Positions 1 to 64,000 of a DNA stretch of 64,000 nt are shown here, one piece after another. The stretch is from positions 248,001 to 312,000 of the forward strand of contig FREU01000006.1 in assembly GCA_900143615.1 (NCBI GenBank), in the 5' to 3' direction. How positions within the stretch are numbered: position 1 is the stretch's first letter; every line of letters starts with the position of its first letter. This DNA is from Rhodobacteraceae bacterium Alg231-30. GTDB taxonomy: Bacteria; Pseudomonadota; Alphaproteobacteria; Rhodobacterales; Rhodobacteraceae. Below the pieces are notes generated by a model that was given only the letters and a program-made list of their open reading frames with translations, did no database searches and was not told the DNA's origin. Made by a program: the position numbers and the translations under genes.

Positions 1-69
1 AACCTTCGCTTGACGCTGCACCCCGCCCGACATAGTTTCCGGCCAATTTGTCAGCCAGAGAGTCGTGCC

Positions 70-1224
70 ATGACCGAAGAGCCTAAAACCACCCCGACAG
101 CTTGCCTAGCCCTCGCAGACGGGACACTATTTTATGGTCGGGGCTTTGGTGCCACGGGCATCACCGTCGCCGAGCTGTGTTTCAACACCGCCATGACCGG
201 CTACCAAGAAATCATGACCGACCCCTCATATGCGGGTCAGGTTGTGACCTTCACTTTCCCCCATATCGGCAACACCGGCGTAAACACCGAAGACGACGAG
301 ACCGCCGATCCCGTCGCTGCAGGCATGGTTGTGAAATGGGACCCGACAGCACCCAGCAGCTGGCGCTCGGTGGATACCCTGTCCAACTGGCTCTCCTCGC
401 GTGGTCGTATCGCGATTGGTGGCATCGATACCCGTCGCTTAACCCGTGCGATCCGCCAACAAGGCGCGCCACACGTCGCGCTGGCCCATGATCCGGATGG
501 CAACTTTGACACCGAGGCCCTCGTCGCCAAAGCCCGCGCCTTTTCCGGTCTTGAAGGTCTGGACTTAGCCAAAGAGGTCACCTGCGCACAGTCTTATCAC
601 TGGAACGAAATGCGCTGGGCATGGCCCGACGGCTATAAACCGCAGGAAAACCCACAACACAAAGTGGTTGCCGTAGATTTTGGCGCAAAACGCAACATTC
701 TGCGCTGCCTCGCCAGCGCGGGCTGTGACGTCACCGTGCTGCCCGCTTCGGCAACCGCCGAAGAAATTCTGGCGCATAATCCTGACGGGGTTTTCCTCTC
801 CAACGGGCCGGGCGATCCGGCGGCGACGGGCGAATATGCCGTACCGATGATCAAAGATGTACTCAAAGCTGACATCCCTGTTTTCGGGATTTGTCTGGGC
901 CACCAAATGCTGGCACTGGCGCTGGGCGCCAAGACCGTAAAAATGAACCACGGCCACCACGGTGCCAACCATCCGGTCAAGGATCACGACACCGGCAAGG
1001 TTGAAATCACATCGATGAACCACGGGTTTGCTGTCGACAGCCAAACCCTGCCCGAAGGCGTGGTCGAAACCCATGTGTCGCTATTTGACGGCTCAAACTG
1101 CGGCATCCGTCTGGCGGATCGCCCTGTGTTCTCGGTGCAGCATCACCCAGAGGCCAGCCCTGGCCCGCAAGATAGCTTCTACCTCTTTGAGAACTTCGCA
1201 AAAAACATGGCAGCACGCGCCTAA
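70..1224 (+). CDS. carA: Carbamoyl-phosphate synthase small (glutaminase) subunit
   Basis: This subunit hydrolyses glutamine and passes ammonia to CarB for carbamoyl phosphate synthesis, which feeds arginine and pyrimidine synthesis in the cytosol. The 384-residue protein has the N-terminal CPSase small-chain domain followed by a class I glutamine amidotransferase domain. The nucleophile Cys lies in GICLGHQM and the catalytic His/Glu pair in HHPEASPGP. The reading frame is open from position 10, but the ATG at 70 is preferred because it gives the usual length and follows a purine-rich AGAGAG. carB is not in the window. A short hairpin (1231-1248) and a T-rich inverted repeat (1288-1338) follow the stop. 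The family assignment is secure. Confidence 0.97.
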   Translation: MTEEPKTTPTACLALADGTLFYGRGFGATGITVAELCFNTAMTGYQEIMTDPSYAGQVVTFTFPHIGNTGVNTEDDETADPVAAGMVVKWDPTAPSSWRSVDTLSNWLSSRGRIAIGGIDTRRLTRAIRQQGAPHVALAHDPDGNFDTEALVAKARAFSGLEGLDLAKEVTCAQSYHWNEMRWAWPDGYKPQENPQHKVVAVDFGAKRNILRCLASAGCDVTVLPASATAEEILAHNPDGVFLSNGPGDPAATGEYAVPMIKDVLKADIPVFGICLGHQMLALALGAKTVKMNHGHHGANHPVKDHDTGKVEITSMNHGFAVDSQTLPEGVVETHVSLFDGSNCGIRLADRPVFSVQHHPEASPGPQDSFYLFENFAKNMAARA

Positions 1225-1230
1225 GCTAAC

Positions 1231-1248
1231 GGCACGTTCTAGCGTGCC
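1231..1248 (+). terminator. Hairpin downstream of carA
   Basis: GGCACG (1231-1236) pairs with CGTGCC (1243-1248) across the loop TTCTAG. There is no T tract, so it may act as an mRNA 3'-end stabiliser rather than as an intrinsic terminator. Confidence 0.4.
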
Positions 1249-1260
1249 TCACATACCCGG

Positions 1261-1278
1261 CGCATTAACGTTAATGCG
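1261..1278. promoter_or_regulatory. Perfect 18-bp palindrome upstream of the glycosyltransferase gene
   Basis: CGCATTAACGTTAATGCG is identical to its reverse complement. It overlaps the left half of a CtrA-like site (1271-1286), so it may be an operator for a dimeric regulator. The binding protein is unknown. Confidence 0.4.
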
Positions 1279-1286
1279 TCGTTAAC
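1271..1286 (+). promoter_or_regulatory. CtrA-like binding site (TTAA-N7-TTAAC)
   Basis: The sequence TTAATGCGTCGTTAAC matches the alphaproteobacterial CtrA consensus of two TTAA half-sites with a 7-nt spacer and a trailing C. It lies about 50-110 bp before the two candidate starts of the downstream glycosyltransferase gene. CtrA governs cell-cycle, motility and surface functions in this group. Binding here is inferred from the consensus only. Confidence 0.45.
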
Positions 1287-1342
1287 CAAAACCACCGCAG
1301 GCTTGGACAATTCGTCCGATCTTTCGGTGGTTTTTTTTGGTT
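1284..1342 (+). terminator. Bulged inverted repeat with T8 tract, probable carA terminator
   Basis: AAAACCACCG (1288-1297) pairs with CGGTGGTTTT (1325-1334), and four more T residues follow. A second small stem (GGAC at 1305-1308 with GTCC at 1314-1317) lies in the loop. Outer bases AACC and GGTT could extend the stem with a T bulge. It resembles an intrinsic terminator for carA. It lies between the CtrA-like site and the glycosyltransferase, so it could also attenuate that gene. Confidence 0.55.
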
Positions 1343-3232
1343 AATCAGTTTTTGCAACGGGCGCGATTTGACCCGCCTCAACCCGACATCGATCAAATGG
1401 CCTTTGCACGCGCTCTGATTGAGCGTGAATTGATCACGCCGTGGCAATTGTTTTTTGCGCTGCGTCGCCAAAGGCGTTGGAACACCGGGCTGGCAAGTAT
1501 TCTAAAGACGCGCGGATGGGCAACTGACGAGCTCCTGACCAATCTTCAGAGCGAGTTTCTAGGGCTCCCAGTCGTAAATTTTTCCAAACGCCCAATCGAC
1601 CCTAAACTGCGTCACGTCTTGCCTCCCCAGTTTTGTTTACGTCACTGTGTTGTGCCTTGGGCGTCCAACGGAGATCAGATCACATTGGCAGCAGGCCGCC
1701 CCGAGCGCCTGTCGACCCTCAAGGCCAGCTTGCCGCCCCGATTGGGCACAGCAGAATTTGTTCTCGCCAAAGAGGAAGATGTTTTTAAGGCAATTCAAAA
1801 CAGCGCAAGTCACGCCCTTGCAGATCGCGCGGAAGGACGCCTCCCGCCCCATCAAAGCTGCCGTGGATGGACGAAACAAGTCCGGCGCGCATCTTCCTTG
1901 GTCCCAGTGTTTTTTATCCTGCTTCTATTGGCATTTTCGATGTCACCAGCGGGCATTTCTGGGATGGTCATGGGCTGGGCATTGCTTTCCTTGAGCCTCG
2001 TGACACTGCTGCGCCTCGCCACGCTTTTGTCCCATCTAGGTGCGCATACCAAAGTCCCCCAAATACCTACGGCTTTAGATCGATTACCCCATATTTCGGT
2101 GCTTGTGCCGCTTTATCAGGAAACCCAAATTGCGCATGCCTTGATACGGCGGCTGACACGGCTAACCTATCCGCGCGCGCTGCTCGATATTGTGCTTGTC
2201 TTAGAGGAAAAAGACGCGCTCACCCGCGAGACGATCGCACACACACAACTGCCGCAATGGATGCGGGTTGTTGAGGTTCCCGCCGGCTCAGGCCTCACAA
2301 CAAAACCACGCGCGCTCAACTACGCTTTGGATTTCTGTCGCGGCGAGATCATTGGCATATGGGATGCCGAGGACGCCCCCGCACGAGACCAGCTAGAACA
2401 AGTCGCCTCACATTTTGCGCACGCAGATCCCGATGTCGCCTGCATCCAAGGTGTTCTGGATTACTACAATCCCTACACCAATTGGATTTCGCGGTGTTTC
2501 TCAATTGAATACGCCAGCTGGTTTCGAGTGATCCTGCCCGGCCTCATACGTCTCGGGTTTGCCATTCCCCTTGGCGGCACCACGCTGTTTCTAAGGCGCG
2601 GTGCCATAGATCGCGTCAGGGGGTGGGATGCCCACAACGTCACCGAAGACGCCGACTTGGGAATACGTCTGGCGCGCTTTGGCTATCGCACTGAAATGCT
2701 ATGTTCCGTGACACAAGAAGAAGCCAACTGCCGCGCTCTTCCTTGGATCCGTCAGCGTTCACGATGGCTCAAGGGGTTTATGGTCACCTATCTGGTTCAC
2801 ATGCGCCGACCCCGTCTGCTTTGGCGCGAACTTGGCCCGCGCCGCTTTTTTGGGTTCCAACTGGTCTTTTTGACGGCGATCTCGCAATTCCTGCTGGCGC
2901 CTGCGCTTTGGCTTCTCTGGGCTGCGGCCTTCGGCATGCCCCATCCGCTAGAAAATCACGTCGCCGCCGCGACCGTCACTTGGCTGGCCGTCGGGACCGC
3001 ACTTGCTGCCTGCCTGAATGGCGCAATCGCCCTCCTCGCTGTGGCGCGCATGAACCGCCCGCGACTATATCCCTTTATTCTGACCATGGGCGCCTATTTC
3101 CCAATGGCAACACTTGCAGCCTACAAAGGCCTATACGAGCTGCTGACCGCTCCCTACTACTGGGACAAAACCGAACATGGCAAAACCAAAGAAGCCCACC
3201 AAGTCGACTTTGATCCAACCGCAACAGGCTAA
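1337..3232 (+). CDS. Membrane family 2 glycosyltransferase with N-terminal MshEN/GspE-N-like domain
   Basis: This is a probable processive or polyprenol-type inner-membrane glycosyltransferase; its substrate is unknown. Residues about 20-155 resemble the MshEN/GspE N-terminal domain, which binds cyclic di-GMP in some families. Two membrane segments (about 187-205 and 208-232) follow. The GT-A catalytic domain (about 252-480) has the signatures IWDAEDAP (342-348), TEDADLG (436-442) and QRSRW (473-477), the last typical of processive enzymes. Further membrane helices lie at the C-terminus. The open frame begins at a TTG (1337) inside the T tract of an inverted repeat and has no Shine-Dalgarno sequence. 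The ATG at 1397 (MAFARALIER) is a real alternative and leaves the domains intact. A CtrA-like site lies upstream. Confidence 0.8.
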   Translation: MVNQFLQRARFDPPQPDIDQMAFARALIERELITPWQLFFALRRQRRWNTGLASILKTRGWATDELLTNLQSEFLGLPVVNFSKRPIDPKLRHVLPPQFCLRHCVVPWASNGDQITLAAGRPERLSTLKASLPPRLGTAEFVLAKEEDVFKAIQNSASHALADRAEGRLPPHQSCRGWTKQVRRASSLVPVFFILLLLAFSMSPAGISGMVMGWALLSLSLVTLLRLATLLSHLGAHTKVPQIPTALDRLPHISVLVPLYQETQIAHALIRRLTRLTYPRALLDIVLVLEEKDALTRETIAHTQLPQWMRVVEVPAGSGLTTKPRALNYALDFCRGEIIGIWDAEDAPARDQLEQVASHFAHADPDVACIQGVLDYYNPYTNWISRCFSIEYASWFRVILPGLIRLGFAIPLGGTTLFLRRGAIDRVRGWDAHNVTEDADLGIRLARFGYRTEMLCSVTQEEANCRALPWIRQRSRWLKGFMVTYLVHMRRPRLLWRELGPRRFFGFQLVFLTAISQFLLAPALWLLWAAAFGMPHPLENHVAAATVTWLAVGTALAACLNGAIALLAVARMNRPRLYPFILTMGAYFPMATLAAYKGLYELLTAPYYWDKTEHGKTKEAHQVDFDPTATG

Positions 3233-3239
3233 AGGCTAA

Positions 3240-3878
3240 TCAGTCTCTGTTGTCTTGCTTCAATCGGGTCACAAAGGCCGAGGAAATGTGACTGCGTAGA
3301 GCCGAATAAGCACCGTCTTCATCCCGCGACTTGATCGCATCGACAATTGCCTGATGCTCCACCAGAGTGTCCACCCCTCGCCCTTCCGCGGCAATCGACG
3401 TGGTCGCCATCAGCGCCATTGAGCGATGCACAAGGTCCAGCTGCTGAACCAGAAAGCGATTATGGGACGCCAAATGGATTTGCTTGTGAAAGCGGCGATT
3501 GGAACGGGATAAGGCCGAAGGATCGTCCACAAGCGCTTGGTCGGAATCGACCATATCCTGCAGCACACGCACTTCTTCTTCGGTCCCATGACGGGCGGCC
3601 AAACGCGCGGCCAAACCTTCCAATTCGGTGCGCACCACATACAGCTCGGCCAGTTGGTTGTGATCTAGCGAGTTCACAATCAAACTGCGCCCGTCGCGCG
3701 CCAACAAAGACTGGGTTTCCAAACGCTGCAAAGCTTCCCGAATGGGTGTGCGCGACACGCCAAAGCGCTCTGCGAGGTCGCTTTCGACCAGCCTGTCACC
3801 GGGTTTATAGACACCCACATCGATCGCTTCCAGGATCAGGGTATAGGCGTCTTTGGTGTTGTTCCGGCTCTGAGGCAT
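3240..3878 (-). CDS. GntR family transcriptional regulator, FadR/FCD subfamily
   Basis: The 212-residue protein has an N-terminal winged helix-turn-helix (ILEAIDVGVYKPGDRLVESD, then LAERFGVSRTPIREALQRLE). A helical FCD ligand-binding domain containing VVRTELEGLAARLAA and RFHKQIHLASHNRFL follows. FCD regulators usually respond to small carboxylic acids. The longer frame (to 4016) would overlap the divergent HAD gene. The ATG at 3878 has a GGAG a few bases upstream and starts just before the DNA-binding domain, so it is preferred. The target genes and effector cannot be read from the sequence. The divergent HAD gene is the nearest candidate target. Confidence 0.88.
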   Translation of the reverse strand: MPQSRNNTKDAYTLILEAIDVGVYKPGDRLVESDLAERFGVSRTPIREALQRLETQSLLARDGRSLIVNSLDHNQLAELYVVRTELEGLAARLAARHGTEEEVRVLQDMVDSDQALVDDPSALSRSNRRFHKQIHLASHNRFLVQQLDLVHRSMALMATTSIAAEGRGVDTLVEHQAIVDAIKSRDEDGAYSALRSHISSAFVTRLKQDNRD

Positions 3879-3983
3879 TCGGCGGCTCCGTAAATGGCAA
3901 TGCCGCATAGCATTACGCGCGGATCGGTATGATGCAACCCTAACTGCCGCTTTGCATTGCCTCCCGCCCCACCAATCGGCTAG

Positions 3984-4637
3984 ATGCAGCTTATGCCCAA
4001 AGAATCCTTTTCTCATGTCTCCACATGGGTGTTTGACCTCGACAACACCCTATACCCGCCCCAAGCGCGCCTGTTTGATCAGATCGAGCAAAAGATGACG
4101 GCCTTTGTGATGGACGCTTTGGGCGTGGATCGGCCGCACGCCGATATGCTGCGCCAAAAATACTGGCGCGAATACGGCACCACGCTCACCGGATTGATGC
4201 GGGAACACGACGTGGACCCCGCACCCTATTTGGTCGAAGTGCACGACATCTCCCTGGAGCACCTGGAGCATGACGCCCACCTCGCGACCAATATCCGCGA
4301 GCTGCCCGGCCGTCGCATCGTCTATACAAACGGCACAGCCCCCTACGCGGAACGCGTGCTGGCAGCACGCGGGCTCAGCAACCTGTTTGACGCGGTCTAC
4401 GGCGTTGAGCATGCAAACTTTCTGCCCAAACCTGAACGCGCTGCCTTTGAGACCATTTTCAAACTGGATGGTGTCTCCACAGAAACGGCGGCCATGTTCG
4501 AAGACGATCCGCGCAACCTCCAAGCGCCGCATGACTTGGGAATGCGGACGGTGCATGTGGCCCCGGAACCGCACCAAGGCGAGCATATTCATCACCATAC
4601 AGACGACCTTGCGGGCTTCCTCAAAAAGCTCACATGA
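3984..4637 (+). CDS. HAD-superfamily hydrolase, pyrimidine 5'-nucleotidase type
   Basis: This is a cytosolic phosphatase of the Sdt1/PYR5N-like HAD branch, 217 residues. Motif I is VFDLDNTLYPP with the nucleophile and acid/base aspartates. Motif II is the YTNGT segment, followed by a conserved Lys in the NFLPKPERAAF stretch. Motif IV is AMFEDDPRN. A helical cap lies between motifs I and II. The family usually dephosphorylates UMP or CMP, but substrate range varies and is not shown here. Starts at 3984 or 3993 are both possible. It is divergently arranged with the GntR regulator. The run EPHQGEHIHHH near the C-terminus could bind metal, which is speculative. Confidence 0.85.
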   Translation: MQLMPKESFSHVSTWVFDLDNTLYPPQARLFDQIEQKMTAFVMDALGVDRPHADMLRQKYWREYGTTLTGLMREHDVDPAPYLVEVHDISLEHLEHDAHLATNIRELPGRRIVYTNGTAPYAERVLAARGLSNLFDAVYGVEHANFLPKPERAAFETIFKLDGVSTETAAMFEDDPRNLQAPHDLGMRTVHVAPEPHQGEHIHHHTDDLAGFLKKLT

Positions 4638-4812
4638 CGGAAATCCGCCGATAAACCGCTCTGCGACATTCTGGCGTGTACCTTACCTACAAAAATCGCA
4701 TATCTGATAAGAGCCGGCGGGGGCTGCCTCCTCCCTCCACTCCACTCGGCTGGTACCTGTCGGCGCTTCCTCCCTTCCAATCACTTAGAAAACAAGACGA
4801 CTAGGACCCCCC

Positions 4813-5052
4813 TTGAGCCGCTTTGAAACCTTTGAAAAAGATACACTTTTGACCGAACTCGAAAATTCGAAAGAGGTCGAAGAAAACCTTGATTCGCGCG
4901 CGATCCGACGCAACATCTATGTTGTCATCGCCTCAATTGTGCTGCTTTGGGTATCTGCAATTCTCGCCTTCGGGCTGCCTGGCCTCTATATCCCGGCTGT
5001 CTGTTTTGTGCCGGTGATGTTCGCCATACTGATCTATATTTCAAGAGGCTAA
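4813..5052 (+). CDS. Small two-helix membrane protein of unknown function
   Basis: The 79-residue protein is not recognised as a named family. It begins with an acidic, helical soluble segment (SRFETFEKDTLLTELENSKE). Two hydrophobic helices follow (about residues 35-54 and 56-77), with a short GLPGLY turn between them. The start is a TTG at 4813, preceded by AGGA (4803-4806) at good spacing. It ends 74 bp before the UbiH-type gene on the same strand, so co-transcription is likely. No catalytic motif is visible. Confidence 0.7.
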   Translation: MSRFETFEKDTLLTELENSKEVEENLDSRAIRRNIYVVIASIVLLWVSAILAFGLPGLYIPAVCFVPVMFAILIYISRG

Positions 5053-5126
5053 AGTCCGCCCCTTGGAACCTGCTTCAACGGCGCGTAAGCTCTGCGCCGG
5101 AGGCATTTCCGCAGGAGGCAAAGCCC

Positions 5127-6329
5127 ATGACGCAGACACATGACGTCGACATCCTGATATCCGGCGGCGGCATTGCCGGATTGACCGCCGCGGCCGCGTT
5201 TGGCACGGCGGGGTTTTCGGTTCAAATTGTTGATCCGACTCCTCCGGTGACCGAGCGCGACGCCGAAGGTTCAGACTTGCGCACCACCGCCTTTTTACAG
5301 CCCGCTCGCGAATTGCTGCAAACCGCAGGGTTATGGGATCGACTCAAAGACCACGCAGCCCCGCTGCAAGTGATGCGAATCGTCGATGCAGGTGGTCCCG
5401 AGCCCGAGGCACGCATCGTCAAAGACTTTGACGCCAACGATATTTCGGACCAACCCTTTGGATGGAACTTGTCCAACTGGCTGCTGCGGCGCGAAATGCT
5501 GGCGCGCCTTGAGGAGCTTGAAACAGTCGATTTGCGCCTTGGCACCGCCACCACATCGCTGTTCACCCGCACAGATGAGGCGCGCGTTGGCCTGTCTGAC
5601 GACAGCCAAACCCGCGCCCGCCTTGTGATTGCCGCCGATGGGCGCACCTCCCCCATGCGCGAAGCGGCCGGCATCAAAGTCCAGACCACCCGTTATGGCC
5701 AAAAAGCTCTGGCGTTAGCGGTCACACATCCAATTCCACACTGCAATGTATCCACCGAAATCCATCGCACAGGCGGCCCGTTCACGCTGGTGCCGCTGCC
5801 AGACTATCAAGGCCAGCCGTCTTCGGCTTTGGTCTGGATGGAGACTTCGCGGCGCGCGCAGGAATTGTTCGAGCTTGAAGACACAGCTTTTGAAGCGGCC
5901 ATGACACGGCGGTCTGCCTCGTTGTTTGGCCCTATCAAATTGGCGTCGCGCCGCACTCTTTGGCCAATCATCTCACAATCCGCTGAACGCCTGACTGGGC
6001 AGCGCTTGGCGCTCGTGGCTGAAGCTGCCCACGTTGTGCCACCAATTGGGGCGCAGGGTCTGAACATGAGCCTCGGAGACATGCGCATCCTGTTGGAACT
6101 GGCGATGGCCAGCCCTGACACTTTAGGCGATGCCCGCATGCTCGACAGCTATCACCGCCGCCGCTTTGCCGAGGTCAAGCTGCGCGTTCAGGGCATTGAT
6201 TTGCTCAACCGCGCCTCGATGGTGTCATCCCAACCTTTGCGCAACATGCGTGCAATGGGGTTGAACACGCTCTACGCCCTAGCACCTGTGCGACGGACGC
6301 TCATGCAAATGGGACTGGGCGCAAAATAA
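5127..6329 (+). CDS. UbiH/UbiF/COQ6-family FAD-dependent hydroxylase
   Basis: This is a 400-residue flavoprotein monooxygenase that probably hydroxylates the ubiquinone ring precursor at the membrane. The N-terminal Rossmann motif is ISGGGIAGLTAAAAFG. The mid-protein motif is VIAADGRTSPMREAAG, the DG motif that contacts FAD and NAD(P)H. The second FAD motif reads AEAAHVVPPIGAQGLNMSL, with AEAAH where most relatives have GDAAH. The upstream frame is open to 4947, but the ATG at 5127 has AGGAGG at 5113-5118 and sits right before the FAD fold. The next gene starts 2 bases after its stop. Which ring position it hydroxylates cannot be decided here. Confidence 0.9.
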   Translation: MTQTHDVDILISGGGIAGLTAAAAFGTAGFSVQIVDPTPPVTERDAEGSDLRTTAFLQPARELLQTAGLWDRLKDHAAPLQVMRIVDAGGPEPEARIVKDFDANDISDQPFGWNLSNWLLRREMLARLEELETVDLRLGTATTSLFTRTDEARVGLSDDSQTRARLVIAADGRTSPMREAAGIKVQTTRYGQKALALAVTHPIPHCNVSTEIHRTGGPFTLVPLPDYQGQPSSALVWMETSRRAQELFELEDTAFEAAMTRRSASLFGPIKLASRRTLWPIISQSAERLTGQRLALVAEAAHVVPPIGAQGLNMSLGDMRILLELAMASPDTLGDARMLDSYHRRRFAEVKLRVQGIDLLNRASMVSSQPLRNMRAMGLNTLYALAPVRRTLMQMGLGAK

Positions 6330-6331
6330 TC

Positions 6332-7030
6332 ATGCACCCCACTTTTCGTAAGATCGCAAACCACTGGCAATTGCTGTGCCTGACAATCGTAATTGCCCTG
6401 TTGTGGAACACGGATTTTGTGCTGCCGTTGCGCATTCTGACCGTCTTTCTGCACGAGTTTTCTCATGCGGCGGCAACCCTTCTCACCGGTGGTGAGGTCG
6501 TGAGCCTAACCATCAGCGCCAACGAAGGCGGCGTTGTCACATCGCGCGGCGGCAGCCGTTTCGTAATCGCATCTGCGGGCTATCTTGGGTCGCTCCTGAT
6601 CGGAGCCAGCGTCTTTGTTTTGGCGTTGCGCACCCATTGGGACCGCGCAATTCTGGCACTCTTTGGCGTGGTAACACTTCTGGTTGCGGCTCTCTTTATT
6701 CGTGACCTTTTCGCGCTGATCTTTACCGTGTCCACAGGCATTTTGATGCTGCTTGCCAGTCGATCATTCAGCCTCGACATCAACGACATGATCCTGCGCA
6801 CAATCGGCATCAGCAGCATGATTTACGTACCGCTGGATATCTTTGATGACACAATCCGGCGAAGCTATTTGCGATCGGACGCCCGCATTCTTGCTGAGGA
6901 GTTTGGCGGCACCACAGTCATTTGGGGGAGCCTGTGGTTGCTGATCAGCCTCGCAGTCATTTGGGCAACTCTGCGATATGGGCTGGGCTCTAAAAGCAAT
7001 GTCGCGCTGCGCTTAAAGCAAGCCCTGTAA
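6332..7030 (+). CDS. M50B-like integral membrane metalloprotease-family protein
   Basis: The 232-residue polytopic membrane protein has a zincin motif HEFSH (His41, Glu42, His45) in its second hydrophobic segment. This is typical of the M50B-like family (site-2-protease relatives). Several further membrane helices follow (about 82-100, 107-125, 129-145 and 196-216). A third metal-ligand Asp may lie in the IFDD segment near residue 171, but this is not certain. It follows the UbiH-type gene by 2 bp and is probably translated from the same mRNA. Substrates are unknown, and many family members have not been shown to be proteolytic. Confidence 0.75.
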   Translation: MHPTFRKIANHWQLLCLTIVIALLWNTDFVLPLRILTVFLHEFSHAAATLLTGGEVVSLTISANEGGVVTSRGGSRFVIASAGYLGSLLIGASVFVLALRTHWDRAILALFGVVTLLVAALFIRDLFALIFTVSTGILMLLASRSFSLDINDMILRTIGISSMIYVPLDIFDDTIRRSYLRSDARILAEEFGGTTVIWGSLWLLISLAVIWATLRYGLGSKSNVALRLKQAL

Positions 7031-7040
7031 CAGCTTCGGA

Positions 7041-7068
7041 CACGCAACGCCTGCGTGCCCGTGTTTTT
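7041..7068 (+). terminator. Intrinsic terminator after the M50B-like gene
   Basis: CACGCA (7041-7046) pairs with TGCGTG (7052-7057). CCCGTG and a T5 tract (7064-7068) follow. It lies 10 bases after the stop codon. Confidence 0.6.
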
Positions 7069-7145
7069 GAAAATCCCATCGCCAACCTGCTAGGCCGCAA
7101 TGGCTTGCGCCCCTTGTGGTAACACATGCGCGCAACACTAAAATC

Positions 7146-7190
7146 GCACTGTCGCAATACCGACGGGATACCGACGCAATACAGACAGCC
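7146..7190 (+). repeat. Copy A of a dispersed repeat made of 11-bp units
   Basis: Three degenerate tandem 11-bp units (CAATACCGACG, GGATACCGACG, CAATACAGACA) lie in the gap between the M50B-like gene and the convergent aminotransferase gene. By hand alignment the 45 bp match 41 positions of 61797-61841, which lies inside valS. The matching continues (AATTTG) after a 3-bp gap. In the frame that starts at 7149 it reads SQYRRDTD, as in valS. It is a probable small mobile or amplified repeat. Confidence 0.75.
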
Positions 7191-7231
7191 CCAAATTTGC
7201 GATATCGGCGCCTTAACCTTTGTCCTTTGGG

Positions 7232-8350
7232 TTAAAGAACCTCGTCCAGAACAGTGCTTAGACGCGCCATCGTGGCATCGACATCATAGAGCTTGTCCAG
7301 CCCAAATAGGCCAAGACGGAAAGTCATGAACCCTTCAGGCTCATCACAGGCCAGCGGCACCCCCGCCGCAATCTGCATTCCCTTGGCGGCAAACTTGCTG
7401 CCATTCTGGATGGCCGGATCACTGGTATAGCTCACAACCACTCCCGGTGCGCCAAAGCCCTCGGCGGCAACCGATGTTATGCCCTTTTCTTTCAGTAGCT
7501 TACGCACTGAATTGCCCAATTCCCATTGCGCATCCCGGAGTTTCTCAAAACCATATTCGCGTGTCTCAAGCATGGTATCGCGAAACGCACGCAGCGCATC
7601 CGTCGGCAGAGTTGCGTGATAAGCATGGCCGCCATTCTCGTAAGCCGCCATGATGTCACGCCATTTTTTCAAGTCCAGCGCAAAGCTGTCAGATGATGTT
7701 TTGTTCAGCTTTTCCAGCGCCTTATCTGACATCATCACGAGGCCAGCAGAGGGCGACGCACTCCAGCCTTTCTGAGGAGCCGAGCACAGAACATCTACGC
7801 CAAGCGCCTTCATATCCACCCAGACGCACCCGCTAGCGATACAGTCCAACACCATCAACGCACCGACCTCATGGGCTGCATCCGCCATGGCTTTGATATA
7901 GCTATCAGGCAAGATCACCCCCGCGCTGGTTTCGACATGAGGCGCGAAGACAACGTCAGGTTTTTCCTCTAGAATTTTGGCAACAACGTCTTCGATTGGC
8001 GCGGGCGCAAAGGGTGCCGCGACGTCATTTCCAGCTTGGCGTGCCTTCATAACCGTGCTCTCGGCGGCAAATCCGCCAGCTTCAAATATCTGACTCCAGC
8101 GGTAGGAGAACCAACCGTTGCGCACCACCAATGTCTTGGCATCTCGTGCAAATTGGCGCGCGACCGCCTCCATACCATAGGTACCGCCCCCTGGAACCAA
8201 TGCTACTGCGTCCGCTTGGTAGACATCCTTCAGAAGGTTGGAGATATCACGCATAACCTGTTGAAAAATTTGAGACATATGGTTCAGTGAACGGTCAGTA
8301 AACACCACTGAGAATTCACTCAATCCGCCGGGATCAACATCGTTTTTCAT
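7232..8350 (-). CDS. Class V PLP-dependent aminotransferase (alanine/serine-glyoxylate type)
   Basis: The 372-residue fold-type I aminotransferase probably moves an amino group from alanine, serine or aspartate to glyoxylate or a related acceptor. The PLP lysine is Lys194 in SAPQKGW. Asp169 (LMVLDC) would hold the pyridine nitrogen. PGGGTYGMEAVARQF forms the phosphate-binding region. The C-terminal substrate-binding Arg is in MTFRLGLFG. The start at 8350 has a strong AGGAGGT Shine-Dalgarno (8356-8362), which can pair with ACCTCCT further upstream in the same mRNA (see separate entry). The gene is monocistronic as far as can be seen. A 2-aminoethylphosphonate transaminase role is not supported specifically. 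Confidence 0.87.
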   Translation of the reverse strand: MKNDVDPGGLSEFSVVFTDRSLNHMSQIFQQVMRDISNLLKDVYQADAVALVPGGGTYGMEAVARQFARDAKTLVVRNGWFSYRWSQIFEAGGFAAESTVMKARQAGNDVAAPFAPAPIEDVVAKILEEKPDVVFAPHVETSAGVILPDSYIKAMADAAHEVGALMVLDCIASGCVWVDMKALGVDVLCSAPQKGWSASPSAGLVMMSDKALEKLNKTSSDSFALDLKKWRDIMAAYENGGHAYHATLPTDALRAFRDTMLETREYGFEKLRDAQWELGNSVRKLLKEKGITSVAAEGFGAPGVVVSYTSDPAIQNGSKFAAKGMQIAAGVPLACDEPEGFMTFRLGLFGLDKLYDVDATMARLSTVLDEVL

Positions 8351-8355
8351 CTAAA

Positions 8356-8393
8356 ACCTCCTAAATTCAGCTCGATGTGTATCGGGAGGAGGT
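8356..8393 (-). promoter_or_regulatory. Leader hairpin that can mask the aminotransferase Shine-Dalgarno
   Basis: In the minus-strand mRNA, ACCTCCT (positions 8393-8387) can pair over 7 bp with the Shine-Dalgarno AGGAGGT (8362-8356). A small CGAT/ATCG stem lies in the loop. This would hide the ribosome binding site and so could be a translational switch. It matches no riboswitch family that I recognise. Confidence 0.35.
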
Positions 8394-8407
8394 GAAAAAG
8401 CAAAGCC

Positions 8408-8421
8408 TTCCTGATCAGGAA
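8408..8421. promoter_or_regulatory. Perfect 14-bp palindrome upstream of the aminotransferase gene
   Basis: TTCCTGATCAGGAA is a perfect palindrome 58 bp before the aminotransferase start, in the region expected to hold its promoter. It is a candidate operator for an unknown dimeric regulator. Confidence 0.35.
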
Positions 8422-8679
8422 ACACCTTCACAGCAAACCGTCCAACATGTTTCCACTACGCCCTGATAAGAGGCGCCAAGGTCGCAAACTCTTGCTTCCA
8501 ACACGAGGCCCCGCGCACCGCAACATCTTTGGACCGCAACAATCCGACTTGATATTCACCGCAACACCCTTAAATCCCAAACTACGGGCTACCCTTGTCA
8601 CACTCTGCAGCAAGGAAAGGGTGGTTTTTCCCTTCCAAGGCCCCAGTATCTTTTTCAATTTTTTCAAAAGGATGGCGAC
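8422..8679. other. Remainder of the 329-bp divergent intergenic region
   Basis: The space between the aminotransferase gene and the Hint-domain gene holds the two elements listed above and must hold both promoters. An imperfect stem (GGAAAGGG with CCCTTCC, near 8615-8638) lies close to the Hint gene. No further gene, RNA family or repeat was recognised. Confidence 0.4.
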
Positions 8680-9801
8680 ATGGGTGCCTTTGTAGTCTTT
8701 GGTAGCGACGTACTAGATAGCCCAAGTGTGAGCTCCAACAGCGGCGCAGGCAACCAAGGTCAGGGGACTGTCACAGTCAGCGGCGGATCACAGCCGTTTG
8801 AAGATGACGACATCATTGTGTTCACCACAGTTAATGAAACCGCTGATGGCCAATTAAACGGCGGCAGCGCGATTGCTGACATCGTTGTTTACGATTCACT
8901 TGAGGACTATCAAGCGGGCATCATCAAATACAATTACGCCCCACAGAATCCTGGACAAACCGCATCGATTCAAAGCGATGTTAGTGGGCTTGGTGATGGA
9001 TATGTGCGCTTTAATTCCAATGTCTTACAACCGGAAGATGGCGGTCCCACGGTCAATCAATTGTTTGTCGCACCGGGCACAAACCTTGCTGATGCGGCCT
9101 CCCAACCGGGCGGGATCACACTGGACCGCAACCAGGATATTGACTTCAACAACGACGGCAATTTTGACGATCCTCTCGAGGAAGGTGACAATCTTTTCTA
9201 TGTTGGCGACTACACCGCCGCCGTTGTGTGCTTCACCGCTGGGACCAAAATCCTAACCCCCAAGGGAGAAGTGAATATTGAAGACCTCAAACTCGGCGAT
9301 CATGTCGTCACCGTCGACAACGGAAACCAGCCAGTGCGGTGGGTCGGGTGTCGTCGCGTACGCGCGCATGGCCGCATGGCACCGGTTTGTATTGCTGAGA
9401 ACACTTTCGGCGTACACAGAAGCTTAGAAGTCTCGCAAAACCATCGTATCTTGCGACGCGGCCCGGCAATCAGCTTGCTATTTGCCGATCGGGAAGTGTT
9501 GGTCGCAGCCAAGCACCTTGTCGACAATCGCAACGTGACAATCCGAAATGGTGGATGGGTGACATATGTGCATGTCCTTTTTGACGATCATGAATTGGTT
9601 TGGGCAAACGGATTGCTCAGTGAGAGCCTGCTTCCCTCCATCCATAGCATTTCCGCCAACAATTACGCCCAGCTCGAAGCTCTAGACGAGTTTCGCAGCA
9701 TTTTTGGAACAATAGACGAGCGCGAGACGGATCCAACTGTACAAGCCGCCCGAAGATGCCTGATCAAAAGGGAAGCTCTGCTTTTGTTGGCCGAGCAATA
9801 G
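8680..9801 (+). CDS. Hint (Hedgehog/intein) domain protein
   Basis: The 373-residue protein has an acidic, Gly/Asp-rich N-terminal region (1-180) of secreted or adhesin-like composition without a classical signal peptide. A Hint module begins at Cys184 in VVCFTAGTKILTPKGEV, continues through VNIEDLKLGDHVVT, and carries the block-F-like SQNHRIL. Such proteins are common in roseobacters, where they are often multi-copy and may leave by type I secretion. Autoprocessing at Cys184 is an inference. FNNDGNFDDP (157-166) resembles a calcium-binding Asp/Asn/Gly loop. The start ATG follows AAAAGG. The base composition looks more A+T-rich than its neighbours. Confidence 0.8.
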   Translation: MGAFVVFGSDVLDSPSVSSNSGAGNQGQGTVTVSGGSQPFEDDDIIVFTTVNETADGQLNGGSAIADIVVYDSLEDYQAGIIKYNYAPQNPGQTASIQSDVSGLGDGYVRFNSNVLQPEDGGPTVNQLFVAPGTNLADAASQPGGITLDRNQDIDFNNDGNFDDPLEEGDNLFYVGDYTAAVVCFTAGTKILTPKGEVNIEDLKLGDHVVTVDNGNQPVRWVGCRRVRAHGRMAPVCIAENTFGVHRSLEVSQNHRILRRGPAISLLFADREVLVAAKHLVDNRNVTIRNGGWVTYVHVLFDDHELVWANGLLSESLLPSIHSISANNYAQLEALDEFRSIFGTIDERETDPTVQAARRCLIKREALLLLAEQ

Positions 9802-9803
9802 TG

Positions 9804-10262
9804 TCAAAACAGCGGTCCAGGCCGTTTTTCTTCGCTCAGCAAAACGTTGGCCTCAACGTTACCAACTCCGGGTAGCGTCATGATCCGGCGGCGCAAAACG
9901 CGCTCAAAGTCCGGAATGTCGCGCGCTGTCACACGCAGGCGATAATCGTACATACCAAGCACATGCTCGACAGTCTGGACCTCGGGAATAGCTTTGACAG
10001 CCCGCTCAAAGTCTTCCAAAGACACCCGCCCTTTGGTCGCCAGTTTCACGCCCAAAAATACCGTGACGCCAAATCCAAGTTTCTCCCGATCCAGATCCAG
10101 ACGCCGGCCAGAGATAACGCCACTGTCTTGCAACCTTTTGATCCGTCGCCACGTCGCCGGTTGGCTCATCCCCAACTTGCGGCCCAAAACACTTGCGCTT
10201 TGGGTCGCATCGTCGACCAAAGCAAGCAGCAATGCGCGATCAATGTCATCTAAATCGATCAT
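9804..10262 (-). CDS. Lrp/AsnC family regulator (promoter-distal copy)
   Basis: The 152-residue protein has an N-terminal helix-turn-helix (DIDRALLLALVDDA, then SVLGRKLGMSQPATWRRIKRL) and a C-terminal RAM/AsnC ligand-binding domain (VTVFLGVKLA, then VEHVLGMYDYRLRVTARD). Its ATG overlaps the stop of the upstream Lrp gene by 4 bp (ATGA), so the two are translationally coupled. The pair lies divergently from ilvC, which suggests control of branched-chain amino-acid synthesis or a response to leucine-type effectors. That link rests on position alone. Confidence 0.88.
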   Translation of the reverse strand: MIDLDDIDRALLLALVDDATQSASVLGRKLGMSQPATWRRIKRLQDSGVISGRRLDLDREKLGFGVTVFLGVKLATKGRVSLEDFERAVKAIPEVQTVEHVLGMYDYRLRVTARDIPDFERVLRRRIMTLPGVGNVEANVLLSEEKRPGPLF

Positions 10263-10714
10263 AAAGGCAGGCTTTCATCAGACTTGAGGCGCGCAACCTG
10301 CATAAGTGCTTCAATGTCGTTGATATGCGGCAATGTCAGAATTTGGCGGCGGTAGATATCTTGATAATGCGGCATGTCCCGCGCGATCACAGACAGACGC
10401 ACGTCAACCTGCCCAAGGAAAGTCTGTATTTCGATAACTTCACGAACCTGCCGCGCCGCTTCTATAAACTCATCAAAGGCACGCGACTGCGTCTTGTCCA
10501 AGGTCACACGTAAGCTCACCTCAACAGCATACCCCATTGCCTGCCAATCAATCACCGCGCGCTGTCCGCGTAGGATGCCAAGCTCGCGCAACTTCTCAAG
10601 ACGTCGCGTCAATCGCGTCGACGTCAACGTTAAGCGGTCCGCCAAATCCGGAATCGATTGCTCCGGTTCGGCTTGAAGGTAGCGCAATATGCGGCGATCC
10701 AAATCATCAAGCAT
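10259..10714 (-). CDS. Lrp/AsnC family regulator (promoter-proximal copy)
   Basis: The 151-residue protein has a helix-turn-helix (LDRRILRYLQAEPEQSIPDL, then ADRLTLTSTRLTRRLEKL) and an AsnC-type effector domain (EVSLRVTLDK, then IEIQTFLGQVDVRLSVIARD). It diverges from ilvC across 135 bp. It is coupled by an ATGA overlap to a second, only distantly similar Lrp gene. Two tandem half-sized Lrp genes could yield a hetero-oligomeric regulator. The ilvC promoter is the obvious candidate target. Confidence 0.88.
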   Translation of the reverse strand: MLDDLDRRILRYLQAEPEQSIPDLADRLTLTSTRLTRRLEKLRELGILRGQRAVIDWQAMGYAVEVSLRVTLDKTQSRAFDEFIEAARQVREVIEIQTFLGQVDVRLSVIARDMPHYQDIYRRQILTLPHINDIEALMQVARLKSDESLPL

Positions 10715-10837
10715 AAAAACATCACTAAACTATATTCTGGAGAATGAAAACATCACATTCACTCAGAAATACTCAGCTTTCAGCTCTCGCCATTGCGCAC
10801 CAAAAATCTATGATCACCACCAAATACCTCACAATAA

Positions 10838-11872
<1,035 letters not shown>

Positions 11873-11900
11873 TTGGCACACATGTCAGTCGAAAGAATCG

Positions 11901-11932
11901 AAAAGGGGCGCCTTCACTGGTGCCCCTTTTTC
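11901..11932 (+). terminator. Intrinsic terminator of ilvC
   Basis: AAAAGGGGC (11901-11909) pairs with GCCCCTTTT (11922-11930), and the T tract continues. It lies 28 bp after the ilvC stop. Confidence 0.85.
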
Positions 11933-11980
11933 TATTCACCTAGAGAAGCCGCTTGGACCTTCCGCGAGCGTTACGCGGAA

Positions 11981-12190
11981 TTACCCCTTGAGAAGTTCTT
12001 GGCGCTTGGCTTCGTATTCTTTTTCGGTCATCGCCCCTGCATCATATGCCGTTTTTAAGTCGGTCAGTTGTTGACCCGTTGAGACTGTGGTCACGTTTGC
12101 CGACGATTTCGAAGACCGCCCACAAGACGTCAGCGCCAAAGACGCACAGACCATCACAACAACTAGCTTCGTGATATTCATTGCTTTCAT
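11981..12190 (-). CDS. Small SHOCT-domain lipoprotein
   Basis: The 69-residue precursor has a lipoprotein signal peptide ending in the lipobox LTSC (LALTSCGR). Acylation of that Cys would leave a mature peptide of about 46 residues. The C-terminal half (LTDLKTAYDAGAMTEKEYEAKRQELLKG) fits the short SHOCT helix-turn-helix motif, which often assists oligomerisation. An alternative ATG at 12181 (MNITKL) is equally good. It points toward the ilvC terminator and diverges from the EamA permease. Its function is unknown. Confidence 0.75.
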   Translation of the reverse strand: MKAMNITKLVVVMVCASLALTSCGRSSKSSANVTTVSTGQQLTDLKTAYDAGAMTEKEYEAKRQELLKG

Positions 12191-12390
12191 TCCCCTAATT
12201 TGCTTTCACAACTTAAGGCCGCAGCTCAAAAACATGCAACCTTTGGCTTTGGTAAACGCCACTCAGTGTTCCAATATTTTGACCTTTCCGCCAAGACAGC
12301 ACGCTTGTAAAAAATTTCAAATTTCGAACAAACATTCCCCTTCACTCAATGGCTTCTTGCTCACCATGCTCCCCCGTGCCACTCAGTCAT

Positions 12391-13302
12391 ATGAAGTCAC
12401 CTATCCCAAATAAACTCGATTGGATCATGGTTGCCGCTCTGGGTGTGATCTGGGGTGGCACTTTCATGGTTCAAAAACTGGCGCTTGGGCATTTGCCGCC
12501 CTTCTGGGTCGCCGCTGGCCGAATTGGGTTTGCGGCAGTCATCACCACTGTTATTTGGCAGGCACGCGGTGGTCTTATGTTCACCCAATCCAAAACAGAC
12601 TGGCCGAGATTATTGGTGGCGTCGATCTTTAGCGCCGCTGTCCCGTTTATGTTTTTGGCTTGGGCCCAACAATACGTCACTTCGGCCTTTACTGGCGTGT
12701 CAATGGCAGCTGTTGCATTGATTGTTTTGCCACTGGCCCACCTCCTTGTACCCGGCGAAAGAATGACCGTGCGCCGCAGTTTTGGATTCTTGATTGGTTT
12801 CGCGGGGGTTTTGGTTCTAATCGGCCCTTCGGCGTTTGCCAGCAGTGGCAGCCCATATGAAAAATTCGGGCAATTAGCCTGCCTTGGCGCGGCCGCCTGC
12901 TATGCAATCTCATCAGTCATCATGCGCCGGCTTCCTCCGCTAGACCCGGTTGGGCTCGCCGCTGCGACCCTTCTGTTTGGATCAGCCGTCGTCATTCCGA
13001 TCGCATTCTTGAAGCACGGCTTGCCACCCATCCCATCGAATGAAGGATTGGCGCTTGTTGCTCTCTTGGGGCTGGTGCCGACCGCCGCCGCCAGCCTCCT
13101 GCGTATTGTGGTCATTCGTAGCGCAGGCCCGGTCTTCATGAGTTTGACCAACTATCAGGTCCCACTATGGTCGGTCATTTTTGGCGTGACACTGATGGGA
13201 GAACCCGTGCCGAACACATTGGTCTGGGGAGCAATCCTGATTCTCGTGGGAGTGGCTCTAAGTCAATACGGCGCGCTAAAACGTCTGTTCTCCAAGAGAT
13301 AA
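12391..13302 (+). CDS. EamA/DMT family permease
   Basis: This 303-residue inner-membrane protein has ten predicted hydrophobic helices in two EamA repeats. The signature GVIWGGTFMVQKLALGHLPP lies in the first repeat, and the second runs from about residue 155. Family members export metabolites or amino acids; the substrate cannot be predicted. The frame is open from 12349, but the ATG at 12391 directly precedes the hydrophilic lead-in to helix 1. No clear Shine-Dalgarno is visible. It converges on glmM. Confidence 0.85.
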   Translation: MKSPIPNKLDWIMVAALGVIWGGTFMVQKLALGHLPPFWVAAGRIGFAAVITTVIWQARGGLMFTQSKTDWPRLLVASIFSAAVPFMFLAWAQQYVTSAFTGVSMAAVALIVLPLAHLLVPGERMTVRRSFGFLIGFAGVLVLIGPSAFASSGSPYEKFGQLACLGAAACYAISSVIMRRLPPLDPVGLAAATLLFGSAVVIPIAFLKHGLPPIPSNEGLALVALLGLVPTAAASLLRIVVIRSAGPVFMSLTNYQVPLWSVIFGVTLMGEPVPNTLVWGAILILVGVALSQYGALKRLFSKR

Positions 13303-13309
13303 GGAAAAG

Positions 13310-14656
13310 TCAGCTCACCGCTTCTGTCACTGCGTCCACAACACTGTCCACCGTGCGCTCCAGCAGGTCCGCATCCTCGCATTCAGCCATAACGCGCACC
13401 AAAGGTTCCGTGCCCGATTTACGGATCAGCAATCGCCCATTCCCGACCAGCGCCGCCTCAGCAGATTGAATCGCCAGCTTCACGCGCTCAGTTTCCAGAG
13501 GTGTCTGACCAATGCCGTAGCGCACATTCTTAAGCATCTGCGGCACTGTCTCAAACACTTGTGCCAACTCCGATGCTTTGCGCCCGGTTTCAACCATCGC
13601 CGCCAAAAACTGCAAGCCCGCCATAAGCCCATCACCAGTTGTCGCGTAATCGGTCATGACAATATGGCCCGATTGCTCACCACCAAGATTGAATCCACCC
13701 TTGCGCATCGCTTCGACCACATAACGGTCGCCAACAGCCGTGCGTTCGAGGCGCAAACCTTTGCCTTCCAGAAAGCGCTCCAAGCCGAGATTGGACATCA
13801 CCGTCGCAACCAATGCGCCGCCTTTCAACTGACCACTCTCGGCCCAACGCGACGCCAACAACCCCATGATCTGATCACCATCAGCGACCTGACCAGTCTC
13901 ATCGATGATCATCACGCGGTCTGCGTCACCATCCAGACAGATACCCACATCTGCGCCATGCGCCACAACCGTTTCGCTTGCCACAAGAGGCTTAGTTGAT
14001 CCGCAATCTTTGTTTATATTCAATCCATTAGGCGCAACCCCAACAGGAATAACTTCCGCGCCAAGCTCCCAGAGAGCTTCCGGAGCGGCACGATATGCAG
14101 CGCCATTGGCACAATCAATAACCACTTTGATTCCGCTCAATGGCAGGTCGCGCGGTAGTGAACTTTTGACCCGCTCGATATAACGGAACCGACCGTCATC
14201 AATACGTTTCGCCCGACCGATGTTTTGTGGTTGAACAGGCTCCACACCGGTCTCAATCAAACGTTCAATTTCCATCTCGGCATCATCACTCAACTTAAAG
14301 CCATCCGGCCCAAAGAATTTGATGCCATTGTCTTCAGCCGGATTGTGGCTGGCCGAGATCATGACTCCCAAATCAGCCCGCATGGATGTGGTCAGCAATC
14401 CCACGGCCGGAGTAGGTACCGGCCCGAGCAAGAAAACATTCATACCCGTCGAGGTCAGACCAGCTGTTAACGCATTCTCAAACATATACCCTGACAAGCG
14501 CGTATCTTTTCCGATCACGACGCGATGCTGGTTATTGCCGTCATTGCGGAAGTAACGGCCCACGGCAGCGCCAATCCGCAAAGCCATCTCTGCAGTCATC
14601 GGCGCGATATTTGCGGTACCGCGCACCCCGTCGGTTCCAAACAGCTTACGCGTCAT
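13310..14656 (-). CDS. glmM: Phosphoglucosamine mutase
   Basis: This enzyme converts glucosamine-6-phosphate to glucosamine-1-phosphate for peptidoglycan and LPS precursors. The 448-residue protein has the start FGTDGVRG, the phosphoserine loop ISASHNP (active Ser103), the Mg-binding DGDADR, the sugar-binding GGEQSGH and the phosphate-binding [10 protein letters not shown], all in the normal order. It overlaps the folP reading frame by 11 bp, so folB-folP-glmM is an operon. This linkage of folP and glmM is widespread in bacteria. Confidence 0.97.
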
Positions 14657-15665
14657 TTACTTCTCCTGTTGTCACAGCCTGCCACAAGCTCACCGCCTGC
14701 CGCGTCTCAGCCACATCATGAACACGTAGGATTTGCACGCCCTGCGCAATGGCTTCAAGCGCCACCGCCAAGGACCCCGGCATTCTCTCTGTTGCGATGT
14801 CTACATTCCCGATTGTGCCAATAAATCGCTTACGCGATGCCCCAAGCAAAACCGAGCAGCCTAAAGAATGGAACAAACTGATCCGCGACAGAAGCCGCAG
14901 GTTATGCGCCATTGTTTTACCAAACCCGATACCCGGATCAATCACGATATTGCTGCGTGCAAGACCAAGAGCTTCAAGACGTTGCACCTTGTCTTCTAAA
15001 AAATCATACACATCCAGCAAAACATCCTCGTATGTCGGATCATTTTGCATGGTTTGCGGATCACCCTGCGTGTGCATCACGCAAACCACCGCTTGCGCTT
15101 GCGCGCAAAGAGGTGCGAGAGCTGAATCAAACGTCAGCCCCGAAACGTCATTGACCAGAAATGCGCCATGCTCCAAAGCCGCCTGCGCTACTTCAGCTTT
15201 ACGGGTATCAATGCTGACTGGCGCGCCAAGCTCTTTGGATATTGCTGCAATCACTGGGGACGTGCGCGCAATTTCAGCTTCAATTGGCACTTCGACTGCG
15301 CCCGGCCTTGTAGATTCTCCACCAACATCAATAACAGTTGCGCCAGCTGCCAACATCGTACGAGCGTGCGCCAAGGCATGCGCAGAGCCAGAGTACTTTC
15401 CGCCGTCGGAAAAACTATCAGGAGTAACGTTGAGAATGCCCATGATCTGGGGGCGGTTGACCCGCACCCGCCCCAGTTTTGGGCGCGCGGCACAGATCTG
15501 CTTCAAAATCCGGTCCGGCACCTCAGAAACTGGAATAATTTGCGCGGCCTTACCGCGTTCAAAACGCTCGATTTGGGTGAACCATGCCCAGCCTCCCGCA
15601 ATAGTGCGCGCGCCATCCGGACGCGCGACATCGGTTTGAGGGATCGCTCGAAAATACGTAGTCAT
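14646..15665 (-). CDS. folP: Dihydropteroate synthase
   Basis: The enzyme condenses 6-hydroxymethyl-dihydropterin pyrophosphate with p-aminobenzoate in folate synthesis. The TIM-barrel core begins near residue 72 with [16 protein letters not shown]. It contains [40 protein letters not shown] and the C-terminal LRVHDV. About 70 residues precede the core, a longer N-terminus than the usual 270-280-residue enzyme. The ATG at 15665 (MTTYFRA) is chosen; 15674 (MSDMTT) is possible. The gene sits between folB and glmM and overlaps the latter. Confidence 0.95.
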
Positions 15666-15704
15666 GTCAGACAAATGCGAAATCGTTCAGGAAAAAGCAA
15701 GGCC

Positions 15705-16634
15705 TTAGAGCTTGGCCTGCCCCACCGCGACACATGTTGCAGGAATAGACAGTTCTAATGGCAGCTCTGCGCCAATGATCCAAAAATCTTGCGCTTGCAT
15801 GTGCTCGGCGAACCAAGCTCCAAGCGCCAAGGTGTCTTTTGCAGAAGACGATGGACCATCGACCGCATCCAATACCATTTTGGAGGGTGCCCAAACACAG
15901 GTCTGACCGTTGCGCATGGCCCAATCCATTTCGGTGCGAGTGCTCACAACGACGCAGCGCTCATCTTTTGAAGCCAGCGCCCATGCATTTTGCTCAATAG
16001 CGAGGAGATCAATTCGCCGCTGCGTCATTGCATGACCTGTCACAGGTGTCTCCGCTTCAGGGGCACCGACACAAAACACCAAAGGCACGCTCAAAGCTTG
16101 CAGCTGATCAATCCACGCTTTTAGCAGCGACGAGTTCAAAGCCTCATTGGACAGGAAAACGACGCGCGGATGCGGCGCATCAGCTTCTTCTGTGCTGGCA
16201 ACCAACGTCGGCACGACACTCTTGCTGCGCGCGATCTCAACACCCAGCGCACCAGGGCCGCGATCCAGCTTCTCGATGCGGACAAACACGCGCATGGCTT
16301 GCGGCTCAATCAGGATACGTTCGGCGACACGGGCGGCCAAGGTCTCCAATAGGTTCAACCGTTCCGCTGCCAACTCATGCGCAATCGCTTCGGTCACCCG
16401 ATCATATGAAAGAATGCGATCAACATCATCCTCAACAGGGTCGGTTAGCGGTCTAACTTCGACGACTACGTTAAAGCAGATACGCTGCGAATGGCCGCGT
16501 TCGGCCTGAAACGCTCCGATATCGACCTCCACGATATGGTCTCGCAGGGAAATCCGATCAAGAGGATCCTTGCTGGCGGTCGCTTCCGCACGCTCTGAGG
16601 GGTGGGCAAAGGCCAGCCGAATTTCGTTGCTCAC
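15705..16634 (-). CDS. folB: Dihydroneopterin aldolase fused to a C-terminal amino-acid-kinase-like domain
   Basis: Residues about 25-140 form a FolB domain (ISLRDHIVEVDIGAFQAERG, then LSYDRVTEAIAHEL, ERLNLLETLAARVAERI and RVFVRIEKLD). This domain cleaves dihydroneopterin to 6-hydroxymethyl-dihydropterin. Family members are normally near 120 residues, but this protein has 309. The extra 150 residues (VVFLSNEALNSSLLKAWIDQ onward, ending with WAPSKMVLDA and KDTLALGAWFAEHM) look to me like a degenerate amino-acid-kinase fold of the MfnE type. That is an inference from motif shape. The gene leads the folB-folP-glmM operon. The other folate gene in the window is folE2. Confidence 0.88.
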   Translation of the reverse strand: MSNEIRLAFAHPSERAEATASKDPLDRISLRDHIVEVDIGAFQAERGHSQRICFNVVVEVRPLTDPVEDDVDRILSYDRVTEAIAHELAAERLNLLETLAARVAERILIEPQAMRVFVRIEKLDRGPGALGVEIARSKSVVPTLVASTEEADAPHPRVVFLSNEALNSSLLKAWIDQLQALSVPLVFCVGAPEAETPVTGHAMTQRRIDLLAIEQNAWALASKDERCVVVSTRTEMDWAMRNGQTCVWAPSKMVLDAVDGPSSSAKDTLALGAWFAEHMQAQDFWIIGAELPLELSIPATCVAVGQAKL

Positions 16635-16771
16635 GGCGTTGCTCCTGTGGTCAAGGTTTCGCGCACTTTAAAAGCTGCACGGCCAGCTACCAGAGCGCGA
16701 GACGTCATACCATAGCCCAAATACGTCACATCTGACGCGCAACGCGCTTAATTTGTGTCAGTTGAGTACCG

Positions 16772-17440
16772 TCAGTTTAAGGTAAGACGCGTTGGCATAC
16801 GATAAAAGTGATGAACGCCAATGGTTGCGGTGCGTGGAAACTGTTGTGCCCAACGCGGATTCACTGCTTTCGTATGGTAATGCGTCGCACCATCGGTCAA
16901 CGCGCTAGACGCACCATCAATGGTCATACGGGCAACTTTACCCACCCGTTCATAAGCGTCTGCCTCGCGAATTTTGTTAGCGACGCCATCGCAGTTGTAG
17001 GTAAATTGGCACTGATACTTGCGACCACTCTCGGTGCCCTGTTTCACGACACCACAAACACTTTCCGGAAAGTTTGAATGGGCCGCGCGGTTCATAATGA
17101 CTTCCGCCACCGCAAACTGACCTTTTACGCTTTCGCCACGGGCCTCAAAGTAGAGAGCCTCGGCAAGACAAGACCATTGCTCATCGCGCTTTTGTTCGGC
17201 AACGGCGGGTTGCTGGTCTACCCAAGCGCGCGACAATGTGATCTCGATCGGTGCCGGAGTTTTCTTGGGGGCAAAGATATCGCGTAGTGTCTTGCCGTCA
17301 AACAGCGTGACGCGCTGAAACTGCTCGGTCTCAACTGGCTCATCTGAAGGAGCCTCTGCCAAAGTTGCAGTTGCCGAAAGCGAAAACGCCAAAACTAATC
17401 CATGTAGAATTCGTATTTTTGCCATAGTTCCAAAATCCAT
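16772..17440 (-). CDS. Secreted SleB-type cell wall hydrolase
   Basis: The protein is 222 residues (217 from the internal ATG at 17425). It has a Sec signal peptide (ILHGLVLAFSLSATATLAEA) and a C-terminal Hydrolase_2/SleB domain from about residue 85. The likely catalytic Glu is in EALYFEARGESVKGQFAVAE, with VIMNRAAHSNFPESVCGVV and the conserved THYHTKAVNPRWA following. It should act in the periplasm on peptidoglycan as a lytic transglycosylase or amidase-like enzyme. Three cysteines may form disulfides. It is transcribed alone, downstream of the PEP-utilizing enzyme on the same strand. Confidence 0.87.
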   Translation of the reverse strand: MDFGTMAKIRILHGLVLAFSLSATATLAEAPSDEPVETEQFQRVTLFDGKTLRDIFAPKKTPAPIEITLSRAWVDQQPAVAEQKRDEQWSCLAEALYFEARGESVKGQFAVAEVIMNRAAHSNFPESVCGVVKQGTESGRKYQCQFTYNCDGVANKIREADAYERVGKVARMTIDGASSALTDGATHYHTKAVNPRWAQQFPRTATIGVHHFYRMPTRLTLN

Positions 17441-17569
17441 AACGGCCCGTTAAGCCAAAATTCAGGCGCTCCTTTAGCCCAAAAAGCCCAAAGGAGTCCA
17501 CCCAAGCGAACGGCCGACATAAGCTTCATTTTGTCGCTGTCAAGGGGATGGTGTTGAAATTAAACGATT

Positions 17570-20110
17570 TTAGGTGATTCTATCCTGTATTGCGATCTGT
17601 GCAGCGGCAAGCCGCGCAACAGGAACACGGAATGGCGAGCAGGACACATAGTCCATGCCTAGCGCCCGACAAAAGGCGATTGATTCGGGGCTGCCGCCAT
17701 GTTCGCCACAGACTGAGAGCGTCAAATTGGGCTGCGCTTTGCGTCCCCGCTGGGCTCCTAGCCGGACGAGTTCACCCACACCCTCCTGATCAAGTGTATG
17801 AAACGGATCCTCGGGGAAAACACCTTGCTTCACATAAGGTGACATAAAACGACCCGCGTCGTCGCGCGACAGCCCATAGGTCATCTGGGTCAAATCGTTG
17901 GTCCCAAAACTAAAGAATTCGCAATGCGGCGCGATATCTTCTGCGCGCAGCGCTGCGCGTGGAGTTTCAACCATTACGCCAAGCCGGTATTCAAATTCAG
18001 CTCCAGTCTCAGTACGCACGCTCGCCGCAACCGCTTCAATGCGCGTCTTGACCAGTTCGACTTCACGCTTTGCTGAAACCAATGGGATCATAATTTCGGG
18101 CACCACATTTTGTCCGGCACGATGGGCTTCCAATGTGGCTTCAAATACGGCACGCGCCTGCATGTCGATGATTTCGGGTACCGTGATCCCCAACCTAACG
18201 CCACGCATCCCCAGCATCGGGTTATATTCCCCCAATGCCTCGACCCGACGAGTCACATCCGACAATGGCAGGTTCAAAGCTTCAGCCAGATCCCTGAGGC
18301 CCGCGCGGTCAGTTGGTAGAAATTCATGCAGAGGTGGATCGAACAGGCGAATACAGACTGGTAGTCCCTGCATGATCCTAAAGAGCTCCACAAAACTGTC
18401 CCGCTGCAATGGTAGCAACTGCTCCAATGCCGCGCTTCGATCCTCAGGCCCGTCGGCAAATATCATTTCACGCATTGCGGTCAGCTGGTCCGCCTCAAAG
18501 AACATATGCTCTGTACGACAGAGACCGATCCCTTCTGCTGCAAACATCAACGCCGTGCGCGCATCTGCCGGCGTATCCGCGTTTGCACGAACGCTGATAT
18601 CCCGGATGTCATCCGCCCATGACATCAGAGTCTGGAACGCTGCTCCCAACTCGGCTTCTAACATATCAGGTTCACCAGCTAACGACTGGCCATTGCTGCC
18701 ATCAACTGTGATCACATCACCTTCTTTGAAAACACGCCCGTCCTGAGCCGTCAGGCGATTTTTAACAACATCAAACCCCATCGACGTTGCGCCCACCACA
18801 CAGGGTAGCCCCAACCCCCGCGCAATCACTGCCGCATGACTTGTCACACCACCGCGCTCGGTCAAAACAGCGCTGGCGGCGTGCATGCCGCGAATGTCTT
18901 CCGGATTGGTTTCACGCCGCACCAAAACACAAGCTTCGCCTCGCGCGGCACTGGCTTGCGCTTCTTCCGCAGAAAACACAATTCGCCCAGTGGCCGCGCC
19001 CGGGCTGGCGGCAATTCCCGTTCCAATCACATCACGAACAACCTCTGGATCGACTTGTCGGTGTAGCAACTCATTTAGCGATCGCGGGTCAATCCGCATT
19101 ACCGCTTCTTCACGAGGAATAATGCCATCTTCCGCTAAAGAAACCGCGATCCGCACAGCAGCGCGCGCATTGCGTTGAACACGAACCCCATCCAGAATTT
19201 GTATTGCACCGTTCACCAGTGTGAACTCGACCTGCATTTCTTCGCGCAGCTTTTGGCGCATCAATCCCGCAAATTCCTTCAGCAAACCAAATTTCTCAGG
19301 TGCCTTGTCTTCAAGCGAATTCCCGCGCTGATCGCGTTGAAGAAACAGCGCGCCGGCACCACTTCTCAAGGCATCTCGCCCTTGGCTTTGACTGAGGTAA
19401 CGTCCAATAATTTTAGGACGCCCTGTGCCACTATCCACAAGCTGTAAAACGCCTGAGCCGCTTTCGCCCTGCCCCATGCCAAGAGACATTTGCTGAACGA
19501 CCAATCCCAGACCCGCTTCAGCAGGTGCGCCTTTGGCTTGGCGCAGCAATCGTGCCGTTGTGCCTTCCCACGCACGCGCCATCGAACGTAACACACCAGC
19601 CAGCTGAACACCGCGGCTTTGTGGGAACGCCTCTTCTGCCTCAGCTTCATAAGCTTCCAGATATCGGCTCAGTGCACTTTCGCTACCTGGATCAATATCA
19701 TCGAAGATATCCGGATCCAGCCGCGCGACATGGGTCGAATAGGTTTGGATAAACTTCAAATACAACCCTGTCGCGGCCTCCATCCCGATTTCATCACTTA
19801 GGGACAACAGGCATTTTTCGTTCATACCGATGTTGAGTACCGCGCCGGGACCACCCCAGTCGGGATCCTCAGAGGAGGGTCGCACACAGAGTAGCTGATC
19901 TTCACCAAAAGCGGCCAGAACCCGCTCAACATCAGGCAAATCGCCTGCTGCGATGCTGTGCACCGCATCAAAAGACAGCGCCACGGTTTGAGGCACCGGA
20001 AGGTCCAGTCGCACCAAACGCTGCAAACACTTCGCGCGCCCGCCATGGGTCGCGACCGCAACTGGTGCTGTTGGAGAAATCAGGGTGATATTGGGGTCAT
20101 CTTGCTGCAC
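17570..20110 (-). CDS. PEP-utilizing enzyme, pyruvate phosphate dikinase type
   Basis: The 846-residue protein has an N-terminal ATP-grasp domain containing LLCVRPSSEDPDWGGPGAVL. A swivelling phosphohistidine domain follows with LTERGGVTSHAAVIARGLG, whose His is the phosphate carrier. The C-terminal PEP/pyruvate TIM barrel includes GLCRTEHMFF, GMRGVRLG, FSFGTNDLTQMTYGLSRDD and the catalytic Cys in LSVCGEHGGSPESI. It would interconvert pyruvate, ATP and phosphate with PEP, AMP and pyrophosphate. It is slightly shorter than standard PpdK (about 870-890), and the N-terminal part is divergent, so it may be a paralog with altered specificity. It is the last gene of the glyQ-glyS block. Confidence 0.85.
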   Translation of the reverse strand: MQQDDPNITLISPTAPVAVATHGGRAKCLQRLVRLDLPVPQTVALSFDAVHSIAAGDLPDVERVLAAFGEDQLLCVRPSSEDPDWGGPGAVLNIGMNEKCLLSLSDEIGMEAATGLYLKFIQTYSTHVARLDPDIFDDIDPGSESALSRYLEAYEAEAEEAFPQSRGVQLAGVLRSMARAWEGTTARLLRQAKGAPAEAGLGLVVQQMSLGMGQGESGSGVLQLVDSGTGRPKIIGRYLSQSQGRDALRSGAGALFLQRDQRGNSLEDKAPEKFGLLKEFAGLMRQKLREEMQVEFTLVNGAIQILDGVRVQRNARAAVRIAVSLAEDGIIPREEAVMRIDPRSLNELLHRQVDPEVVRDVIGTGIAASPGAATGRIVFSAEEAQASAARGEACVLVRRETNPEDIRGMHAASAVLTERGGVTSHAAVIARGLGLPCVVGATSMGFDVVKNRLTAQDGRVFKEGDVITVDGSNGQSLAGEPDMLEAELGAAFQTLMSWADDIRDISVRANADTPADARTALMFAAEGIGLCRTEHMFFEADQLTAMREMIFADGPEDRSAALEQLLPLQRDSFVELFRIMQGLPVCIRLFDPPLHEFLPTDRAGLRDLAEALNLPLSDVTRRVEALGEYNPMLGMRGVRLGITVPEIIDMQARAVFEATLEAHRAGQNVVPEIMIPLVSAKREVELVKTRIEAVAASVRTETGAEFEYRLGVMVETPRAALRAEDIAPHCEFFSFGTNDLTQMTYGLSRDDAGRFMSPYVKQGVFPEDPFHTLDQEGVGELVRLGAQRGRKAQPNLTLSVCGEHGGSPESIAFCRALGMDYVSCSPFRVPVARLAAAQIAIQDRIT

Positions 20111-20195
20111 TGCGGCACCTCTTGTTGCCGAAGCAGCATAGGCCTGCCGCGTGGCGAGGCAAGCAAAAGCTGCCCCACCGCGCGTTTGCGTCGCG

Positions 20196-22421
20196 TCAGC
20201 CCTCGACTCGGGTCAGATCGGCAGCCCCAGAACAAATCACGCGAATGCGCGACAGCAGGTTCAGGCGATTGCGGCGAATGATGTCATTATCGCTATTGAC
20301 TTGCACCGCCTCAAAGAATGCATCTATCGGGGCGCGAAGGGCGGCCATGCTTGCCATGGCTGACGCGAAATCTTCGGCCTCGATGGCCGAAGAGATCGCG
20401 CCCTCTGCGCCATCAAGTGCACCAAACAGCGCCTTTTCCACATCGCTCTCGGCAAACTTGACGTCCGCACCATACGAGTACTCAACGCCATCTTTGTCTT
20501 CAGCCTGTGCCAGAATATTGTTGGCGCGTTTGAAACCCTGCAACAGGTTTTCGCCGTCTTCAGTTGCCAAAAAGTCCTGCAACGCGCGCGCGCGTTTCAC
20601 AAGCAATGTCAAATCATCGTTGCCATCCATCGCGACACAGGCATCAATCACGTCATGACGAATGCCTTGATCCCGCAAATAGACCTTCAGGCGGTCATGG
20701 AAGAAGGACAACAAATCCCCAGAAGTATCTGGCAAGCGCCCCTTTAGATCTTCCATATTTTGCGGCAAATCTCCGTCCACCGCGTCCAGAACAGTACGCA
20801 CTGCTGCGCCAAACACACCGTGTCCGGCTATCTCCTGCACCATATCCTGCATCAGCTTAAGCGATGTTGTGTCATCGCCATTCTGCGCGATTTCATGGCG
20901 CAACAATTGCAGATCAAAGTACCGGTCCAACGGCACACGCAAATCGTTTTCCAACACCAACCGGATCACACCCAGCGCTGCGCGACGCAGCGCAAACGGG
21001 TCTTTTGAGCCTGTTGGTTTCTCGTCAATCGCCCAGAACCCAGTCAATGTGTCCAGCTTATCCGCCAGCGCAACGGAAACAGACACCGGAGCGGACGGCA
21101 CCGCGTCTGATGGACCAAGTGGTGAGTAATGTTCCTGAGCCGCCGCCGCGATGTCTTCGCCATGTCCCGCCGCCTGCGCGTAATAACGTCCCATAAGTCC
21201 CTGAAGCTCGGGGAATTCATAGACCATTTCCGAACTCAAGTCCGCCTTGGCAAAACGCGCAGCCTGATCGGCCACATTAGCCTCGGCTCCTGCGAGCCGC
21301 GCGACATCTGCGGCGAGCGCAGCTATGCGCGCGATCCGTTCCCCCTGACTGCCCAGCTTATTGTGGAAGGTCACGTTGTTCAGACTCTCAAGCCATGCCT
21401 CAGCGCCAGCTTTGGCAACGCGTAGATCGTTTTCCCAGAAAAACTTGGCGTCGCTCAGGCGCGCAAATAGGACTTTTTGGTTTCCGGCCAAAATGGTCTT
21501 GCCGTGATCGTTCGTTTCGCGGTTCGCTACCGTGATAAATTTCTCAATCCGACCTGTCTTGGGATTCCTCACCGAGAAAAACTTCTGGTGTTCTTTCATC
21601 GAGGTCTGCAGCACTTCCGGCGGTAGCCCAAGGAAGTCTTCCGCAATATCGCCCATCAGAACAACGGGCCATTCCACAAGACCGGCGACTTCGCTCAGCA
21701 AGCCTTGGTCGTCAACGACCTCCAACCCCTGCGCAAACGCCATTTGTGTCGCATCATTCCAGATCGCCGCAGCGCGTTCCTCGCTGTTCAGGATCACGTG
21801 GCTGCGCTTAAGCTTGACCTCATAATCCTCAAATCCGGTGACCGCAAAACGACCATCCCCCATAAAGCGGTGGCCTTGGGTTTTGTTGCCTGATTTGATG
21901 CCATCAATGTCCAGAGGCACAACAGTTGTGCCCTCCGCATCTGACAAGATGCACAGGATCGAGTGCAATGGACGCACCCACCGCAGACTACCAGCGCCCC
22001 AACGCATGGACTTGGCCCATGGGAAATTGCGGATCGTATCTTCCAAAACCTCAGCCACAATCTCGGCTGCCGCACGGCCCGGTTTGGTGATGGTTGCAAA
22101 ATAGACCGCGCCTTTAGGGGTGTCGCGCTCTTCCAGATCATCGCGGCTTACGCCTGCCCCGCGCAGAAAACCTTCGATCGCCTTATCGGGTGCACCTACT
22201 TTGGGACCCTTGCGCTCTTCTTTGACGGTTGGGCTTTCAGCGAGCAAATCCTCAAGCGCCAGTGTCAATCGGCGCGGTGTCGAAAACGCTTTGGCATGCG
22301 CATAGGTCAGGCCAGCCTCGACCAATCCATCTGTCACGCGTTTGCGCAGATCATCCGCGGCGCGAGCCTGCATTCGGGCGGGGATTTCCTCAGAGAAGAG
22401 TTCGATCAGAAGATCAGGCAT
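20196..22421 (-). CDS. glyS: Glycine-tRNA ligase beta subunit
   Basis: This is the beta subunit of the alpha2beta2 bacterial glycyl-tRNA synthetase and binds tRNA. The 741-residue protein starts with the typical MPDLLIELFSEEIPARMQ. It contains the conserved FSTPRRLTL, TQGHRFM and LQTSMKEHQKFFSV blocks, an HD-like segment and the C-terminal anticodon-binding region ending in NRLNLLSRI. glyQ lies upstream on the same strand but is separated by a membrane-anchored unknown and gltS, which breaks the usual glyQ-glyS adjacency. Confidence 0.97.
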   Translation of the reverse strand: MPDLLIELFSEEIPARMQARAADDLRKRVTDGLVEAGLTYAHAKAFSTPRRLTLALEDLLAESPTVKEERKGPKVGAPDKAIEGFLRGAGVSRDDLEERDTPKGAVYFATITKPGRAAAEIVAEVLEDTIRNFPWAKSMRWGAGSLRWVRPLHSILCILSDAEGTTVVPLDIDGIKSGNKTQGHRFMGDGRFAVTGFEDYEVKLKRSHVILNSEERAAAIWNDATQMAFAQGLEVVDDQGLLSEVAGLVEWPVVLMGDIAEDFLGLPPEVLQTSMKEHQKFFSVRNPKTGRIEKFITVANRETNDHGKTILAGNQKVLFARLSDAKFFWENDLRVAKAGAEAWLESLNNVTFHNKLGSQGERIARIAALAADVARLAGAEANVADQAARFAKADLSSEMVYEFPELQGLMGRYYAQAAGHGEDIAAAAQEHYSPLGPSDAVPSAPVSVSVALADKLDTLTGFWAIDEKPTGSKDPFALRRAALGVIRLVLENDLRVPLDRYFDLQLLRHEIAQNGDDTTSLKLMQDMVQEIAGHGVFGAAVRTVLDAVDGDLPQNMEDLKGRLPDTSGDLLSFFHDRLKVYLRDQGIRHDVIDACVAMDGNDDLTLLVKRARALQDFLATEDGENLLQGFKRANNILAQAEDKDGVEYSYGADVKFAESDVEKALFGALDGAEGAISSAIEAEDFASAMASMAALRAPIDAFFEAVQVNSDNDIIRRNRLNLLSRIRVICSGAADLTRVEG

Positions 22422-22430
22422 AGGAGGTCC

Positions 22431-23642
22431 TTAGAAGTTTACGATCATCTGGATGACGATCGCATTAGCGATATCCACGAAGAAAGCCGATACCAGCGGC
22501 AGCACTACAAATGCAATTGGCGACGGGCCATAATGTTTGGTCACAGCGGTCATATTGGCAATCGCCGTTGGCGTCGCACCCAATGAAAAGCCGGTAAAGC
22601 CAGATGCGAGAACCGCGGCCCGATATTGACCGCCCAAAATTGGGAACAAAACAACAATTACAAAAACAACGGTTACGATAGCCTGCAGGCCAATTGTGCC
22701 GATGATTGCGGGGCCCAGTTCCGCAAGTTCACTGAGATCAAGAGTCATCAGAGAAATTGCAAGAAACGCGCCAAGCGCGAATTCGGTCACAACCCCCAAT
22801 GTCGGCGTGCGGCTGATCGCTTCTGCCTTGGGGAACAAACCGGAATGCAGGTTTCCAATGACGATGCCCATCACCAGACACGGTACAAAGAGTGGCAATT
22901 TCAGCCCTGCTTCGTTCAACCCAGCATGAAGATAGTAGCCAGTTATCAGCGACAGACACAACGCGAGCGCAACCCGTGTCAGGCTGACGTGCGTAATTTC
23001 ATCCTCATCAGGCAAGGCATCAAATGGCACCCCGACACTCAGGTGTTCTTCTGGGTGCGCAGGCTGCAAGTTGTGACGGTTCACCAAATATTTCGCAATC
23101 GGTCCGCCCAAAACAGCCGCAAGGATAAGCCCCAACGTCGCTACGGCGACGCCCAGTTCCGCAGAGGCAGCTAGGCCTGTTACCTCAGCAACCTCGCCAG
23201 ACCAAGCAATTGCCGTCCCGTGGCCTCCGATCAGCGCAGCAGACCCAAACAGTACACCAGATTGCACAGGAAAACCAAACAGCCACGCGCCAGCAACGCC
23301 AATTCCGTTTTGCAGGACAATAGCCGCAAAGGTCAGTAGCAGAAGCAAAACAAGCGTTCGCCCGCCGCCCATCAGGTCGTTCAGGCGAGCGTTCAAACCG
23401 ATGCCAGCAAAGAACAACACCATGAAAAAGTCGCGCGCCTCAAGTTCAAAAACCAAATCCCAATTAGACAGCCACCCAAACATGCCAAAAAACACCGAGG
23501 CAATCAGCCCGCCGGTCACAGCTTCAGGAATGTTGAATTCTTGTAAGAAAGGCACGTTGCGCGTTAGCCGCGCACCGAGCAAAAAGACCGCAAATCCCAT
23601 GGATGCGGTCATGATATTGGGGATAACCAATTCCTGAACCAT
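22431..23642 (-). CDS. gltS: Sodium/glutamate symporter
   Basis: This 403-residue GltS-family protein imports glutamate with sodium across the inner membrane. It has about ten membrane helices in two inverted halves. Each half carries a conserved reentrant-loop Gly/Ser-rich motif (LFGSAALIGGHGTAIAWSG and FTGFSLGATPTAIANMTAV). The ATG at 23642 (MVQELVIP) has AGGAG upstream; the longer frame to 23675 would overlap the preceding gene. It stands 9 bp before glyS, so it is co-transcribed with the glycyl-tRNA synthetase genes, an unusual position. Confidence 0.93.
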   Translation of the reverse strand: MVQELVIPNIMTASMGFAVFLLGARLTRNVPFLQEFNIPEAVTGGLIASVFFGMFGWLSNWDLVFELEARDFFMVLFFAGIGLNARLNDLMGGGRTLVLLLLLTFAAIVLQNGIGVAGAWLFGFPVQSGVLFGSAALIGGHGTAIAWSGEVAEVTGLAASAELGVAVATLGLILAAVLGGPIAKYLVNRHNLQPAHPEEHLSVGVPFDALPDEDEITHVSLTRVALALCLSLITGYYLHAGLNEAGLKLPLFVPCLVMGIVIGNLHSGLFPKAEAISRTPTLGVVTEFALGAFLAISLMTLDLSELAELGPAIIGTIGLQAIVTVVFVIVVLFPILGGQYRAAVLASGFTGFSLGATPTAIANMTAVTKHYGPSPIAFVVLPLVSAFFVDIANAIVIQMIVNF

Positions 23643-23656
23643 TACACTCACTACTC

Positions 23657-24172
23657 CTACGGTTTGGGCGGGCACCCATCAGGTAGTGGTTTGCCGTCAA
23701 AGGCGACTTCGCCACAGGCGTTGATTTGATGCCACGCATAGCCACGCCCATCAGGCAGGATTGCAACAACCCGATCAACCCCATAAATCACGTTTTCCAC
23801 GCCCATAAAGGCCATCGCGATCCCGGCCTCAAGATCCGCGCCCAGCTCTTTGGCATCAAAACAGCCAAACCACCCTGGTGCGACCAGAGGCTCAGGGCGA
23901 TCATATGCGGCATACTCAGCGCTGAGCGTCTCAAAGCTCTCGCCAGTTTGAAAACATGCTCTATAGCGGATCGGGGAGCTGTCACTATCGATGCCTTCAA
24001 ACCCGTCGTGTGAAAGCTGGTGAACAGTGCCATCAATACTCGTCAGGCGCACATCTTCCGGCCCTGTCGCCTCCAGCGTATCGTAGTATGCGTAGACTTG
24101 TAGGTAATACATCGCAAACCCTGCAATGATGGCGACAACAACCAGCGCCCCCGCGAGGATTTTACCGCTCAC
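23657..24172 (-). CDS. Membrane-anchored protein of unknown function in the gly operon
   Basis: The 171-residue protein has one N-terminal membrane anchor ([28 protein letters not shown]) and an extracytoplasmic domain of about 140 residues. Three cysteines (in [16 protein letters not shown] and NACGEVAF), plus one near the C-terminal GCPPKP, suggest disulfides. It resembles an uncharacterised Rhodobacterales family that I recall as DUF6446; the number is from memory. The start is the GTG at 24172, whose GTGA overlaps the glyQ stop, indicating translational coupling. Such proteins are commonly found beside glyQ in this order. Confidence 0.78.
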
Positions 24173-25098
24173 GCTGCGTATCCTCCGGCCTCTGTCAGCA
24201 CAAAGGCATCGGCGCATTTTTTGGCCAGCGCGCGGACACGCCCAATATAGGCCTGCCGCTCAGTCACCGAAATCACGCCGCGCGCATCCAGCAAGTTAAA
24301 GAGATGAGACGCCTTGATACATTGATCATAGGCAGGATGTGCCATGACGATCCGTTTACCGGTTTTGGGATCCATGTGTTCTTGGCTGAGGATCGACTCA
24401 CACTCGGCTTCGGCCTCTTCAAAGTGTTTTAGCAACACATCCGTATTGGCCACGTCAAAATTCCAGCGGCTGTATTCCTGCTCAGTCTGGCGGAAGACAT
24501 CCCCATAACTCAGTGCAATGGCGCTCTGAGGATCATTGTATGGCATGTCCATCACGTGATCGACGCCTAGCACATACATCGCCAGCCGCTCCAAACCATA
24601 GGTCAACTCGCCCGACACCGGATGGCAGTCATGCCCACCAACTTGTTGGAAATAGGTGAACTGGCTGACTTCCATTCCGTCACACCAAACTTCCCATCCA
24701 AGACCCCAAGCGCCCAGCGTCGGGCTCTCCCAGTCGTCTTCAACAAAGCGGATGTCGTGCAGTTCCATGTCGATACCAATGGCTGCCAATGAGCCAAGGT
24801 ACAGCTCCTGCAAATTCGGCGGGCTGGGTTTGATCAGCACCTGATACTGATAGTAGTGCTGCAAGCGGTTTGGGTTTTCACCATAGCGCCCGTCGGTTGG
24901 ACGGCGTGACGGCTGCACATAAGCTGCGGCCCAAGGCTTGGATCCCAGCGAGCGCAAAGTGGTCGCCGGATGAAACGTGCCTGCCCCGACTTCCATGTCA
25001 TAGGGTTGCATAACGGCGCAGCCTTTTTCGGCCCAGTAATTCTGGAGCCGCAGGATTATTTCCTGAAAACTACGTGGTTTGCTGTCAATATTGGCCAT
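24169..25098 (-). CDS. glyQ: Glycine-tRNA ligase alpha subunit
   Basis: This is the catalytic alpha subunit of the heterotetrameric enzyme and charges tRNA-Gly. The 309-residue protein begins [18 protein letters not shown]. It has the class II motifs [20 protein letters not shown] and GLERLAMYV, and the conserved [19 protein letters not shown]. The 3' end overlaps the GTG start of the next gene by 4 bp. The gene is divergent from a secreted pseudo-protease gene. Confidence 0.97.
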
Positions 25099-25192
25099 GA
25101 TGATACCCCTAGGAAACGCGGCCCTTGCTTATGCGCATGATCCCGCGGGGTCAATTGCGTCGCAGATCAAAATAAGAGTGCAACACGGCACG

Positions 25193-25209
25193 AACCTGCT
25201 AAACAGGTT
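25193..25209. promoter_or_regulatory. Inverted repeat before the pseudo-protease gene
   Basis: AACCTG and CAGGTT are separated by CTAAA and lie just before the first candidate ATG (25213). It could be an operator or an mRNA hairpin that covers the purine-rich AGGTTGGA. Function unproven. Confidence 0.3.
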
Positions 25210-25212
25210 GGA

Positions 25213-27051
25213 ATGATGACAAACTCTCCGAAATTAGGGGTCTTTTACAAGATGTTGCGCGCTCTACTGTCGCTGTTTTTAACGGTTTTTATTTTTTCCT
25301 CTGCTGCCTTCGCTCAATCCTCACGAAATGACGTTGTTTGGGTCCAACTGGAAGCCCAACCCAGCCTGACTGTGGCTGGAGAACGTATTCGTGGCTATGC
25401 GGATCGGATGCAGGACATTAACGGATTTTCTTTGGGTGGCGGCTGGTATGCCATCGCTTTGGGGCCATATCTGCGTGAAGACGCTGAATCAGTGCTTCAG
25501 GTCTATCGCTCCGAGGGGCTGATCCCAATCGATTCTTATCTGACAACCAGCGGCACTTACCGAAACCAATTCTGGCCGGTTGGTGCCAACCTTTTGGGCG
25601 GTGCGACCACCCCGACGGCACCAAACACCGATACGGCTTCTGCACTAGGCTCCGAGACCGCGTCCCAGCAGATCACCGAAAGCGATGAGACCATTGCTGA
25701 AGTCATCACCGAACCGGAACCTCAGATCATCGACGAAACTGTTTCACAGGCGCGCGCAAGTGAGGCTCAACTGAGCCGCGAAGAGCGCATGAAACTGCAA
25801 GAGTGGCTGAAATGGGCGGGCTATTATGATGCCGCAATTGATGGCGCTTTTGGTCGCGGGACACGGGGCTCAATGGGCGCTTGGCAGCGCAACAACGGTT
25901 TTGACGAAACAGGTGTCCTGACGACATTGCAACGCCAAACTCTGCGTGACCAATACTTTGCCGTACTCGAAGGTATGAACCTGCAACGGGTCACCGATCT
26001 GGACGCGGGTGTAGAAATGATTGTCCCCATGGGCGTCGTCGCCAAAACCGCGACCGACTATCCTTTTGTTCAATTTGACGCCACCGGGGACATTGCCGCC
26101 AAAGTTCTGATGATCAGTCAAGCGGGGGATCAAACCACATTGTTTGGCCTGTATGACATCATGCAAACGCTGGAGGTGGTGCCGCTGGAAGGTGAACGCA
26201 GTCGCCGCAACAGCAGCTTCCTTCTTACTGGAGCCAACGCCAACATCGTTTCGCACACCGAAGTCACCCTGCAAGACGGCCAGATCAAAGGCTTCACGCT
26301 GGTTTGGCCCGCGGGTGACGAAGAGCGTCGCACACGTATTCTGGGTGAGATGCAATCAAGCTTCTCGCGTCTCAGCGGCGTGCTTGATCCCGCCGCAGGC
26401 AGCAATGCCCGTCAGGAAATTGATTTGATTTCCGGCCTTCAGGTGCGCAGCCCCAAACTGTCGCGTTCCGGTTTTTTCATTGATGCCTCTGGTCATGTGA
26501 TCACCACTGTAGAGGCCGTTGCAAGCTGCGAACAAATTACACTGGAAGAAGACTACCCAGCCGAAATCGCCGTTGTGGATGATGCTCTCGGTGTGGCCAT
26601 TCTTCGCCCAGCAAAAACACTTGCACCTATGGGTATTGCGTCGCTGCGGCTGGGTGCCCCGCGCATCAAATCCGAAGTTGCTGTGTCGGGCTATTCTTAC
26701 GAAGGGGCTTTGGGTGCCCCAACCATGACCTTTGGCCAGTTGGCCGACATTAAGGGGCTGGCAGGCGAGCAGGAACTCACCCGCCTCGCGCTGGCTCCAC
26801 AAGCTGGCGATGCTGGAGGACCGGTTTTGGACACTGCGGGTGCTGTATTTGGCATGCTGCTACCAAGGGATGCTGCTAACGCACAGCAATTGCCGGGGGA
26901 TGTTAATTTCGCCGTGAATTCAGACGCTATCCGCGCCCTACTGCAACAAGAAGGCATCCAGGTTAGCACCTCACAGGCCGAAACGGCACTGGCGCCCGAA
27001 GACCTGACAACGATGGCTGGCGGCATGACCGTTCTGGTGAGCTGCTGGTAA
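25213..27051 (+). CDS. Secreted SPOR and peptidoglycan-binding protein with degenerate trypsin-like domain
   Basis: The order is: signal peptide (MLRALLSLFLTVFIFSSAAFAQ), a SPOR-like segment (VVWVQLEAQPS to ALGPYLREDAESVLQ), a PG_binding_1 domain (LQEWLKWAGYYDAAIDGAFG and WQRNNGFDETG), a middle domain, and a C-terminal trypsin-like domain. The protease triad appears lost. The His region reads TTVEAV where TNxHVV is expected, the Asp region reads ALGVAILRP, and the Ser loop reads GDAGGP with Ala534 in place of Ser. It is therefore probably a periplasmic peptidoglycan-associated pseudo-protease or scaffold. The ATG at 25252 gives a better signal peptide than 25213. Confidence 0.82.
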   Translation: MMTNSPKLGVFYKMLRALLSLFLTVFIFSSAAFAQSSRNDVVWVQLEAQPSLTVAGERIRGYADRMQDINGFSLGGGWYAIALGPYLREDAESVLQVYRSEGLIPIDSYLTTSGTYRNQFWPVGANLLGGATTPTAPNTDTASALGSETASQQITESDETIAEVITEPEPQIIDETVSQARASEAQLSREERMKLQEWLKWAGYYDAAIDGAFGRGTRGSMGAWQRNNGFDETGVLTTLQRQTLRDQYFAVLEGMNLQRVTDLDAGVEMIVPMGVVAKTATDYPFVQFDATGDIAAKVLMISQAGDQTTLFGLYDIMQTLEVVPLEGERSRRNSSFLLTGANANIVSHTEVTLQDGQIKGFTLVWPAGDEERRTRILGEMQSSFSRLSGVLDPAAGSNARQEIDLISGLQVRSPKLSRSGFFIDASGHVITTVEAVASCEQITLEEDYPAEIAVVDDALGVAILRPAKTLAPMGIASLRLGAPRIKSEVAVSGYSYEGALGAPTMTFGQLADIKGLAGEQELTRLALAPQAGDAGGPVLDTAGAVFGMLLPRDAANAQQLPGDVNFAVNSDAIRALLQQEGIQVSTSQAETALAPEDLTTMAGGMTVLVSCW

Positions 27052-27074
27052 ACTCTAGCCCCATAAAATCGAGG

Positions 27075-27102
27075 AAAGGCGAGGTGCAGACCTCGCCTTT
27101 TT
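27075..27102 (+). terminator. Intrinsic terminator of the pseudo-protease gene
   Basis: AAAGGCGAGGT (27075-27085) pairs perfectly with ACCTCGCCTTT (27090-27100) around a GCAG loop, followed by T residues. It can also serve the convergent ThDP-enzyme gene. Confidence 0.88.
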
Positions 27103-27117
27103 GCTTTTTGTCATCCC

Positions 27118-28758
27118 TTATGGACGCGACAAAACCTGCGTCATGTGGATCAATGTCGGCCGGTCTGCGTCAAAAGCCCCTGATAAAGCCGCTTGCAGCT
27201 CGTTAATGGTTTGCGGCTGGGAGGATAGGCAGCCATAACTCTCGGCCAGTTTGCAAAAATCAGGGTTCAGCGCCACAACGGCATTTGGCGCGATTTGGCT
27301 GGCTACCATGCTGTCTTCGATTTCTTTGAGCTTGTGATTGTCCCACAACAAAATCGGGATCGGCAGTTTCATTTCCACTGCGGCGCCCAGTTCCTGCACT
27401 GTGTATTGAAACCCGTAATCCCCCGCGATGCAGACTGTCGGCAGACCACGCCGCGCCATAGCCCCGCCAATCGACGCAGGCAACGCATAGCCCAGAGTTC
27501 CAAACCCCGTCGGGTGATGCCAATGACCCGATCTCGGCATGTCCCAAACCTCTTTGGCGACATAGGCAAACTGCGTCATGTCAGAATAGATCATCGCGTC
27601 CGCAGGCATGGCCACACGCAAGGCTTCGCAAATCTCGGAAATACCCGTGCGCTCCGCATCCGCTTCGGAATGAAAGCGCGTTTTCGCCGCTGCGATCTCG
27701 GCGACATCCCATTTGGGCCGCGCGTCTTCATTTGGTAGACCTTCTAGAACAGCCTGAACAAAATGCATGCCGTCACAGTGAAAGGTGATGTCTGCACGAT
27801 GCCGGTCCGCAAGCACTTCGGGATCAATGTCCACCCGAACGAGTGTGCCTTGGTGACCCAATGCGTCGCGCCACAGGTCATTCTCACTCAGCTCTGTTCC
27901 AATTGCGATCACCAAATCAGACTGTGCGATAATGCGCTTGGACTCACCGCGCCCCAGATAGGTTCCAAAGCTCAGAGGGTCATCCGCAGCAAGAAGTCCG
28001 CCCCCCGCATAGGTTAAAAACGCCGCTGCCCCGCTGCGACGAACCAGATCCCGCACGCTCGGATCCGGGTTGCCATAGGGTGCGCCGCCGCCACGAGCAG
28101 CCAAGCCTCCTCCAAAAATAAAGAGCGGCTTCTTAGCGGCTGCTAGTTTCTCATCCAACCCAGATAGATCGAAGGGCGCCATCTGCCCGCCACTCTCAGG
28201 ATGGTCTCCAGGGCGCAACTCTGGCGCCGCCTCAGTTGGTGTTCCCAACAGAGTAATCGGCACCTGCAAATGCTTGCTGCGTGCCCGTTTGCTCTTAAAC
28301 TCGGTCAATGCGCGGTCAATCAACGTATAAGCCGCCTCAGCCGTCCGCGCCTCTTCAGACCAGTCACAGACGGTTTCAGCCGCCGCGCGCTGATCGCGCA
28401 TCTGATGCAGTTGGCCTCGCGTCGCTACGGCTTCGTCCAGACAAGATGAAATCACCAACACAGGCACAGAATCCGAATAGGCCTGCCCCATCGGCGTCAT
28501 GATATTGCAAAGCCCTGGCCCAGTAATCACATAGGCCACCCCCGGTTTGCCGCTCGCGCGGGCATACCCATCGGCCATAAATCCTGCACCCTGCTCGTGC
28601 CGCGCCAAAACATGGGTGATGCCTGCTTCTTCAATGCCACGATACATTTCGACATTGTGCACACCGGGAATGCCAAAAATAACGTCCACCCCGCGTGACT
28701 TGAGCATATGCGAGATTTGCGCCCCCAAAGGACGCATCCCCTGATCTCTGTTGCCCAT
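27118..28758 (-). CDS. Thiamine-diphosphate enzyme, acetolactate-synthase fold (AruI-like decarboxylase candidate)
   Basis: The 546-residue protein has the three-domain ThDP fold. The Pyr domain has the activating Glu in ARHEQGAGFMADGYARASG, a central domain follows, and the PP domain carries GDYGFQYTVQELGAAVEMKL with GDY in place of the common GDG. It is not part of an ilvBN pair, since no small subunit is nearby. The sequence style resembles 5-guanidino-2-oxopentanoate decarboxylase (AruI) of arginine transamination, but this is a guess from memory. The start at 28758 has GGAGGG just upstream and overlaps the trkH stop (TGATG), so the two are translationally coupled. Confidence 0.8.
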   Translation of the reverse strand: MGNRDQGMRPLGAQISHMLKSRGVDVIFGIPGVHNVEMYRGIEEAGITHVLARHEQGAGFMADGYARASGKPGVAYVITGPGLCNIMTPMGQAYSDSVPVLVISSCLDEAVATRGQLHQMRDQRAAAETVCDWSEEARTAEAAYTLIDRALTEFKSKRARSKHLQVPITLLGTPTEAAPELRPGDHPESGGQMAPFDLSGLDEKLAAAKKPLFIFGGGLAARGGGAPYGNPDPSVRDLVRRSGAAAFLTYAGGGLLAADDPLSFGTYLGRGESKRIIAQSDLVIAIGTELSENDLWRDALGHQGTLVRVDIDPEVLADRHRADITFHCDGMHFVQAVLEGLPNEDARPKWDVAEIAAAKTRFHSEADAERTGISEICEALRVAMPADAMIYSDMTQFAYVAKEVWDMPRSGHWHHPTGFGTLGYALPASIGGAMARRGLPTVCIAGDYGFQYTVQELGAAVEMKLPIPILLWDNHKLKEIEDSMVASQIAPNAVVALNPDFCKLAESYGCLSSQPQTINELQAALSGAFDADRPTLIHMTQVLSRP

Positions 28759-30218
28759 CAGGCCCTCCAGAATTGAACTGTGAAAAAGACGTAAACCGCT
28801 AGCAATTCCAACCGGCCAATCAACATGCCGATTGCCAGAAGCCACTTGGCTGTATCGTTTAAGGTGGCAAAATTTCCGGCAGGACCAATGGTGTCCCCCA
28901 ATCCGGGGCCGATGTTGGCAATCGCAGCGGCTGCGCCGCTTAACGAAGTCACAAAATCAAGCCCCGTCATGCTCAACAACATCGACAGCGCACCCAGCGT
29001 CACCGTGAAAAACACAAAGAACGACATCACCGAGCTTAGGACATCATCGCCAATCGCACGTCCCTGATAGGTCGCCTTAAAAACGCCGCTGGGATGCTGA
29101 ATCTTCAATAATTGCGCTTTGATTGAAGCAAATAGGAGTTGATACCGGAAGACCTTGATCGAACACGCAGTTGATCCCGCACAGCCACCAATAAGGCCGG
29201 CAAAAAACAACACCGCCACGGGAAAGGCGCCCCACAACATATAATTTGCGCTTGCATAGCCGGTCCCAGTGACAATCGAGACCGTATTAAACAATGTCCC
29301 ACGCACAGCTTCCTCATCACCATCCCCGTTCGCCAAAAGCTGCCAAACAAACAGCATCACAAAAATCACGCCGACAGTCATAAAAAATACGCGGATTTGG
29401 CTGTCCATCAACAGCGGCTTGGTGGACCCCGCCGTCAACTGAACAAACCGCACAAACGGAAGCGCGGCCAACAACATGAACACAACCGCCACATATTGGC
29501 TACCGCCAGAAAAGCCTCCAAACGAGGCGTCATAATTTGCAAATCCACCTGTTGCGATGGTGGTCATCGAATGGACAATGGCGTCAAATGCGTTCATCCC
29601 AGTGACAAAATACGCGCACGCGCAGGCCAGTGTCAGCGACAGATAGATAACCGAAATTCTCGAACTAATCTGCGTAGCACGCGGCAAGATTTTTCCAAAT
29701 GTATCAAAGCCTTCGGATCGGAAAATCTGCATCCCACCGACCCGCAATTCGGGCAGGAAAACCATCGCCACAACAATGATCCCAATTCCACCCAACCATT
29801 GCAACAAACCGCGCCACAACAACATGCCACGCGGCATTTCATCAAGGCCCGAGAAAACCGTTGATCCTGTTGTCGTAAGGCCAGACATCGCTTCAAAAAA
29901 CGCATCCACCAATCGTGCTTCGGTGACACCCATGAGGAACGGAAGCGCACCAAACATTGGCAGCGCCAACCAAACCCCTGTGGTTAGAAAAAAGGTCTGT
30001 TGTAACGTTAGCCCATGCCCGCTCTTTCGGCCTCGACCGTTTTGGCACGACAGCGCCACCAAACCACCAATCAGAAAGGTAATAACTGCGCTGATAAAAA
30101 ACGCGCTCCAATGGCTGGTCCCATCCACTAGGTCCACGCCCATAGGCAGAAGCATCATCAGCCCCAAAACGGCCACCATTTGGCCAATCACATATCCGAC
30201 AGGTCGTAAGTCCAACAT
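28758..30218 (-). CDS. TrkH-family potassium uptake membrane protein
   Basis: This is the channel-like subunit for potassium import. The 486-residue length is normal. Filter-like pore loops include AMSGLTTTGSTVFSGLDEMP, HSMTTIATGGFANYD, NTVSIVTGTGYASANY and AAAIANIGPGLGDTIG, one per repeat with the conserved Gly residues. Eight core and two leading helices are expected. The ATG at 30218 (MLDLRPVGYV) gives the family length; the longer frame to 30320 adds a basic segment unlikely to be translated. The NAD-binding TrkA partner is not in the window. Its stop overlaps the downstream ThDP-enzyme start. Confidence 0.92.
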   Translation of the reverse strand: MLDLRPVGYVIGQMVAVLGLMMLLPMGVDLVDGTSHWSAFFISAVITFLIGGLVALSCQNGRGRKSGHGLTLQQTFFLTTGVWLALPMFGALPFLMGVTEARLVDAFFEAMSGLTTTGSTVFSGLDEMPRGMLLWRGLLQWLGGIGIIVVAMVFLPELRVGGMQIFRSEGFDTFGKILPRATQISSRISVIYLSLTLACACAYFVTGMNAFDAIVHSMTTIATGGFANYDASFGGFSGGSQYVAVVFMLLAALPFVRFVQLTAGSTKPLLMDSQIRVFFMTVGVIFVMLFVWQLLANGDGDEEAVRGTLFNTVSIVTGTGYASANYMLWGAFPVAVLFFAGLIGGCAGSTACSIKVFRYQLLFASIKAQLLKIQHPSGVFKATYQGRAIGDDVLSSVMSFFVFFTVTLGALSMLLSMTGLDFVTSLSGAAAAIANIGPGLGDTIGPAGNFATLNDTAKWLLAIGMLIGRLELLAVYVFFTVQFWRA

Positions 30219-30363
30219 GGGCGCAGCGTTGGCGCTTGCCTTGCGTACTGTCAAGCGTGATCCGGTGAGCTTTAGACAGATTGCAGCCTCAACTGGCGCA
30301 AACAGCCTCCCAAAAACCACCTGAAGGCGCTGTTTTACAAGCGCTTAAAGCACGAGAGCGATC

Positions 30364-31470
30364 TCACCCTACATGAAAGAGCGTTGTAAACAGCTTGGGG
30401 TCTAGGCTTTGGGATGCAAAGAACGGCCCATCCGTCAGCACTGAAACAGCATCATGACTATGCAGGCTTTCCTGATGGCTGGCGACGATGCGGAAATCTC
30501 CAACCCTTGGGTCATTTTTGAGCTGCTCACAGAACAGACGCGCTGCATCTTCCACGAAAATTGGATTGGCCGCATTCAGCTCTGCAAATGCCTGTTCGTC
30601 CTCTCGCTTAACCATGACTTGCGTTTCTGTCGGAACGGCCGCGCGCGCCAGATCGATCAAGTCCTCAAACCACAACCGATCACCATCGTTTAGCAAAACA
30701 GAAATCCGCGCAACAGAGCGCTGGGAATGCGGCGTCGCCAATTGGCCCCTTGAGATACGGGCATGTTCGCTCAGTTCCAACGAACACGGACAGGTTGACG
30801 AATAGACATAATCCAGGTGCATTACGCGGTGCATCTGCCCTTCCTGAACAACCTGTTCAAGCGCAATATCGTAATACTGGTACCCTTCCAGCCCAGACCG
30901 CAAAGAGTTGATCTTCGTCGGGTAGGAAAACCGCATTTGCAGCCGCGCATCAAAGCTTTCGAGATCGGTCAAATAATCGGACAAGGCAGCCCGCATCACG
31001 CCAAAGCTAAAGGTCTTCTCTGCGTGTTTGTAAAAAGAGCGCATGATACGGGACATGTTGATGCCCTTTTTATCAGCCTCAAGGCTCACGGTTCCCGTCA
31101 CGCTGGTTTCCAGAGCTATGTCGCCATTGTCCCGCGTGTGAAACCGGATCGGCAGGCGAAAATTGGAAATACCCACATGTTGAATTTGCTGCTTTTCACC
31201 GCGAATCAGGCTGCTCGGACCATTTTGCAAATCCGGCAGTGTCGCGCGGTACTCTGGAGTTGCCTCAAAGCCGTCCGGATAGCTACGAACCAAGTCGGGA
31301 TAATTACCCAAAGGTTGATCCGGCAAAAGCTTTGCAACCATAGGGTTTAGTTCAGCAATTTCGGTCACCGATGCCGTGCGCGCCCAATCCCTCAGCGTTT
31401 CTAGCGCCGCTTGCGCGTCGTCGCGAGTGATGTCTTCGTTGCCATTGTGGGTCTGAATATTCATATCCAA
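30364..31470 (-). CDS. folE2: GTP cyclohydrolase I type 2 (FolE2, GCYH-IB)
   Basis: This enzyme makes 7,8-dihydroneopterin triphosphate from GTP, the first step of folate synthesis, with a metal other than strictly zinc. The 368-residue protein has the T-fold segments VGISNFRLPIRF, DKKGINMSRIMRSFY, RFSYPTKINS, the key Cys in STCPCSLELSEHA, and the acidic metal region YDIALEQVVQEG. It supplies the substrate line for FolB and FolP encoded at 14646-16634. The start at 31470 or 31464 (MNIQTH) cannot be separated. Type IB enzymes can be induced by zinc limitation, but no Zur site was identified. Confidence 0.94.
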   Translation of the reverse strand: MDMNIQTHNGNEDITRDDAQAALETLRDWARTASVTEIAELNPMVAKLLPDQPLGNYPDLVRSYPDGFEATPEYRATLPDLQNGPSSLIRGEKQQIQHVGISNFRLPIRFHTRDNGDIALETSVTGTVSLEADKKGINMSRIMRSFYKHAEKTFSFGVMRAALSDYLTDLESFDARLQMRFSYPTKINSLRSGLEGYQYYDIALEQVVQEGQMHRVMHLDYVYSSTCPCSLELSEHARISRGQLATPHSQRSVARISVLLNDGDRLWFEDLIDLARAAVPTETQVMVKREDEQAFAELNAANPIFVEDAARLFCEQLKNDPRVGDFRIVASHQESLHSHDAVSVLTDGPFFASQSLDPKLFTTLFHVG

Positions 31471-31583
31471 TGCGCCTCTGCCGTCCTGTCGCCGTCCTAC
31501 CCTATCGGGTGCGGCTTCAAATTGCCAATTACGCTATTTCTTACGTTTTTTACGACGAACCGGTTCAATCCAAGTCAAAGAAA

Positions 31584-31612
31584 GCGGGCATGCACCAAAA
31601 GCACACGCCCGC
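31584..31612 (-). terminator. Hairpin downstream of metZ
   Basis: GCGGGC (31584-31589) and GCCCGC (31607-31612) pair, with partial extension by TGC/GCA. On the minus strand the hairpin is followed by the T-rich TTTCTTTG. It lies 25 bp after the metZ stop. Confidence 0.6.
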
Positions 31613-31636
31613 CTAACGTCAATTTTCGCGCTGAAT

Positions 31637-32824
31637 TCAAGCCTGCGACGCTGCAATTGCCTGCGTAATATCAGCGATCAAATCATCCGGATCTTCCAGC
31701 CCAACAGAGAAGCGTACCAAGCCGGGTGTAATGCCCAATTCAACCTTCAGATCCTCGGGCAAACGTTGGTGAGTCGTTGTCGCCGGATGGGTCGCTATCG
31801 ACTTGGCATCACCCAAATTGTTAGAAATCACAGCAACTTCCAGCGCATTCAGGAAATTAAATGCCGCTGCCTGTCCACCTTTTAGATCAAGCGACAGCAC
31901 TGTCCCGCCTTTGCCGCCCAACTGGGTCTGAACCAACTCATTTTGCGCATGGCTTTTCAGCCCCGGATAGATCACCCGTTCAAGTGCAGAATTGCCTTCA
32001 AGAGCCTCGGCGATCGCCAGAGCGCTGGTGCATTGTGCACGCACTCTCAGATCGATGGTTTCAAGACCTTTCAACAACACCCAAGCGTTGAACGGAGACA
32101 TGCTTCCGCCAGTGTGCTTCATGTAAGGTTCCACAGTTTTACGGATAAACTCCTGCGTCCCCAAAATGACACCGCCCAAAGTACGGCCCTGCCCGTCCAC
32201 GTGTTTGGTCGCCGAGTAAATCACCGCATCTGCGCCTTGTTCGATGGCATTGCTGAACACAGGTGTCGAGAACACGTTATCGACGACGACTTTGGCCCCG
32301 ACCGCATGTGCAATCTCCGCAACGGCTGCCACGTCAATCACTTCCAGAGTTGGATTAGACATCGACTCAAAGAACACAGCCTTGGTGTCTTCACGAACAG
32401 CCGCTCGCCATGCAACAAGGTCAGTGCCATCCACAAACGTCACGTCCACGCCGTAGCGGCCCAAGACTTCTTCCAGAATATAAAGGCATGAGCCGAACAG
32501 AGCCTTGGCGGACACGACATGGTCACCTGCCTTGAGCATCGATGTCAGCGCGCCGTTGACCGCCGCCATACCGCTGGCCGTCGCAAAGGCATCTTCGGCG
32601 CCTTCCAGCAGCGCCATCCGTTCTTCAAACATCCGCACCGTTGGATTTCCATAACGGGCATAAATAAACTCGTCAGGTCCGGTTTCGATAAATCGTGCCT
32701 CAGCCTGCTCTGCGCTGTCATAGACAAAGCCTTGGGTCAGGAAAATCGCCTCACTGACCTCGTTGTATTGACTGCGCCGCACACCGCCATGCACCAGCTT
32801 AGTGCGTGTTTTCCAATCACTCAT
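31637..32824 (-). CDS. metZ: O-succinylhomoserine sulfhydrylase
   Basis: This PLP enzyme forms homocysteine directly from O-succinylhomoserine and sulfide in methionine synthesis. The 395-residue Cys/Met-metabolism fold has the PLP lysine in IYSATKHVDGQGR, phosphate contacts in ATASGMAAVNGAL, and YARYGNPTVRMFEE. The Thr/His-rich SIATHPATTTHQRLPED region favours MetZ-like enzymes over cystathionine gamma-synthase. The start at 32824 has AAGGGAG (32831-32837) upstream; the longer frame to 32845 is unlikely. A SAM-II riboswitch and an intrinsic-terminator hairpin lie in its leader. Confidence 0.93.
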   Translation of the reverse strand: MSDWKTRTKLVHGGVRRSQYNEVSEAIFLTQGFVYDSAEQAEARFIETGPDEFIYARYGNPTVRMFEERMALLEGAEDAFATASGMAAVNGALTSMLKAGDHVVSAKALFGSCLYILEEVLGRYGVDVTFVDGTDLVAWRAAVREDTKAVFFESMSNPTLEVIDVAAVAEIAHAVGAKVVVDNVFSTPVFSNAIEQGADAVIYSATKHVDGQGRTLGGVILGTQEFIRKTVEPYMKHTGGSMSPFNAWVLLKGLETIDLRVRAQCTSALAIAEALEGNSALERVIYPGLKSHAQNELVQTQLGGKGGTVLSLDLKGGQAAAFNFLNALEVAVISNNLGDAKSIATHPATTTHQRLPEDLKVELGITPGLVRFSVGLEDPDDLIADITQAIAASQA

Positions 32825-32854
32825 AGTCGTCTCCCTTGGTGCCACGGCACCAAA

Positions 32855-32890
32855 TAAAAAAGCCCCGTTTCGGCCAAGCGAAAGGGGCTT
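32855..32890 (-). terminator. Transcription attenuator in the metZ leader
   Basis: In the minus-strand RNA, AAGCCCC and TTTCG pair with CGAAA and GGGGCTT around the loop CTTGGC, and a U6 tract (32855-32860) follows. It lies between the SAM-II aptamer and the metZ Shine-Dalgarno, the position expected of an expression platform. Confidence 0.8.
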
Positions 32891-32902
32891 CCTTCATCCT
32901 GA

Positions 32903-32957
32903 CCTCTTTAGCGGCATGTTTAACGTGGCCCGCAATCCGGTAACAAATCGCCACGTG
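32903..32957 (-). promoter_or_regulatory. SAM-II riboswitch
   Basis: The minus-strand RNA shows the SAM-II core in order. A CGTGGC arm is followed by GATTTG, the central CCGGATTGC, the returning GCCACGTTAAAC arm and the 3' GCTAAAGAGG that closes the pseudoknot. CGTGGC pairs with GCCACG. It stands about 80 nt before metZ. Binding of S-adenosylmethionine should lower metZ expression when methionine is plentiful. SAM-II before met genes is well established in alphaproteobacteria. Confidence 0.9.
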
Positions 32958-33077
32958 GTTCGATTATCCAAAGAGAAGTTGCAGGTCAACACCGTCCCGC
33001 AACCAAATACTGATTTCACGCCTGCAGCCCAGGCTAAATCATCGCGGCGCAGCGTGTCTCAATTTAACGTTTAACCG

Positions 33078-33683
33078 CTACTCTTCCGCTTCTTCACTGG
33101 AATAATCCTGAAAAATCTTGGCTTGCGTCATGAAGAACACAAAGACCGCAGCCGACAGGCCAAAGGTTTTGAAATAGACCCAAGTATCCGTGCTTTGTGT
33201 CCGCCAGATAATTTCATTGAGCACCGCCAGAGCAAAGAAAAACATTGTCAGGCGCTTGGTCAGGATCATCCAACCTTCATCGCGCAGCGGCAACATTTCT
33301 TCCATGACGTATTTCAGATAGCTCTGCCCACGCAGCAGCCCAACGCCCAAAGCACCACCAAACAGCAAATAAATCATGGTCGGTTTCATCTTAAAGAACC
33401 GATCATCGTTCAACCAAACAGACAAGCCGCCAAAAATCACCACCAAGACCAACGTGGCAATTTGCATTTTCGCCAGTTTTCCGGTCAGTTTCCACAACAC
33501 CAGCGTCGACAGCGCGATCAGTGGAATGAACCCAGCCGTGACAAGGATGAAGCCTTCGTAGGTGGTGTTCCCGATCAGGTAGCTATTATCGCGCATACGC
33601 ATATACGCGATGAAGAAAATCACAATCGGGCCCAGTTCCAGCCCGGTCTTCAGCATCGGGTTGATCTTCTTCTCAGTCATCAC
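33078..33683 (-). CDS. yciB: Inner membrane protein YciB / septation protein A
   Basis: This 201-residue integral membrane protein of the IspZ/YciB family is implicated in septation and envelope synthesis. It has about five or six hydrophobic helices. The family pattern is seen in LELGPIVIFFIAYMR near the N-terminus, KPTMIYLLFGGALGVGLLRGQSYLKYVM in the middle, and the C-terminal RRTQSTDTW-like region (IWRTQSTDTWVYFKTFGL). It follows the EamA permease by 10 bp and precedes metZ, which has its own riboswitch-controlled leader. Starts at codon 1 or 2 (MMTEKK) are equivalent. Confidence 0.92.
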   Translation of the reverse strand: MMTEKKINPMLKTGLELGPIVIFFIAYMRMRDNSYLIGNTTYEGFILVTAGFIPLIALSTLVLWKLTGKLAKMQIATLVLVVIFGGLSVWLNDDRFFKMKPTMIYLLFGGALGVGLLRGQSYLKYVMEEMLPLRDEGWMILTKRLTMFFFALAVLNEIIWRTQSTDTWVYFKTFGLSAAVFVFFMTQAKIFQDYSSEEAEE

Positions 33684-33693
33684 AAATTCCTTA

Positions 33694-34596
33694 CTATCCG
33701 CCCATCTCCACTATCACAGCCCCAGCCGCAATCAATGCCATCAGTGCAATCCGGCGCGGTCCCACCGTTTCTTTGAGAAATAGCCAGCCGATAAGTGCTG
33801 CAAAAACGGTCGATGTCTCGCGCAAAACCGCCGCTTGCCCCACGGTGTCCAGCCGTGTCGCCATCATCACCGAGCCAAAGCTCGCAAAAGCCACAAGCCC
33901 ACCAATAAACCCGCGCTGCATCAATGGTCCGACTTCAGGCGGGTTCGCCATCGACCGCCACCGCAGGTAGGCGATGATCGGAAACACCAGCCCATCGATA
34001 AAGAAAAACCACGCTAGGAAAGTGAAAGGGTTCTCGGTCGCGCGAATACCGTAGGCATCGTAAGTCGTATAAAACGCTACGAAAAAACCGGTGAAAACAG
34101 CAATTACCATGGCTGAGATCAGAGTATCGCGCCCCTCGGCCATAAAGATCATGTTGTAGACAGCCAGCCCCAAAATACCGGCCATCAACACCCCAACACC
34201 CAGCCACTGCGTTGCCGTAAAGACTTCGCCAAAGATCAGATAAGCACCAATAACAGTGAAGAACGGCCCCGTACCACGCACCACCGGATAGACAACGGTA
34301 TAGCTGCCCTTGGAATACGCCCAGGATTGCAGAACTTTGTAGGCAATGTGGATGAAAAAGGCGCCGGCGAAAATTGGCCACATCTGCGGCTCGGGCCATG
34401 GCACCACAAACAGAGCAAACGGCGCGGCCATCGCTGCGTAGCTGAAATCAATTGCCCCGCGCGTCAGCCAAGGGTCATGGCGCCCCTTCTGCAGCGCACC
34501 AAACACAGCATGCAAGAACGCGGCCGAAATCGCCAATATCAATGCAAGCTGATGTCCAGCATGCGTGCCTTCCAGCGAAATAAGCCAATCGCTCAC
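33694..34596 (-). CDS. EamA/DMT family permease
   Basis: This 300-residue inner-membrane transporter has ten hydrophobic helices in two EamA repeats. Repeat 1 is marked by AFLHAVFGALQKGRHDPWLTR and YPVVRGTGPFFTVIGAYLIFGE, repeat 2 by TRLDTVGQAAVLRETSTVFAALIG and FLKETVGPRRI. The VVRGTGPFF and LRETSTVFA loops are the helix pairs near the translocation path. It lies between ftsY and yciB on the same strand, an arrangement common in roseobacters. The substrate is unknown. Confidence 0.87.
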   Translation of the reverse strand: MSDWLISLEGTHAGHQLALILAISAAFLHAVFGALQKGRHDPWLTRGAIDFSYAAMAAPFALFVVPWPEPQMWPIFAGAFFIHIAYKVLQSWAYSKGSYTVVYPVVRGTGPFFTVIGAYLIFGEVFTATQWLGVGVLMAGILGLAVYNMIFMAEGRDTLISAMVIAVFTGFFVAFYTTYDAYGIRATENPFTFLAWFFFIDGLVFPIIAYLRWRSMANPPEVGPLMQRGFIGGLVAFASFGSVMMATRLDTVGQAAVLRETSTVFAALIGWLFLKETVGPRRIALMALIAAGAVIVEMGG

Positions 34597-34703
34597 GCGC
34601 TGCCCTCCCCTTAAATCGCCTTTAAAGAGGCGCCCACATTCCTATTGGCGCAATCCCATCAAAATGGCGAGAGGTGCGGCGCACTATTGCCCCTCAATCG
34701 GGA

Positions 34704-35861
34704 TCAATTTGTCTCTAAACCGGTCAAGGCTGCGGAAAACTCTTCGGGATCAAAAGGTTGCAAATCATCAATTTGTTCACCAACACCAATAGCGTGGATC
34801 GGCAGGCCGAATTTATCTGCAAGGCTAACCAGAATACCGCCCTTGGCCGTACCATCCAGCTTGGTCATAACAAGGCCTGAGACATCAGCCAGCTTCTGGA
34901 ATGTCTCAACCTGATTGATCGCGTTTTGACCGGTTGTCGCATCCAGAACCAACAATGTGTTATGCGGCGCATCGGGATCTTTCTTGCGGATCACCCGCAC
35001 GATCTTGGACAGTTCTTCCATCAAATCCTGACGGTTTTGCAAACGCCCTGCCGTGTCGATCATTAGCAGATCAGCACCATCGGACTCGGCCTGCGTCATT
35101 GCATCAAACGCCAAACTCGCCGGATCTGATCCTTCAGGGGCCGTCAAAACCGGCACACCTGCACGCTCTCCCCAAACCTGCAATTGCTCCACTGCCGCCG
35201 CACGGAACGTATCCCCCGCCGCAATCACAACTTTCTTGCCTGCACCACGGAACTGACTGGCCAATTTACCGATCGTGGTGGTTTTGCCCGCGCCATTGAC
35301 GCCCACCACCAGCACCACCTGTGGCTTTGTGGCATACAGGGGCAATGGACGCGCAACCGTCTCCATAATCCGTGAAATTTCAGCCGCCAAAAGCTGTTTG
35401 ATCTCGGTGCTAGAGAGTTTGCTGCCCAAACGCCCCTCCGCGATATTGGCAGTCACCCGCAGCGCCGTGTCCACGCCCATGTCCGAGGCGATCAGCAGCT
35501 CTTCGAGGCTCTCAAGCATGTCGTCGTCCAACACGCGCCGCACAACAGGCTGTGAAGGAGCATTGGCCTGCCCCGTGAGCCGTGCAAGAAACCCTGGCTT
35601 CGGCGCGGGAGCGGCCGGTTGTTCCGTTACGGGGCGCGGTATCGGGGCGGGTTCAGGTGCAACATCACGCTCAGAAAGCGTTTCTTCAGCGGCCTCAGCA
35701 ACGAAGGCCTCAGACTCTTTCGCAGAGGTCTGCTCAGGTGCTGCAACGTGAGGTTCAACAACACTCTCTTCGCCACCGTCTTCTACGATCGCATCGAGCC
35801 CTTCTTCGAGTTTGGAAGAGGATTTAAACAGCCGGTCTTTGAGCTTTGAAAAAAACGCCAT
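34704..35861 (-). CDS. ftsY: Signal recognition particle receptor FtsY
   Basis: This GTPase receives SRP-ribosome complexes at the inner membrane. The 385-residue protein has a short acidic A region (about 15-80), a linker, then the NG domain. GTP-binding motifs are VVGVNGAGKTTTIGKLA (G1), DTFRAAAVEQL, IDTAGRLQN (G3) and MTKLDGTAKGG (G4). The C-terminal GVGEQIDDLQPFDPEEF is characteristic of FtsY. The gene leads a minus-strand group with the EamA permease and yciB. Confidence 0.97.
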   Translation of the reverse strand: MAFFSKLKDRLFKSSSKLEEGLDAIVEDGGEESVVEPHVAAPEQTSAKESEAFVAEAAEETLSERDVAPEPAPIPRPVTEQPAAPAPKPGFLARLTGQANAPSQPVVRRVLDDDMLESLEELLIASDMGVDTALRVTANIAEGRLGSKLSSTEIKQLLAAEISRIMETVARPLPLYATKPQVVLVVGVNGAGKTTTIGKLASQFRGAGKKVVIAAGDTFRAAAVEQLQVWGERAGVPVLTAPEGSDPASLAFDAMTQAESDGADLLMIDTAGRLQNRQDLMEELSKIVRVIRKKDPDAPHNTLLVLDATTGQNAINQVETFQKLADVSGLVMTKLDGTAKGGILVSLADKFGLPIHAIGVGEQIDDLQPFDPEEFSAALTGLETN

Positions 35862-35909
35862 GAGGGTCTCCGAAGATGATCTCTTTCAGTTAGAGGCTTA
35901 TGACAGAAT

Positions 35910-36587
35910 TTAAAAGAGCGGCGTTGCCCATCCGGCCCCCGCAACAATCGCAAACTGCCCACCTGCATAAAGCAGCCACAACGCAACTGATGCCGGACGC
36001 TGCCACGCCGAATTCTCAGACATTCGAAACAGCTGCAGCGACAGGATCGTATCAGAGGCCATAAAGGCAAAGGCCCCGACTACAGCAAAAGTCATACCCG
36101 GCAGCCCCAACGCAGTGATGCCCATACCTGAAATCAGCAATACATACAGCCGCACCGGCCATTTCATCTCTCCGGTATGCGGCGCCAGCCAGAACTCAGT
36201 CGAGATTGCAAAGATCACAATCGCGGCCACAGCAACCAGCTGATCCGTCAATATGCCACCTGACAACGCCCAGAAATGCAGGATGTAAACCAAATGCGCC
36301 AAGGCAAAGCCGATCAACCCAATCAGAAACGGTCTTTCACCGTCGCGGGACAGCGCCAAATCTCCAACAGCTGACAGTATCAACGCAACCACGACCATCG
36401 GCGCGCCAAAACTCACTCCAACCGCTGCAGCAAAGGCTGGCATCGGTATGGATTTCACCACGGATTTTATGACGCTCGGCCCACGGTGGCACAGAAATGC
36501 AGCATAGATCAGCGCAGCACCGCCCCCCACCAGCAAAAACGCAAAGCGCAGAGACTGACGTAGGGCAATTTCTTCAACGATGCTCAT
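35910..36587 (-). CDS. YhhN (TMEM86/lysoplasmalogenase) family membrane protein
   Basis: The 225-residue integral membrane protein has about eight hydrophobic helices. It shows the family patterns KSIPMPAFA, LILSAVGDLALS and GAFAFMASDTILSLQLF, which supply conserved acidic residues in the membrane. Some members hydrolyse lysoplasmalogens; the activity of bacterial ones is mostly untested. It ends 48 bp before ftsY on the same strand and starts downstream of rnpB. Confidence 0.85.
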   Translation of the reverse strand: MSIVEEIALRQSLRFAFLLVGGGAALIYAAFLCHRGPSVIKSVVKSIPMPAFAAAVGVSFGAPMVVVALILSAVGDLALSRDGERPFLIGLIGFALAHLVYILHFWALSGGILTDQLVAVAAIVIFAISTEFWLAPHTGEMKWPVRLYVLLISGMGITALGLPGMTFAVVGAFAFMASDTILSLQLFRMSENSAWQRPASVALWLLYAGGQFAIVAGAGWATPLF

Positions 36588-36662
36588 TGGACCTCACTTC
36601 GCAGTTCCGCGAGACCTTGGCACAGGCAAAAACATCTGTCGCGCCTCAAAATGCAAGAATAT

Positions 36663-37046
36663 GCGCAGAGGGCCTATAAGCCGGATTCTGTAACGCAAGG
36701 TTACCCTCACGCGATGACCATTCATCTTGAGCACCTGTTACCAGATGCCCTCTAGCTGCCAACCCGGACCTGCTCAGGACAAGACGTCCCTGTGGCTTGC
36801 ACCACGCGCGATCCCTATTTGGCATTGCTCCCGGTGGGGCTTGCCGTGCCGCCGCTGTTACCAGAAGCGCGGTGGGCTCTTACCCCACCGTTTCACCCTT
36901 ACCCCCGCAAGCGGGGGCGGTCTGTTCTCTGTGGCGCTTTCCCTCGGGTTTCCCCGGCCGGGCATTACCCGGCACCGCTGTCTTGTGGAGTCCGGACTTT
37001 CCTCGCGGGCCCGAAAGCCCCCGCGGCCATCCAGCCCTCTGCGCAA
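36663..37046 (-). ncRNA. rnpB: RNase P RNA (type A, alphaproteobacterial)
   Basis: This is the catalytic RNA of RNase P, which matures tRNA 5' ends. On the minus strand the 5' region reads GAGGGCTGGATGGCCG and then GAGGAAAGTCCGGACTCC, the universal CRI block. The 3' end carries GAATCCGGCTTATAGGCCC. The P1 helix closes the molecule: GCGCAGAGGGC at the 5' end pairs with GCCCTCTGCGC at the 3' end, which sets the approximate ends. GGTAATGCCCGGC-type helices lie between. The size of about 380 nt is normal. It explains the absence of real coding in this interval. Confidence 0.95.
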
Positions 37047-37131
37047 GCGCGGGTGTAGAAGGTTGTTTTGACCACGTCAATCGGCAGGGCGCGCAGAAAG
37101 GGGAGGTGTAAGTATTTTTGCAGAAAAGAAG

Positions 37132-37800
37132 CTAGACCGGTGTGGCCTGGCACAGACGTTGCGCGATACGCAGATCTTCCTCATCAAGTCCGCCTTGCTC
37201 CCAAGGACGAAAACGCGCACGAAAGGCCGAAAGTGCTTCGGGAGAGGATATTTCATAGCCGAGTTGCTCGGCGAGCGGCCAAAAGCTTTGGTCTGTTTCT
37301 ACGGGGTTGGTGTCGGGCCAGATCGACAAGCCTTGGCGCGCCAAACGGCGCCAGTCAAACCGTGGCCCTGGATCAACTTTACGCCCTGGCGCCATGTCAG
37401 AATGGCCGATGACACCAGACGCGGAAATATCCCAACGTGTCATGATCTGAGGCAGCAATAACTCTAGGGCATGCATCTGCGGATCTGAAAACGGGTGATT
37501 GCCGCGATTGGCCAACTCAATGCCAATTGAGCGCGAGTTCATGTCCTCAGCACCCCGCCAGCTTCCCGCACCCGCATGCCACGCGCGCTTCTCTTCCTGT
37601 ACCAGTTGGAAAACGCGCCCCTGCTCGCAGATCAGATAATGCGCGGAGACTTCGGGAATGGGGTCGCAAAGGCGTTCCAGCGCATCCTCGGCGCTGTCCA
37701 TAGCCGTATAGTGCAGCACAATAAATTCAGGCCGCAGCCCGTTACGGCGCGGCCCAAAATTTGGCGAGGGATGGGAGATTATGTCTGGCGCAGAGGCCAA
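37132..37800 (-). CDS. N-acetylmuramoyl-L-alanine amidase, AmpD family
   Basis: The 222-residue Amidase_2 protein cleaves the lactyl-amide bond between N-acetylmuramic acid and the stem peptide. Zinc ligands are His30 (IVLHYTAM), His133 (VIGHSDMAPGRKVDPG) and Asp143. Lys141 is in the position usual for AmpD. No signal peptide is visible, so a cytosolic anhydro-muropeptide recycling role is likely. Its start lies 4 bp after the stop of the Excalibur-type lipoprotein gene, so the two are probably co-transcribed. Confidence 0.92.
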   Translation of the reverse strand: MASAPDIISHPSPNFGPRRNGLRPEFIVLHYTAMDSAEDALERLCDPIPEVSAHYLICEQGRVFQLVQEEKRAWHAGAGSWRGAEDMNSRSIGIELANRGNHPFSDPQMHALELLLPQIMTRWDISASGVIGHSDMAPGRKVDPGPRFDWRRLARQGLSIWPDTNPVETDQSFWPLAEQLGYEISSPEALSAFRARFRPWEQGGLDEEDLRIAQRLCQATPV

Positions 37801-37803
37801 AAC

Positions 37804-38592
37804 CTAGTTTCCTGCAGCTTTTCGAAACGGTGTTGGGTCCCAATCACAGGCATAACCGTCTCCATCAGGGTCCAATCCCAGACGGTCGTTTTGCGGACCG
37901 CCGTTGTCGAGGAAGGCGATCTGAGCCAAATCCGCGCTTGGGTATTTAGCGCAGTTGCGCTCATACCGTGCGGCCGCGTTGATCCCAAGCCGCTGATACT
38001 GACGGGCGCCCATTGGATTAGAGGTCGACAAAGCATAGGCCACAATATTGGGGCCCGTGTCACCAGTGCGGCGTGGCACGGCAGTGGGCTCAACTACTTC
38101 ATAGTTTTCACGATTGCGCGCCTGACGGGCGGCGTCATCTTCGATGCTGCGGCGATCTTCTACCGCATCAAAGTTGTTTTCATCCGAAATACCGGGGTTG
38201 GAAAACACTTCCGGCTCAGGATTGGACGGGCTGGCCTGCAAAGGCTCGCTACCACTATTCACGGACGAGGCCGCCAGCGCAGCCTGTGTTTCCTGCGCAA
38301 TGGCTGCTGCATCGCTTGCCGGCGCAACTGCCGTTGTGGATTCCGGCTGTGCTGCGGGTTGCAGCGCGCTCAATGGCCCACTTTCAACCTGTGGTGCTTC
38401 GGGAATGGTCTCCTGAGACACGGCCTGTGCTTCCGGTAACGCATCTCCACGCAATTGCGCCTCACGACGTGCGCGCGCTTCTGGAGAATTCACCGCATTA
38501 TCAAATCCAACGCCCGCAGCGCTGTCCGGAATCTGTGGCTGACACGCTGCGAGAGCGGCCAGCGCACATCCTGTGACCAATAACCGTTTCAT
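37804..38592 (-). CDS. Lipoprotein with C-terminal Excalibur-type calcium-binding motif
   Basis: The 262-residue precursor starts with a lipoprotein signal (MKRLLVTGCALAALAAC, lipobox LAAC). A long Ala/Glu/Pro/Ser-rich, probably disordered linker follows (about 20-190). A compact C-terminal domain ends in LGLDPDGDGYACDWDPTPFR, the DxDxDGxxC Excalibur motif. CAKYPSAD provides a partner Cys. It probably tethers a calcium-binding domain in the periplasm. The ATG at 38592 is chosen over the frame start at 38637 because it begins the signal peptide. It is followed by the amidase gene. Confidence 0.85.
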   Translation of the reverse strand: MKRLLVTGCALAALAACQPQIPDSAAGVGFDNAVNSPEARARREAQLRGDALPEAQAVSQETIPEAPQVESGPLSALQPAAQPESTTAVAPASDAAAIAQETQAALAASSVNSGSEPLQASPSNPEPEVFSNPGISDENNFDAVEDRRSIEDDAARQARNRENYEVVEPTAVPRRTGDTGPNIVAYALSTSNPMGARQYQRLGINAAARYERNCAKYPSADLAQIAFLDNGGPQNDRLGLDPDGDGYACDWDPTPFRKAAGN

Positions 38593-38627
38593 TTTCTGCC
38601 CTGCTGTTTTCCTGCCTTGGGAAGGTT

Positions 38628-40115
38628 TTACCACCATTTCCCAGGCTTCGCCACAAATCCTGATGCCTGCTCAAGCGCATAAGCCGTATTCAGCAGATCG
38701 CCTTCTTCCCAAGGACGACCGATCAATTGCAGACCCAGCGGCAATCCCTGACTATCCAGACCCGTTGGCACCGAAATGCCAGGCAAGCCAGCCAGATTAA
38801 CCGTCACTGTGAAGACATCGTTGAGGTACATTTGCACCGGATCTTCGTCGTTCATTTCGCCCAGACCAAAGGCCGAAGACGGTGTCGCCGGTGTCAGGAT
38901 CGCATCCACGCCCTGTGCAAACACATCTTCAAAGTCTTTCTTGATCAACGTGCGCACTTTGCGGGCGCGGTTGTAGTAGGCATCATAGAAACCAGCAGAA
39001 AGCACATAAGTCCCAACCATTACGCGGCGCTGGACCTCGTGGCCAAAGCCTTCGGCGCGGGTTTTTTCATACATTTCAGTGATGCCGTCGCCTGCCGCCA
39101 AAGTCGCCCGGTGACCATAGCGGACACCGTCGTAACGGGCCAGGTTGGACGACGCTTCAGCGGGCGCAATCACATAGTAAGCAGGCAGAGCGTATTTTGT
39201 GTGTGGCAGCGAGATATCCACGATCTCGGCACCGGCAGCTTTGAGCATCGCCGTGCCGTCTGCCCAGAGCTTTTCGATTTCCGCAGGCATGCCATCCATG
39301 CGGTATTCTTTAGGAATACCAATTTTCTTGCCGCGAATATCGCCGGTCAGCATGGCTTCAAAGTTCGGCACCGCCATTTCAACGCTGGTGCTGTCTTTGG
39401 CATCATGCCCACACATGGCTTCCAGCATAATCGCCGCATCGCGCACGTCTTTGGTCATCGGGCCAGCTTGATCCAGCGAGCTGGCAAAAGCCACTACACC
39501 CCAACGCGAGCAGCGGCCATAAGTTGGTTTGATACCCGTAATACCTGTAAAGGCTGCGGGCTGACGGATCGAACCACCTGTATCGGTGCCGGTTGCGGCC
39601 AGACACAAATCAGCCGCCACAGCAGAGGCCGACCCACCCGAGGACCCACCAGGTGTCAGCGGTGTTTCTTCATTGCCGCGACGCCAAGGGTTGACGACGT
39701 TGCCATAAACCGAAGTTTCGTTCGAGCTGCCCATCGCAAACTCATCCATGTTGAGCTTACCCAACATGACCGCACCGCTATCCTGCAGCTTTTGCGAAAC
39801 AGTCGATTCATACTCTGGCAGGAAGCCTTCCAGAATACGGCTCGCAGCTTGGCTGGGCACACCTTTGGTACAGAACAGGTCTTTGATACCGATTGGCAAA
39901 CCGCACATATCCGGAGCATCGCCCTCAGCAATGCGCGCATCCGCTGCCTTGGCGCGTTCCAGCGCGATTTCGGGGGTCTTATGCACAAAAGCATTCAACT
40001 CGCCTGCGGCGTCAATCGCGCTCAGGCAGGATTGGGTCAGCTCAACAGAGGTCACATCGCCTGCACGCAGTTTGTCGCGCGCTTCAGCCAGAGTGAGTTT
40101 GTTCAGATCGGTCAT
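38628..40115 (-). CDS. gatA: Asp-tRNA(Asn)/Glu-tRNA(Gln) amidotransferase subunit A
   Basis: GatA supplies ammonia by glutamine hydrolysis for transamidation of misacylated tRNA. The 495-residue amidase-signature protein has Lys in [14 protein letters not shown], the Gly/Ser stretch [15 protein letters not shown] and the nucleophile Ser in [14 protein letters not shown], giving the Ser-cisSer-Lys triad. gatC lies upstream on the same strand. gatB is not in the window. Confidence 0.97.
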
Positions 40116-40171
40116 AACAAATCGCCTTTCTCGGCAAAATCTCGGGTCAGTAGGAGCAGAGGCACGAGGCC

Positions 40172-40459
40172 TTACTCAACCACCTTGGGAACAGCAAAGA
40201 AGCCTTCGCGCGCATCCGGCGCGTTGGACAGAATTTTCTCCTGTTGGTCACCGTCGGTCACCTCATCCACGCGGCGTTTCAGGCGCATAGGCGTGACGGA
40301 TACCATTGGCTCAATGCCTTCAACGTCCACTTCGTTGAGTTGTTCGATAAAACCCAGCACAGCGTTGAATTCCTGCGCCAGCGCGGGCAGGTCATCTTCT
40401 TCAACTTTGATCCGGGCCAGTTTGGCCACTTTGGCGGCAGTGCTTTGGTCAATCGACAT
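40172..40459 (-). CDS. gatC: Asp-tRNA(Asn)/Glu-tRNA(Gln) amidotransferase subunit C
   Basis: GatC is the small subunit that stabilises the GatAB complex. The 95-residue protein has the family start [21 protein letters not shown], a central [22 protein letters not shown] and a C-terminal FAVPKVVE tail. It precedes gatA by 56 bp on the same strand, so the two form an operon without gatB. Confidence 0.95.
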
Positions 40460-40583
40460 CGCGGGGACTCTTATGGTTGCAACTTAAACTCAGCGTTTAG
40501 CGCTCTGGCCTCAGCGGTGCAAGCCGTTGGCCCGTCTTGGTATCGGGAAAACGCAGGACGAAAGCACGAACACGCGCTTTTAG

Positions 40584-40645
40584 GGGCGCTGCCCCGTCGC
40601 CACAAGCGGCGCCTCCTCGAGGTATTTGGCGCACCAAAAAGTTAA
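40584..40645. repeat. Palindromic intergenic element between gatC and the ceramidase gene
   Basis: A small GGGGC/GCCCC hairpin and a GGCGCC-type stem are followed by CTCCTCGAGGTATTTGGCGC and ACCAAAAAG. The pattern matches, from memory, a short intergenic element found many times in Rhodobacteraceae genomes. Only this copy is clear in the window; the space near 37095-37125 has a loosely similar tail. Confidence 0.35.
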
Positions 40646-40655
40646 GAGCCGTCGT

Positions 40656-41312
40656 TCACAATGATCTCGCGGCCGTTACATGGCGTCGATAAACCTCGAT
40701 CATCCAGCCCAACATCAGCGCATTGAGCAAATGCCACATATAATGGGTTCCAACCGACAGCGCCGAGCAAAGCGGTTCATCCAGACTGCGAAACACCAAG
40801 GAAGCAGATAAAACACCAGCGCCCAATCCAAGACCCAACGCCACAGATGGCAAGCGTGATCTCAGCAAAACAGCATAAATCGCGATCAGCGCCGGCACAG
40901 GCCAATAGACGGCCGAGCTGCCAATACCCGGAATTTTCTGAAACAGCGGGATCGTTGCCGCGGCATAAGGGAAAAACATAGCTGTCAATCCGAGAGAGAC
41001 CGGCGTGGACAACCCCCAATAGGTACGATTGGCGGCATAGATATACAGCAGGACAAACATCAGAATCGGCGCGGTGTCTGCCGCGGCGGCCCAGACCTGC
41101 GCATGTGTATGAAACAGAAAGCTCCCGATGCCTATCGTGCCCAAAACAAAGGTTAATAAGCGTGCAAGGATCAAATCCGGTCCAGACAGCCGCCGCCACA
41201 TCACAAACGCCGCCACTAGAAAGGCAAAATTGGTCAATGCGTTGACAGGTTCCGCCCAATAATTGGCGCTCAAACGCTCGCAATAGCTATTTAGATCTGC
41301 GGTCCAATTCAT
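40656..41312 (-). CDS. Ceramidase (alkaline/PAQR-like) family membrane hydrolase
   Basis: The 218-residue protein has seven hydrophobic helices. It shows the family zinc-site pattern: AEPVNALTNFAF near the N-terminus, SFLFHTHAQVWAAAADTAPI with Ser, His and Asp, and the C-terminal THYMWHLLNA with two His. This pattern is shared by alkaline ceramidases and related CREST-superfamily hydrolases. A bacterial member might act on sphingolipids, on N-acyl amino-acid lipids such as ornithine lipid, or on other amide-linked lipids. The substrate is unknown. It is divergent from the MBL hydrolase gene. Confidence 0.82.
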   Translation of the reverse strand: MNWTADLNSYCERLSANYWAEPVNALTNFAFLVAAFVMWRRLSGPDLILARLLTFVLGTIGIGSFLFHTHAQVWAAAADTAPILMFVLLYIYAANRTYWGLSTPVSLGLTAMFFPYAAATIPLFQKIPGIGSSAVYWPVPALIAIYAVLLRSRLPSVALGLGLGAGVLSASLVFRSLDEPLCSALSVGTHYMWHLLNALMLGWMIEVYRRHVTAARSL

Positions 41313-41372
41313 GCGCTCTTTCCTTGCAAAAATTGCATGCTAACCTTGCTGCAATATCAGGGGAGTTGCAGC

Positions 41373-42068
41373 ATGAAAATCATCTGGCTTGGGCATGGCT
41401 CATTTCGCATCGAAACCAGCGACAAGGTCTTGCTGTTTGATCCTTGGCTCACGGGCAATCCGGTTTTACCTGAAGATCAGCATGAAACTGCGGTTGCTGG
41501 CGGCACTCATCTGGTTTTGACGCATGCGCATTTTGACCACGTCGCCGACATACTGCCATTGGCGCGCAAGCTTTCGGTGCCGGTGATCGGCCAATATGAT
41601 CTGATGGGCTATTGGGCTGAGCATGAAGGTATCGACACCATCGGGTTCAACAAAGGCGGCACGGTCGATCTTGGCGACGATGTCAGCTTGTCGATGGTTC
41701 CCGCCTCACACAGCTCGACGTTCAGCTCGGAGGATGGTCCCAAAACAGCCGGATCAGAGGTTGGTTTCATGCTGCGGGCCGAGGGTCGCACTGTGTATAT
41801 CTCTGGCGACACTGACATTATGGCCGACATGGACTGGATGGGGGATTTTTACAAACCCGATATCGGCATCCTTAGCGCTGGCGGCCATTTCACCATGGAC
41901 ATGCGGGGCGCAGCCTATGCCGCGAAGCGATACTTTAACTTCAAAACTGTGATCCCTTGCCATTACAAAACCTTCCCGATCCTTGAGCAGACAGCAGATG
42001 CCCTGGTCAAAGGCTTGCCCTGCGTTGACGTGATCGAACCGCAAATCATGAAAGCGATGGAGTTCTAA
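41373..42068 (+). CDS. UPF0173-type metal-dependent hydrolase (metallo-beta-lactamase fold)
   Basis: The 231-residue MBL-fold protein has the zinc motif THAHFDHV, the early GHGSFRIET strand, VPASHSSTFSSEDG, ISGDTDIMADM and the terminal His in IPCHYKTFP. These are the features of the UPF0173/YtkL group, whose physiological substrate is not known. The ATG at 41373 has GGGGAG upstream and starts the first beta strand; the upstream in-frame ATG at 41337 is unlikely. The stop overlaps the start of the next gene by one base (TAATG). Confidence 0.9.
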   Translation: MKIIWLGHGSFRIETSDKVLLFDPWLTGNPVLPEDQHETAVAGGTHLVLTHAHFDHVADILPLARKLSVPVIGQYDLMGYWAEHEGIDTIGFNKGGTVDLGDDVSLSMVPASHSSTFSSEDGPKTAGSEVGFMLRAEGRTVYISGDTDIMADMDWMGDFYKPDIGILSAGGHFTMDMRGAAYAAKRYFNFKTVIPCHYKTFPILEQTADALVKGLPCVDVIEPQIMKAMEF

Positions 42069-43243
42069 TGCCAGCATCCGATTTTTCAGCGGGTGAATAC
42101 AACACTCGCCTATCCCGCACGCGCGCCGCGATGTCGCGCGCAGGCGTGAACACTCTCATTGTTACTGACCCTTCCAACATGGCCTGGCTCACAGGCTATG
42201 ATGGTTGGAGCTTTTACGTGCCTCAAGCAGTCATTGTCCCACCCACAGGCGCCCCGATCTGGTGGGGCCGCCCACAGGACAAAGCGGGCGCGGCACAAAC
42301 CACTTGGTTAACCGCCGACGATCTTCTGGATTGGCCCGAAGAGCATGTCCAGCACCCCGACCATCATCCCTACGAGACATTGGTGCAACATCTGCGCGAC
42401 CGAGATCTGACGCAGGCACTCGGAGTGGAGATGGACAACTACTATTATTCTGCCAAGTCCCATGATGTGCTTCTCCAAGCCTTTGGAGCCGCACAGGTCA
42501 CAGACGCAACAGGGCTTGTAAATTGGCAGCGCGCCGTCAAAAGCCCGACTGAACTTGAAATGATGCGCAAAGCCGGACAACTCACGGCTCATATGCACGC
42601 CACCCTTAGGGCGGGATTTCGCGAAGGGCGCCCTAAACACGAACTGGTTGCCGAGGTTCAGGCCGCCGGCGTGGCTGGTTTGCCCGGATTGGCCGGAGAT
42701 TATCCCGCCATCGCACCCATCGCTCCATCAGGGCGCGAAGCATCAGCCTCTCACATCACATGGAATGACCGCCCATTGGTCCCCGATGAAGCCACCTATT
42801 TCGAAATTTCCGGCTGCTTCCACCGCTACCATTGCCCCGCCAGCCGTACGCTCTTTCTTGGCAAACCGCCTGCAGATATCCTGCGCGCCGAAGCGGCAGT
42901 GCTGCGCGCCATTGATGACGTTCTCGCCCAAGCCAAGCCCGGGGTCAGCTGTGAAGATGTGGCCGCCTGTGTGTATGAAAGCTTTGCCAAGGCCGGCTAC
43001 ATCAAGGGCAACCGCACGGGCTACCCCATCGGTCTCAGCTACCCACCGGATTGGGGCGAGCGCACCATGAGCCTGCGCCCGGGGGATTCCACCAAGCTTC
43101 AGGCAGGTATGGCGTTTCATTTAATGCCGGGGCTTTGGACATCAGATTGGGGCATTGCCATCACCGAAAGCTTTGAAGTGACCAAAGACGGCGGAAAACC
43201 TCTCGCCGACATCCCACGTGAATTGGTGGTGGTTGACGCTTGA
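42068..43243 (+). CDS. M24-fold (pita-bread) hydrolase, ectoine-hydrolase-like
   Basis: The 391-residue protein has a creatinase-type N-terminal domain (TLIVTDPSNMAWLTGYDGWSF) and a C-terminal pita-bread domain. The metal-site aspartates of true aminopeptidases are replaced (EATYFEISGCFHRYHCPASR). His in AFHLMPG and Glu in ITESFEV remain. This fits non-metallo members such as creatinase or ectoine hydrolase DoeA, and the N-terminal wording is close to DoeA as I remember it. However, no doeB, doeC or ectoine genes are nearby, so the substrate is open. It is coupled by a TAATG overlap to the MBL hydrolase gene. Confidence 0.8.
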   Translation: MPASDFSAGEYNTRLSRTRAAMSRAGVNTLIVTDPSNMAWLTGYDGWSFYVPQAVIVPPTGAPIWWGRPQDKAGAAQTTWLTADDLLDWPEEHVQHPDHHPYETLVQHLRDRDLTQALGVEMDNYYYSAKSHDVLLQAFGAAQVTDATGLVNWQRAVKSPTELEMMRKAGQLTAHMHATLRAGFREGRPKHELVAEVQAAGVAGLPGLAGDYPAIAPIAPSGREASASHITWNDRPLVPDEATYFEISGCFHRYHCPASRTLFLGKPPADILRAEAAVLRAIDDVLAQAKPGVSCEDVAACVYESFAKAGYIKGNRTGYPIGLSYPPDWGERTMSLRPGDSTKLQAGMAFHLMPGLWTSDWGIAITESFEVTKDGGKPLADIPRELVVVDA

Positions 43244-43278
43244 GCCACGCGCCCACAGCCCGTTAGGGCAAAACCTGC

Positions 43279-43305
43279 ATAGGCCGCTCTGCGGCCTATT
43301 CCTTT
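43279..43305. terminator. Bidirectional terminator between the M24 gene and tadA
   Basis: ATAGGCCGC (43279-43287) and GCGGCCTAT (43291-43299) form a perfect 9-bp stem with a TCT loop, followed by TCCTTT on the plus strand. It separates two convergent genes. Confidence 0.7.
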
Positions 43306-43308
43306 GGA

Positions 43309-43764
43309 TTACGTCGCACGCCTCTGGGCGAAAAACGCTTTCAGCAAAGCTTCAGCGTCCTGATCGCAAATACCATCATAGACTTCAGGCACGTGATGGC
43401 TCTGCGGATGCTCAAACACGCGTGGCCCCTGAGCGACACCACCTGATTTTGGATCAGAGGCACCATAATACACACGCGCAATGCGGGCTTGTGAGATCGC
43501 ACTGGCACACATGGGACACGGCTCAAGCGTCACATAAAGATCATGTCCTGACAGCCGCTCTGACCCTAATTCGGCACAGGCCATGCGGATCGCCAAGACC
43601 TCGGCATGCGCCGTGGGATCGCACAATTCTCGCGTGCGATTACCAGCTGACGCAACCACACTCCCATTGGGCGCAACAATTACGGCGCCCACCGGAACCT
43701 CATCGCGTCCAGCCGCCGCGCGCGCCTGCTCCAGCGCCTGATCCATATAGCTTTTGAACTTCAT
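43309..43764 (-). CDS. tadA: tRNA-specific adenosine deaminase
   Basis: TadA deaminates A34 to inosine in tRNA-Arg(ACG). The 151-residue cytidine-deaminase fold has the zinc motifs HAE (His53, Glu55 in DPTAHAEVLAI) and PCxxC (Cys83 and Cys86 in LEPCPMCASAI). VPVGAVIVAPNG lies at the usual place. The start at 43764 is chosen because the frame up to 43857 would overlap the divergent pseudouridine synthase gene. Confidence 0.94.
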   Translation of the reverse strand: MKFKSYMDQALEQARAAAGRDEVPVGAVIVAPNGSVVASAGNRTRELCDPTAHAEVLAIRMACAELGSERLSGHDLYVTLEPCPMCASAISQARIARVYYGASDPKSGGVAQGPRVFEHPQSHHVPEVYDGICDQDAEALLKAFFAQRRAT

Positions 43765-43826
43765 CTCTTTGACATGCCCCGCTCTCCCCCCTTTCGCAAT
43801 CCCCCAATACCCGTTAAAGCAACGCA

Positions 43827-44621
43827 ATGAGTGATAAGCCATCCCCCCCCGCGACACCCCAAGGCGACCGTATTGCCAAAGTTCTTGCCCGCGCAGGCGT
43901 TGCTTCGCGCCGGGAAGCCGAGCGCATGATCGAAGCGGGCCGCGTTTCCGTGAATGGCAAGAAGCTCAGCAGCCCCGCTCTGAATGTGACGCCCAAAGAC
44001 CGCATTACCGTGGATGGCAAACCTATTGCTGAGGCAGAGCCGGAACGCATGTGGCTCTATCACAAGCCGGCAGGCCTCGTGACAACCAACAGTGATGAAA
44101 AAGGTCGCGCCACAATTTTTGACCAGCTGCCTGACAATCTACCACGCGTGATGACAGTTGGGCGCCTCGATCTAAACTCCGAAGGGCTCTTGCTGCTCAC
44201 CAATGACGGTGGCTTAAAACGCAAACTGGAACTGCCCTCCACGGGGTGGCTGCGCAAATATCGTGTGCGCATCAATGGCCGTCCGACGGACGACACCTTT
44301 GCCCCACTGCGCAAAGGTATCGTTGTCGAAGGAGAGCGATTTCAACCAATGGAAATCACCATCGACCGCCAGCAAGGCGCCAATGCTTGGGCCACCATCG
44401 GGTTGCGCGAAGGTAAAAACCGCGAAATTCGCCGCGCCGTCGAAGCGGTTGGCCTGACAGTAAACCGCCTTATTCGCGTGTCTTATGGCCCGTTTCAGTT
44501 GGGCGACCTTAAAGTAGGACAGGTTGAAGAAATTCGCCGCCGCGTGGTGCGCGACCAGCTGGGTCTAGAAGGCGCAGTGCCCCCTCAAACCCGCCCCAAA
44601 CCCAATCGCCGCCGCCGCTAG
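43827..44621 (+). CDS. RsuA/RluB-family pseudouridine synthase
   Basis: The 264-residue protein has an N-terminal S4 RNA-binding domain (RIAKVLARAGVASRREAERM and GRVSVNGKKL). A catalytic domain follows with the Asp in MTVGRLDLNSEGLLLLTND and the conserved LYHKPAGLVTT and GKNREIRRA blocks. A basic, Pro/Arg-rich tail ends the protein. It most likely modifies 23S rRNA (RluB type) in the large subunit. It is divergent from tadA, a frequent neighbour. Confidence 0.9.
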   Translation: MSDKPSPPATPQGDRIAKVLARAGVASRREAERMIEAGRVSVNGKKLSSPALNVTPKDRITVDGKPIAEAEPERMWLYHKPAGLVTTNSDEKGRATIFDQLPDNLPRVMTVGRLDLNSEGLLLLTNDGGLKRKLELPSTGWLRKYRVRINGRPTDDTFAPLRKGIVVEGERFQPMEITIDRQQGANAWATIGLREGKNREIRRAVEAVGLTVNRLIRVSYGPFQLGDLKVGQVEEIRRRVVRDQLGLEGAVPPQTRPKPNRRRR

Positions 44622-44684
44622 GCGTGCGGTTTAATTTGCGAAAACATCGCTATGGAGCGCCCGTGCTTGTCAAAAACACACCTC

Positions 44685-44712
44685 AGGGGGATTTGAAACC
44701 AAACTTCCCCCT
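44685..44712 (+). terminator. Hairpin between the pseudouridine synthase and the XpaC/TelA cassette
   Basis: AGGGGGA (44685-44691) pairs with TCCCCCT (44706-44712). A small AGCCATGGCT palindrome and a T-rich stretch follow. It probably marks the end of the upstream transcript. Confidence 0.5.
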
Positions 44713-44769
44713 AGCCATGGCTTGGCTTTCTTTCTAGATTCCTCATCGGGTTAACAAGGATTTGTCCCG

Positions 44770-44853
44770 ATGTCCGGAACCGGATTACAAAAGCTGTCGT
44801 TTGTTCTTCTCGTCATTTTGATTCTCTATGTGTCAATCACAGGAGGTGTCTGA
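44770..44853 (+). CDS. 27-residue single-helix membrane microprotein
   Basis: A short open frame begins at the ATG at 44770 and ends at the TGA at 44851-44853. It encodes a few polar residues (MSGTGLQKL), a hydrophobic helix (SFVLLVILILYVSI) and a TGGV tail. Its stop overlaps the ATG of the XpaC-like gene (TGATG), and the AGGAGG that precedes that ATG lies inside its last codons. This arrangement indicates translational coupling and argues for a real gene or leader ORF. It could be a small subunit of the membrane module that follows. No homolog is known to me. Confidence 0.55.
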   Translation: MSGTGLQKLSFVLLVILILYVSITGGV

Positions 44854-45725
44854 TGGCTCAAAAGTATGGTGGGAAATTCAGCCCACAAACTGCGCAATCG
44901 CCGCAAGCTGAGACCTTTCAAAATGCACGCCGCAGCCGCGTTGGAGGGCGTGTAAACCTGCTGTTTATCGCACCTTTGCCCTTGATTTGGCAGGCGTTTG
45001 GCAATGGCCCAACCGCGCTAGTGCTAAACCTTTTGGCATTGGGCACGCTGCTTCTGTCGGCATGGCTTACGCGCGAGGGATTGCTTGCACAAGAGGCTTA
45101 TGAAGCCCGCAAAGTCGCACGACGCCCCGCCCTGCCGCGCAAGCTTTTGGGCTCCGCCCTCACCGGCCTTGGCCTCGCCATCGCAGGATTTGCAGCCACC
45201 GCCGAAGTCATCGCCCCGATCATCTATGCGGTCGTTGGTGGCACTCTGCACAGCTTAGCTTTCGGCATCGACCCTATGCGCGACAAAGGGGCTGAGGGCA
45301 TCGATCAATACCAAACAGACCGCGTTGCCCGCGCCGTTGATGAGGCCGAAGAGCATCTGCACGCCATGAGCGACGCCATTCGCCGCGCCGGTGACCGCGC
45401 GCTGGAAAGCCGCGTCGAGCGTTTCCAACAGGCCGCCCGTGCTTTGTTTCGCACTGTCGAAGACGATCCCCGCGATCTAAGTGCTGCACGGCGCTATCTC
45501 AGCGTTTATTTACTGGGCGCCAAAGACGCGACCATCAAGTTTTCAGAAATTTATGCGCGCACACGCAGTGCCGAGGCCCGCGCTGACTACGAGACACTGC
45601 TCGATGATCTCGAAGACAACTTTGCCGCACGCAACCAGAAACTGCTGCTGGATGACCGCAGCGATCTCAATATTGAAATCGAGGTGCTGCGCGAGCGGCT
45701 CAAAAACGAAGGCCTACGCCACTAA
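44853..45725 (+). CDS. XpaC-like (5-bromo-4-chloroindolyl phosphate hydrolysis) membrane protein
   Basis: The 290-residue protein has two N-terminal hydrophobic segments (about 33-50 and 53-72) and another hydrophobic stretch (GSALTGLGLAIAGFAATAEV and following, about 95-130). A charged helical C-terminal half (RVARAVDEAEEHLHAMSDAIRRAG) has coiled-coil character. This is the layout of the XpaC family, which is found next to TelA in Bacillus subtilis (xpaC-yaaN). No enzyme activity is established. It is translationally coupled to the microprotein before it and lies 32 bp before the TelA-like gene. XpaC and TelA have been linked to tellurite and envelope stress in other bacteria. Confidence 0.85.
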   Translation: MAQKYGGKFSPQTAQSPQAETFQNARRSRVGGRVNLLFIAPLPLIWQAFGNGPTALVLNLLALGTLLLSAWLTREGLLAQEAYEARKVARRPALPRKLLGSALTGLGLAIAGFAATAEVIAPIIYAVVGGTLHSLAFGIDPMRDKGAEGIDQYQTDRVARAVDEAEEHLHAMSDAIRRAGDRALESRVERFQQAARALFRTVEDDPRDLSAARRYLSVYLLGAKDATIKFSEIYARTRSAEARADYETLLDDLEDNFAARNQKLLLDDRSDLNIEIEVLRERLKNEGLRH

Positions 45726-45757
45726 CCTCGCAACACGTTTACAGGAAAGGTAGTTTT

Positions 45758-46957
45758 ATGTCCGACCAGATTGCCCAAAAAGCCCAGGCCGCCACGGCTG
45801 AAATCGACGCTGTCACTGCTGTGGCATTGGTCGAACCCACCGACGCCGGGGCCATTGTTCCATTGGCAGACGCTGACGCGCCTGTATCCGCTGAAATCAC
45901 CAAGCGCATGGCCGAGTTGGACATGTCGGATACAAACTCCATCGTCTCATTTGGCTCCGCCGCTCAGGCCGAGTTGCAGGAAATCAGCCAAGCCATGTTG
46001 CAAGACGTACGCAACAAGGACGTTGGCCCCGCCGGAGACGGTCTGCGCAATATGGTCACTGCCATTCGCGGCTTTTCGGTCAGCGAGCTGGATGTACGGC
46101 GCGAACGTTCATTCTGGGAAAAGCTACTTGGTCGCGCCGCGCCTTTCGCCAAATTCACCGCGCGTTATGAAGAAGTCCAAGATCAGATCGACAAGATCAC
46201 CGACAACCTGTTGGGACATGAGCATAAGCTGCTCAAAGATATCAAATCGCTCGATATGCTCTACGATAAGACCCTGAATTTTTACGACGAACTCGCACTT
46301 TATATTTCAGCAGGCGAGGCCAAGATAGCCGAACTTGACGGCACAGCTATTCCCGCCAAAGAAGCCGAGGTTCAAGCCGCCGCCGAAAACGATCAGGTTA
46401 TGAAAGCTCAGGAATTGCGTGACCTTCGTGCTGCGCGCGATGATTTGGAACGCCGTGTGCATGACCTTAAACTGACCCGCCAGGTCACTATGCAATCGCT
46501 GCCTTCGATCCGGCTGGTTCAGGAAAACGACAAATCACTGGTCACCAAAATCAACTCAACGCTGGTCAACACCGTGCCGCTCTGGGAAACCCAGCTGGCC
46601 CAAGCCGTCACCATCCAGCGCAGCGCCGAAGCCGCCGCCGCCGTACGCGACGCAAATGACCTGACCAACGAGCTGCTTACGTCCAATGCCGCCAACCTGC
46701 GCCAGTCCAACAAAGTGGTGCGCGAAGAGATGGAGCGCGGCGTGTTTGACATCGAAGCAGTGAAGAAAGCCAACGCCGATCTGATCGCAACCATCAATGA
46801 ATCACTTCAAATTGCGGATGATGGCAAAGCCAAACGCGCCGCCGCCGAAGAAGACATGAAGAAGATGGAGGCCGAGTTGCGCGACACACTTGCCGCCGCC
46901 AAGGCGCGCAAAACCGGATTGGGTGACACCGCCGCAACTGCTGTCCCGGCGTCGTGA
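45758..46957 (+). CDS. TelA/YaaN-like toxic anion resistance protein
   Basis: The 399-residue, almost wholly helical soluble protein has long coiled-coil segments. Family marks include the ISQAMLQDVRNKDVGPAGDGL region, VSELDVRRERSFWEKLLGR, FAKFTARYEEVQDQIDKITD and the LPSIRLVQENDKSLVTKI stretch. TelA proteins give tellurite or antimicrobial tolerance in some bacteria; the mechanism is unclear and probably involves membrane stress. Its stop overlaps the GTG start of the DUF2927 gene. No TerC or TerD gene is present in the window. Confidence 0.9.
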   Translation: MSDQIAQKAQAATAEIDAVTAVALVEPTDAGAIVPLADADAPVSAEITKRMAELDMSDTNSIVSFGSAAQAELQEISQAMLQDVRNKDVGPAGDGLRNMVTAIRGFSVSELDVRRERSFWEKLLGRAAPFAKFTARYEEVQDQIDKITDNLLGHEHKLLKDIKSLDMLYDKTLNFYDELALYISAGEAKIAELDGTAIPAKEAEVQAAAENDQVMKAQELRDLRAARDDLERRVHDLKLTRQVTMQSLPSIRLVQENDKSLVTKINSTLVNTVPLWETQLAQAVTIQRSAEAAAAVRDANDLTNELLTSNAANLRQSNKVVREEMERGVFDIEAVKKANADLIATINESLQIADDGKAKRAAAEEDMKKMEAELRDTLAAAKARKTGLGDTAATAVPAS

Positions 46958-47880
46958 AACCAAGGCTTGTCATAAGTCTTGGCTTGGGGTTGGCCGCTTT
47001 GGCTGCCTGTGAGGACTATGGCCAACAAACGCGGGTGCCGACAGCAGCGCCCGCACCACCTGTTGTAGCGTCTGAGCAAAGTCAGGCCCTCTCCCAATAC
47101 TACAGCAACCTACAGGCCGACCTTTTGGCGCGTGGTTTGATGCGCACCGATGGGGGCGGGCCGGACACGCCTTTCACACCTGACATGTTAGCCCGCAATT
47201 TTGAACGTATCGCCTTTTATGATGAATACACGCGCGGAGCCGGACTAGAGCGCGCCTCGGGTCCCGCCGGTCAATTGCGTCGCTGGTCCGGCCCTGTCCG
47301 CGTGAACATCGAATTTGGCCCCACTGTCTCGGCGAGCATCCAGCAAACCGACCGCGCCACCCTGCAATCCTATATTCCTCGGCTTGCCTCAGCCACTGGC
47401 CATTCCATTTCAGCAACGGCCAACCGGCCAAACTTTCACGTCTTGGTCATGGGCGCAGATGATGGCGCCACAGTCGAAAGCCGCGTGCGTCAGATCGTAC
47501 CCAACGTGGGCACATCCACGCTCAATCTATTTCGCGATCTTCCAAGGGATATTCACTGCCTCGTTGTGGCCTTTGCCTCCGAGGCAAACGCCTATGACTA
47601 CACCACCGCAATCGCCTTGGTGCGCGCCGAACATCCCGATCTGTTGCGCAAATCCTGCCTGCACGAGGAAATCGCCCAAGGTCTGGGGCTTGCAAATGAC
47701 AGCCCGCAGGCCCGCCCCTCGATCTTTAACGATGACGACGAGTTTGCCCTGCTCACGACACATGACGAGATGCTCTTGTCCATGCTTTACGACAACCGGC
47801 TGACCATCGGCATGAGCGCCGAGGCTGCCCGCCCCATCATCCGCACTCTGGCGCGCGAGCAAACCGGACAGATTTACTAA
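46954..47880 (+). CDS. DUF2927 lipoprotein with HE-type motif
   Basis: The 308-residue protein starts with a lipoprotein signal peptide (RLVISLGLGLAALAAC, acylated Cys19). A linker and the DUF2927 domain follow (from FTPDMLARNFERIAFYDEY). Near the C-terminus it carries SCLHEEIAQGLGLANDSPQA, which has the shape of a degenerate zincin HExxx motif. This hints at a metalloprotease-like fold, without proof of activity. The start is the GTG at 46954, in a GTGA overlap with the TelA-like gene. It is probably periplasmic or anchored to the outer or inner membrane, and it is the only lipoprotein of the cassette. Confidence 0.85.
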   Translation: MKPRLVISLGLGLAALAACEDYGQQTRVPTAAPAPPVVASEQSQALSQYYSNLQADLLARGLMRTDGGGPDTPFTPDMLARNFERIAFYDEYTRGAGLERASGPAGQLRRWSGPVRVNIEFGPTVSASIQQTDRATLQSYIPRLASATGHSISATANRPNFHVLVMGADDGATVESRVRQIVPNVGTSTLNLFRDLPRDIHCLVVAFASEANAYDYTTAIALVRAEHPDLLRKSCLHEEIAQGLGLANDSPQARPSIFNDDDEFALLTTHDEMLLSMLYDNRLTIGMSAEAARPIIRTLAREQTGQIY

Positions 47881-47909
47881 TTTAGACCACCCCGAAAGGA
47901 CACATTCCC

Positions 47910-49034
47910 ATGGGTATTTTTGATTTTCTTACTGGCGAATTTATCGACGTCATTCATTGGGTGGACGACACCCGCGACACGCTTGTGTGGCGGTTTGAAC
48001 GCGAAGGTCATGAAATCAAATACGGCGCCAAGCTAACCGTTCGCGAAGGTCAGGCAGCGGTGTTTGTGCACGAAGGCCAATTGGCCGATGTCTTCACCCC
48101 CGGCCTTTATATGCTTGAAACCAATAACATGCCGGTGATGACGACACTTCAGCACTGGGATCATGGTTTCAAAAGCCCGTTCAAGTCTGAAATTTACTAC
48201 GTCAACACCACACGTTTTGCCGATCTGAAATGGGGCACCAAGAACCCGATCATGGCGCGTGACCCTGAATTTGGCCCCGTGCGCCTGCGTGCCTATGGCA
48301 CCTATGCGATCCGCGTTGTCGATCCAGCACGTTTCCTTACTGAAATCGTCGGCACAGACGGCGAATTCACCATGGATGAAATCAGCTTTCAAATTCGCAA
48401 CATCATCGTGCAGGAGTTTTCCCGCGTCATCGCTAGCTCTGGCATTCCGGTTCTGGATATGGCCGCCAACACCGCAGACCTTGGCAAACTGGTGGCGGCT
48501 GAAATCTCTGGCACCATCGCTGAATACGGCCTCTCCATCCCCGAACTCTACATCGAAAACATCTCGCTGCCGCCCGCTGTTGAGGCGGCGATGGACAAGC
48601 GTACCTCGATGGGCATCGTGGGTGACCTCGGCGCGTACACGCAATTCTCGGCAGCCGAAGCAATGACCGCCGCCGCCCAGACCCCAAACTCGGGCATGGG
48701 CGCTGGGATGGGCATGGGGGTCGGCATGGCTATGGCCCAGCAAATGGCGGCCCAAGGCCCATGGGGTGCGCGTCCCACAACCGCCGCACCAGCCCCCCAA
48801 GTCGCCGCAGCCCCGCCTCCTCCTCCAGTCGAGCATGTCTGGCACATCGCTGAAAACGGCCAGACCAAAGGCCCGTTTTCCAAGGCCGCGCTGGGACGCA
48901 TGGCCACCGCAGGTGAACTTACCCGCCAGACACATGTCTGGACCGCAGGTCAGGATGGTTGGAAACATGCCGAAGACGTCGTCGAGCTAGCCCAGCTCTT
49001 CACCATCCTACCGCCACCACCACCGGGCGCATAA
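47910..49034 (+). CDS. SPFH-domain protein with C-terminal GYF_2 domain
   Basis: The 374-residue protein has an N-terminal SPFH-type domain of the virion-core/YdjI branch (LVWRFEREGHEIKYGAKLTV, then EGQAAVFVHEGQLADVFTPG, RFADLKWGTKNPIM and IVQEFSRVIASSG). A Gly/Met-rich linker (about 252-275) and an Ala/Pro-rich linker follow. A C-terminal GYF_2 domain ends the protein (VWHIAENGQTKGPFSKAALG to WTAGQDGWKHAEDV). SPFH proteins organise membrane microdomains, and GYF-type domains bind partners. No transmembrane helix is visible, so recruitment by another cassette protein is likely. Confidence 0.88.
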   Translation: MGIFDFLTGEFIDVIHWVDDTRDTLVWRFEREGHEIKYGAKLTVREGQAAVFVHEGQLADVFTPGLYMLETNNMPVMTTLQHWDHGFKSPFKSEIYYVNTTRFADLKWGTKNPIMARDPEFGPVRLRAYGTYAIRVVDPARFLTEIVGTDGEFTMDEISFQIRNIIVQEFSRVIASSGIPVLDMAANTADLGKLVAAEISGTIAEYGLSIPELYIENISLPPAVEAAMDKRTSMGIVGDLGAYTQFSAAEAMTAAAQTPNSGMGAGMGMGVGMAMAQQMAAQGPWGARPTTAAPAPQVAAAPPPPPVEHVWHIAENGQTKGPFSKAALGRMATAGELTRQTHVWTAGQDGWKHAEDVVELAQLFTILPPPPPGA

Positions 49035-49042
49035 TGCTCCCG

Positions 49043-49113
49043 CCCGGCGGCACCGCCGGGCCGCGCCAACCCGCCCCCACGGGGCGGCGCGATTGCGCCT
49101 TCCCTCGGGTTGG
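49043..49113 (+). repeat. Cluster of perfect hairpins between the SPFH and zinc-ribbon genes
   Basis: CCCGGCGG/CCGCCGGG (49043-49060) forms one hairpin with a CA loop. CCAACCCG (49066-49073) then pairs with CGGGTTGG (49106-49113), enclosing CGCCCC/GGGGCG and GGCGC/GCGCC stems. The folded form could be a branched structure. It may process or stabilise mRNA inside the cassette, or be a REP-like element. Confidence 0.6.
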
Positions 49114-49140
49114 CCCGTCCCTCGTTGATTTCCGCAAACC

Positions 49141-50262
49141 GTGAAAGCTGTTTTCATGACCGACATGCCACCACCCGCCCCCAAGGAAACCACGCGCTTC
49201 CCCTGTCCGCAATGCGGCGCGGATTACCGTTTTGCGCCGCAACAGGGCAAACTGGTCTGCGATCACTGCGGCCATGAGGAAGCCACCGAACAGGGCGACC
49301 GCCAAGCCGCCATTTCCGAGCTTGATTTCAAGGCCGCGCTGGCCGAACAGCTTCCCGCCGCCGAAATGGTCGAAACCCGCGCCTCTACCTGCCCCAACTG
49401 CGCCGCGCATGTTGTGTTTGAGGGCGACACCCACGCCACCGAATGCCCATTTTGCGCCACGCCCGTGGTGGTCGATACTGGCACCCATCGTCAAATCAAA
49501 CCGCGCGCCGTGTTGCCGTTTCAATTCGAAGAAAGGGCGGCCCATGACGCGATGAACGACTGGCTAGGCAAGCTCTGGTTCGCCCCAAATGGCTTGAAAG
49601 AATACGCCCGAAAGGGCCGCAAGATGAACGGTATCTATGTGCCCTACTGGACCTATGACGCCGACACCAAATCACGCTATCAGGGCGAACGCGGCACGAT
49701 CTATTATGTGACCGAAACCGTAATGAGGGACGGCAAACGCGAACAGCGGCAAGTTCAAAAAATTCGCTGGTCGCCAGCCTCGGGCCGCGTGAAGCGCTGG
49801 TTTGATGACGTGCTGGTGCTGGCATCGCGCGCCCTGCCCAAACGCTACACCGACGCACTCGAGCCGTGGGATCTTGCCGCGCTTGAACCTTACACGCCTG
49901 AGTTCCTCGCAGGGTTTCAGGCCGAAGGCTACACCGTGGAATTACAAGACGGTTATGATCAGGCCCGCGCCCATATGGATACCGTAATCCGGCGCGACGT
50001 GGCTTTTGACATCGGCGGTGACCGCCAACGCATCCATCAAATCTCAACCGCCGTCAGCGACGTAACCTTCAAACACATCCTGCTGCCTGTCTGGATGGCG
50101 GCTTATAAATACCGCGGCAAATCCTATCGCTTTGTGGTCAACGGCCAGACCGGACGTGTTCAGGGTGAACGCCCTTGGTCGGCATGGAAAATTGCTGCGG
50201 CCGTTGTGTTTGGAGCCATTGTCGCTGGCGCAATTGGCTATATCATCGCCCAGAATCAGTGA
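49141..50262 (+). CDS. Double zinc-ribbon protein with C-terminal membrane anchor
   Basis: The 373-residue protein carries two Cys4 zinc ribbons near the N-terminus (CPQC with CDHC, and CPNC with CPFC). A domain of about 200 residues rich in Trp and Tyr follows (YVPYWTYDADTKSRYQGERG, LPVWMAAYKYRGKSYRFVVNG). One hydrophobic helix ends the protein (IAAAVVFGAIVAGAIGYIIA). Such proteins are sometimes mislabelled primosomal or TFIIB-like proteins, but nothing here suggests DNA replication. The layout recalls B. subtilis YdjG, which acts with the SPFH protein YdjI at the membrane. The GTG at 49141 or the ATG at 49156 (MTDMPPP) may be the start. Confidence 0.82.
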   Translation: MKAVFMTDMPPPAPKETTRFPCPQCGADYRFAPQQGKLVCDHCGHEEATEQGDRQAAISELDFKAALAEQLPAAEMVETRASTCPNCAAHVVFEGDTHATECPFCATPVVVDTGTHRQIKPRAVLPFQFEERAAHDAMNDWLGKLWFAPNGLKEYARKGRKMNGIYVPYWTYDADTKSRYQGERGTIYYVTETVMRDGKREQRQVQKIRWSPASGRVKRWFDDVLVLASRALPKRYTDALEPWDLAALEPYTPEFLAGFQAEGYTVELQDGYDQARAHMDTVIRRDVAFDIGGDRQRIHQISTAVSDVTFKHILLPVWMAAYKYRGKSYRFVVNGQTGRVQGERPWSAWKIAAAVVFGAIVAGAIGYIIAQNQ

Positions 50263-50284
50263 ACAGATTAAGTAATTACACCCT

Positions 50285-50962
50285 ATGACGATGACCCCCC
50301 ACACCGCCTTGCAAGAGCTCTTGCAAAACCGCCACTCTTGTCGGGCGTTTCGCACCGATCCTGTCCCCAAGGACATTATTGAACAAATCCTTCTAGACGC
50401 GGGCCGCGCACCCAGCTGGTGTAACGCACAGCCTTGGAAAATCATCGTCACCAGCGGCGCCGAAACCGAGGCCTTCCGCAACGCAATGACCAAAGCTTTC
50501 GACAGCGGCACCCCCGCGCCTGACTACCCGTTCCCTGCCAATTACACTGGCGCGCACCTCAAACGCCGCCGCACCTGTGGGTTTCAGCTTTACGAAGCCG
50601 TCGGGATCGGGCGCGGTGACCGCGACGCCCGCACAGCCCAAATGCGCGAAAACTATCTGATGTTTGGCGCGCCGCATGTGGCACTAATCACCTGCCCTGT
50701 CGAGTTGGGCCCCTATGGTGTGCTGGACTGCGGTGGCTTCATCACCGCCTTCTGTCTCTCGGCCCAAGCGCAAGGCATCGGCACTGTGCCACAAGCCGCG
50801 CTGTCTCTCTATTCGAACGTCGTGCGCGCCCATTTCGAAATCCCCGAAGACCGCAAAGTCCTCGCCGCGATTTCCTTTGGCTATCCAGATGGAGATGCCC
50901 CGATCAACAGCTTTAGAACAGAGCGTGCCGAAACGGAGGAATTTGTAGAATGGAGCGGATGA
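50285..50962 (+). CDS. Nitroreductase-family FMN oxidoreductase
   Basis: The 225-residue protein has the FMN-binding start RHSCRAFRTDPVPKDIIEQIL, DAGRAPSWCNAQPWKIIV and the C-terminal AISFGYPDGDAPINSFRTER. It should reduce nitroaromatics, quinones or similar electrophiles with NAD(P)H; the natural substrate is unknown. It starts 22 bp after the zinc-ribbon gene on the same strand, so it may belong to the same transcript as a redox accessory, although this could be coincidence. Confidence 0.9.
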   Translation: MTMTPHTALQELLQNRHSCRAFRTDPVPKDIIEQILLDAGRAPSWCNAQPWKIIVTSGAETEAFRNAMTKAFDSGTPAPDYPFPANYTGAHLKRRRTCGFQLYEAVGIGRGDRDARTAQMRENYLMFGAPHVALITCPVELGPYGVLDCGGFITAFCLSAQAQGIGTVPQAALSLYSNVVRAHFEIPEDRKVLAAISFGYPDGDAPINSFRTERAETEEFVEWSG

Positions 50963-50981
50963 GAACGGAGAACGTCGGATA

Positions 50982-51479
50982 ATGTCGAACTTAGTTGCTC
51001 GTATTTCAAACACACTTCTTCTGTTAACAGCGCTCATTTGGTCAAGTCATCCCACAAGCGCCGCTCCGTTCAAATGTAGCGAACTAAACAATCAATGCAC
51101 CATGGTTGTAGGATGTATTCTCGGCGATCCAAACGAGTTCTTCATTGGAGAAGTACATGGCGTAGGCAAAGGCAAATTTTCTTTAGCCTCAAGCCAAGGC
51201 GCAATTTGTAATGGAACCTTCAAACGTACTGTGTTTGGCACAGCCAAAGTACAAACAACATGCAATGACGGGCGCACTGGGCGCGCAACGTTTTCGTATT
51301 TTCATAAGGGCACCGGCACAGGCCGGGGCAAAGGCAAAATGTCAGATGACGGCAAAATCGTCTTCTGGGCCGGCGACCAATTGATAAGCTACTTCTCAAA
51401 TCTCCAACAAAGCAAATTCGATGAACTGATCGTCTGCGCAATAAGGGCACTGGAAAACACGGACTCTATCAAACGATGA
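50982..51479 (+). CDS. Secreted protein of unknown function
   Basis: The 165-residue precursor has a signal peptide (SNTLLLLTALIWSSHPTSAA). The mature part has Cys residues in FKCSELNNQC, VVGCILGD, GAICNGTF and QTTCNDGRTG, suggesting disulfides. The middle is rich in Gly/Lys/Thr (YFHKGTGTGRGKGKMSDDG) and likely beta-rich. The coding sequence looks clearly more A+T-rich and less codon-biased than its neighbours, which fits recent acquisition. I do not recognise a family. Confidence 0.65.
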   Translation: MSNLVARISNTLLLLTALIWSSHPTSAAPFKCSELNNQCTMVVGCILGDPNEFFIGEVHGVGKGKFSLASSQGAICNGTFKRTVFGTAKVQTTCNDGRTGRATFSYFHKGTGTGRGKGKMSDDGKIVFWAGDQLISYFSNLQQSKFDELIVCAIRALENTDSIKR

Positions 51480-51659
51480 AACCGCAAATTCCGCATATTG
51501 CCGCCGCAATACCTCAAGCCAAATCATAGACTTGGCTGCATTTTGTTGGCCAAGAGCGCATTGCAACGCAATATCCCTAAAGGCAAGCGGACTGTAGGTA
51601 GCGCAGCAAGATACAACGGGCGGGCGCTTCGGTTCCCCCCTCGGTTCGTGCGCGTCACC

Positions 51660-52748
51660 TTATTGAGACCGCAACGCCTTTTCTTTGGCTTCGAAAAGCT
51701 CCCCCTTGCTGTCCCCTGCCGCCACATAAGCCTGCGCAGCCTCATGCACCCGCTCTGACGCATCGCGCCCAACAACCCTACGTCCGCGCAAAAGAAACAA
51801 CTTACCAAAATCGCGCCACGTGCCCACCATTGGCGCATCCCCGTCACACTCAAACCGTGCGCGCCACCCCTCCGGCAGCGTCAGCCCACAATCCTAAACC
51901 CGCGCCAGCATCCACACCAGCGGAATATTCGCCAAAGGCCGCGCGGCATCAAACCCGCTCAGCATGCCGCCCACGTCGCCATGCGCCCCACGAAACCAGA
52001 CCTGCTCCACATGCCCCTGCCACCCCTCGGGACAGGTCCACATCTCGGGGTCAAACACAGCGCGCGTTTCATCCAGCGCCAGCGCGTGAAAGCCGTGTTT
52101 GACCATATGGCCCAGTTGATGATTGTGAAACGAATGGCGCGGCTCGGTCAGCCGCCACAGGATCGGCAATCGCAGACCCAGCGCCTTGACCGTATCCCAG
52201 ACGCCAACCATCTCGATCTCAACATGTGCATGGCAATGCGCCGCCGCAAATTCCTGTGCTGCTGCACTATCTGGCGTCAACTCATAGTGCCTATAAGCCG
52301 TGCGAATGTTGCGTTCCGTCGCACAGGATGCCCTTAACAATCCCACTCGATCAATTACGCCTGCAAGGGATCGCACCGCAAAAGCCCCGCGCGAATAGCC
52401 CAGCAAAAATATCCTGTCTCCAGGCCGATACCGCGAGGCCAGATAGCCATAGGCGCGCCGGATCTGTCTGTTAATCCCGCGCCCCATCATCACCTCATGG
52501 ATGCGCCGCCAGCCCATCCATTGCACGCCTGCTTCATAGTAAAGCGATACCTCCGGCCCCAACTCTTGCATCAGGCGATAGCTCAAACCGGCGTTGGTTT
52601 CACAGCCGGGCTTTAACGAGGACATGGTCCCGTCCAAAATAATCACATGAGTGAGCGGCCCCCGTCGGGCCACTGCCGCAGAATGGCCAGAGCGAAACCT
52701 ATTGCCCAGCCATCCAAAAATTGTCTCATGCAGCCGTTTCAGAGGCAT
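51660..52748 (-). pseudogene. DUF2235-family alpha/beta hydrolase interrupted by an in-frame amber codon
   Basis: The frame encodes a DUF2235 protein (VIILDGTMSSL start, nucleophile elbow FLLGYSRGAFAVRSLAG). It runs 284 residues to a TAG at 51894-51896. In the same frame the sequence continues for 78 sense codons to a TAA at 51660-51662. That continuation has protein-like composition (LTLPEGWRARFECDGDAP, then MVGTWRDFGKLFLLRGRRVV), as expected of the family's C-terminus. One C-to-T change in a CAG codon would explain it. It is a young pseudogene, a sequencing error, or a truncated but active enzyme. The 5' end overlaps the upstream molybdoenzyme gene by 23 bp. Confidence 0.8.
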
Positions 52749-55029
52749 CCTTGATCATTTCCCAGACTCTGAGCGGCGTGAACGGCATATCCGCCTGACG
52801 CACGCCGCGCTCCCACAATGCGTCCTGCACAGCATTCGCAGCTGCGGCCATTGCACCTACAGTTCCGGCTTCTCCACAGCCTTTCATACCCATGACATTG
52901 GCCGTTGAGGGCACCGCTTCGGTTGTGAAGCCAATCATCGGGAAATCCCCTGCACGCGGCATCGCATAATCCATGAACGTCGCCGTCAACAACTGACCGT
53001 CCTCATCATAGACAACATGCTCCATAAACGCTTGACCGACCCCCTGCGCCACACCGCCATGCACTTGGCCTTCAGCCAGCATCGGGTTGATCAGATTGCC
53101 AAAATCATCAACCACATAGTAGCGGTCCAACGCGACCTGTCCGGTCTCCGGATCAATCTCAACCTCAGCTAGATGTACGCCATTAGGGAAGGAGCGCGCC
53201 GGAATTGTCGCGCGTTCTTCGTGGGTTAACAAGTCTTCACGCCCATCTTCTCGGGCCATCTGTGCCGCCTCCAACATCGTTGGATGTAGATTAGAGCCTT
53301 CCGCGCGGAACTGCTCATCATCAAATGACACATCTTCGGGATCAACTCCCATTTTCTCGGCCAGAAAAAGCCTAAAGGCTGTGATCATCGCATCCACCGT
53401 CGCCAACGTCGCAGTGTTCTGAGTGGTCACCGACCGAGAGCCCCCAGTGCCGCCACCCTGTGCGATCAGATCGCTGTCGCCCTGAACAACCTCGATCTTC
53501 TCAACCGGAATGCCGGATTGATCTGACAGGAACTGAGCATAAACCGTTTCATGGCCCTGACCATTAGATTGCGTACCCACAAAGATTGTCGCGGTGCCGT
53601 CTTCGTTAAACGCGACCCGGGCCGTTTCTGACGGATCGCCCAGAATACTCTCGATGTAGTAACACAGCCCCGCGCCGCGCAGCTTACCTTTCGCCGCACT
53701 AGCCTCCTTGCGCGCGTCAAACCCTGCCATATCCGCGAACCCTGACAAGCGATCCAGCACACGTGGAAAGTCACCCACATCATAGGTTTCATCCGTGGCA
53801 CTCTTGTAGGGAAATGCCGCGTTGGGAATAAAGTTGCGCTTGCGTAGCTCGATTGGGTCAACGCCCAATTCCCGCGCAGCACGATCCATCAGGCGCTCCA
53901 GCACATAAATCGCCTCAGGCCGCCCAGCGCCGCGATAGGCATCCACAGGCGTCGTGTTTGTGTAAACCCCATCAACCTGCAGCCATGTGGTCTGCACATC
54001 GTACACGCCCATCAACACACGACTAAACAGCTGTGTTTGAATAGCTTGGGCAAATTGCGAGTTATACGCCCCCATATTCGCGACCGAGCGCACCCGATAC
54101 GCGGTCGCTTTGTGATCCGCGTCGAACGCCATCTCGGCAACAGAAACCAAATCGCGTCCTGCATTGTCAGAGAGCATCGATTCCGTGCGCTCAGCAATCC
54201 AGCGCACCGGTCGATCCGCAACCCGAGCGGCCTGCGCCACCACAAATGTCTCGTTGTAAACCATCGCCTTCATGCCGAAACCACCGCCGGTATCAGGGTT
54301 GGTCACACGCACCATCTCAGGATCCAGATCGAAAACGCGCGCGACATTGCTTTTGGGCACCCAGACACCCTGGGCATTCACCGCCACATGCACGCGCCCT
54401 TCTCTCCAATCGGCATAACAGCCACGAGGCTCCATCGAATTAACGATGATACGGTTGTCTCCCACCTCAAGGCGCACCACATGTGCCGCCGCTTCAAAGG
54501 CCGCCTCGGTCGCCGCCTCATCGCCTAGACCCCAATCGAACGCATGGTTGTCAGGCGCCTCAGCGTGCATTGCTTCGCCGCCAATTTCCAATCCGACATG
54601 CACGGGCAATTCTTCAAAATCAAACAGGATCATCTCGGCCGCATCACGCGCATGATCAATAGTCTCAGCCACGACCACGGCAACCGGCTCGCCGACATAA
54701 CGCACACGCCCCTTGGCCAGCAAGGGCCGCGCAGGCCCTGCCCCGTCGCTGCCATCACGGTTTTTCACCTGCACGCCGGGCAAAGTCGCATCCATCCCCG
54801 CCGCCTCAAGATCAGCCTGCGTCAAAACACAGTGCACACCTTCGGCCTCTAGAGCCTCTGACACATCCAATTCGGTGATCTCAGCATGCGCCACCGGTGA
54901 GCGCAGGAAAAATGCATGCAACCCGTCTTGGGGCGCAATATCATCAACATATTGCCCCTGCCCTGTCAAAAACCGCGTGTCTTCACGGCGTGTAACCGAT
55001 TGGCTTTTCCCGAACTTTTCCATGATCAC
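52726..55029 (-). CDS. Xanthine/CO-dehydrogenase-type molybdoenzyme large subunit, form II-like
   Basis: The 767-residue protein binds molybdopterin cytosine dinucleotide and is of the CoxL/XdhB type. The N-terminal hammerhead region (RFLTGQGQYVDDIAPQDG and KGRVRYVGEPVAVVVAE) is followed by TGGGFGMKAMVYNE and the active-site loop DAYRGAGR (364-370), which is the form II pattern and not the AYRCSFR of true CO dehydrogenase. The catalytic Glu is in GMKGCGEAGTVGA near the C-terminus. No medium (FAD) or small (2Fe-2S) subunit gene is adjacent, so partners must be encoded elsewhere. The substrate is unknown. Start 55029 or 55023. Confidence 0.88.
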   Translation of the reverse strand: MIMEKFGKSQSVTRREDTRFLTGQGQYVDDIAPQDGLHAFFLRSPVAHAEITELDVSEALEAEGVHCVLTQADLEAAGMDATLPGVQVKNRDGSDGAGPARPLLAKGRVRYVGEPVAVVVAETIDHARDAAEMILFDFEELPVHVGLEIGGEAMHAEAPDNHAFDWGLGDEAATEAAFEAAAHVVRLEVGDNRIIVNSMEPRGCYADWREGRVHVAVNAQGVWVPKSNVARVFDLDPEMVRVTNPDTGGGFGMKAMVYNETFVVAQAARVADRPVRWIAERTESMLSDNAGRDLVSVAEMAFDADHKATAYRVRSVANMGAYNSQFAQAIQTQLFSRVLMGVYDVQTTWLQVDGVYTNTTPVDAYRGAGRPEAIYVLERLMDRAARELGVDPIELRKRNFIPNAAFPYKSATDETYDVGDFPRVLDRLSGFADMAGFDARKEASAAKGKLRGAGLCYYIESILGDPSETARVAFNEDGTATIFVGTQSNGQGHETVYAQFLSDQSGIPVEKIEVVQGDSDLIAQGGGTGGSRSVTTQNTATLATVDAMITAFRLFLAEKMGVDPEDVSFDDEQFRAEGSNLHPTMLEAAQMAREDGREDLLTHEERATIPARSFPNGVHLAEVEIDPETGQVALDRYYVVDDFGNLINPMLAEGQVHGGVAQGVGQAFMEHVVYDEDGQLLTATFMDYAMPRAGDFPMIGFTTEAVPSTANVMGMKGCGEAGTVGAMAAAANAVQDALWERGVRQADMPFTPLRVWEMIKDASETAA

Positions 55030-55110
55030 ATGTTCCCCGCGTCGATCTGTCAGCAGGGACTGTATCGACCAAGGTTGCGCTGTCTAGTGAAACTGTTGGC
55101 AAACCTCGGT

Positions 55111-56241
55111 TTATAACGCTGCGACGGTCACAATTTCTTGGCGGCCATATCCGTTAAATCCGGTGGAAATCGCCCGCGAATAGGCTCCCATACCTTTGAT
55201 TGTCACGAAATCGCCCTCCGCAATATTACTTGGCAAAGACACGGCATCGGGTAGGCGATCAAGACTGTCACATGTTGGACCAAATACGATACGTGGCAGC
55301 AAAGCCCCCTCAACTTTGCCGTCCTCCGCGCGCATCACGGCAATTCGATCCGTCATACCGATGTCGCGCATCTCGGTGAGTGCGCCATAAATTCCATCGT
55401 TCAGATATACGGCCTCGCCACGCTCCGCTTTGACGCGCAGCGCCAATGTAAACGCCTCAGCCACCATCGCACGCCCGGGCTCACACACCAGTTTAGGAGC
55501 GGAGTCACCAAACGCCCGCTGTGTTTCAATAGCGATCCGGTCAAAAATCGCCTCAAGGTCTGGCGCATTCCCGTTGCGATGGGCAGCAAATCCACCCCCC
55601 ACATTGAGCCGCGAAAGAGTGACCCCTGCGCGGCGAGCCACATCCGCGGCCTCGTGAATATAGATGGCCCATGCTTGCGGATCGCGGCATTGCGTTCCCG
55701 GATGAAACGTCAGCGAGGTGACAAATCCCATTTCTTGCGCCTGCCTAAGCAGCGCCACCGCCCGATCGGGATCCGCGCCAAACTTTTCTCCAAAGTCATA
55801 AGCCGCGCCGGGTACTGGAAGGCGCAAGCGCACTGCAATCTCGGTACCGTCTCTCGGCACATCCGCCAACTTGGCCAACTCACGCGGACAATCTACCGAC
55901 CAACTCGCAATGCCAAACCCCATCGCCACAGCGATCTCATCCACCGAGCGCACCGGATTGTGGTAATGCAACACAGCATGTCGCGCAGCCGCCCGAGCCT
56001 TTTTCATCTCCAAAGGCGAGGCCACGTCAAAACATGTGATCCCCGCACCCGCCAAATTGTCCAAGACCACCGCATGGTCATTGGCTTTGACGGCATATGT
56101 CACCAACCCGTCAAATCCGTCTAGAAACCGCTTGGCCGTCGCGGCCAACACATCGGGTGCGAAATACAGCACCGGAACATCGGGTTTAAAACGTGAGAGA
56201 TGCCAGTCTGCTGACGGCCAGAGGGCGGGTTGATTGCGCAT
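55111..56241 (-). CDS. Type III PLP-dependent ornithine/lysine decarboxylase
   Basis: The 376-residue alanine-racemase-fold enzyme forms putrescine or cadaverine in the cytosol. The PLP lysine lies in VTYAVKANDHAVV. The Gly-rich phosphate loop is RLNVGGGFAAHRNG, with CEPGRAMVAEAF following. The catalytic Cys is in FGPTCDSLD of the partner-subunit site. The C-terminal MGAYSRAISTGFNGY contributes to the active site. Ornithine and lysine cannot be told apart safely. It is divergent from an Lrp/AsnC regulator gene, likely its controller. Confidence 0.92.
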   Translation of the reverse strand: MRNQPALWPSADWHLSRFKPDVPVLYFAPDVLAATAKRFLDGFDGLVTYAVKANDHAVVLDNLAGAGITCFDVASPLEMKKARAAARHAVLHYHNPVRSVDEIAVAMGFGIASWSVDCPRELAKLADVPRDGTEIAVRLRLPVPGAAYDFGEKFGADPDRAVALLRQAQEMGFVTSLTFHPGTQCRDPQAWAIYIHEAADVARRAGVTLSRLNVGGGFAAHRNGNAPDLEAIFDRIAIETQRAFGDSAPKLVCEPGRAMVAEAFTLALRVKAERGEAVYLNDGIYGALTEMRDIGMTDRIAVMRAEDGKVEGALLPRIVFGPTCDSLDRLPDAVSLPSNIAEGDFVTIKGMGAYSRAISTGFNGYGRQEIVTVAAL

Positions 56242-56350
56242 GTGTCACCTATTTTTCCTGCTCCCCCTCAGCGTCACCAGAATTCTCGTCGATTTCACGT
56301 GGCAATTCGGGTATTTTGTCAGAATCTTTCGGCTAAATGACTTATTGACC

Positions 56351-56788
56351 ATGCAACTTGACGACACAGACAAAAAATTGCTCGCACTCCTTTCTGAGAA
56401 TGCGCGCGTACCCGTCGCGACAATCGCACGTGATCTCAATCTGGCGCGCACGACCGTTCAGGCGCGCATCGACCGACTTGAGGCCAGTGGCGCCATCACA
56501 GGCTATACCCTGAAATTGGGAGATTTTGCTCACCCGCGCATTCGGGCAACTGTGCTCATCTCAATCGAACCTCGCGCCGGCCCCGCGGTTTTGCAAAAAC
56601 TCAAGACACTGCCAACAGTTGACACAGTGCATACCTGTTCGGGACGCGTCGATTTGATTGTACAACTGGCGGCGGACAGCACGGCGGACCTTGACGAAAC
56701 GCTTGATCGCATCGGTGAGACCAAGGGCGTGAACAGTTCCGAAAGCCTCATACATCTCAGCACGCGATTGGACCGTAGCCGCAGCTAG
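56351..56788 (+). CDS. Lrp/AsnC family transcriptional regulator
   Basis: The 145-residue protein has a helix-turn-helix (DDTDKKLLALLSENARVPVA and DLNLARTTVQARIDRLEASG) and an effector domain (ATVLISIEPRAGPAVLQKL, then VHTCSGRVDLIVQLAADS). The frame is open from 56234, but the ATG at 56351 matches the family start. It is divergent from the ornithine/lysine decarboxylase gene with 109 bp between the starts, so control of polyamine synthesis or amino-acid response is plausible. Confidence 0.88.
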   Translation: MQLDDTDKKLLALLSENARVPVATIARDLNLARTTVQARIDRLEASGAITGYTLKLGDFAHPRIRATVLISIEPRAGPAVLQKLKTLPTVDTVHTCSGRVDLIVQLAADSTADLDETLDRIGETKGVNSSESLIHLSTRLDRSRS

Positions 56789-56797
56789 CCCCAATTC

Positions 56798-57688
56798 TTA
56801 GCGAAACCCTTGTGTGCTCACCCAATTCAACAACCAATCGCGAAACCGGCGCGCAGGGGGACGCAACCCGCTAAGGCTGTCATAAACCAGATGGTAGGAC
56901 TGACTACCAGCCACTTCACCTTTCTCTAAACAGGGAACCAAGCCCGCGCCTTGCATTTCCGCATCACTTGCTGGTGCGCGTGCCAGCGCTATCCCGCGTC
57001 CTGCGGCAGCCATCCGCATAGCCATAAGGGTATTGTCTGCATGCACCATACGCGCGGCACCAGGGCGCACGCGCATATGCTCCAAAACCTGACGCCATCC
57101 GGATCGATGCGTCCCCACCTCGATCAATGGCCAATTGAGCAAATCTCCGGCCTGCATGATCTGCCCAGCGACAGTCGGCTTTGCAACCGGATACAGCCAT
57201 TCGCCCATGATCCGATCGCTTTCCGCACCATAGGCGTGCGGGTTGCCAAAGATGATTTTCAGGTCAGAAAACCCCTGTTGGAAATCTGCCGCCGAATTCC
57301 CCGTATTCAGCATCACCGAAATATCGGGATGGTGTTTCTCAAAATCCGCCAAGCCCTGTGCCAGAACTCCATGCGCAAAGATCAACACAGACTGCAGATA
57401 CAGCCCCTGCCCCCGCACCGCGCCAAACAAGCCTTCTGTGGCTTCTTCCAAAGTCATCAACGCTTGCTGAACCGGCGGTAGATATGCCCGCCCCACCACA
57501 GTCAACTCCACCGCATGAGGTAGGCGCCGAAACAGCGGCGCACCAAGACGTTCTTCCAGACTTTTGACCTGCTGGCTGACGGCCGCAGGCGACATATTGA
57601 GCTGTTCTGCGGCGCGCGCAAAACTCTCGGTGCGCGCGGCGACTTCGAACACCCGCAACCAGTTCAGAGAAGGAATTCGACTTTCCAT
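56798..57688 (-). CDS. LysR family transcriptional regulator (GcvA-like)
   Basis: The 296-residue protein has an N-terminal winged helix (LNWLRVFEVAARTESFARAA, EQLNMSPAAVSQQVKSLEER) and a periplasmic-binding-like effector domain. The start at 57688 (MESRIPSLNW) is used rather than 57757. It is divergent from the PhyH-type dioxygenase gene with 102 bp between the starts, so it is the probable regulator of that two-gene operon. Its inducer may be the substrate or product of that pathway. Confidence 0.9.
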   Translation of the reverse strand: MESRIPSLNWLRVFEVAARTESFARAAEQLNMSPAAVSQQVKSLEERLGAPLFRRLPHAVELTVVGRAYLPPVQQALMTLEEATEGLFGAVRGQGLYLQSVLIFAHGVLAQGLADFEKHHPDISVMLNTGNSAADFQQGFSDLKIIFGNPHAYGAESDRIMGEWLYPVAKPTVAGQIMQAGDLLNWPLIEVGTHRSGWRQVLEHMRVRPGAARMVHADNTLMAMRMAAAGRGIALARAPASDAEMQGAGLVPCLEKGEVAGSQSYHLVYDSLSGLRPPARRFRDWLLNWVSTQGFR

Positions 57689-57790
57689 TCTTTCAGCATA
57701 AGTAAAACTTAGCCTCTGACACAAGAACCACCGCGCTGCGTTGCACAAAGTCTCCAATAGAGTGGGTCATGTCAGCGAACGGGAGGGAAC

Positions 57791-58669
57791 ATGCTGGACA
57801 CTTTAAAAACCGACAACGGCCAACTCAGCGCCGCCCAACAGGACCAATACTGGCGCGACGGATTTCTGTTTCCGATCAACGTAATGGCGGCCTCCGAAGC
57901 GCAGGAATTACGCAATGAACTGGAAACCATCGAAGACCATTGGCTTGATGCTGACCTTCCCCTGCCACTTAACACATACAAGCGGGTAAATTCTTACGTG
58001 GTCATCCCTATGGCCGCCAAACTTGCCTCCGACCCCCGTGTACTGGACATAATTGAAGGCCTCCTTGGTCCAAACATCCTAGTTTGGAGCGCCGAATTCT
58101 TCATCAAAGAGCCCAACACCAAGTCTTTTGTCTCCATGCATCAGGATCTCACCTATTGGGGGTTGGATGCCGTGGACGGTTTAGTCACCGCATGGATCGC
58201 GCTATCGCCTGCCACAGTGGCCTCGGGCTGCATGGATTTTGTACGCGCCAGTCACAAAAACCCGATCCTGCCCCATGCCGACACCCATAGCGAAGACAAC
58301 TTGCTCTCGCGCGGTCAGGAGGTTGCCGTCGATATTGCTCCCGAAGACAAAACCGCAATCGAACTGCACCCCGGCCAGATGTCCCTACACCACGGGCTCA
58401 CTATTCACGGGTCTGGCCCAAATGTGTCTGATGACCGCCGCATCGGCTTTGTGATCCGCTACCTAAAACCCGAGATCGCGCAGCAAGTGGCGGACAAGGA
58501 TTATGCCATGCTGGTGCGCGGTGCCGATCACATCGGCAACTTCATCCACCTCGCCCCACCCAAGGCAAATTTTGCCCCTGAAACGCTGTACCTCTATGAG
58601 GAAATCAGAAAAGCTCAGGCCGCTGCTCTCATGAAGGGCAGCAAAGACACAAAAGGGCTCTACGAATGA
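57791..58669 (+). CDS. PhyH-family Fe(II)/2-oxoglutarate dioxygenase, PhnY-like
   Basis: The 292-residue protein has the jelly-roll PhyH fold. Iron ligands are His117 and Asp119 (SMHQDLTYWG) with distal His206 in TIHGSGPNVSDDRR. An Arg in RRIGFVIRYL should bind 2-oxoglutarate. PhnY, which hydroxylates 2-aminoethylphosphonate at C1, belongs to this family. The next gene overlaps by 4 bp (ATGA) and encodes a PhnZ-type HD oxygenase, which strongly supports a phosphonate hydroxylase role. The exact phosphonate is unknown. GGGAGG precedes the ATG. Confidence 0.85.
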   Translation: MLDTLKTDNGQLSAAQQDQYWRDGFLFPINVMAASEAQELRNELETIEDHWLDADLPLPLNTYKRVNSYVVIPMAAKLASDPRVLDIIEGLLGPNILVWSAEFFIKEPNTKSFVSMHQDLTYWGLDAVDGLVTAWIALSPATVASGCMDFVRASHKNPILPHADTHSEDNLLSRGQEVAVDIAPEDKTAIELHPGQMSLHHGLTIHGSGPNVSDDRRIGFVIRYLKPEIAQQVADKDYAMLVRGADHIGNFIHLAPPKANFAPETLYLYEEIRKAQAAALMKGSKDTKGLYE

Positions 58670-59310
58670 CCGATACACCCAAGATGGCCCAAGTCGGCTT
58701 CACCCAAATGAAAGACGGCACCAAAGGCGAATACGAATTCCTCAACGCCTTGGAGATTGACCATACCCGCCACACGGCTGACCGTCTGCTCAAGGCCCTT
58801 GTCGAGCTGGACGAGAGCCTCTCGGGCTATCAAATCACTCGCCTTGGTCATTCGCTGCAATCTGCCACACGGGCATGGAACGACGGGGCTGACATCGACT
58901 GGGTGGTCTCGGCCCTGCTGCATGACATCGGCGATATCTACGCGCCGTATAACCATGACGAATACGCTGCCACCATCCTGAAACCCTTTGTGCGCGAGCA
59001 ATGCACGTGGGTTGTGCAAACCCATGGCGACTTCCAAATGCTTTACTATGGCCAACATCTGGATGGCTATGATCAGCACAAACGCGAACGCCATCGCGGA
59101 TACCGCTATTTCGACGATAATGTGGTGTTTTGCGAGCGTTGGGATCAGGCCAGCTTTGATCCGGACTACGAAACTCTGCCGCTTGAGTTCTTTGCGCCCA
59201 TGGTACGAGAAGTCTTTGACCGACAGGCCTATGATCCCGATGTGATCTGCGCCAATCAGAGCGTGCCGTTGACCAACCCCGAGGTGGCCGCCCAAAGGGC
59301 CAAACCTTAA
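58666..59310 (+). CDS. HD-domain mixed-valent diiron oxygenase, PhnZ/TmpB-like
   Basis: The 214-residue HD-domain protein has a ligand series His62, His86, Asp87, His97, His120 and Asp160 (LGHSLQ, LLHDIGD, YNHDEYA, VQTHGDF, ERWDQ). This H-HD-H-H-D set is that of PhnZ and inositol oxygenase, not of ordinary HD phosphohydrolases. PhnZ-type enzymes cleave the C-P bond of 1-hydroxyphosphonates with O2 to give a carboxylic acid and phosphate. Tyr23/Glu24 near the N-terminus may match the Tyr/Glu lid residues of PhnZ. It follows the PhyH dioxygenase gene with an ATGA overlap. The substrate may be an aminoethyl- or trimethylaminoethyl-phosphonate, or another. Confidence 0.85.
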   Translation: MTDTPKMAQVGFTQMKDGTKGEYEFLNALEIDHTRHTADRLLKALVELDESLSGYQITRLGHSLQSATRAWNDGADIDWVVSALLHDIGDIYAPYNHDEYAATILKPFVREQCTWVVQTHGDFQMLYYGQHLDGYDQHKRERHRGYRYFDDNVVFCERWDQASFDPDYETLPLEFFAPMVREVFDRQAYDPDVICANQSVPLTNPEVAAQRAKP

Positions 59311-59324
59311 GAGTTTTGTGCAAC

Positions 59325-59343
59325 GCGTGCCATTCTAGCACGC
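59325..59343. terminator. Short hairpin after the PhnZ-like gene
   Basis: GCGTGC (59325-59330) pairs with GCACGC (59338-59343) across CATTCTA, 15 bp after the stop. The loop TTCTA resembles that of the carA 3' hairpin. There is no T tract. Confidence 0.4.
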
Positions 59344-59414
59344 AAACCAACACATTCCGTCACATTCAGCGCGGTGACCAGCATGCGGTCACGGATTAAG
59401 TATTAACAATCAAG

Positions 59415-59454
59415 AAGTTAACGAGCCCTTACGAAATCGCGGGTTCGTTAACTT
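59415..59454. terminator. Long stem-loop upstream of valS
   Basis: AAGTTAACGA and CCC (59415-59428) pair with GGG and TCGTTAACTT (59441-59454) with one G-T wobble between, giving a stem of about 14 bp with a 12-nt loop. TT and a T-rich stretch follow. It could end the upstream transcript or regulate valS, whose start is 140 bp downstream. Confidence 0.45.
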
Positions 59455-59594
59455 TTCGCAGACATGACCGAACGTCACCGTCGCGCGCCCTTTCTATAAG
59501 CGATTTCCGCCGCTTACTGCTTTCCCTTTGGGTCAGCATTCGCTACAGCATCCCGCGACGTAGACACCCGTGACGATGACAAGGGATATAACCG

Positions 59595-62500
59595 ATGGCG
59601 ATGGAAAAAACCTTCAATGCAGCCGAGGCCGAAAGCCGCCTTTATGCTGCGTGGGAACAGGCTGGCTGCTTTACCGCAGGCGCAAATGCAAAACCGGGTG
59701 CCTCCACCTATTGCATCATGATCCCGCCGCCCAACGTCACCGGTGTGCTGCATATGGGCCACGCTTTTAATAACACGCTTCAGGATATCCTGATGCGCTG
59801 GAAACGCATGCAGGGCTTTGACACTCTCTGGCAGCCAGGCACCGACCACGCGGGCATCGCCACCCAAATGGTTGTCGAGCGCAAGCTGGCAGAAATCCAA
59901 CAGCCCTCACGCGTCGAACTAGGCCGTGAGAAGTTCCTTGAAAAAGTCTGGGAATGGAAAGCTGAAAGCGGTGGCACCATCGTCAACCAGCTAAAGCGCC
60001 TTGGCGCATCTTGTGACTGGGACCGCGAAGCCTTCACCATGTCCGGAGCCCCCGGCGCGCCCTCTGATGTGGCTGGCGGCAACTTCCACGATGCCGTACT
60101 CAAAGTCTTTGTCGATATGTACAACAAAGGCCTGATCTATCGCGGCAAACGTCTGGTTAACTGGGACCCGCATTTTGAAACCGCGATTTCTGACCTCGAA
60201 GTAGAAAACATCGAAACTCCGGGCCACATGTGGCACTTCAAATATCCGCTCGCAGGTGGTGCGACCTATACCTATGTCGAGAAGGACGAAGACGGCAACG
60301 TCACGCTTGAAGAAGAGCGCGACTACATCTCCATCGCCACCACACGCCCCGAAACCATGCTGGGCGACGGCGCGGTTGCTGTGCATCCGTCCGATGAGCG
60401 TTACGCCCCAATCGTTGGCATGCTCTGTGAAATCCCTGTCGGCCCCATAGCGCAACGTCGCCTGATCCCGATCATCACCGATGAATATCCGGACAAGGAT
60501 TTTGGTTCGGGTGCGGTGAAAATCACCGGCGCGCATGATTTCAACGACTATCAGGTCGCCAAACGCGGCGGCATCCCGATGTACAACCTGATGGACAGCA
60601 AAGCCAACATGCGCAGCGATGGCGCTCCCTATGTAGAAGAAGCCGCCACCGCGCAGGCAATTGCCAACGGCGAGGCGACGTTCACCGAGGCATCTATTTC
60701 GGCGATGAACCTTGTGCCCGAAGAATATCGCGGCCTCGATCGTTTTGAGGCCCGTAAGGCCGTGGTCGCCGACATCACCGCCGAAGGTCTTGCGGTGATG
60801 ACAACCGTAACCAAGACGGTCAAAGACGAAGACGGCAACACCTCGGAAATAACCGAGACCGTTCCCTACGTTGAAAACAAACCAATCATGCAGCCGTTTG
60901 GCGACCGCTCCAAAGTGGTCATCGAGCCGCTATTGACCGATCAGTGGTTTGTGGAAACAGACAAGATCGTCAAACCTGCGCTGGATGCGGTGCGCGACGG
61001 CACTGTGAAGATCCTGCCCGAGTCTGGCGAGAAGGTGTATTACCACTGGCTCGAAAACATCGAACCTTGGTGTATTTCACGCCAACTCTGGTGGGGACAC
61101 CAGATTCCAGTTTGGTATGGGCCGAGCCTGACCGAAGAAGGCGACACCGACTACGAAAACCTCAAGCCGTTCTGTGCTGCAACGTTTGGTGAAGCTGCGG
61201 ATCTAGCGGCAGCCTATTACGGCGCTGACATCATCCGCGAAGCAACTTCGCTGGACATGTCTCTAGTGCATCAACTGGACGGCGCCTCCTTTGGCGAAGT
61301 CGAAATTGATCTGATGCGCGACCCCGACGTGCTCGACACATGGTTCTCCTCTGGCCTCTGGCCCATCGGCACGCTTGGCTGGCCCGACAACACCGTGGAG
61401 TTAGAGAAATACTTCCCAACCTCCACATTGGTCACTGGTCAGGACATCCTGTTCTTCTGGGTGGCCCGCATGATGATGATGCAGCTCGCCGTCGTCGACC
61501 AGATCCCGTTTGACACCGTCTACCTGCATGGCCTCGTGCGCGACGCTAAGGGTAAAAAGATGTCCAAATCCACCGGCAACGTGATGGACCCGCTGGAAAT
61601 CATCGACGAGTACGGCGCTGACGCGTTGCGCTTCTCCTCGGCGGCCATGGCCGCTCTGGGTGGTGTGCTCAAACTCGACATGCAGCGCATCGCGGGCTAC
61701 CGCAACTTCGGCACCAAACTCTGGAATGCCGCCCGTTTTGCCGAGATGAACGGCGTGTTTGAAGACGGTGTTTCCCCGATTATGGCCCCTGATTTGGCAC
61801 CGTCGCAATACCGACGCGATACCGACGTAAAACAGACAGCCAATTTGTGGATCATCGGCGAGACCGCCAAGGTGCGCGAAGAGGTCGACGCAGCGCTCGA
61901 ATCCTTCCGCTTTAACGACGCCGCAAGCGCACTTTACGGCTTTGTCTGGGGCAAGGTTTGTGACTGGTACGTCGAGTTCTCAAAACCTCTGTTTTCCAGC
62001 GAAGATGCTGAAGCCATTGCAGAAACCAAGGCCACCATGCGCTGGGTTCTGGACCAATGTCTGATCCTTTTGCACCCGATTATGCCCTTCATCACCGAGG
62101 AGCTTTGGGGCGTGTTGGGTGAACGCTCTAAAATGCTGGTTCACGCAGACTGGCCAACCTATCAAGCATCTGACTTTGTAGACAAAAATGCAGATCTCGA
62201 GATGACCTGGGTTATCTCTCTGATTGAAAATGTCCGCTCTGCACGCGCCCAAATGCACGTTCCCGCTGGCCTTAAAATCCCCATGTTGGTCAGCGAACTG
62301 GACGAGGCGGGCAAGTCCGCATGGACGCGCAACAGCGCGCTGATCATGAAACTTGCCCGCATCGACAGCTTATCAGATGTAGAAGAGTTTCCTAAAGGCT
62401 CGATCACTGTGGCGGTCGAGGGCGGAAGTTTCGGCCTACCTCTGGCGGATATCATTGATATTGATGAAGAAAAGGCGCGTCTAGAGAAATCTCTGGGCAA

Positions 62501-62666
62501 GCTCGCCAAAGAACTTGGCGGATTGCGCGGACGTCTCAACAACCCCAAATTCGTCGCCTCGGCACCGGATGAAGTGGTAGCAGAAGCCCGCGAAAACCTC
62601 GCCGCACGTGAAGAAGAAGAGGCCAAGCTCAAGGCAGCCTTGGCCAAACTGCAAGAGCTCGACTAA
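59595..62666 (+). CDS. valS: Valine-tRNA ligase
   Basis: The enzyme charges tRNA-Val. The 1023-residue class I synthetase has the HIGH motif as HMGH in [16 protein letters not shown], the CP1 editing domain ([21 protein letters not shown]), the KMSKS motif in [16 protein letters not shown], an anticodon-binding helical domain and a C-terminal coiled coil ([20 protein letters not shown]). Residues 737-749 ([13 protein letters not shown]) are encoded by a repeat also found in the intergenic space near 7150. They sit at the join between the catalytic and anticodon-binding domains. Start 59595 or 59601. Confidence 0.97.
61797..61841 (+). repeat. Copy B of the 11-bp-unit repeat, inside valS
   Basis: The units CAATACCGACG, CGATACCGACG and TAAAACAGACA match copy A (7146-7190) at 41 of 45 positions by hand alignment. 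The insert is in frame and adds about a dozen residues without a stop, at a domain boundary that should tolerate them. Confidence 0.75.
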
Positions 62667-62679
62667 CATTCTTGAAAAA

Positions 62680-62722
62680 GAACCTGATACGCCTACATTA
62701 AAGGTATATCAGGTTCTCTTTT
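62680..62722 (+). terminator. Intrinsic terminator of valS
   Basis: GAACCTGATA (62680-62689) pairs with TATCAGGTTC (62707-62716), followed by TCTTTT. It lies only 11 bp before the ATG of the next gene, whose AAGGAC follows directly, so read-through could also serve that gene. Confidence 0.75.
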
Positions 62723-62733
62723 AAGGACACATT

Positions 62734-63060
62734 ATGTCACGTTCATTCGATGCTCTCATCGAACGCCAGATGAGAAAAGCACAAGCCCAAGGCCAATTTG
62801 AAAACATGTCCGGCGCAGGCAAACCGCTGCCTGAAAACTTCGCCGTACGAGGCGCAACTGCAAGTGTGAATCAAACAATGGCCGCCAGCGCAGGCATCAA
62901 GCCGCGCCAGTTCAGCATCAAAGAACGCCTTGATGCAGCACGCAAAGAGCTGCGGGAAGAAACCGATGCAGACGCCAAGAAAAAGCTGATGGCAAAGGTT
63001 ACTCAACTGGAGCTGGAATATAACATCGAGCGTGAAGCATATTCCAACTTCATGAAGTAA
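62734..63060 (+). CDS. DUF1992 (DNAJC28-like) family protein
   Basis: The 108-residue cytosolic protein begins FDALIERQMRKAQAQGQFENMSGAGKPLP, the hallmark of DUF1992 (the conserved region of DnaJ homolog C28). A helical C-terminal half is rich in Lys and Glu (KERLDAARKELREETDADAK). Its function is unknown; it contains no J-domain. It follows valS on the same strand, separated by a terminator hairpin. Confidence 0.85.
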   Translation: MSRSFDALIERQMRKAQAQGQFENMSGAGKPLPENFAVRGATASVNQTMAASAGIKPRQFSIKERLDAARKELREETDADAKKKLMAKVTQLELEYNIEREAYSNFMK

Positions 63061-63081
63061 CTAGCGTTTCGCCCAAACCGC

Positions 63082-63873
63082 TTATTTGAAATTTGGCTTA
63101 CGTTTCTGAAGGTTGGCAGCAATCATTTCCATTTGGTGCGGCTTGCCAATTAGTGTTGCCTGCACCTTGCTCTCTTCCAGAAGCACCGCATCCGGTTCGT
63201 TTGTGTTGCCCTCGGCGAAGCCTATCAAAGCCTTCGCAGCGCGAATGGCGGACGGGCTTTTGTTCACAATCTCTTCGGCCAGTGTTTTGGCGGCGGCCAA
63301 GGGATCTTCAGCAAGCTCTGTGACCAAGCCCCATGCCAGGGCTTGCTCCGCATCAAAAGTCTCTGCCGTATAAGTCAGCTTTCGAAGCACATCGGATCGG
63401 GTTAAATGCGGCAGCAACGCCATGCCGCCCATGTCCGGCACAATCCCCCACTTCATTTCCATGACCGACATTCTTGTATCAGGTGCAGCAAAGCGCACAT
63501 CCGCCCCCAACGCGATTTGAAATCCTCCACCATAGGCCACGCCCTTAACAGCGGCGATCACCGGTACGGGCAACTTACGCCACACCATGACAACCTGTTG
63601 AAACAGATTGGAATTCCCATGGCTGCGCGGCACCAACATTTCTTCCGGATCCTGCCCCGCCATCGCGCCAAACGACATCACATCCAGCCCCGCACAAAAG
63701 GCTTTGCCTTCGCCAGACAGAACAACGGCACGCACATCAGAGTTGTCCATAAGACTCTCGCCCGCCTCAACAATCGCCTGCATCATCTTCGGATCCAAAG
63801 CGTTCAACTTATCCCCACGGGTCAGGGTCACATGAGCAATATGATTTTCAATCTCGACAGATACGCGCGACAT
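63082..63873 (-). CDS. Enoyl-CoA hydratase/isomerase (crotonase) family protein
   Basis: The 263-residue crotonase-fold protein has oxyanion-hole segments GKAFCAGLDVMSFG and KGVAYGGGFQIALGADVRF. The region MKWGIVPDMGGMALLPHL carries residues where other members place catalytic Glu, with Asp and Met present instead of the classical double Glu. It may act on unsaturated acyl-CoA as hydratase or isomerase; the substrate cannot be assigned. It is convergent with the DUF1992 gene. Confidence 0.9.
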   Translation of the reverse strand: MSRVSVEIENHIAHVTLTRGDKLNALDPKMMQAIVEAGESLMDNSDVRAVVLSGEGKAFCAGLDVMSFGAMAGQDPEEMLVPRSHGNSNLFQQVVMVWRKLPVPVIAAVKGVAYGGGFQIALGADVRFAAPDTRMSVMEMKWGIVPDMGGMALLPHLTRSDVLRKLTYTAETFDAEQALAWGLVTELAEDPLAAAKTLAEEIVNKSPSAIRAAKALIGFAEGNTNEPDAVLLEESKVQATLIGKPHQMEMIAANLQKRKPNFK

Positions 63874-64000
63874 GGCAGGCTCCTAAAGGGGTTAGCTAAG
63901 TTACGTTACCCTCTTCTGACTGCTACAGAAAATCCACTATAACGTGAGGGCATTTCCTTCTTGCCGCTGCCGCTCCATTACGTCATTTTTCAAAACATGA

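What the first reader, a model, noticed from the sequence alone, without database searches (positions are those of the whole stretch)
44770..50962. Candidate membrane-stress module: microprotein, XpaC, TelA, DUF2927 lipoprotein, SPFH-GYF, zinc-ribbon anchor
Six plus-strand genes form one compact cassette, the first four with overlaps or close spacing (TGATG, 32 bp, GTGA). It joins what in Bacillus are two separate pairs, xpaC-yaaN (XpaC with TelA) and ydjG-ydjI (zinc-ribbon membrane protein with SPFH protein), and adds a DUF2927 lipoprotein, a fused GYF domain and a 27-residue membrane peptide. A model: the zinc-ribbon anchor recruits the SPFH protein by its GYF domain, the TelA/XpaC pair acts at the inner membrane, and the lipoprotein works outside. 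A nitroreductase may be appended. The functional model is inference.
Basis: partly seen in the sequence, partly recalled or inferred. Interest (0 to 1): 0.72.

Follow-up and report, generated by a model that had tools for sequence, protein, structure and literature searches.

The report
TelA–SPFH envelope operon with inactive matrixin
Most bacteria sampled from one family of alphaproteobacteria carry this compact set of probable membrane-stress genes, which joins two gene pairs found apart elsewhere and adds a conserved 27-residue membrane peptide and a lipoprotein predicted to be shaped like a matrix metalloprotease that has lost its zinc-binding residues.

Summary
TelA occurs in 147 of 149 family genomes. 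Further results:
(1) The 27-residue peptide is real: 69 of 74 loci upstream of xpaC, purifying selection, absent from all 8 loci read that lack xpaC.
(3) Three other alphaproteobacterial families have the four-gene core without DUF2927 or the peptide; TelA of linked loci forms one clade (100/100).
(4) GYF domain and C-terminal polyproline tail go together in the SPFH protein, so GYF more likely links SPFH copies to each other than to the zinc-ribbon protein.
The nitroreductase is optional (19 of 73). Best reading: an envelope-maintenance complex in which TelA/XpaC takes PspA's place. Function was not tested.

The parts
44705..44740 (+). Promoter-like element TTCCCCCTAGC-N19-TAGATT, about 65 nt before the peptide start
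   Evidence: At least 10 of 11 positions of TTCCCCCTAGC in 23 of 69 upstream regions against 0.18 expected from shuffles (the word was chosen from the same regions, and in L038 and L053 it lies 176-184 nt away, out of register). One copy, exact, in the whole genome at up to 2 mismatches; the reversed control pattern also gave one match. The factor that reads it is unknown.
44770..44853 (+). 27-residue single-TM microprotein (mp)
   Evidence: Profile finds it upstream of xpaC in 69 of 74 loci; the only other hit at E<=0.1 is L090's, at the same place just outside the search span (profile iterated on these same loci). 77 of 80 named loci. pN 0.07-0.24 against pS 0.43-0.76 among four sequences of the genus.
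44853..45725 (+). XpaC, membrane protein (PF10112)
   Evidence: Pfam 96.9 bits, cut-off 29.8; two clear hydrophobic segments at residues 54-72 and 106-124.
45758..46957 (+). TelA (PF05816), predicted all-helical, no TM
   Evidence: Pfam 355.3 bits; 147 of 149 genomes; no sequence relative in PDB at E<=1; weak model with two long helices 129-207 and 210-292.
46954..47880 (+). DUF2927 lipoprotein with predicted matrixin fold
47656..47700 (+). Degenerate zinc-site segment C-x-H-E-E-x-x-Q-x-x-G-x-x-N-D (residues 235-249)
   Evidence: E238, E239, Q242, D249 in 70 of 70; N248 in 69 of 70. Two distant Pfam members have H-E-x-x-H-x-x-G-x-x-G-H with the histidines at the places of E238, Q242 and D249.
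47910..49034 (+). SPFH protein, YdjI-type Band_7_1
   Evidence: Pfam 337.8 bits; no TM segment.
48840..48989 (+). GYF_2 domain of the SPFH protein (residues 311-360)
   Evidence: Pfam 74.1 bits, cut-off 25.8.
49011..49025 (+). C-terminal polyproline tail PPPPP of the SPFH protein
   Evidence: PPP in the last 25 residues of 76 of 76 GYF-bearing and 0 of 11 intact GYF-less SPFH proteins.
49141..50262 (+). Zinc-ribbon protein with C-terminal TM anchor (likelier start 49156)
   Evidence: Four CxxC in 68 of 68 orthologues; TM at residues 351-369 of the 373-residue reading; Pfam PF11781 32.5 bits, cut-off 27.1.
50285..50962 (+). Nitroreductase, optional neighbour, not part of the core
   Evidence: 19 of 73 loci; 48 of the 80 nearest named loci.

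Best explanation
This is a core operon of the family for keeping the cell envelope intact under stress. A YdjI-type SPFH oligomer lies under the inner membrane, held there by the tail-anchored zinc-ribbon protein, its copies cross-linked by GYF domains that grip the polyproline tails of neighbouring copies. It carries TelA, a long helical protein, which takes the place PspA has beside SPFH in Bacillus; XpaC with its 27-residue TM partner docks TelA to the membrane. Outside the cytoplasm the DUF2927 lipoprotein, a matrixin fold without its zinc ligands, binds peptide or unfolded envelope protein without cutting it and so reports or buffers damage. Shown: gene order; TelA of linked loci as one clade in the sample; the peptide and its absence with xpaC; the predicted matrixin fold and the absence of the zinc histidines; co-occurrence of GYF and tail. 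Inferred: every physical contact, the PspA-like role, the sensing role, the stress itself.
Confidence: 0.45

Rival explanations
1. Toxic-oxyanion (tellurite) resistance operon: the genes protect mainly against tellurite and like ions, and the SPFH part is a helper.
For: telA of R. sphaeroides is listed among chromosomal tellurite determinants in PMC6955997 (passage; whether it is this gene was not checked, the original paper is not held); a TerC gene lies in 16 of 73 loci.
Against: Presence in 147 of 149 genomes is more than a niche resistance gene would be expected to show; Listeria TelA affects nisin more than tellurite (passage in PMC12791056); no transporter or reductase is kept in most loci (TerC 16, nitroreductase 19 of 73).
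Confidence: 0.25
2. Two functionally separate modules (XpaC-TelA-DUF2927 and SPFH-zinc ribbon) that merely share a promoter.
For: Each pair stands alone elsewhere; 106 bp separates SPFH from the zinc-ribbon gene in the window, and a further gene lies there in at least 14 of 73 loci.
Against: The junction is kept in 61 of 73 loci of the family and in three further families; linked TelA is one clade.
Confidence: 0.2
3. DUF2927 is an active hydrolase with an unusual metal site (E, Q, D) rather than a pseudo-enzyme.
For: E238, E239, Q242 and D249 are invariant in 70 of 70, stricter than decay would leave, and EExxQ recurs in 9 of 12 DUF2927 ORFs read from elsewhere.
Against: None of the histidines of the HExxH members is kept at the aligned places, and the place of the Met-turn methionine (aligned by eye) is Phe in 70 of 70.
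Confidence: 0.1

Closest known systems
Bacillus subtilis pspA-ydjGHI (phage-shock/SPFH) operon
   Same: YdjI-type SPFH protein with a membrane protein bearing two zinc ribbons
   Different: No PspA and no TPM-domain protein among the cassette's Pfam matches; TelA, XpaC, a matrixin-fold lipoprotein and a microprotein instead; the SPFH C-terminus is GYF plus polyproline, not a zinc ribbon (the Bacillus architecture is from PMC11237479, passages, which calls the SPFH protein YdjL)
Firmicutes xpaC-yaaN (telA) pair
   Same: Same two Pfam families, adjacent
   Different: A pair of its own there (Bacillus order recalled; Listeria lmo1966-lmo1967 as a putative operon in PMC12791056, passage); here joined to SPFH-zinc ribbon
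Ter stress system (TerC, TelA and others)
   Same: TelA, and a TerC gene in 16 of 73 loci; PMC7824862 (passage) describes TelA among components forming sub-membrane structures
   Different: No TerB, TerD or nucleotide-synthesis gene among the window's cassette genes; SPFH-zinc ribbon and DUF2927 are not in the passage read
Bacterial matrixins such as karilysin
   Different: Zinc ligands and Met-turn methionine missing; lipoprotein

Membership tests
TelA family PF05816 | Pfam curated score | tested here: met
   355.3 bits, cut-off 30
XpaC family PF10112 | Pfam curated score | tested here: met
   96.9 bits, cut-off 29.8
YdjI-type SPFH (Band_7_1 PF13421) | Pfam curated score | tested here: met
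   337.8 bits, cut-off 24
Bacillus-type PSP operon pspA-ydjGHI | SPFH protein plus membrane protein with two zinc ribbons | tested here: met
Bacillus-type PSP operon pspA-ydjGHI | PspA encoded in the operon | tested here: not met
   No PF04012 match in the cassette's gene products; the PspA matches of this genome lie on contigs C8 and C10, the window on C3
Bacillus-type PSP operon pspA-ydjGHI | TPM-domain protein (YdjH) | tested here: not met
   No such Pfam match in the cassette
Matrixin/metzincin (peptidase M10) | Metzincin-type fold | tested here: met
Matrixin/metzincin (peptidase M10) | HExxHxxGxxH zinc motif (motif recalled) | tested here: not met
   EExxQxxGxxND in the orthologues
Matrixin/metzincin (peptidase M10) | Met-turn methionine (recalled) | tested here: not met
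   SIFND; Phe258 in 70 of 70; alignment to the Met-turn is by eye
Matrixin/metzincin (peptidase M10) | Peptidase activity | not testable with these tools
   Needs purified protein
Ter stress system | TerC/TerD components | tested here: inconclusive
   TerC in 16 of 73 loci, no match in the window; TerD not sought in the genomes
Known anti-phage defence systems (PADLOC) | Match to a defence model | tested here: inconclusive
   Seven proteins scanned: no match at E<=0.001 for XpaC, TelA, DUF2927, SPFH, nitroreductase and the Tle1-like protein; zinc-ribbon protein 17.6 bits to PDC-S64 over its ribbons
PspA/ESCRT-III or ClyA/BAR fold for TelA | Structural match above the level of helical chance | tested here: inconclusive

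The most novel reading that the evidence does not exclude
In this family a TelA-based machine has replaced PspA as the effector that SPFH and zinc-ribbon proteins bring to the damaged membrane, and it is coupled across the envelope to a catalytically dead matrix-metalloprotease lipoprotein that senses exposed peptides, with a 27-residue membrane peptide gating XpaC.
Probability: 0.25. Interest if true: 0.78.

Novelty: new variant of a known kind. Interest (0 to 1): 0.6.

Why it matters
TelA and XpaC are named for old phenotypes; a 2026 paper still calls the mechanism of the Listeria TelA unknown (PMC12791056, passage), and a sequence search found no solved relative of this TelA. A family-wide cassette that ties them to SPFH and zinc-ribbon proteins, a recognisable fold for DUF2927 and a conserved microprotein turns that question into concrete tests. 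It would also give a case of an apparently inactive matrixin kept under strong selection in bacteria.

Tried and rejected
Chance adjacency: rejected by order in 61 of 73 and 72 of 80 loci. Spurious small ORF: rejected. The peptide as a detached N-terminus of XpaC: by eye no such segment in the XpaC ORFs of L120-L122. Zinc-ribbon proteins as the general GYF ligand: only 16 of 68 proline-rich. Defence system: no convincing PADLOC match. PHROGs: TelA alone matches a phage family annotated 'tellurite resistance'. A shared regulon for the promoter-like element: one site in the genome. TelA as ESCRT-III: Foldseek and VIA lists show helical look-alikes only; PspA was not among the rows shown, which excludes nothing. 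DUF2927 by sequence against PDB: nothing convincing. Plasmid scan with TelA: 593 records, only 6 at 60-80% identity, five Paracoccus and one Pseudorhodobacter, all on replicons over 1.4 Mb. Literature: searches; DUF2927 in no held paper; I saw no description of this joined cassette in their listings or the passages read, but most subscription papers are not held, including O'Gara 1997 on R. sphaeroides telA and Collins 2010. The metzincin motif, the Met-turn and the Bacillus gene order xpaC-yaaN are recalled, from no call.

Full report
The window and the cassette. Six plus-strand genes lie at 44770-50262 with a nitroreductase behind. Pfam names XpaC, TelA, DUF2927, an SPFH protein of the Band_7_1 type with a GYF_2 domain, a zinc-ribbon protein and the nitroreductase, each over its curated cut-off; the 27-residue peptide matches nothing. 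The nearest named TelA is in Shimia sp. SK013 (89% identity), so the genome is probably a Shimia or close kin (inference).

Conservation. TelA was found in 147 of 149 genomes of the order sample, all labelled as the same family; in one of the 147 (G085) only fragments. I read 73 loci from 71 genera, the window's own genus included with three loci. xpaC-telA-DUF2927-SPFH-znr stands in this order on one strand in 61 of 73, 54 of them with rluB upstream. The rest: five end after SPFH (three of these, L045, L071 and L083, run to a contig end), two end after DUF2927, two lack only DUF2927 (L039, L047), one lacks xpaC (L037), one has xpaC-telA only (L086), one has a broken telA and no other part but rluB (L077). 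Upstream, rluB (61 of 73) and the unnamed ORF before it (55) are also often kept; other neighbours less so (34, 20, 19, 5). A named public record, Paracoccus ferrooxidans plasmid pFER4 (1.46 Mb), shows annotated TelA, DUF2927, SPFH and zinc-ribbon genes in the same order.

The microprotein. A profile built from 25 copies and iterated on these loci finds a 22-35 residue TM peptide ending near the xpaC start in 69 of 74 loci (window included); the single other hit at E<=0.1 is that of L090, at the same place just beyond the search span. Of 72 loci with xpaC 70 have it (missing in L086, L097); neither locus without xpaC does. It is also absent, with xpaC, from five more genomes of L037's genus (L238-L242) and from Paracoccus ferrooxidans (L236). 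In the named loci 77 of 80 have it; two of the three misses are cut by contig ends; two other matches at E<0.01 lie elsewhere there. Among four sequences of the window's genus pN is 0.07-0.24 and pS 0.43-0.76 (26 codons each, so rough). It is absent from L120-L122.

Evolution of the cassette. In a class sample of 153 genomes TelA was found in 14 (11 outside the family, two of them weak) and DUF2927 in 18 (15 outside); outside the family no genome had both over the cut-offs. Of 11 TelA loci read in other alphas (10 genomes), three (L120, L121, L122, three families) have xpaC-telA-SPFH-znr without DUF2927; seven have TelA with or without XpaC but no SPFH, and L127 matched none of my profiles. 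TelA from linked loci is one clade, 100/100, 16 against 7 sequences; two of the 16 (L075, L086) have no SPFH match nearby, and some unlinked rows are very long branches, of which the program warns. In a phylum sample of 249 genomes 32 have a strong Band_7_1 match (over 200 bits): 15 in this family, 17 elsewhere. Of those 17 I read 16: none has TelA nearby, 7 have a strong and 6 a weak zinc-ribbon match, one is cut by a contig end, two (both of one alphaproteobacterial family) have none. The two-sequence PspA profile found no PspA in these 16, a weak test.

GYF and polyproline. Of 89 SPFH proteins tested, 76 carry a GYF domain (69 family, 3 other alpha, 4 outside) and all 76 have PPP in the last 25 residues; 74 also have PPP just before the GYF. 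Of 13 without GYF, 11 intact ones have no such tail; L071 is cut by a contig end, and L140 is a split gene whose first piece happens to have PPP near its end. This suggests that GYF binds the tail of a sister subunit; the sequences are related, so these are far fewer than 76 independent cases. A proline-rich stretch in the zinc-ribbon protein is found in 16 of 68, the window's among them, so a second ligand there is possible in some species.

PspA, TerC and regulation. PspA passes the cut-off in 48 of 149 family genomes (49 at E<=0.001), so most have the cassette but no PspA that Pfam detects. A TerC gene is found in 16 of 73 and 12 of 80 named loci, not in the window; 14 were placed between rluB and xpaC, the places of the others were not checked. 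The element TTCCCCCTAGC precedes the peptide at 10 or more of 11 positions in 23 of 69 loci (0.18 expected), in most of them followed about 19 bases on by TA(A/G)(A/G)TT, judged by eye; the word was found in the same data, so the figure overstates it somewhat. It is unique in the genome. A sigma-70 scan did not report it.

TelA itself. No PDB sequence relative at E<=1. The model from 39 close sequences is weak (69.7) and its look-alikes are ClyA-type toxins and BAR domains at a level common for helical models. I draw no conclusion beyond a long helical protein.

Mechanism and limits. In B. subtilis the SPFH protein YdjI, with YdjG/H, holds PspA at the membrane (PMC8581546). Here TelA and XpaC occupy that neighbourhood, so I propose that TelA is the effector brought to stressed membrane, XpaC and the peptide its dock, and the dead matrixin a sensor or chaperone outside. 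The order, predicted fold, motif and co-occurrence results are shown; contacts and roles are inferred. Tellurite resistance remains a serious rival reading.

Noticed in passing
L134 (unnamed alphaproteobacterial genome G280), 3994-18827: Five DUF2927 genes within 15 kb; two keep an HExxH zinc motif, two read EExxQ, one shows neither.
   Followed up: partly
G000:C8:408886-409557 (L154) and G000:C10:886901-887395 (L153): This genome has two PspA-like matches far from the cassette; the first contains an in-frame TGA.
   Followed up: no
window 51894-52748, minus strand: Gene with a T6SS Tle1-like phospholipase catalytic domain (PF09994, 202.6 bits) just behind the cassette, found in 5 of 73 loci.
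   Followed up: no
L136-L151: The C-terminal module of YdjI-type SPFH proteins differs between lineages: GYF with polyproline tail, a SHOCT-like end, or an excisionase-like end (last two named by eye).
   Followed up: partly
G000:C8:718071-718670 (L135): A second DUF2927 protein in this genome (453 aa, EExxQ motif, long C-terminal extension), with no TelA match in the 15 kb read.
   Followed up: no
window 40656-41309, minus strand: Membrane protein with a ceramidase match (PF05875, 38 bits) upstream of the cassette, found in 20 of 73 loci.
   Followed up: no
L208: A record titled Enemella evansiae (an actinobacterium, as recalled) carries a TelA 81% identical to this one, so the record's name or assembly is doubtful.
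   Followed up: no
between SPFH and zinc-ribbon genes in 14 of 73 loci, e.g. L034:11465-11887: A further same-strand membrane protein of about 175 aa sits between the two genes; not identified.
   Followed up: no
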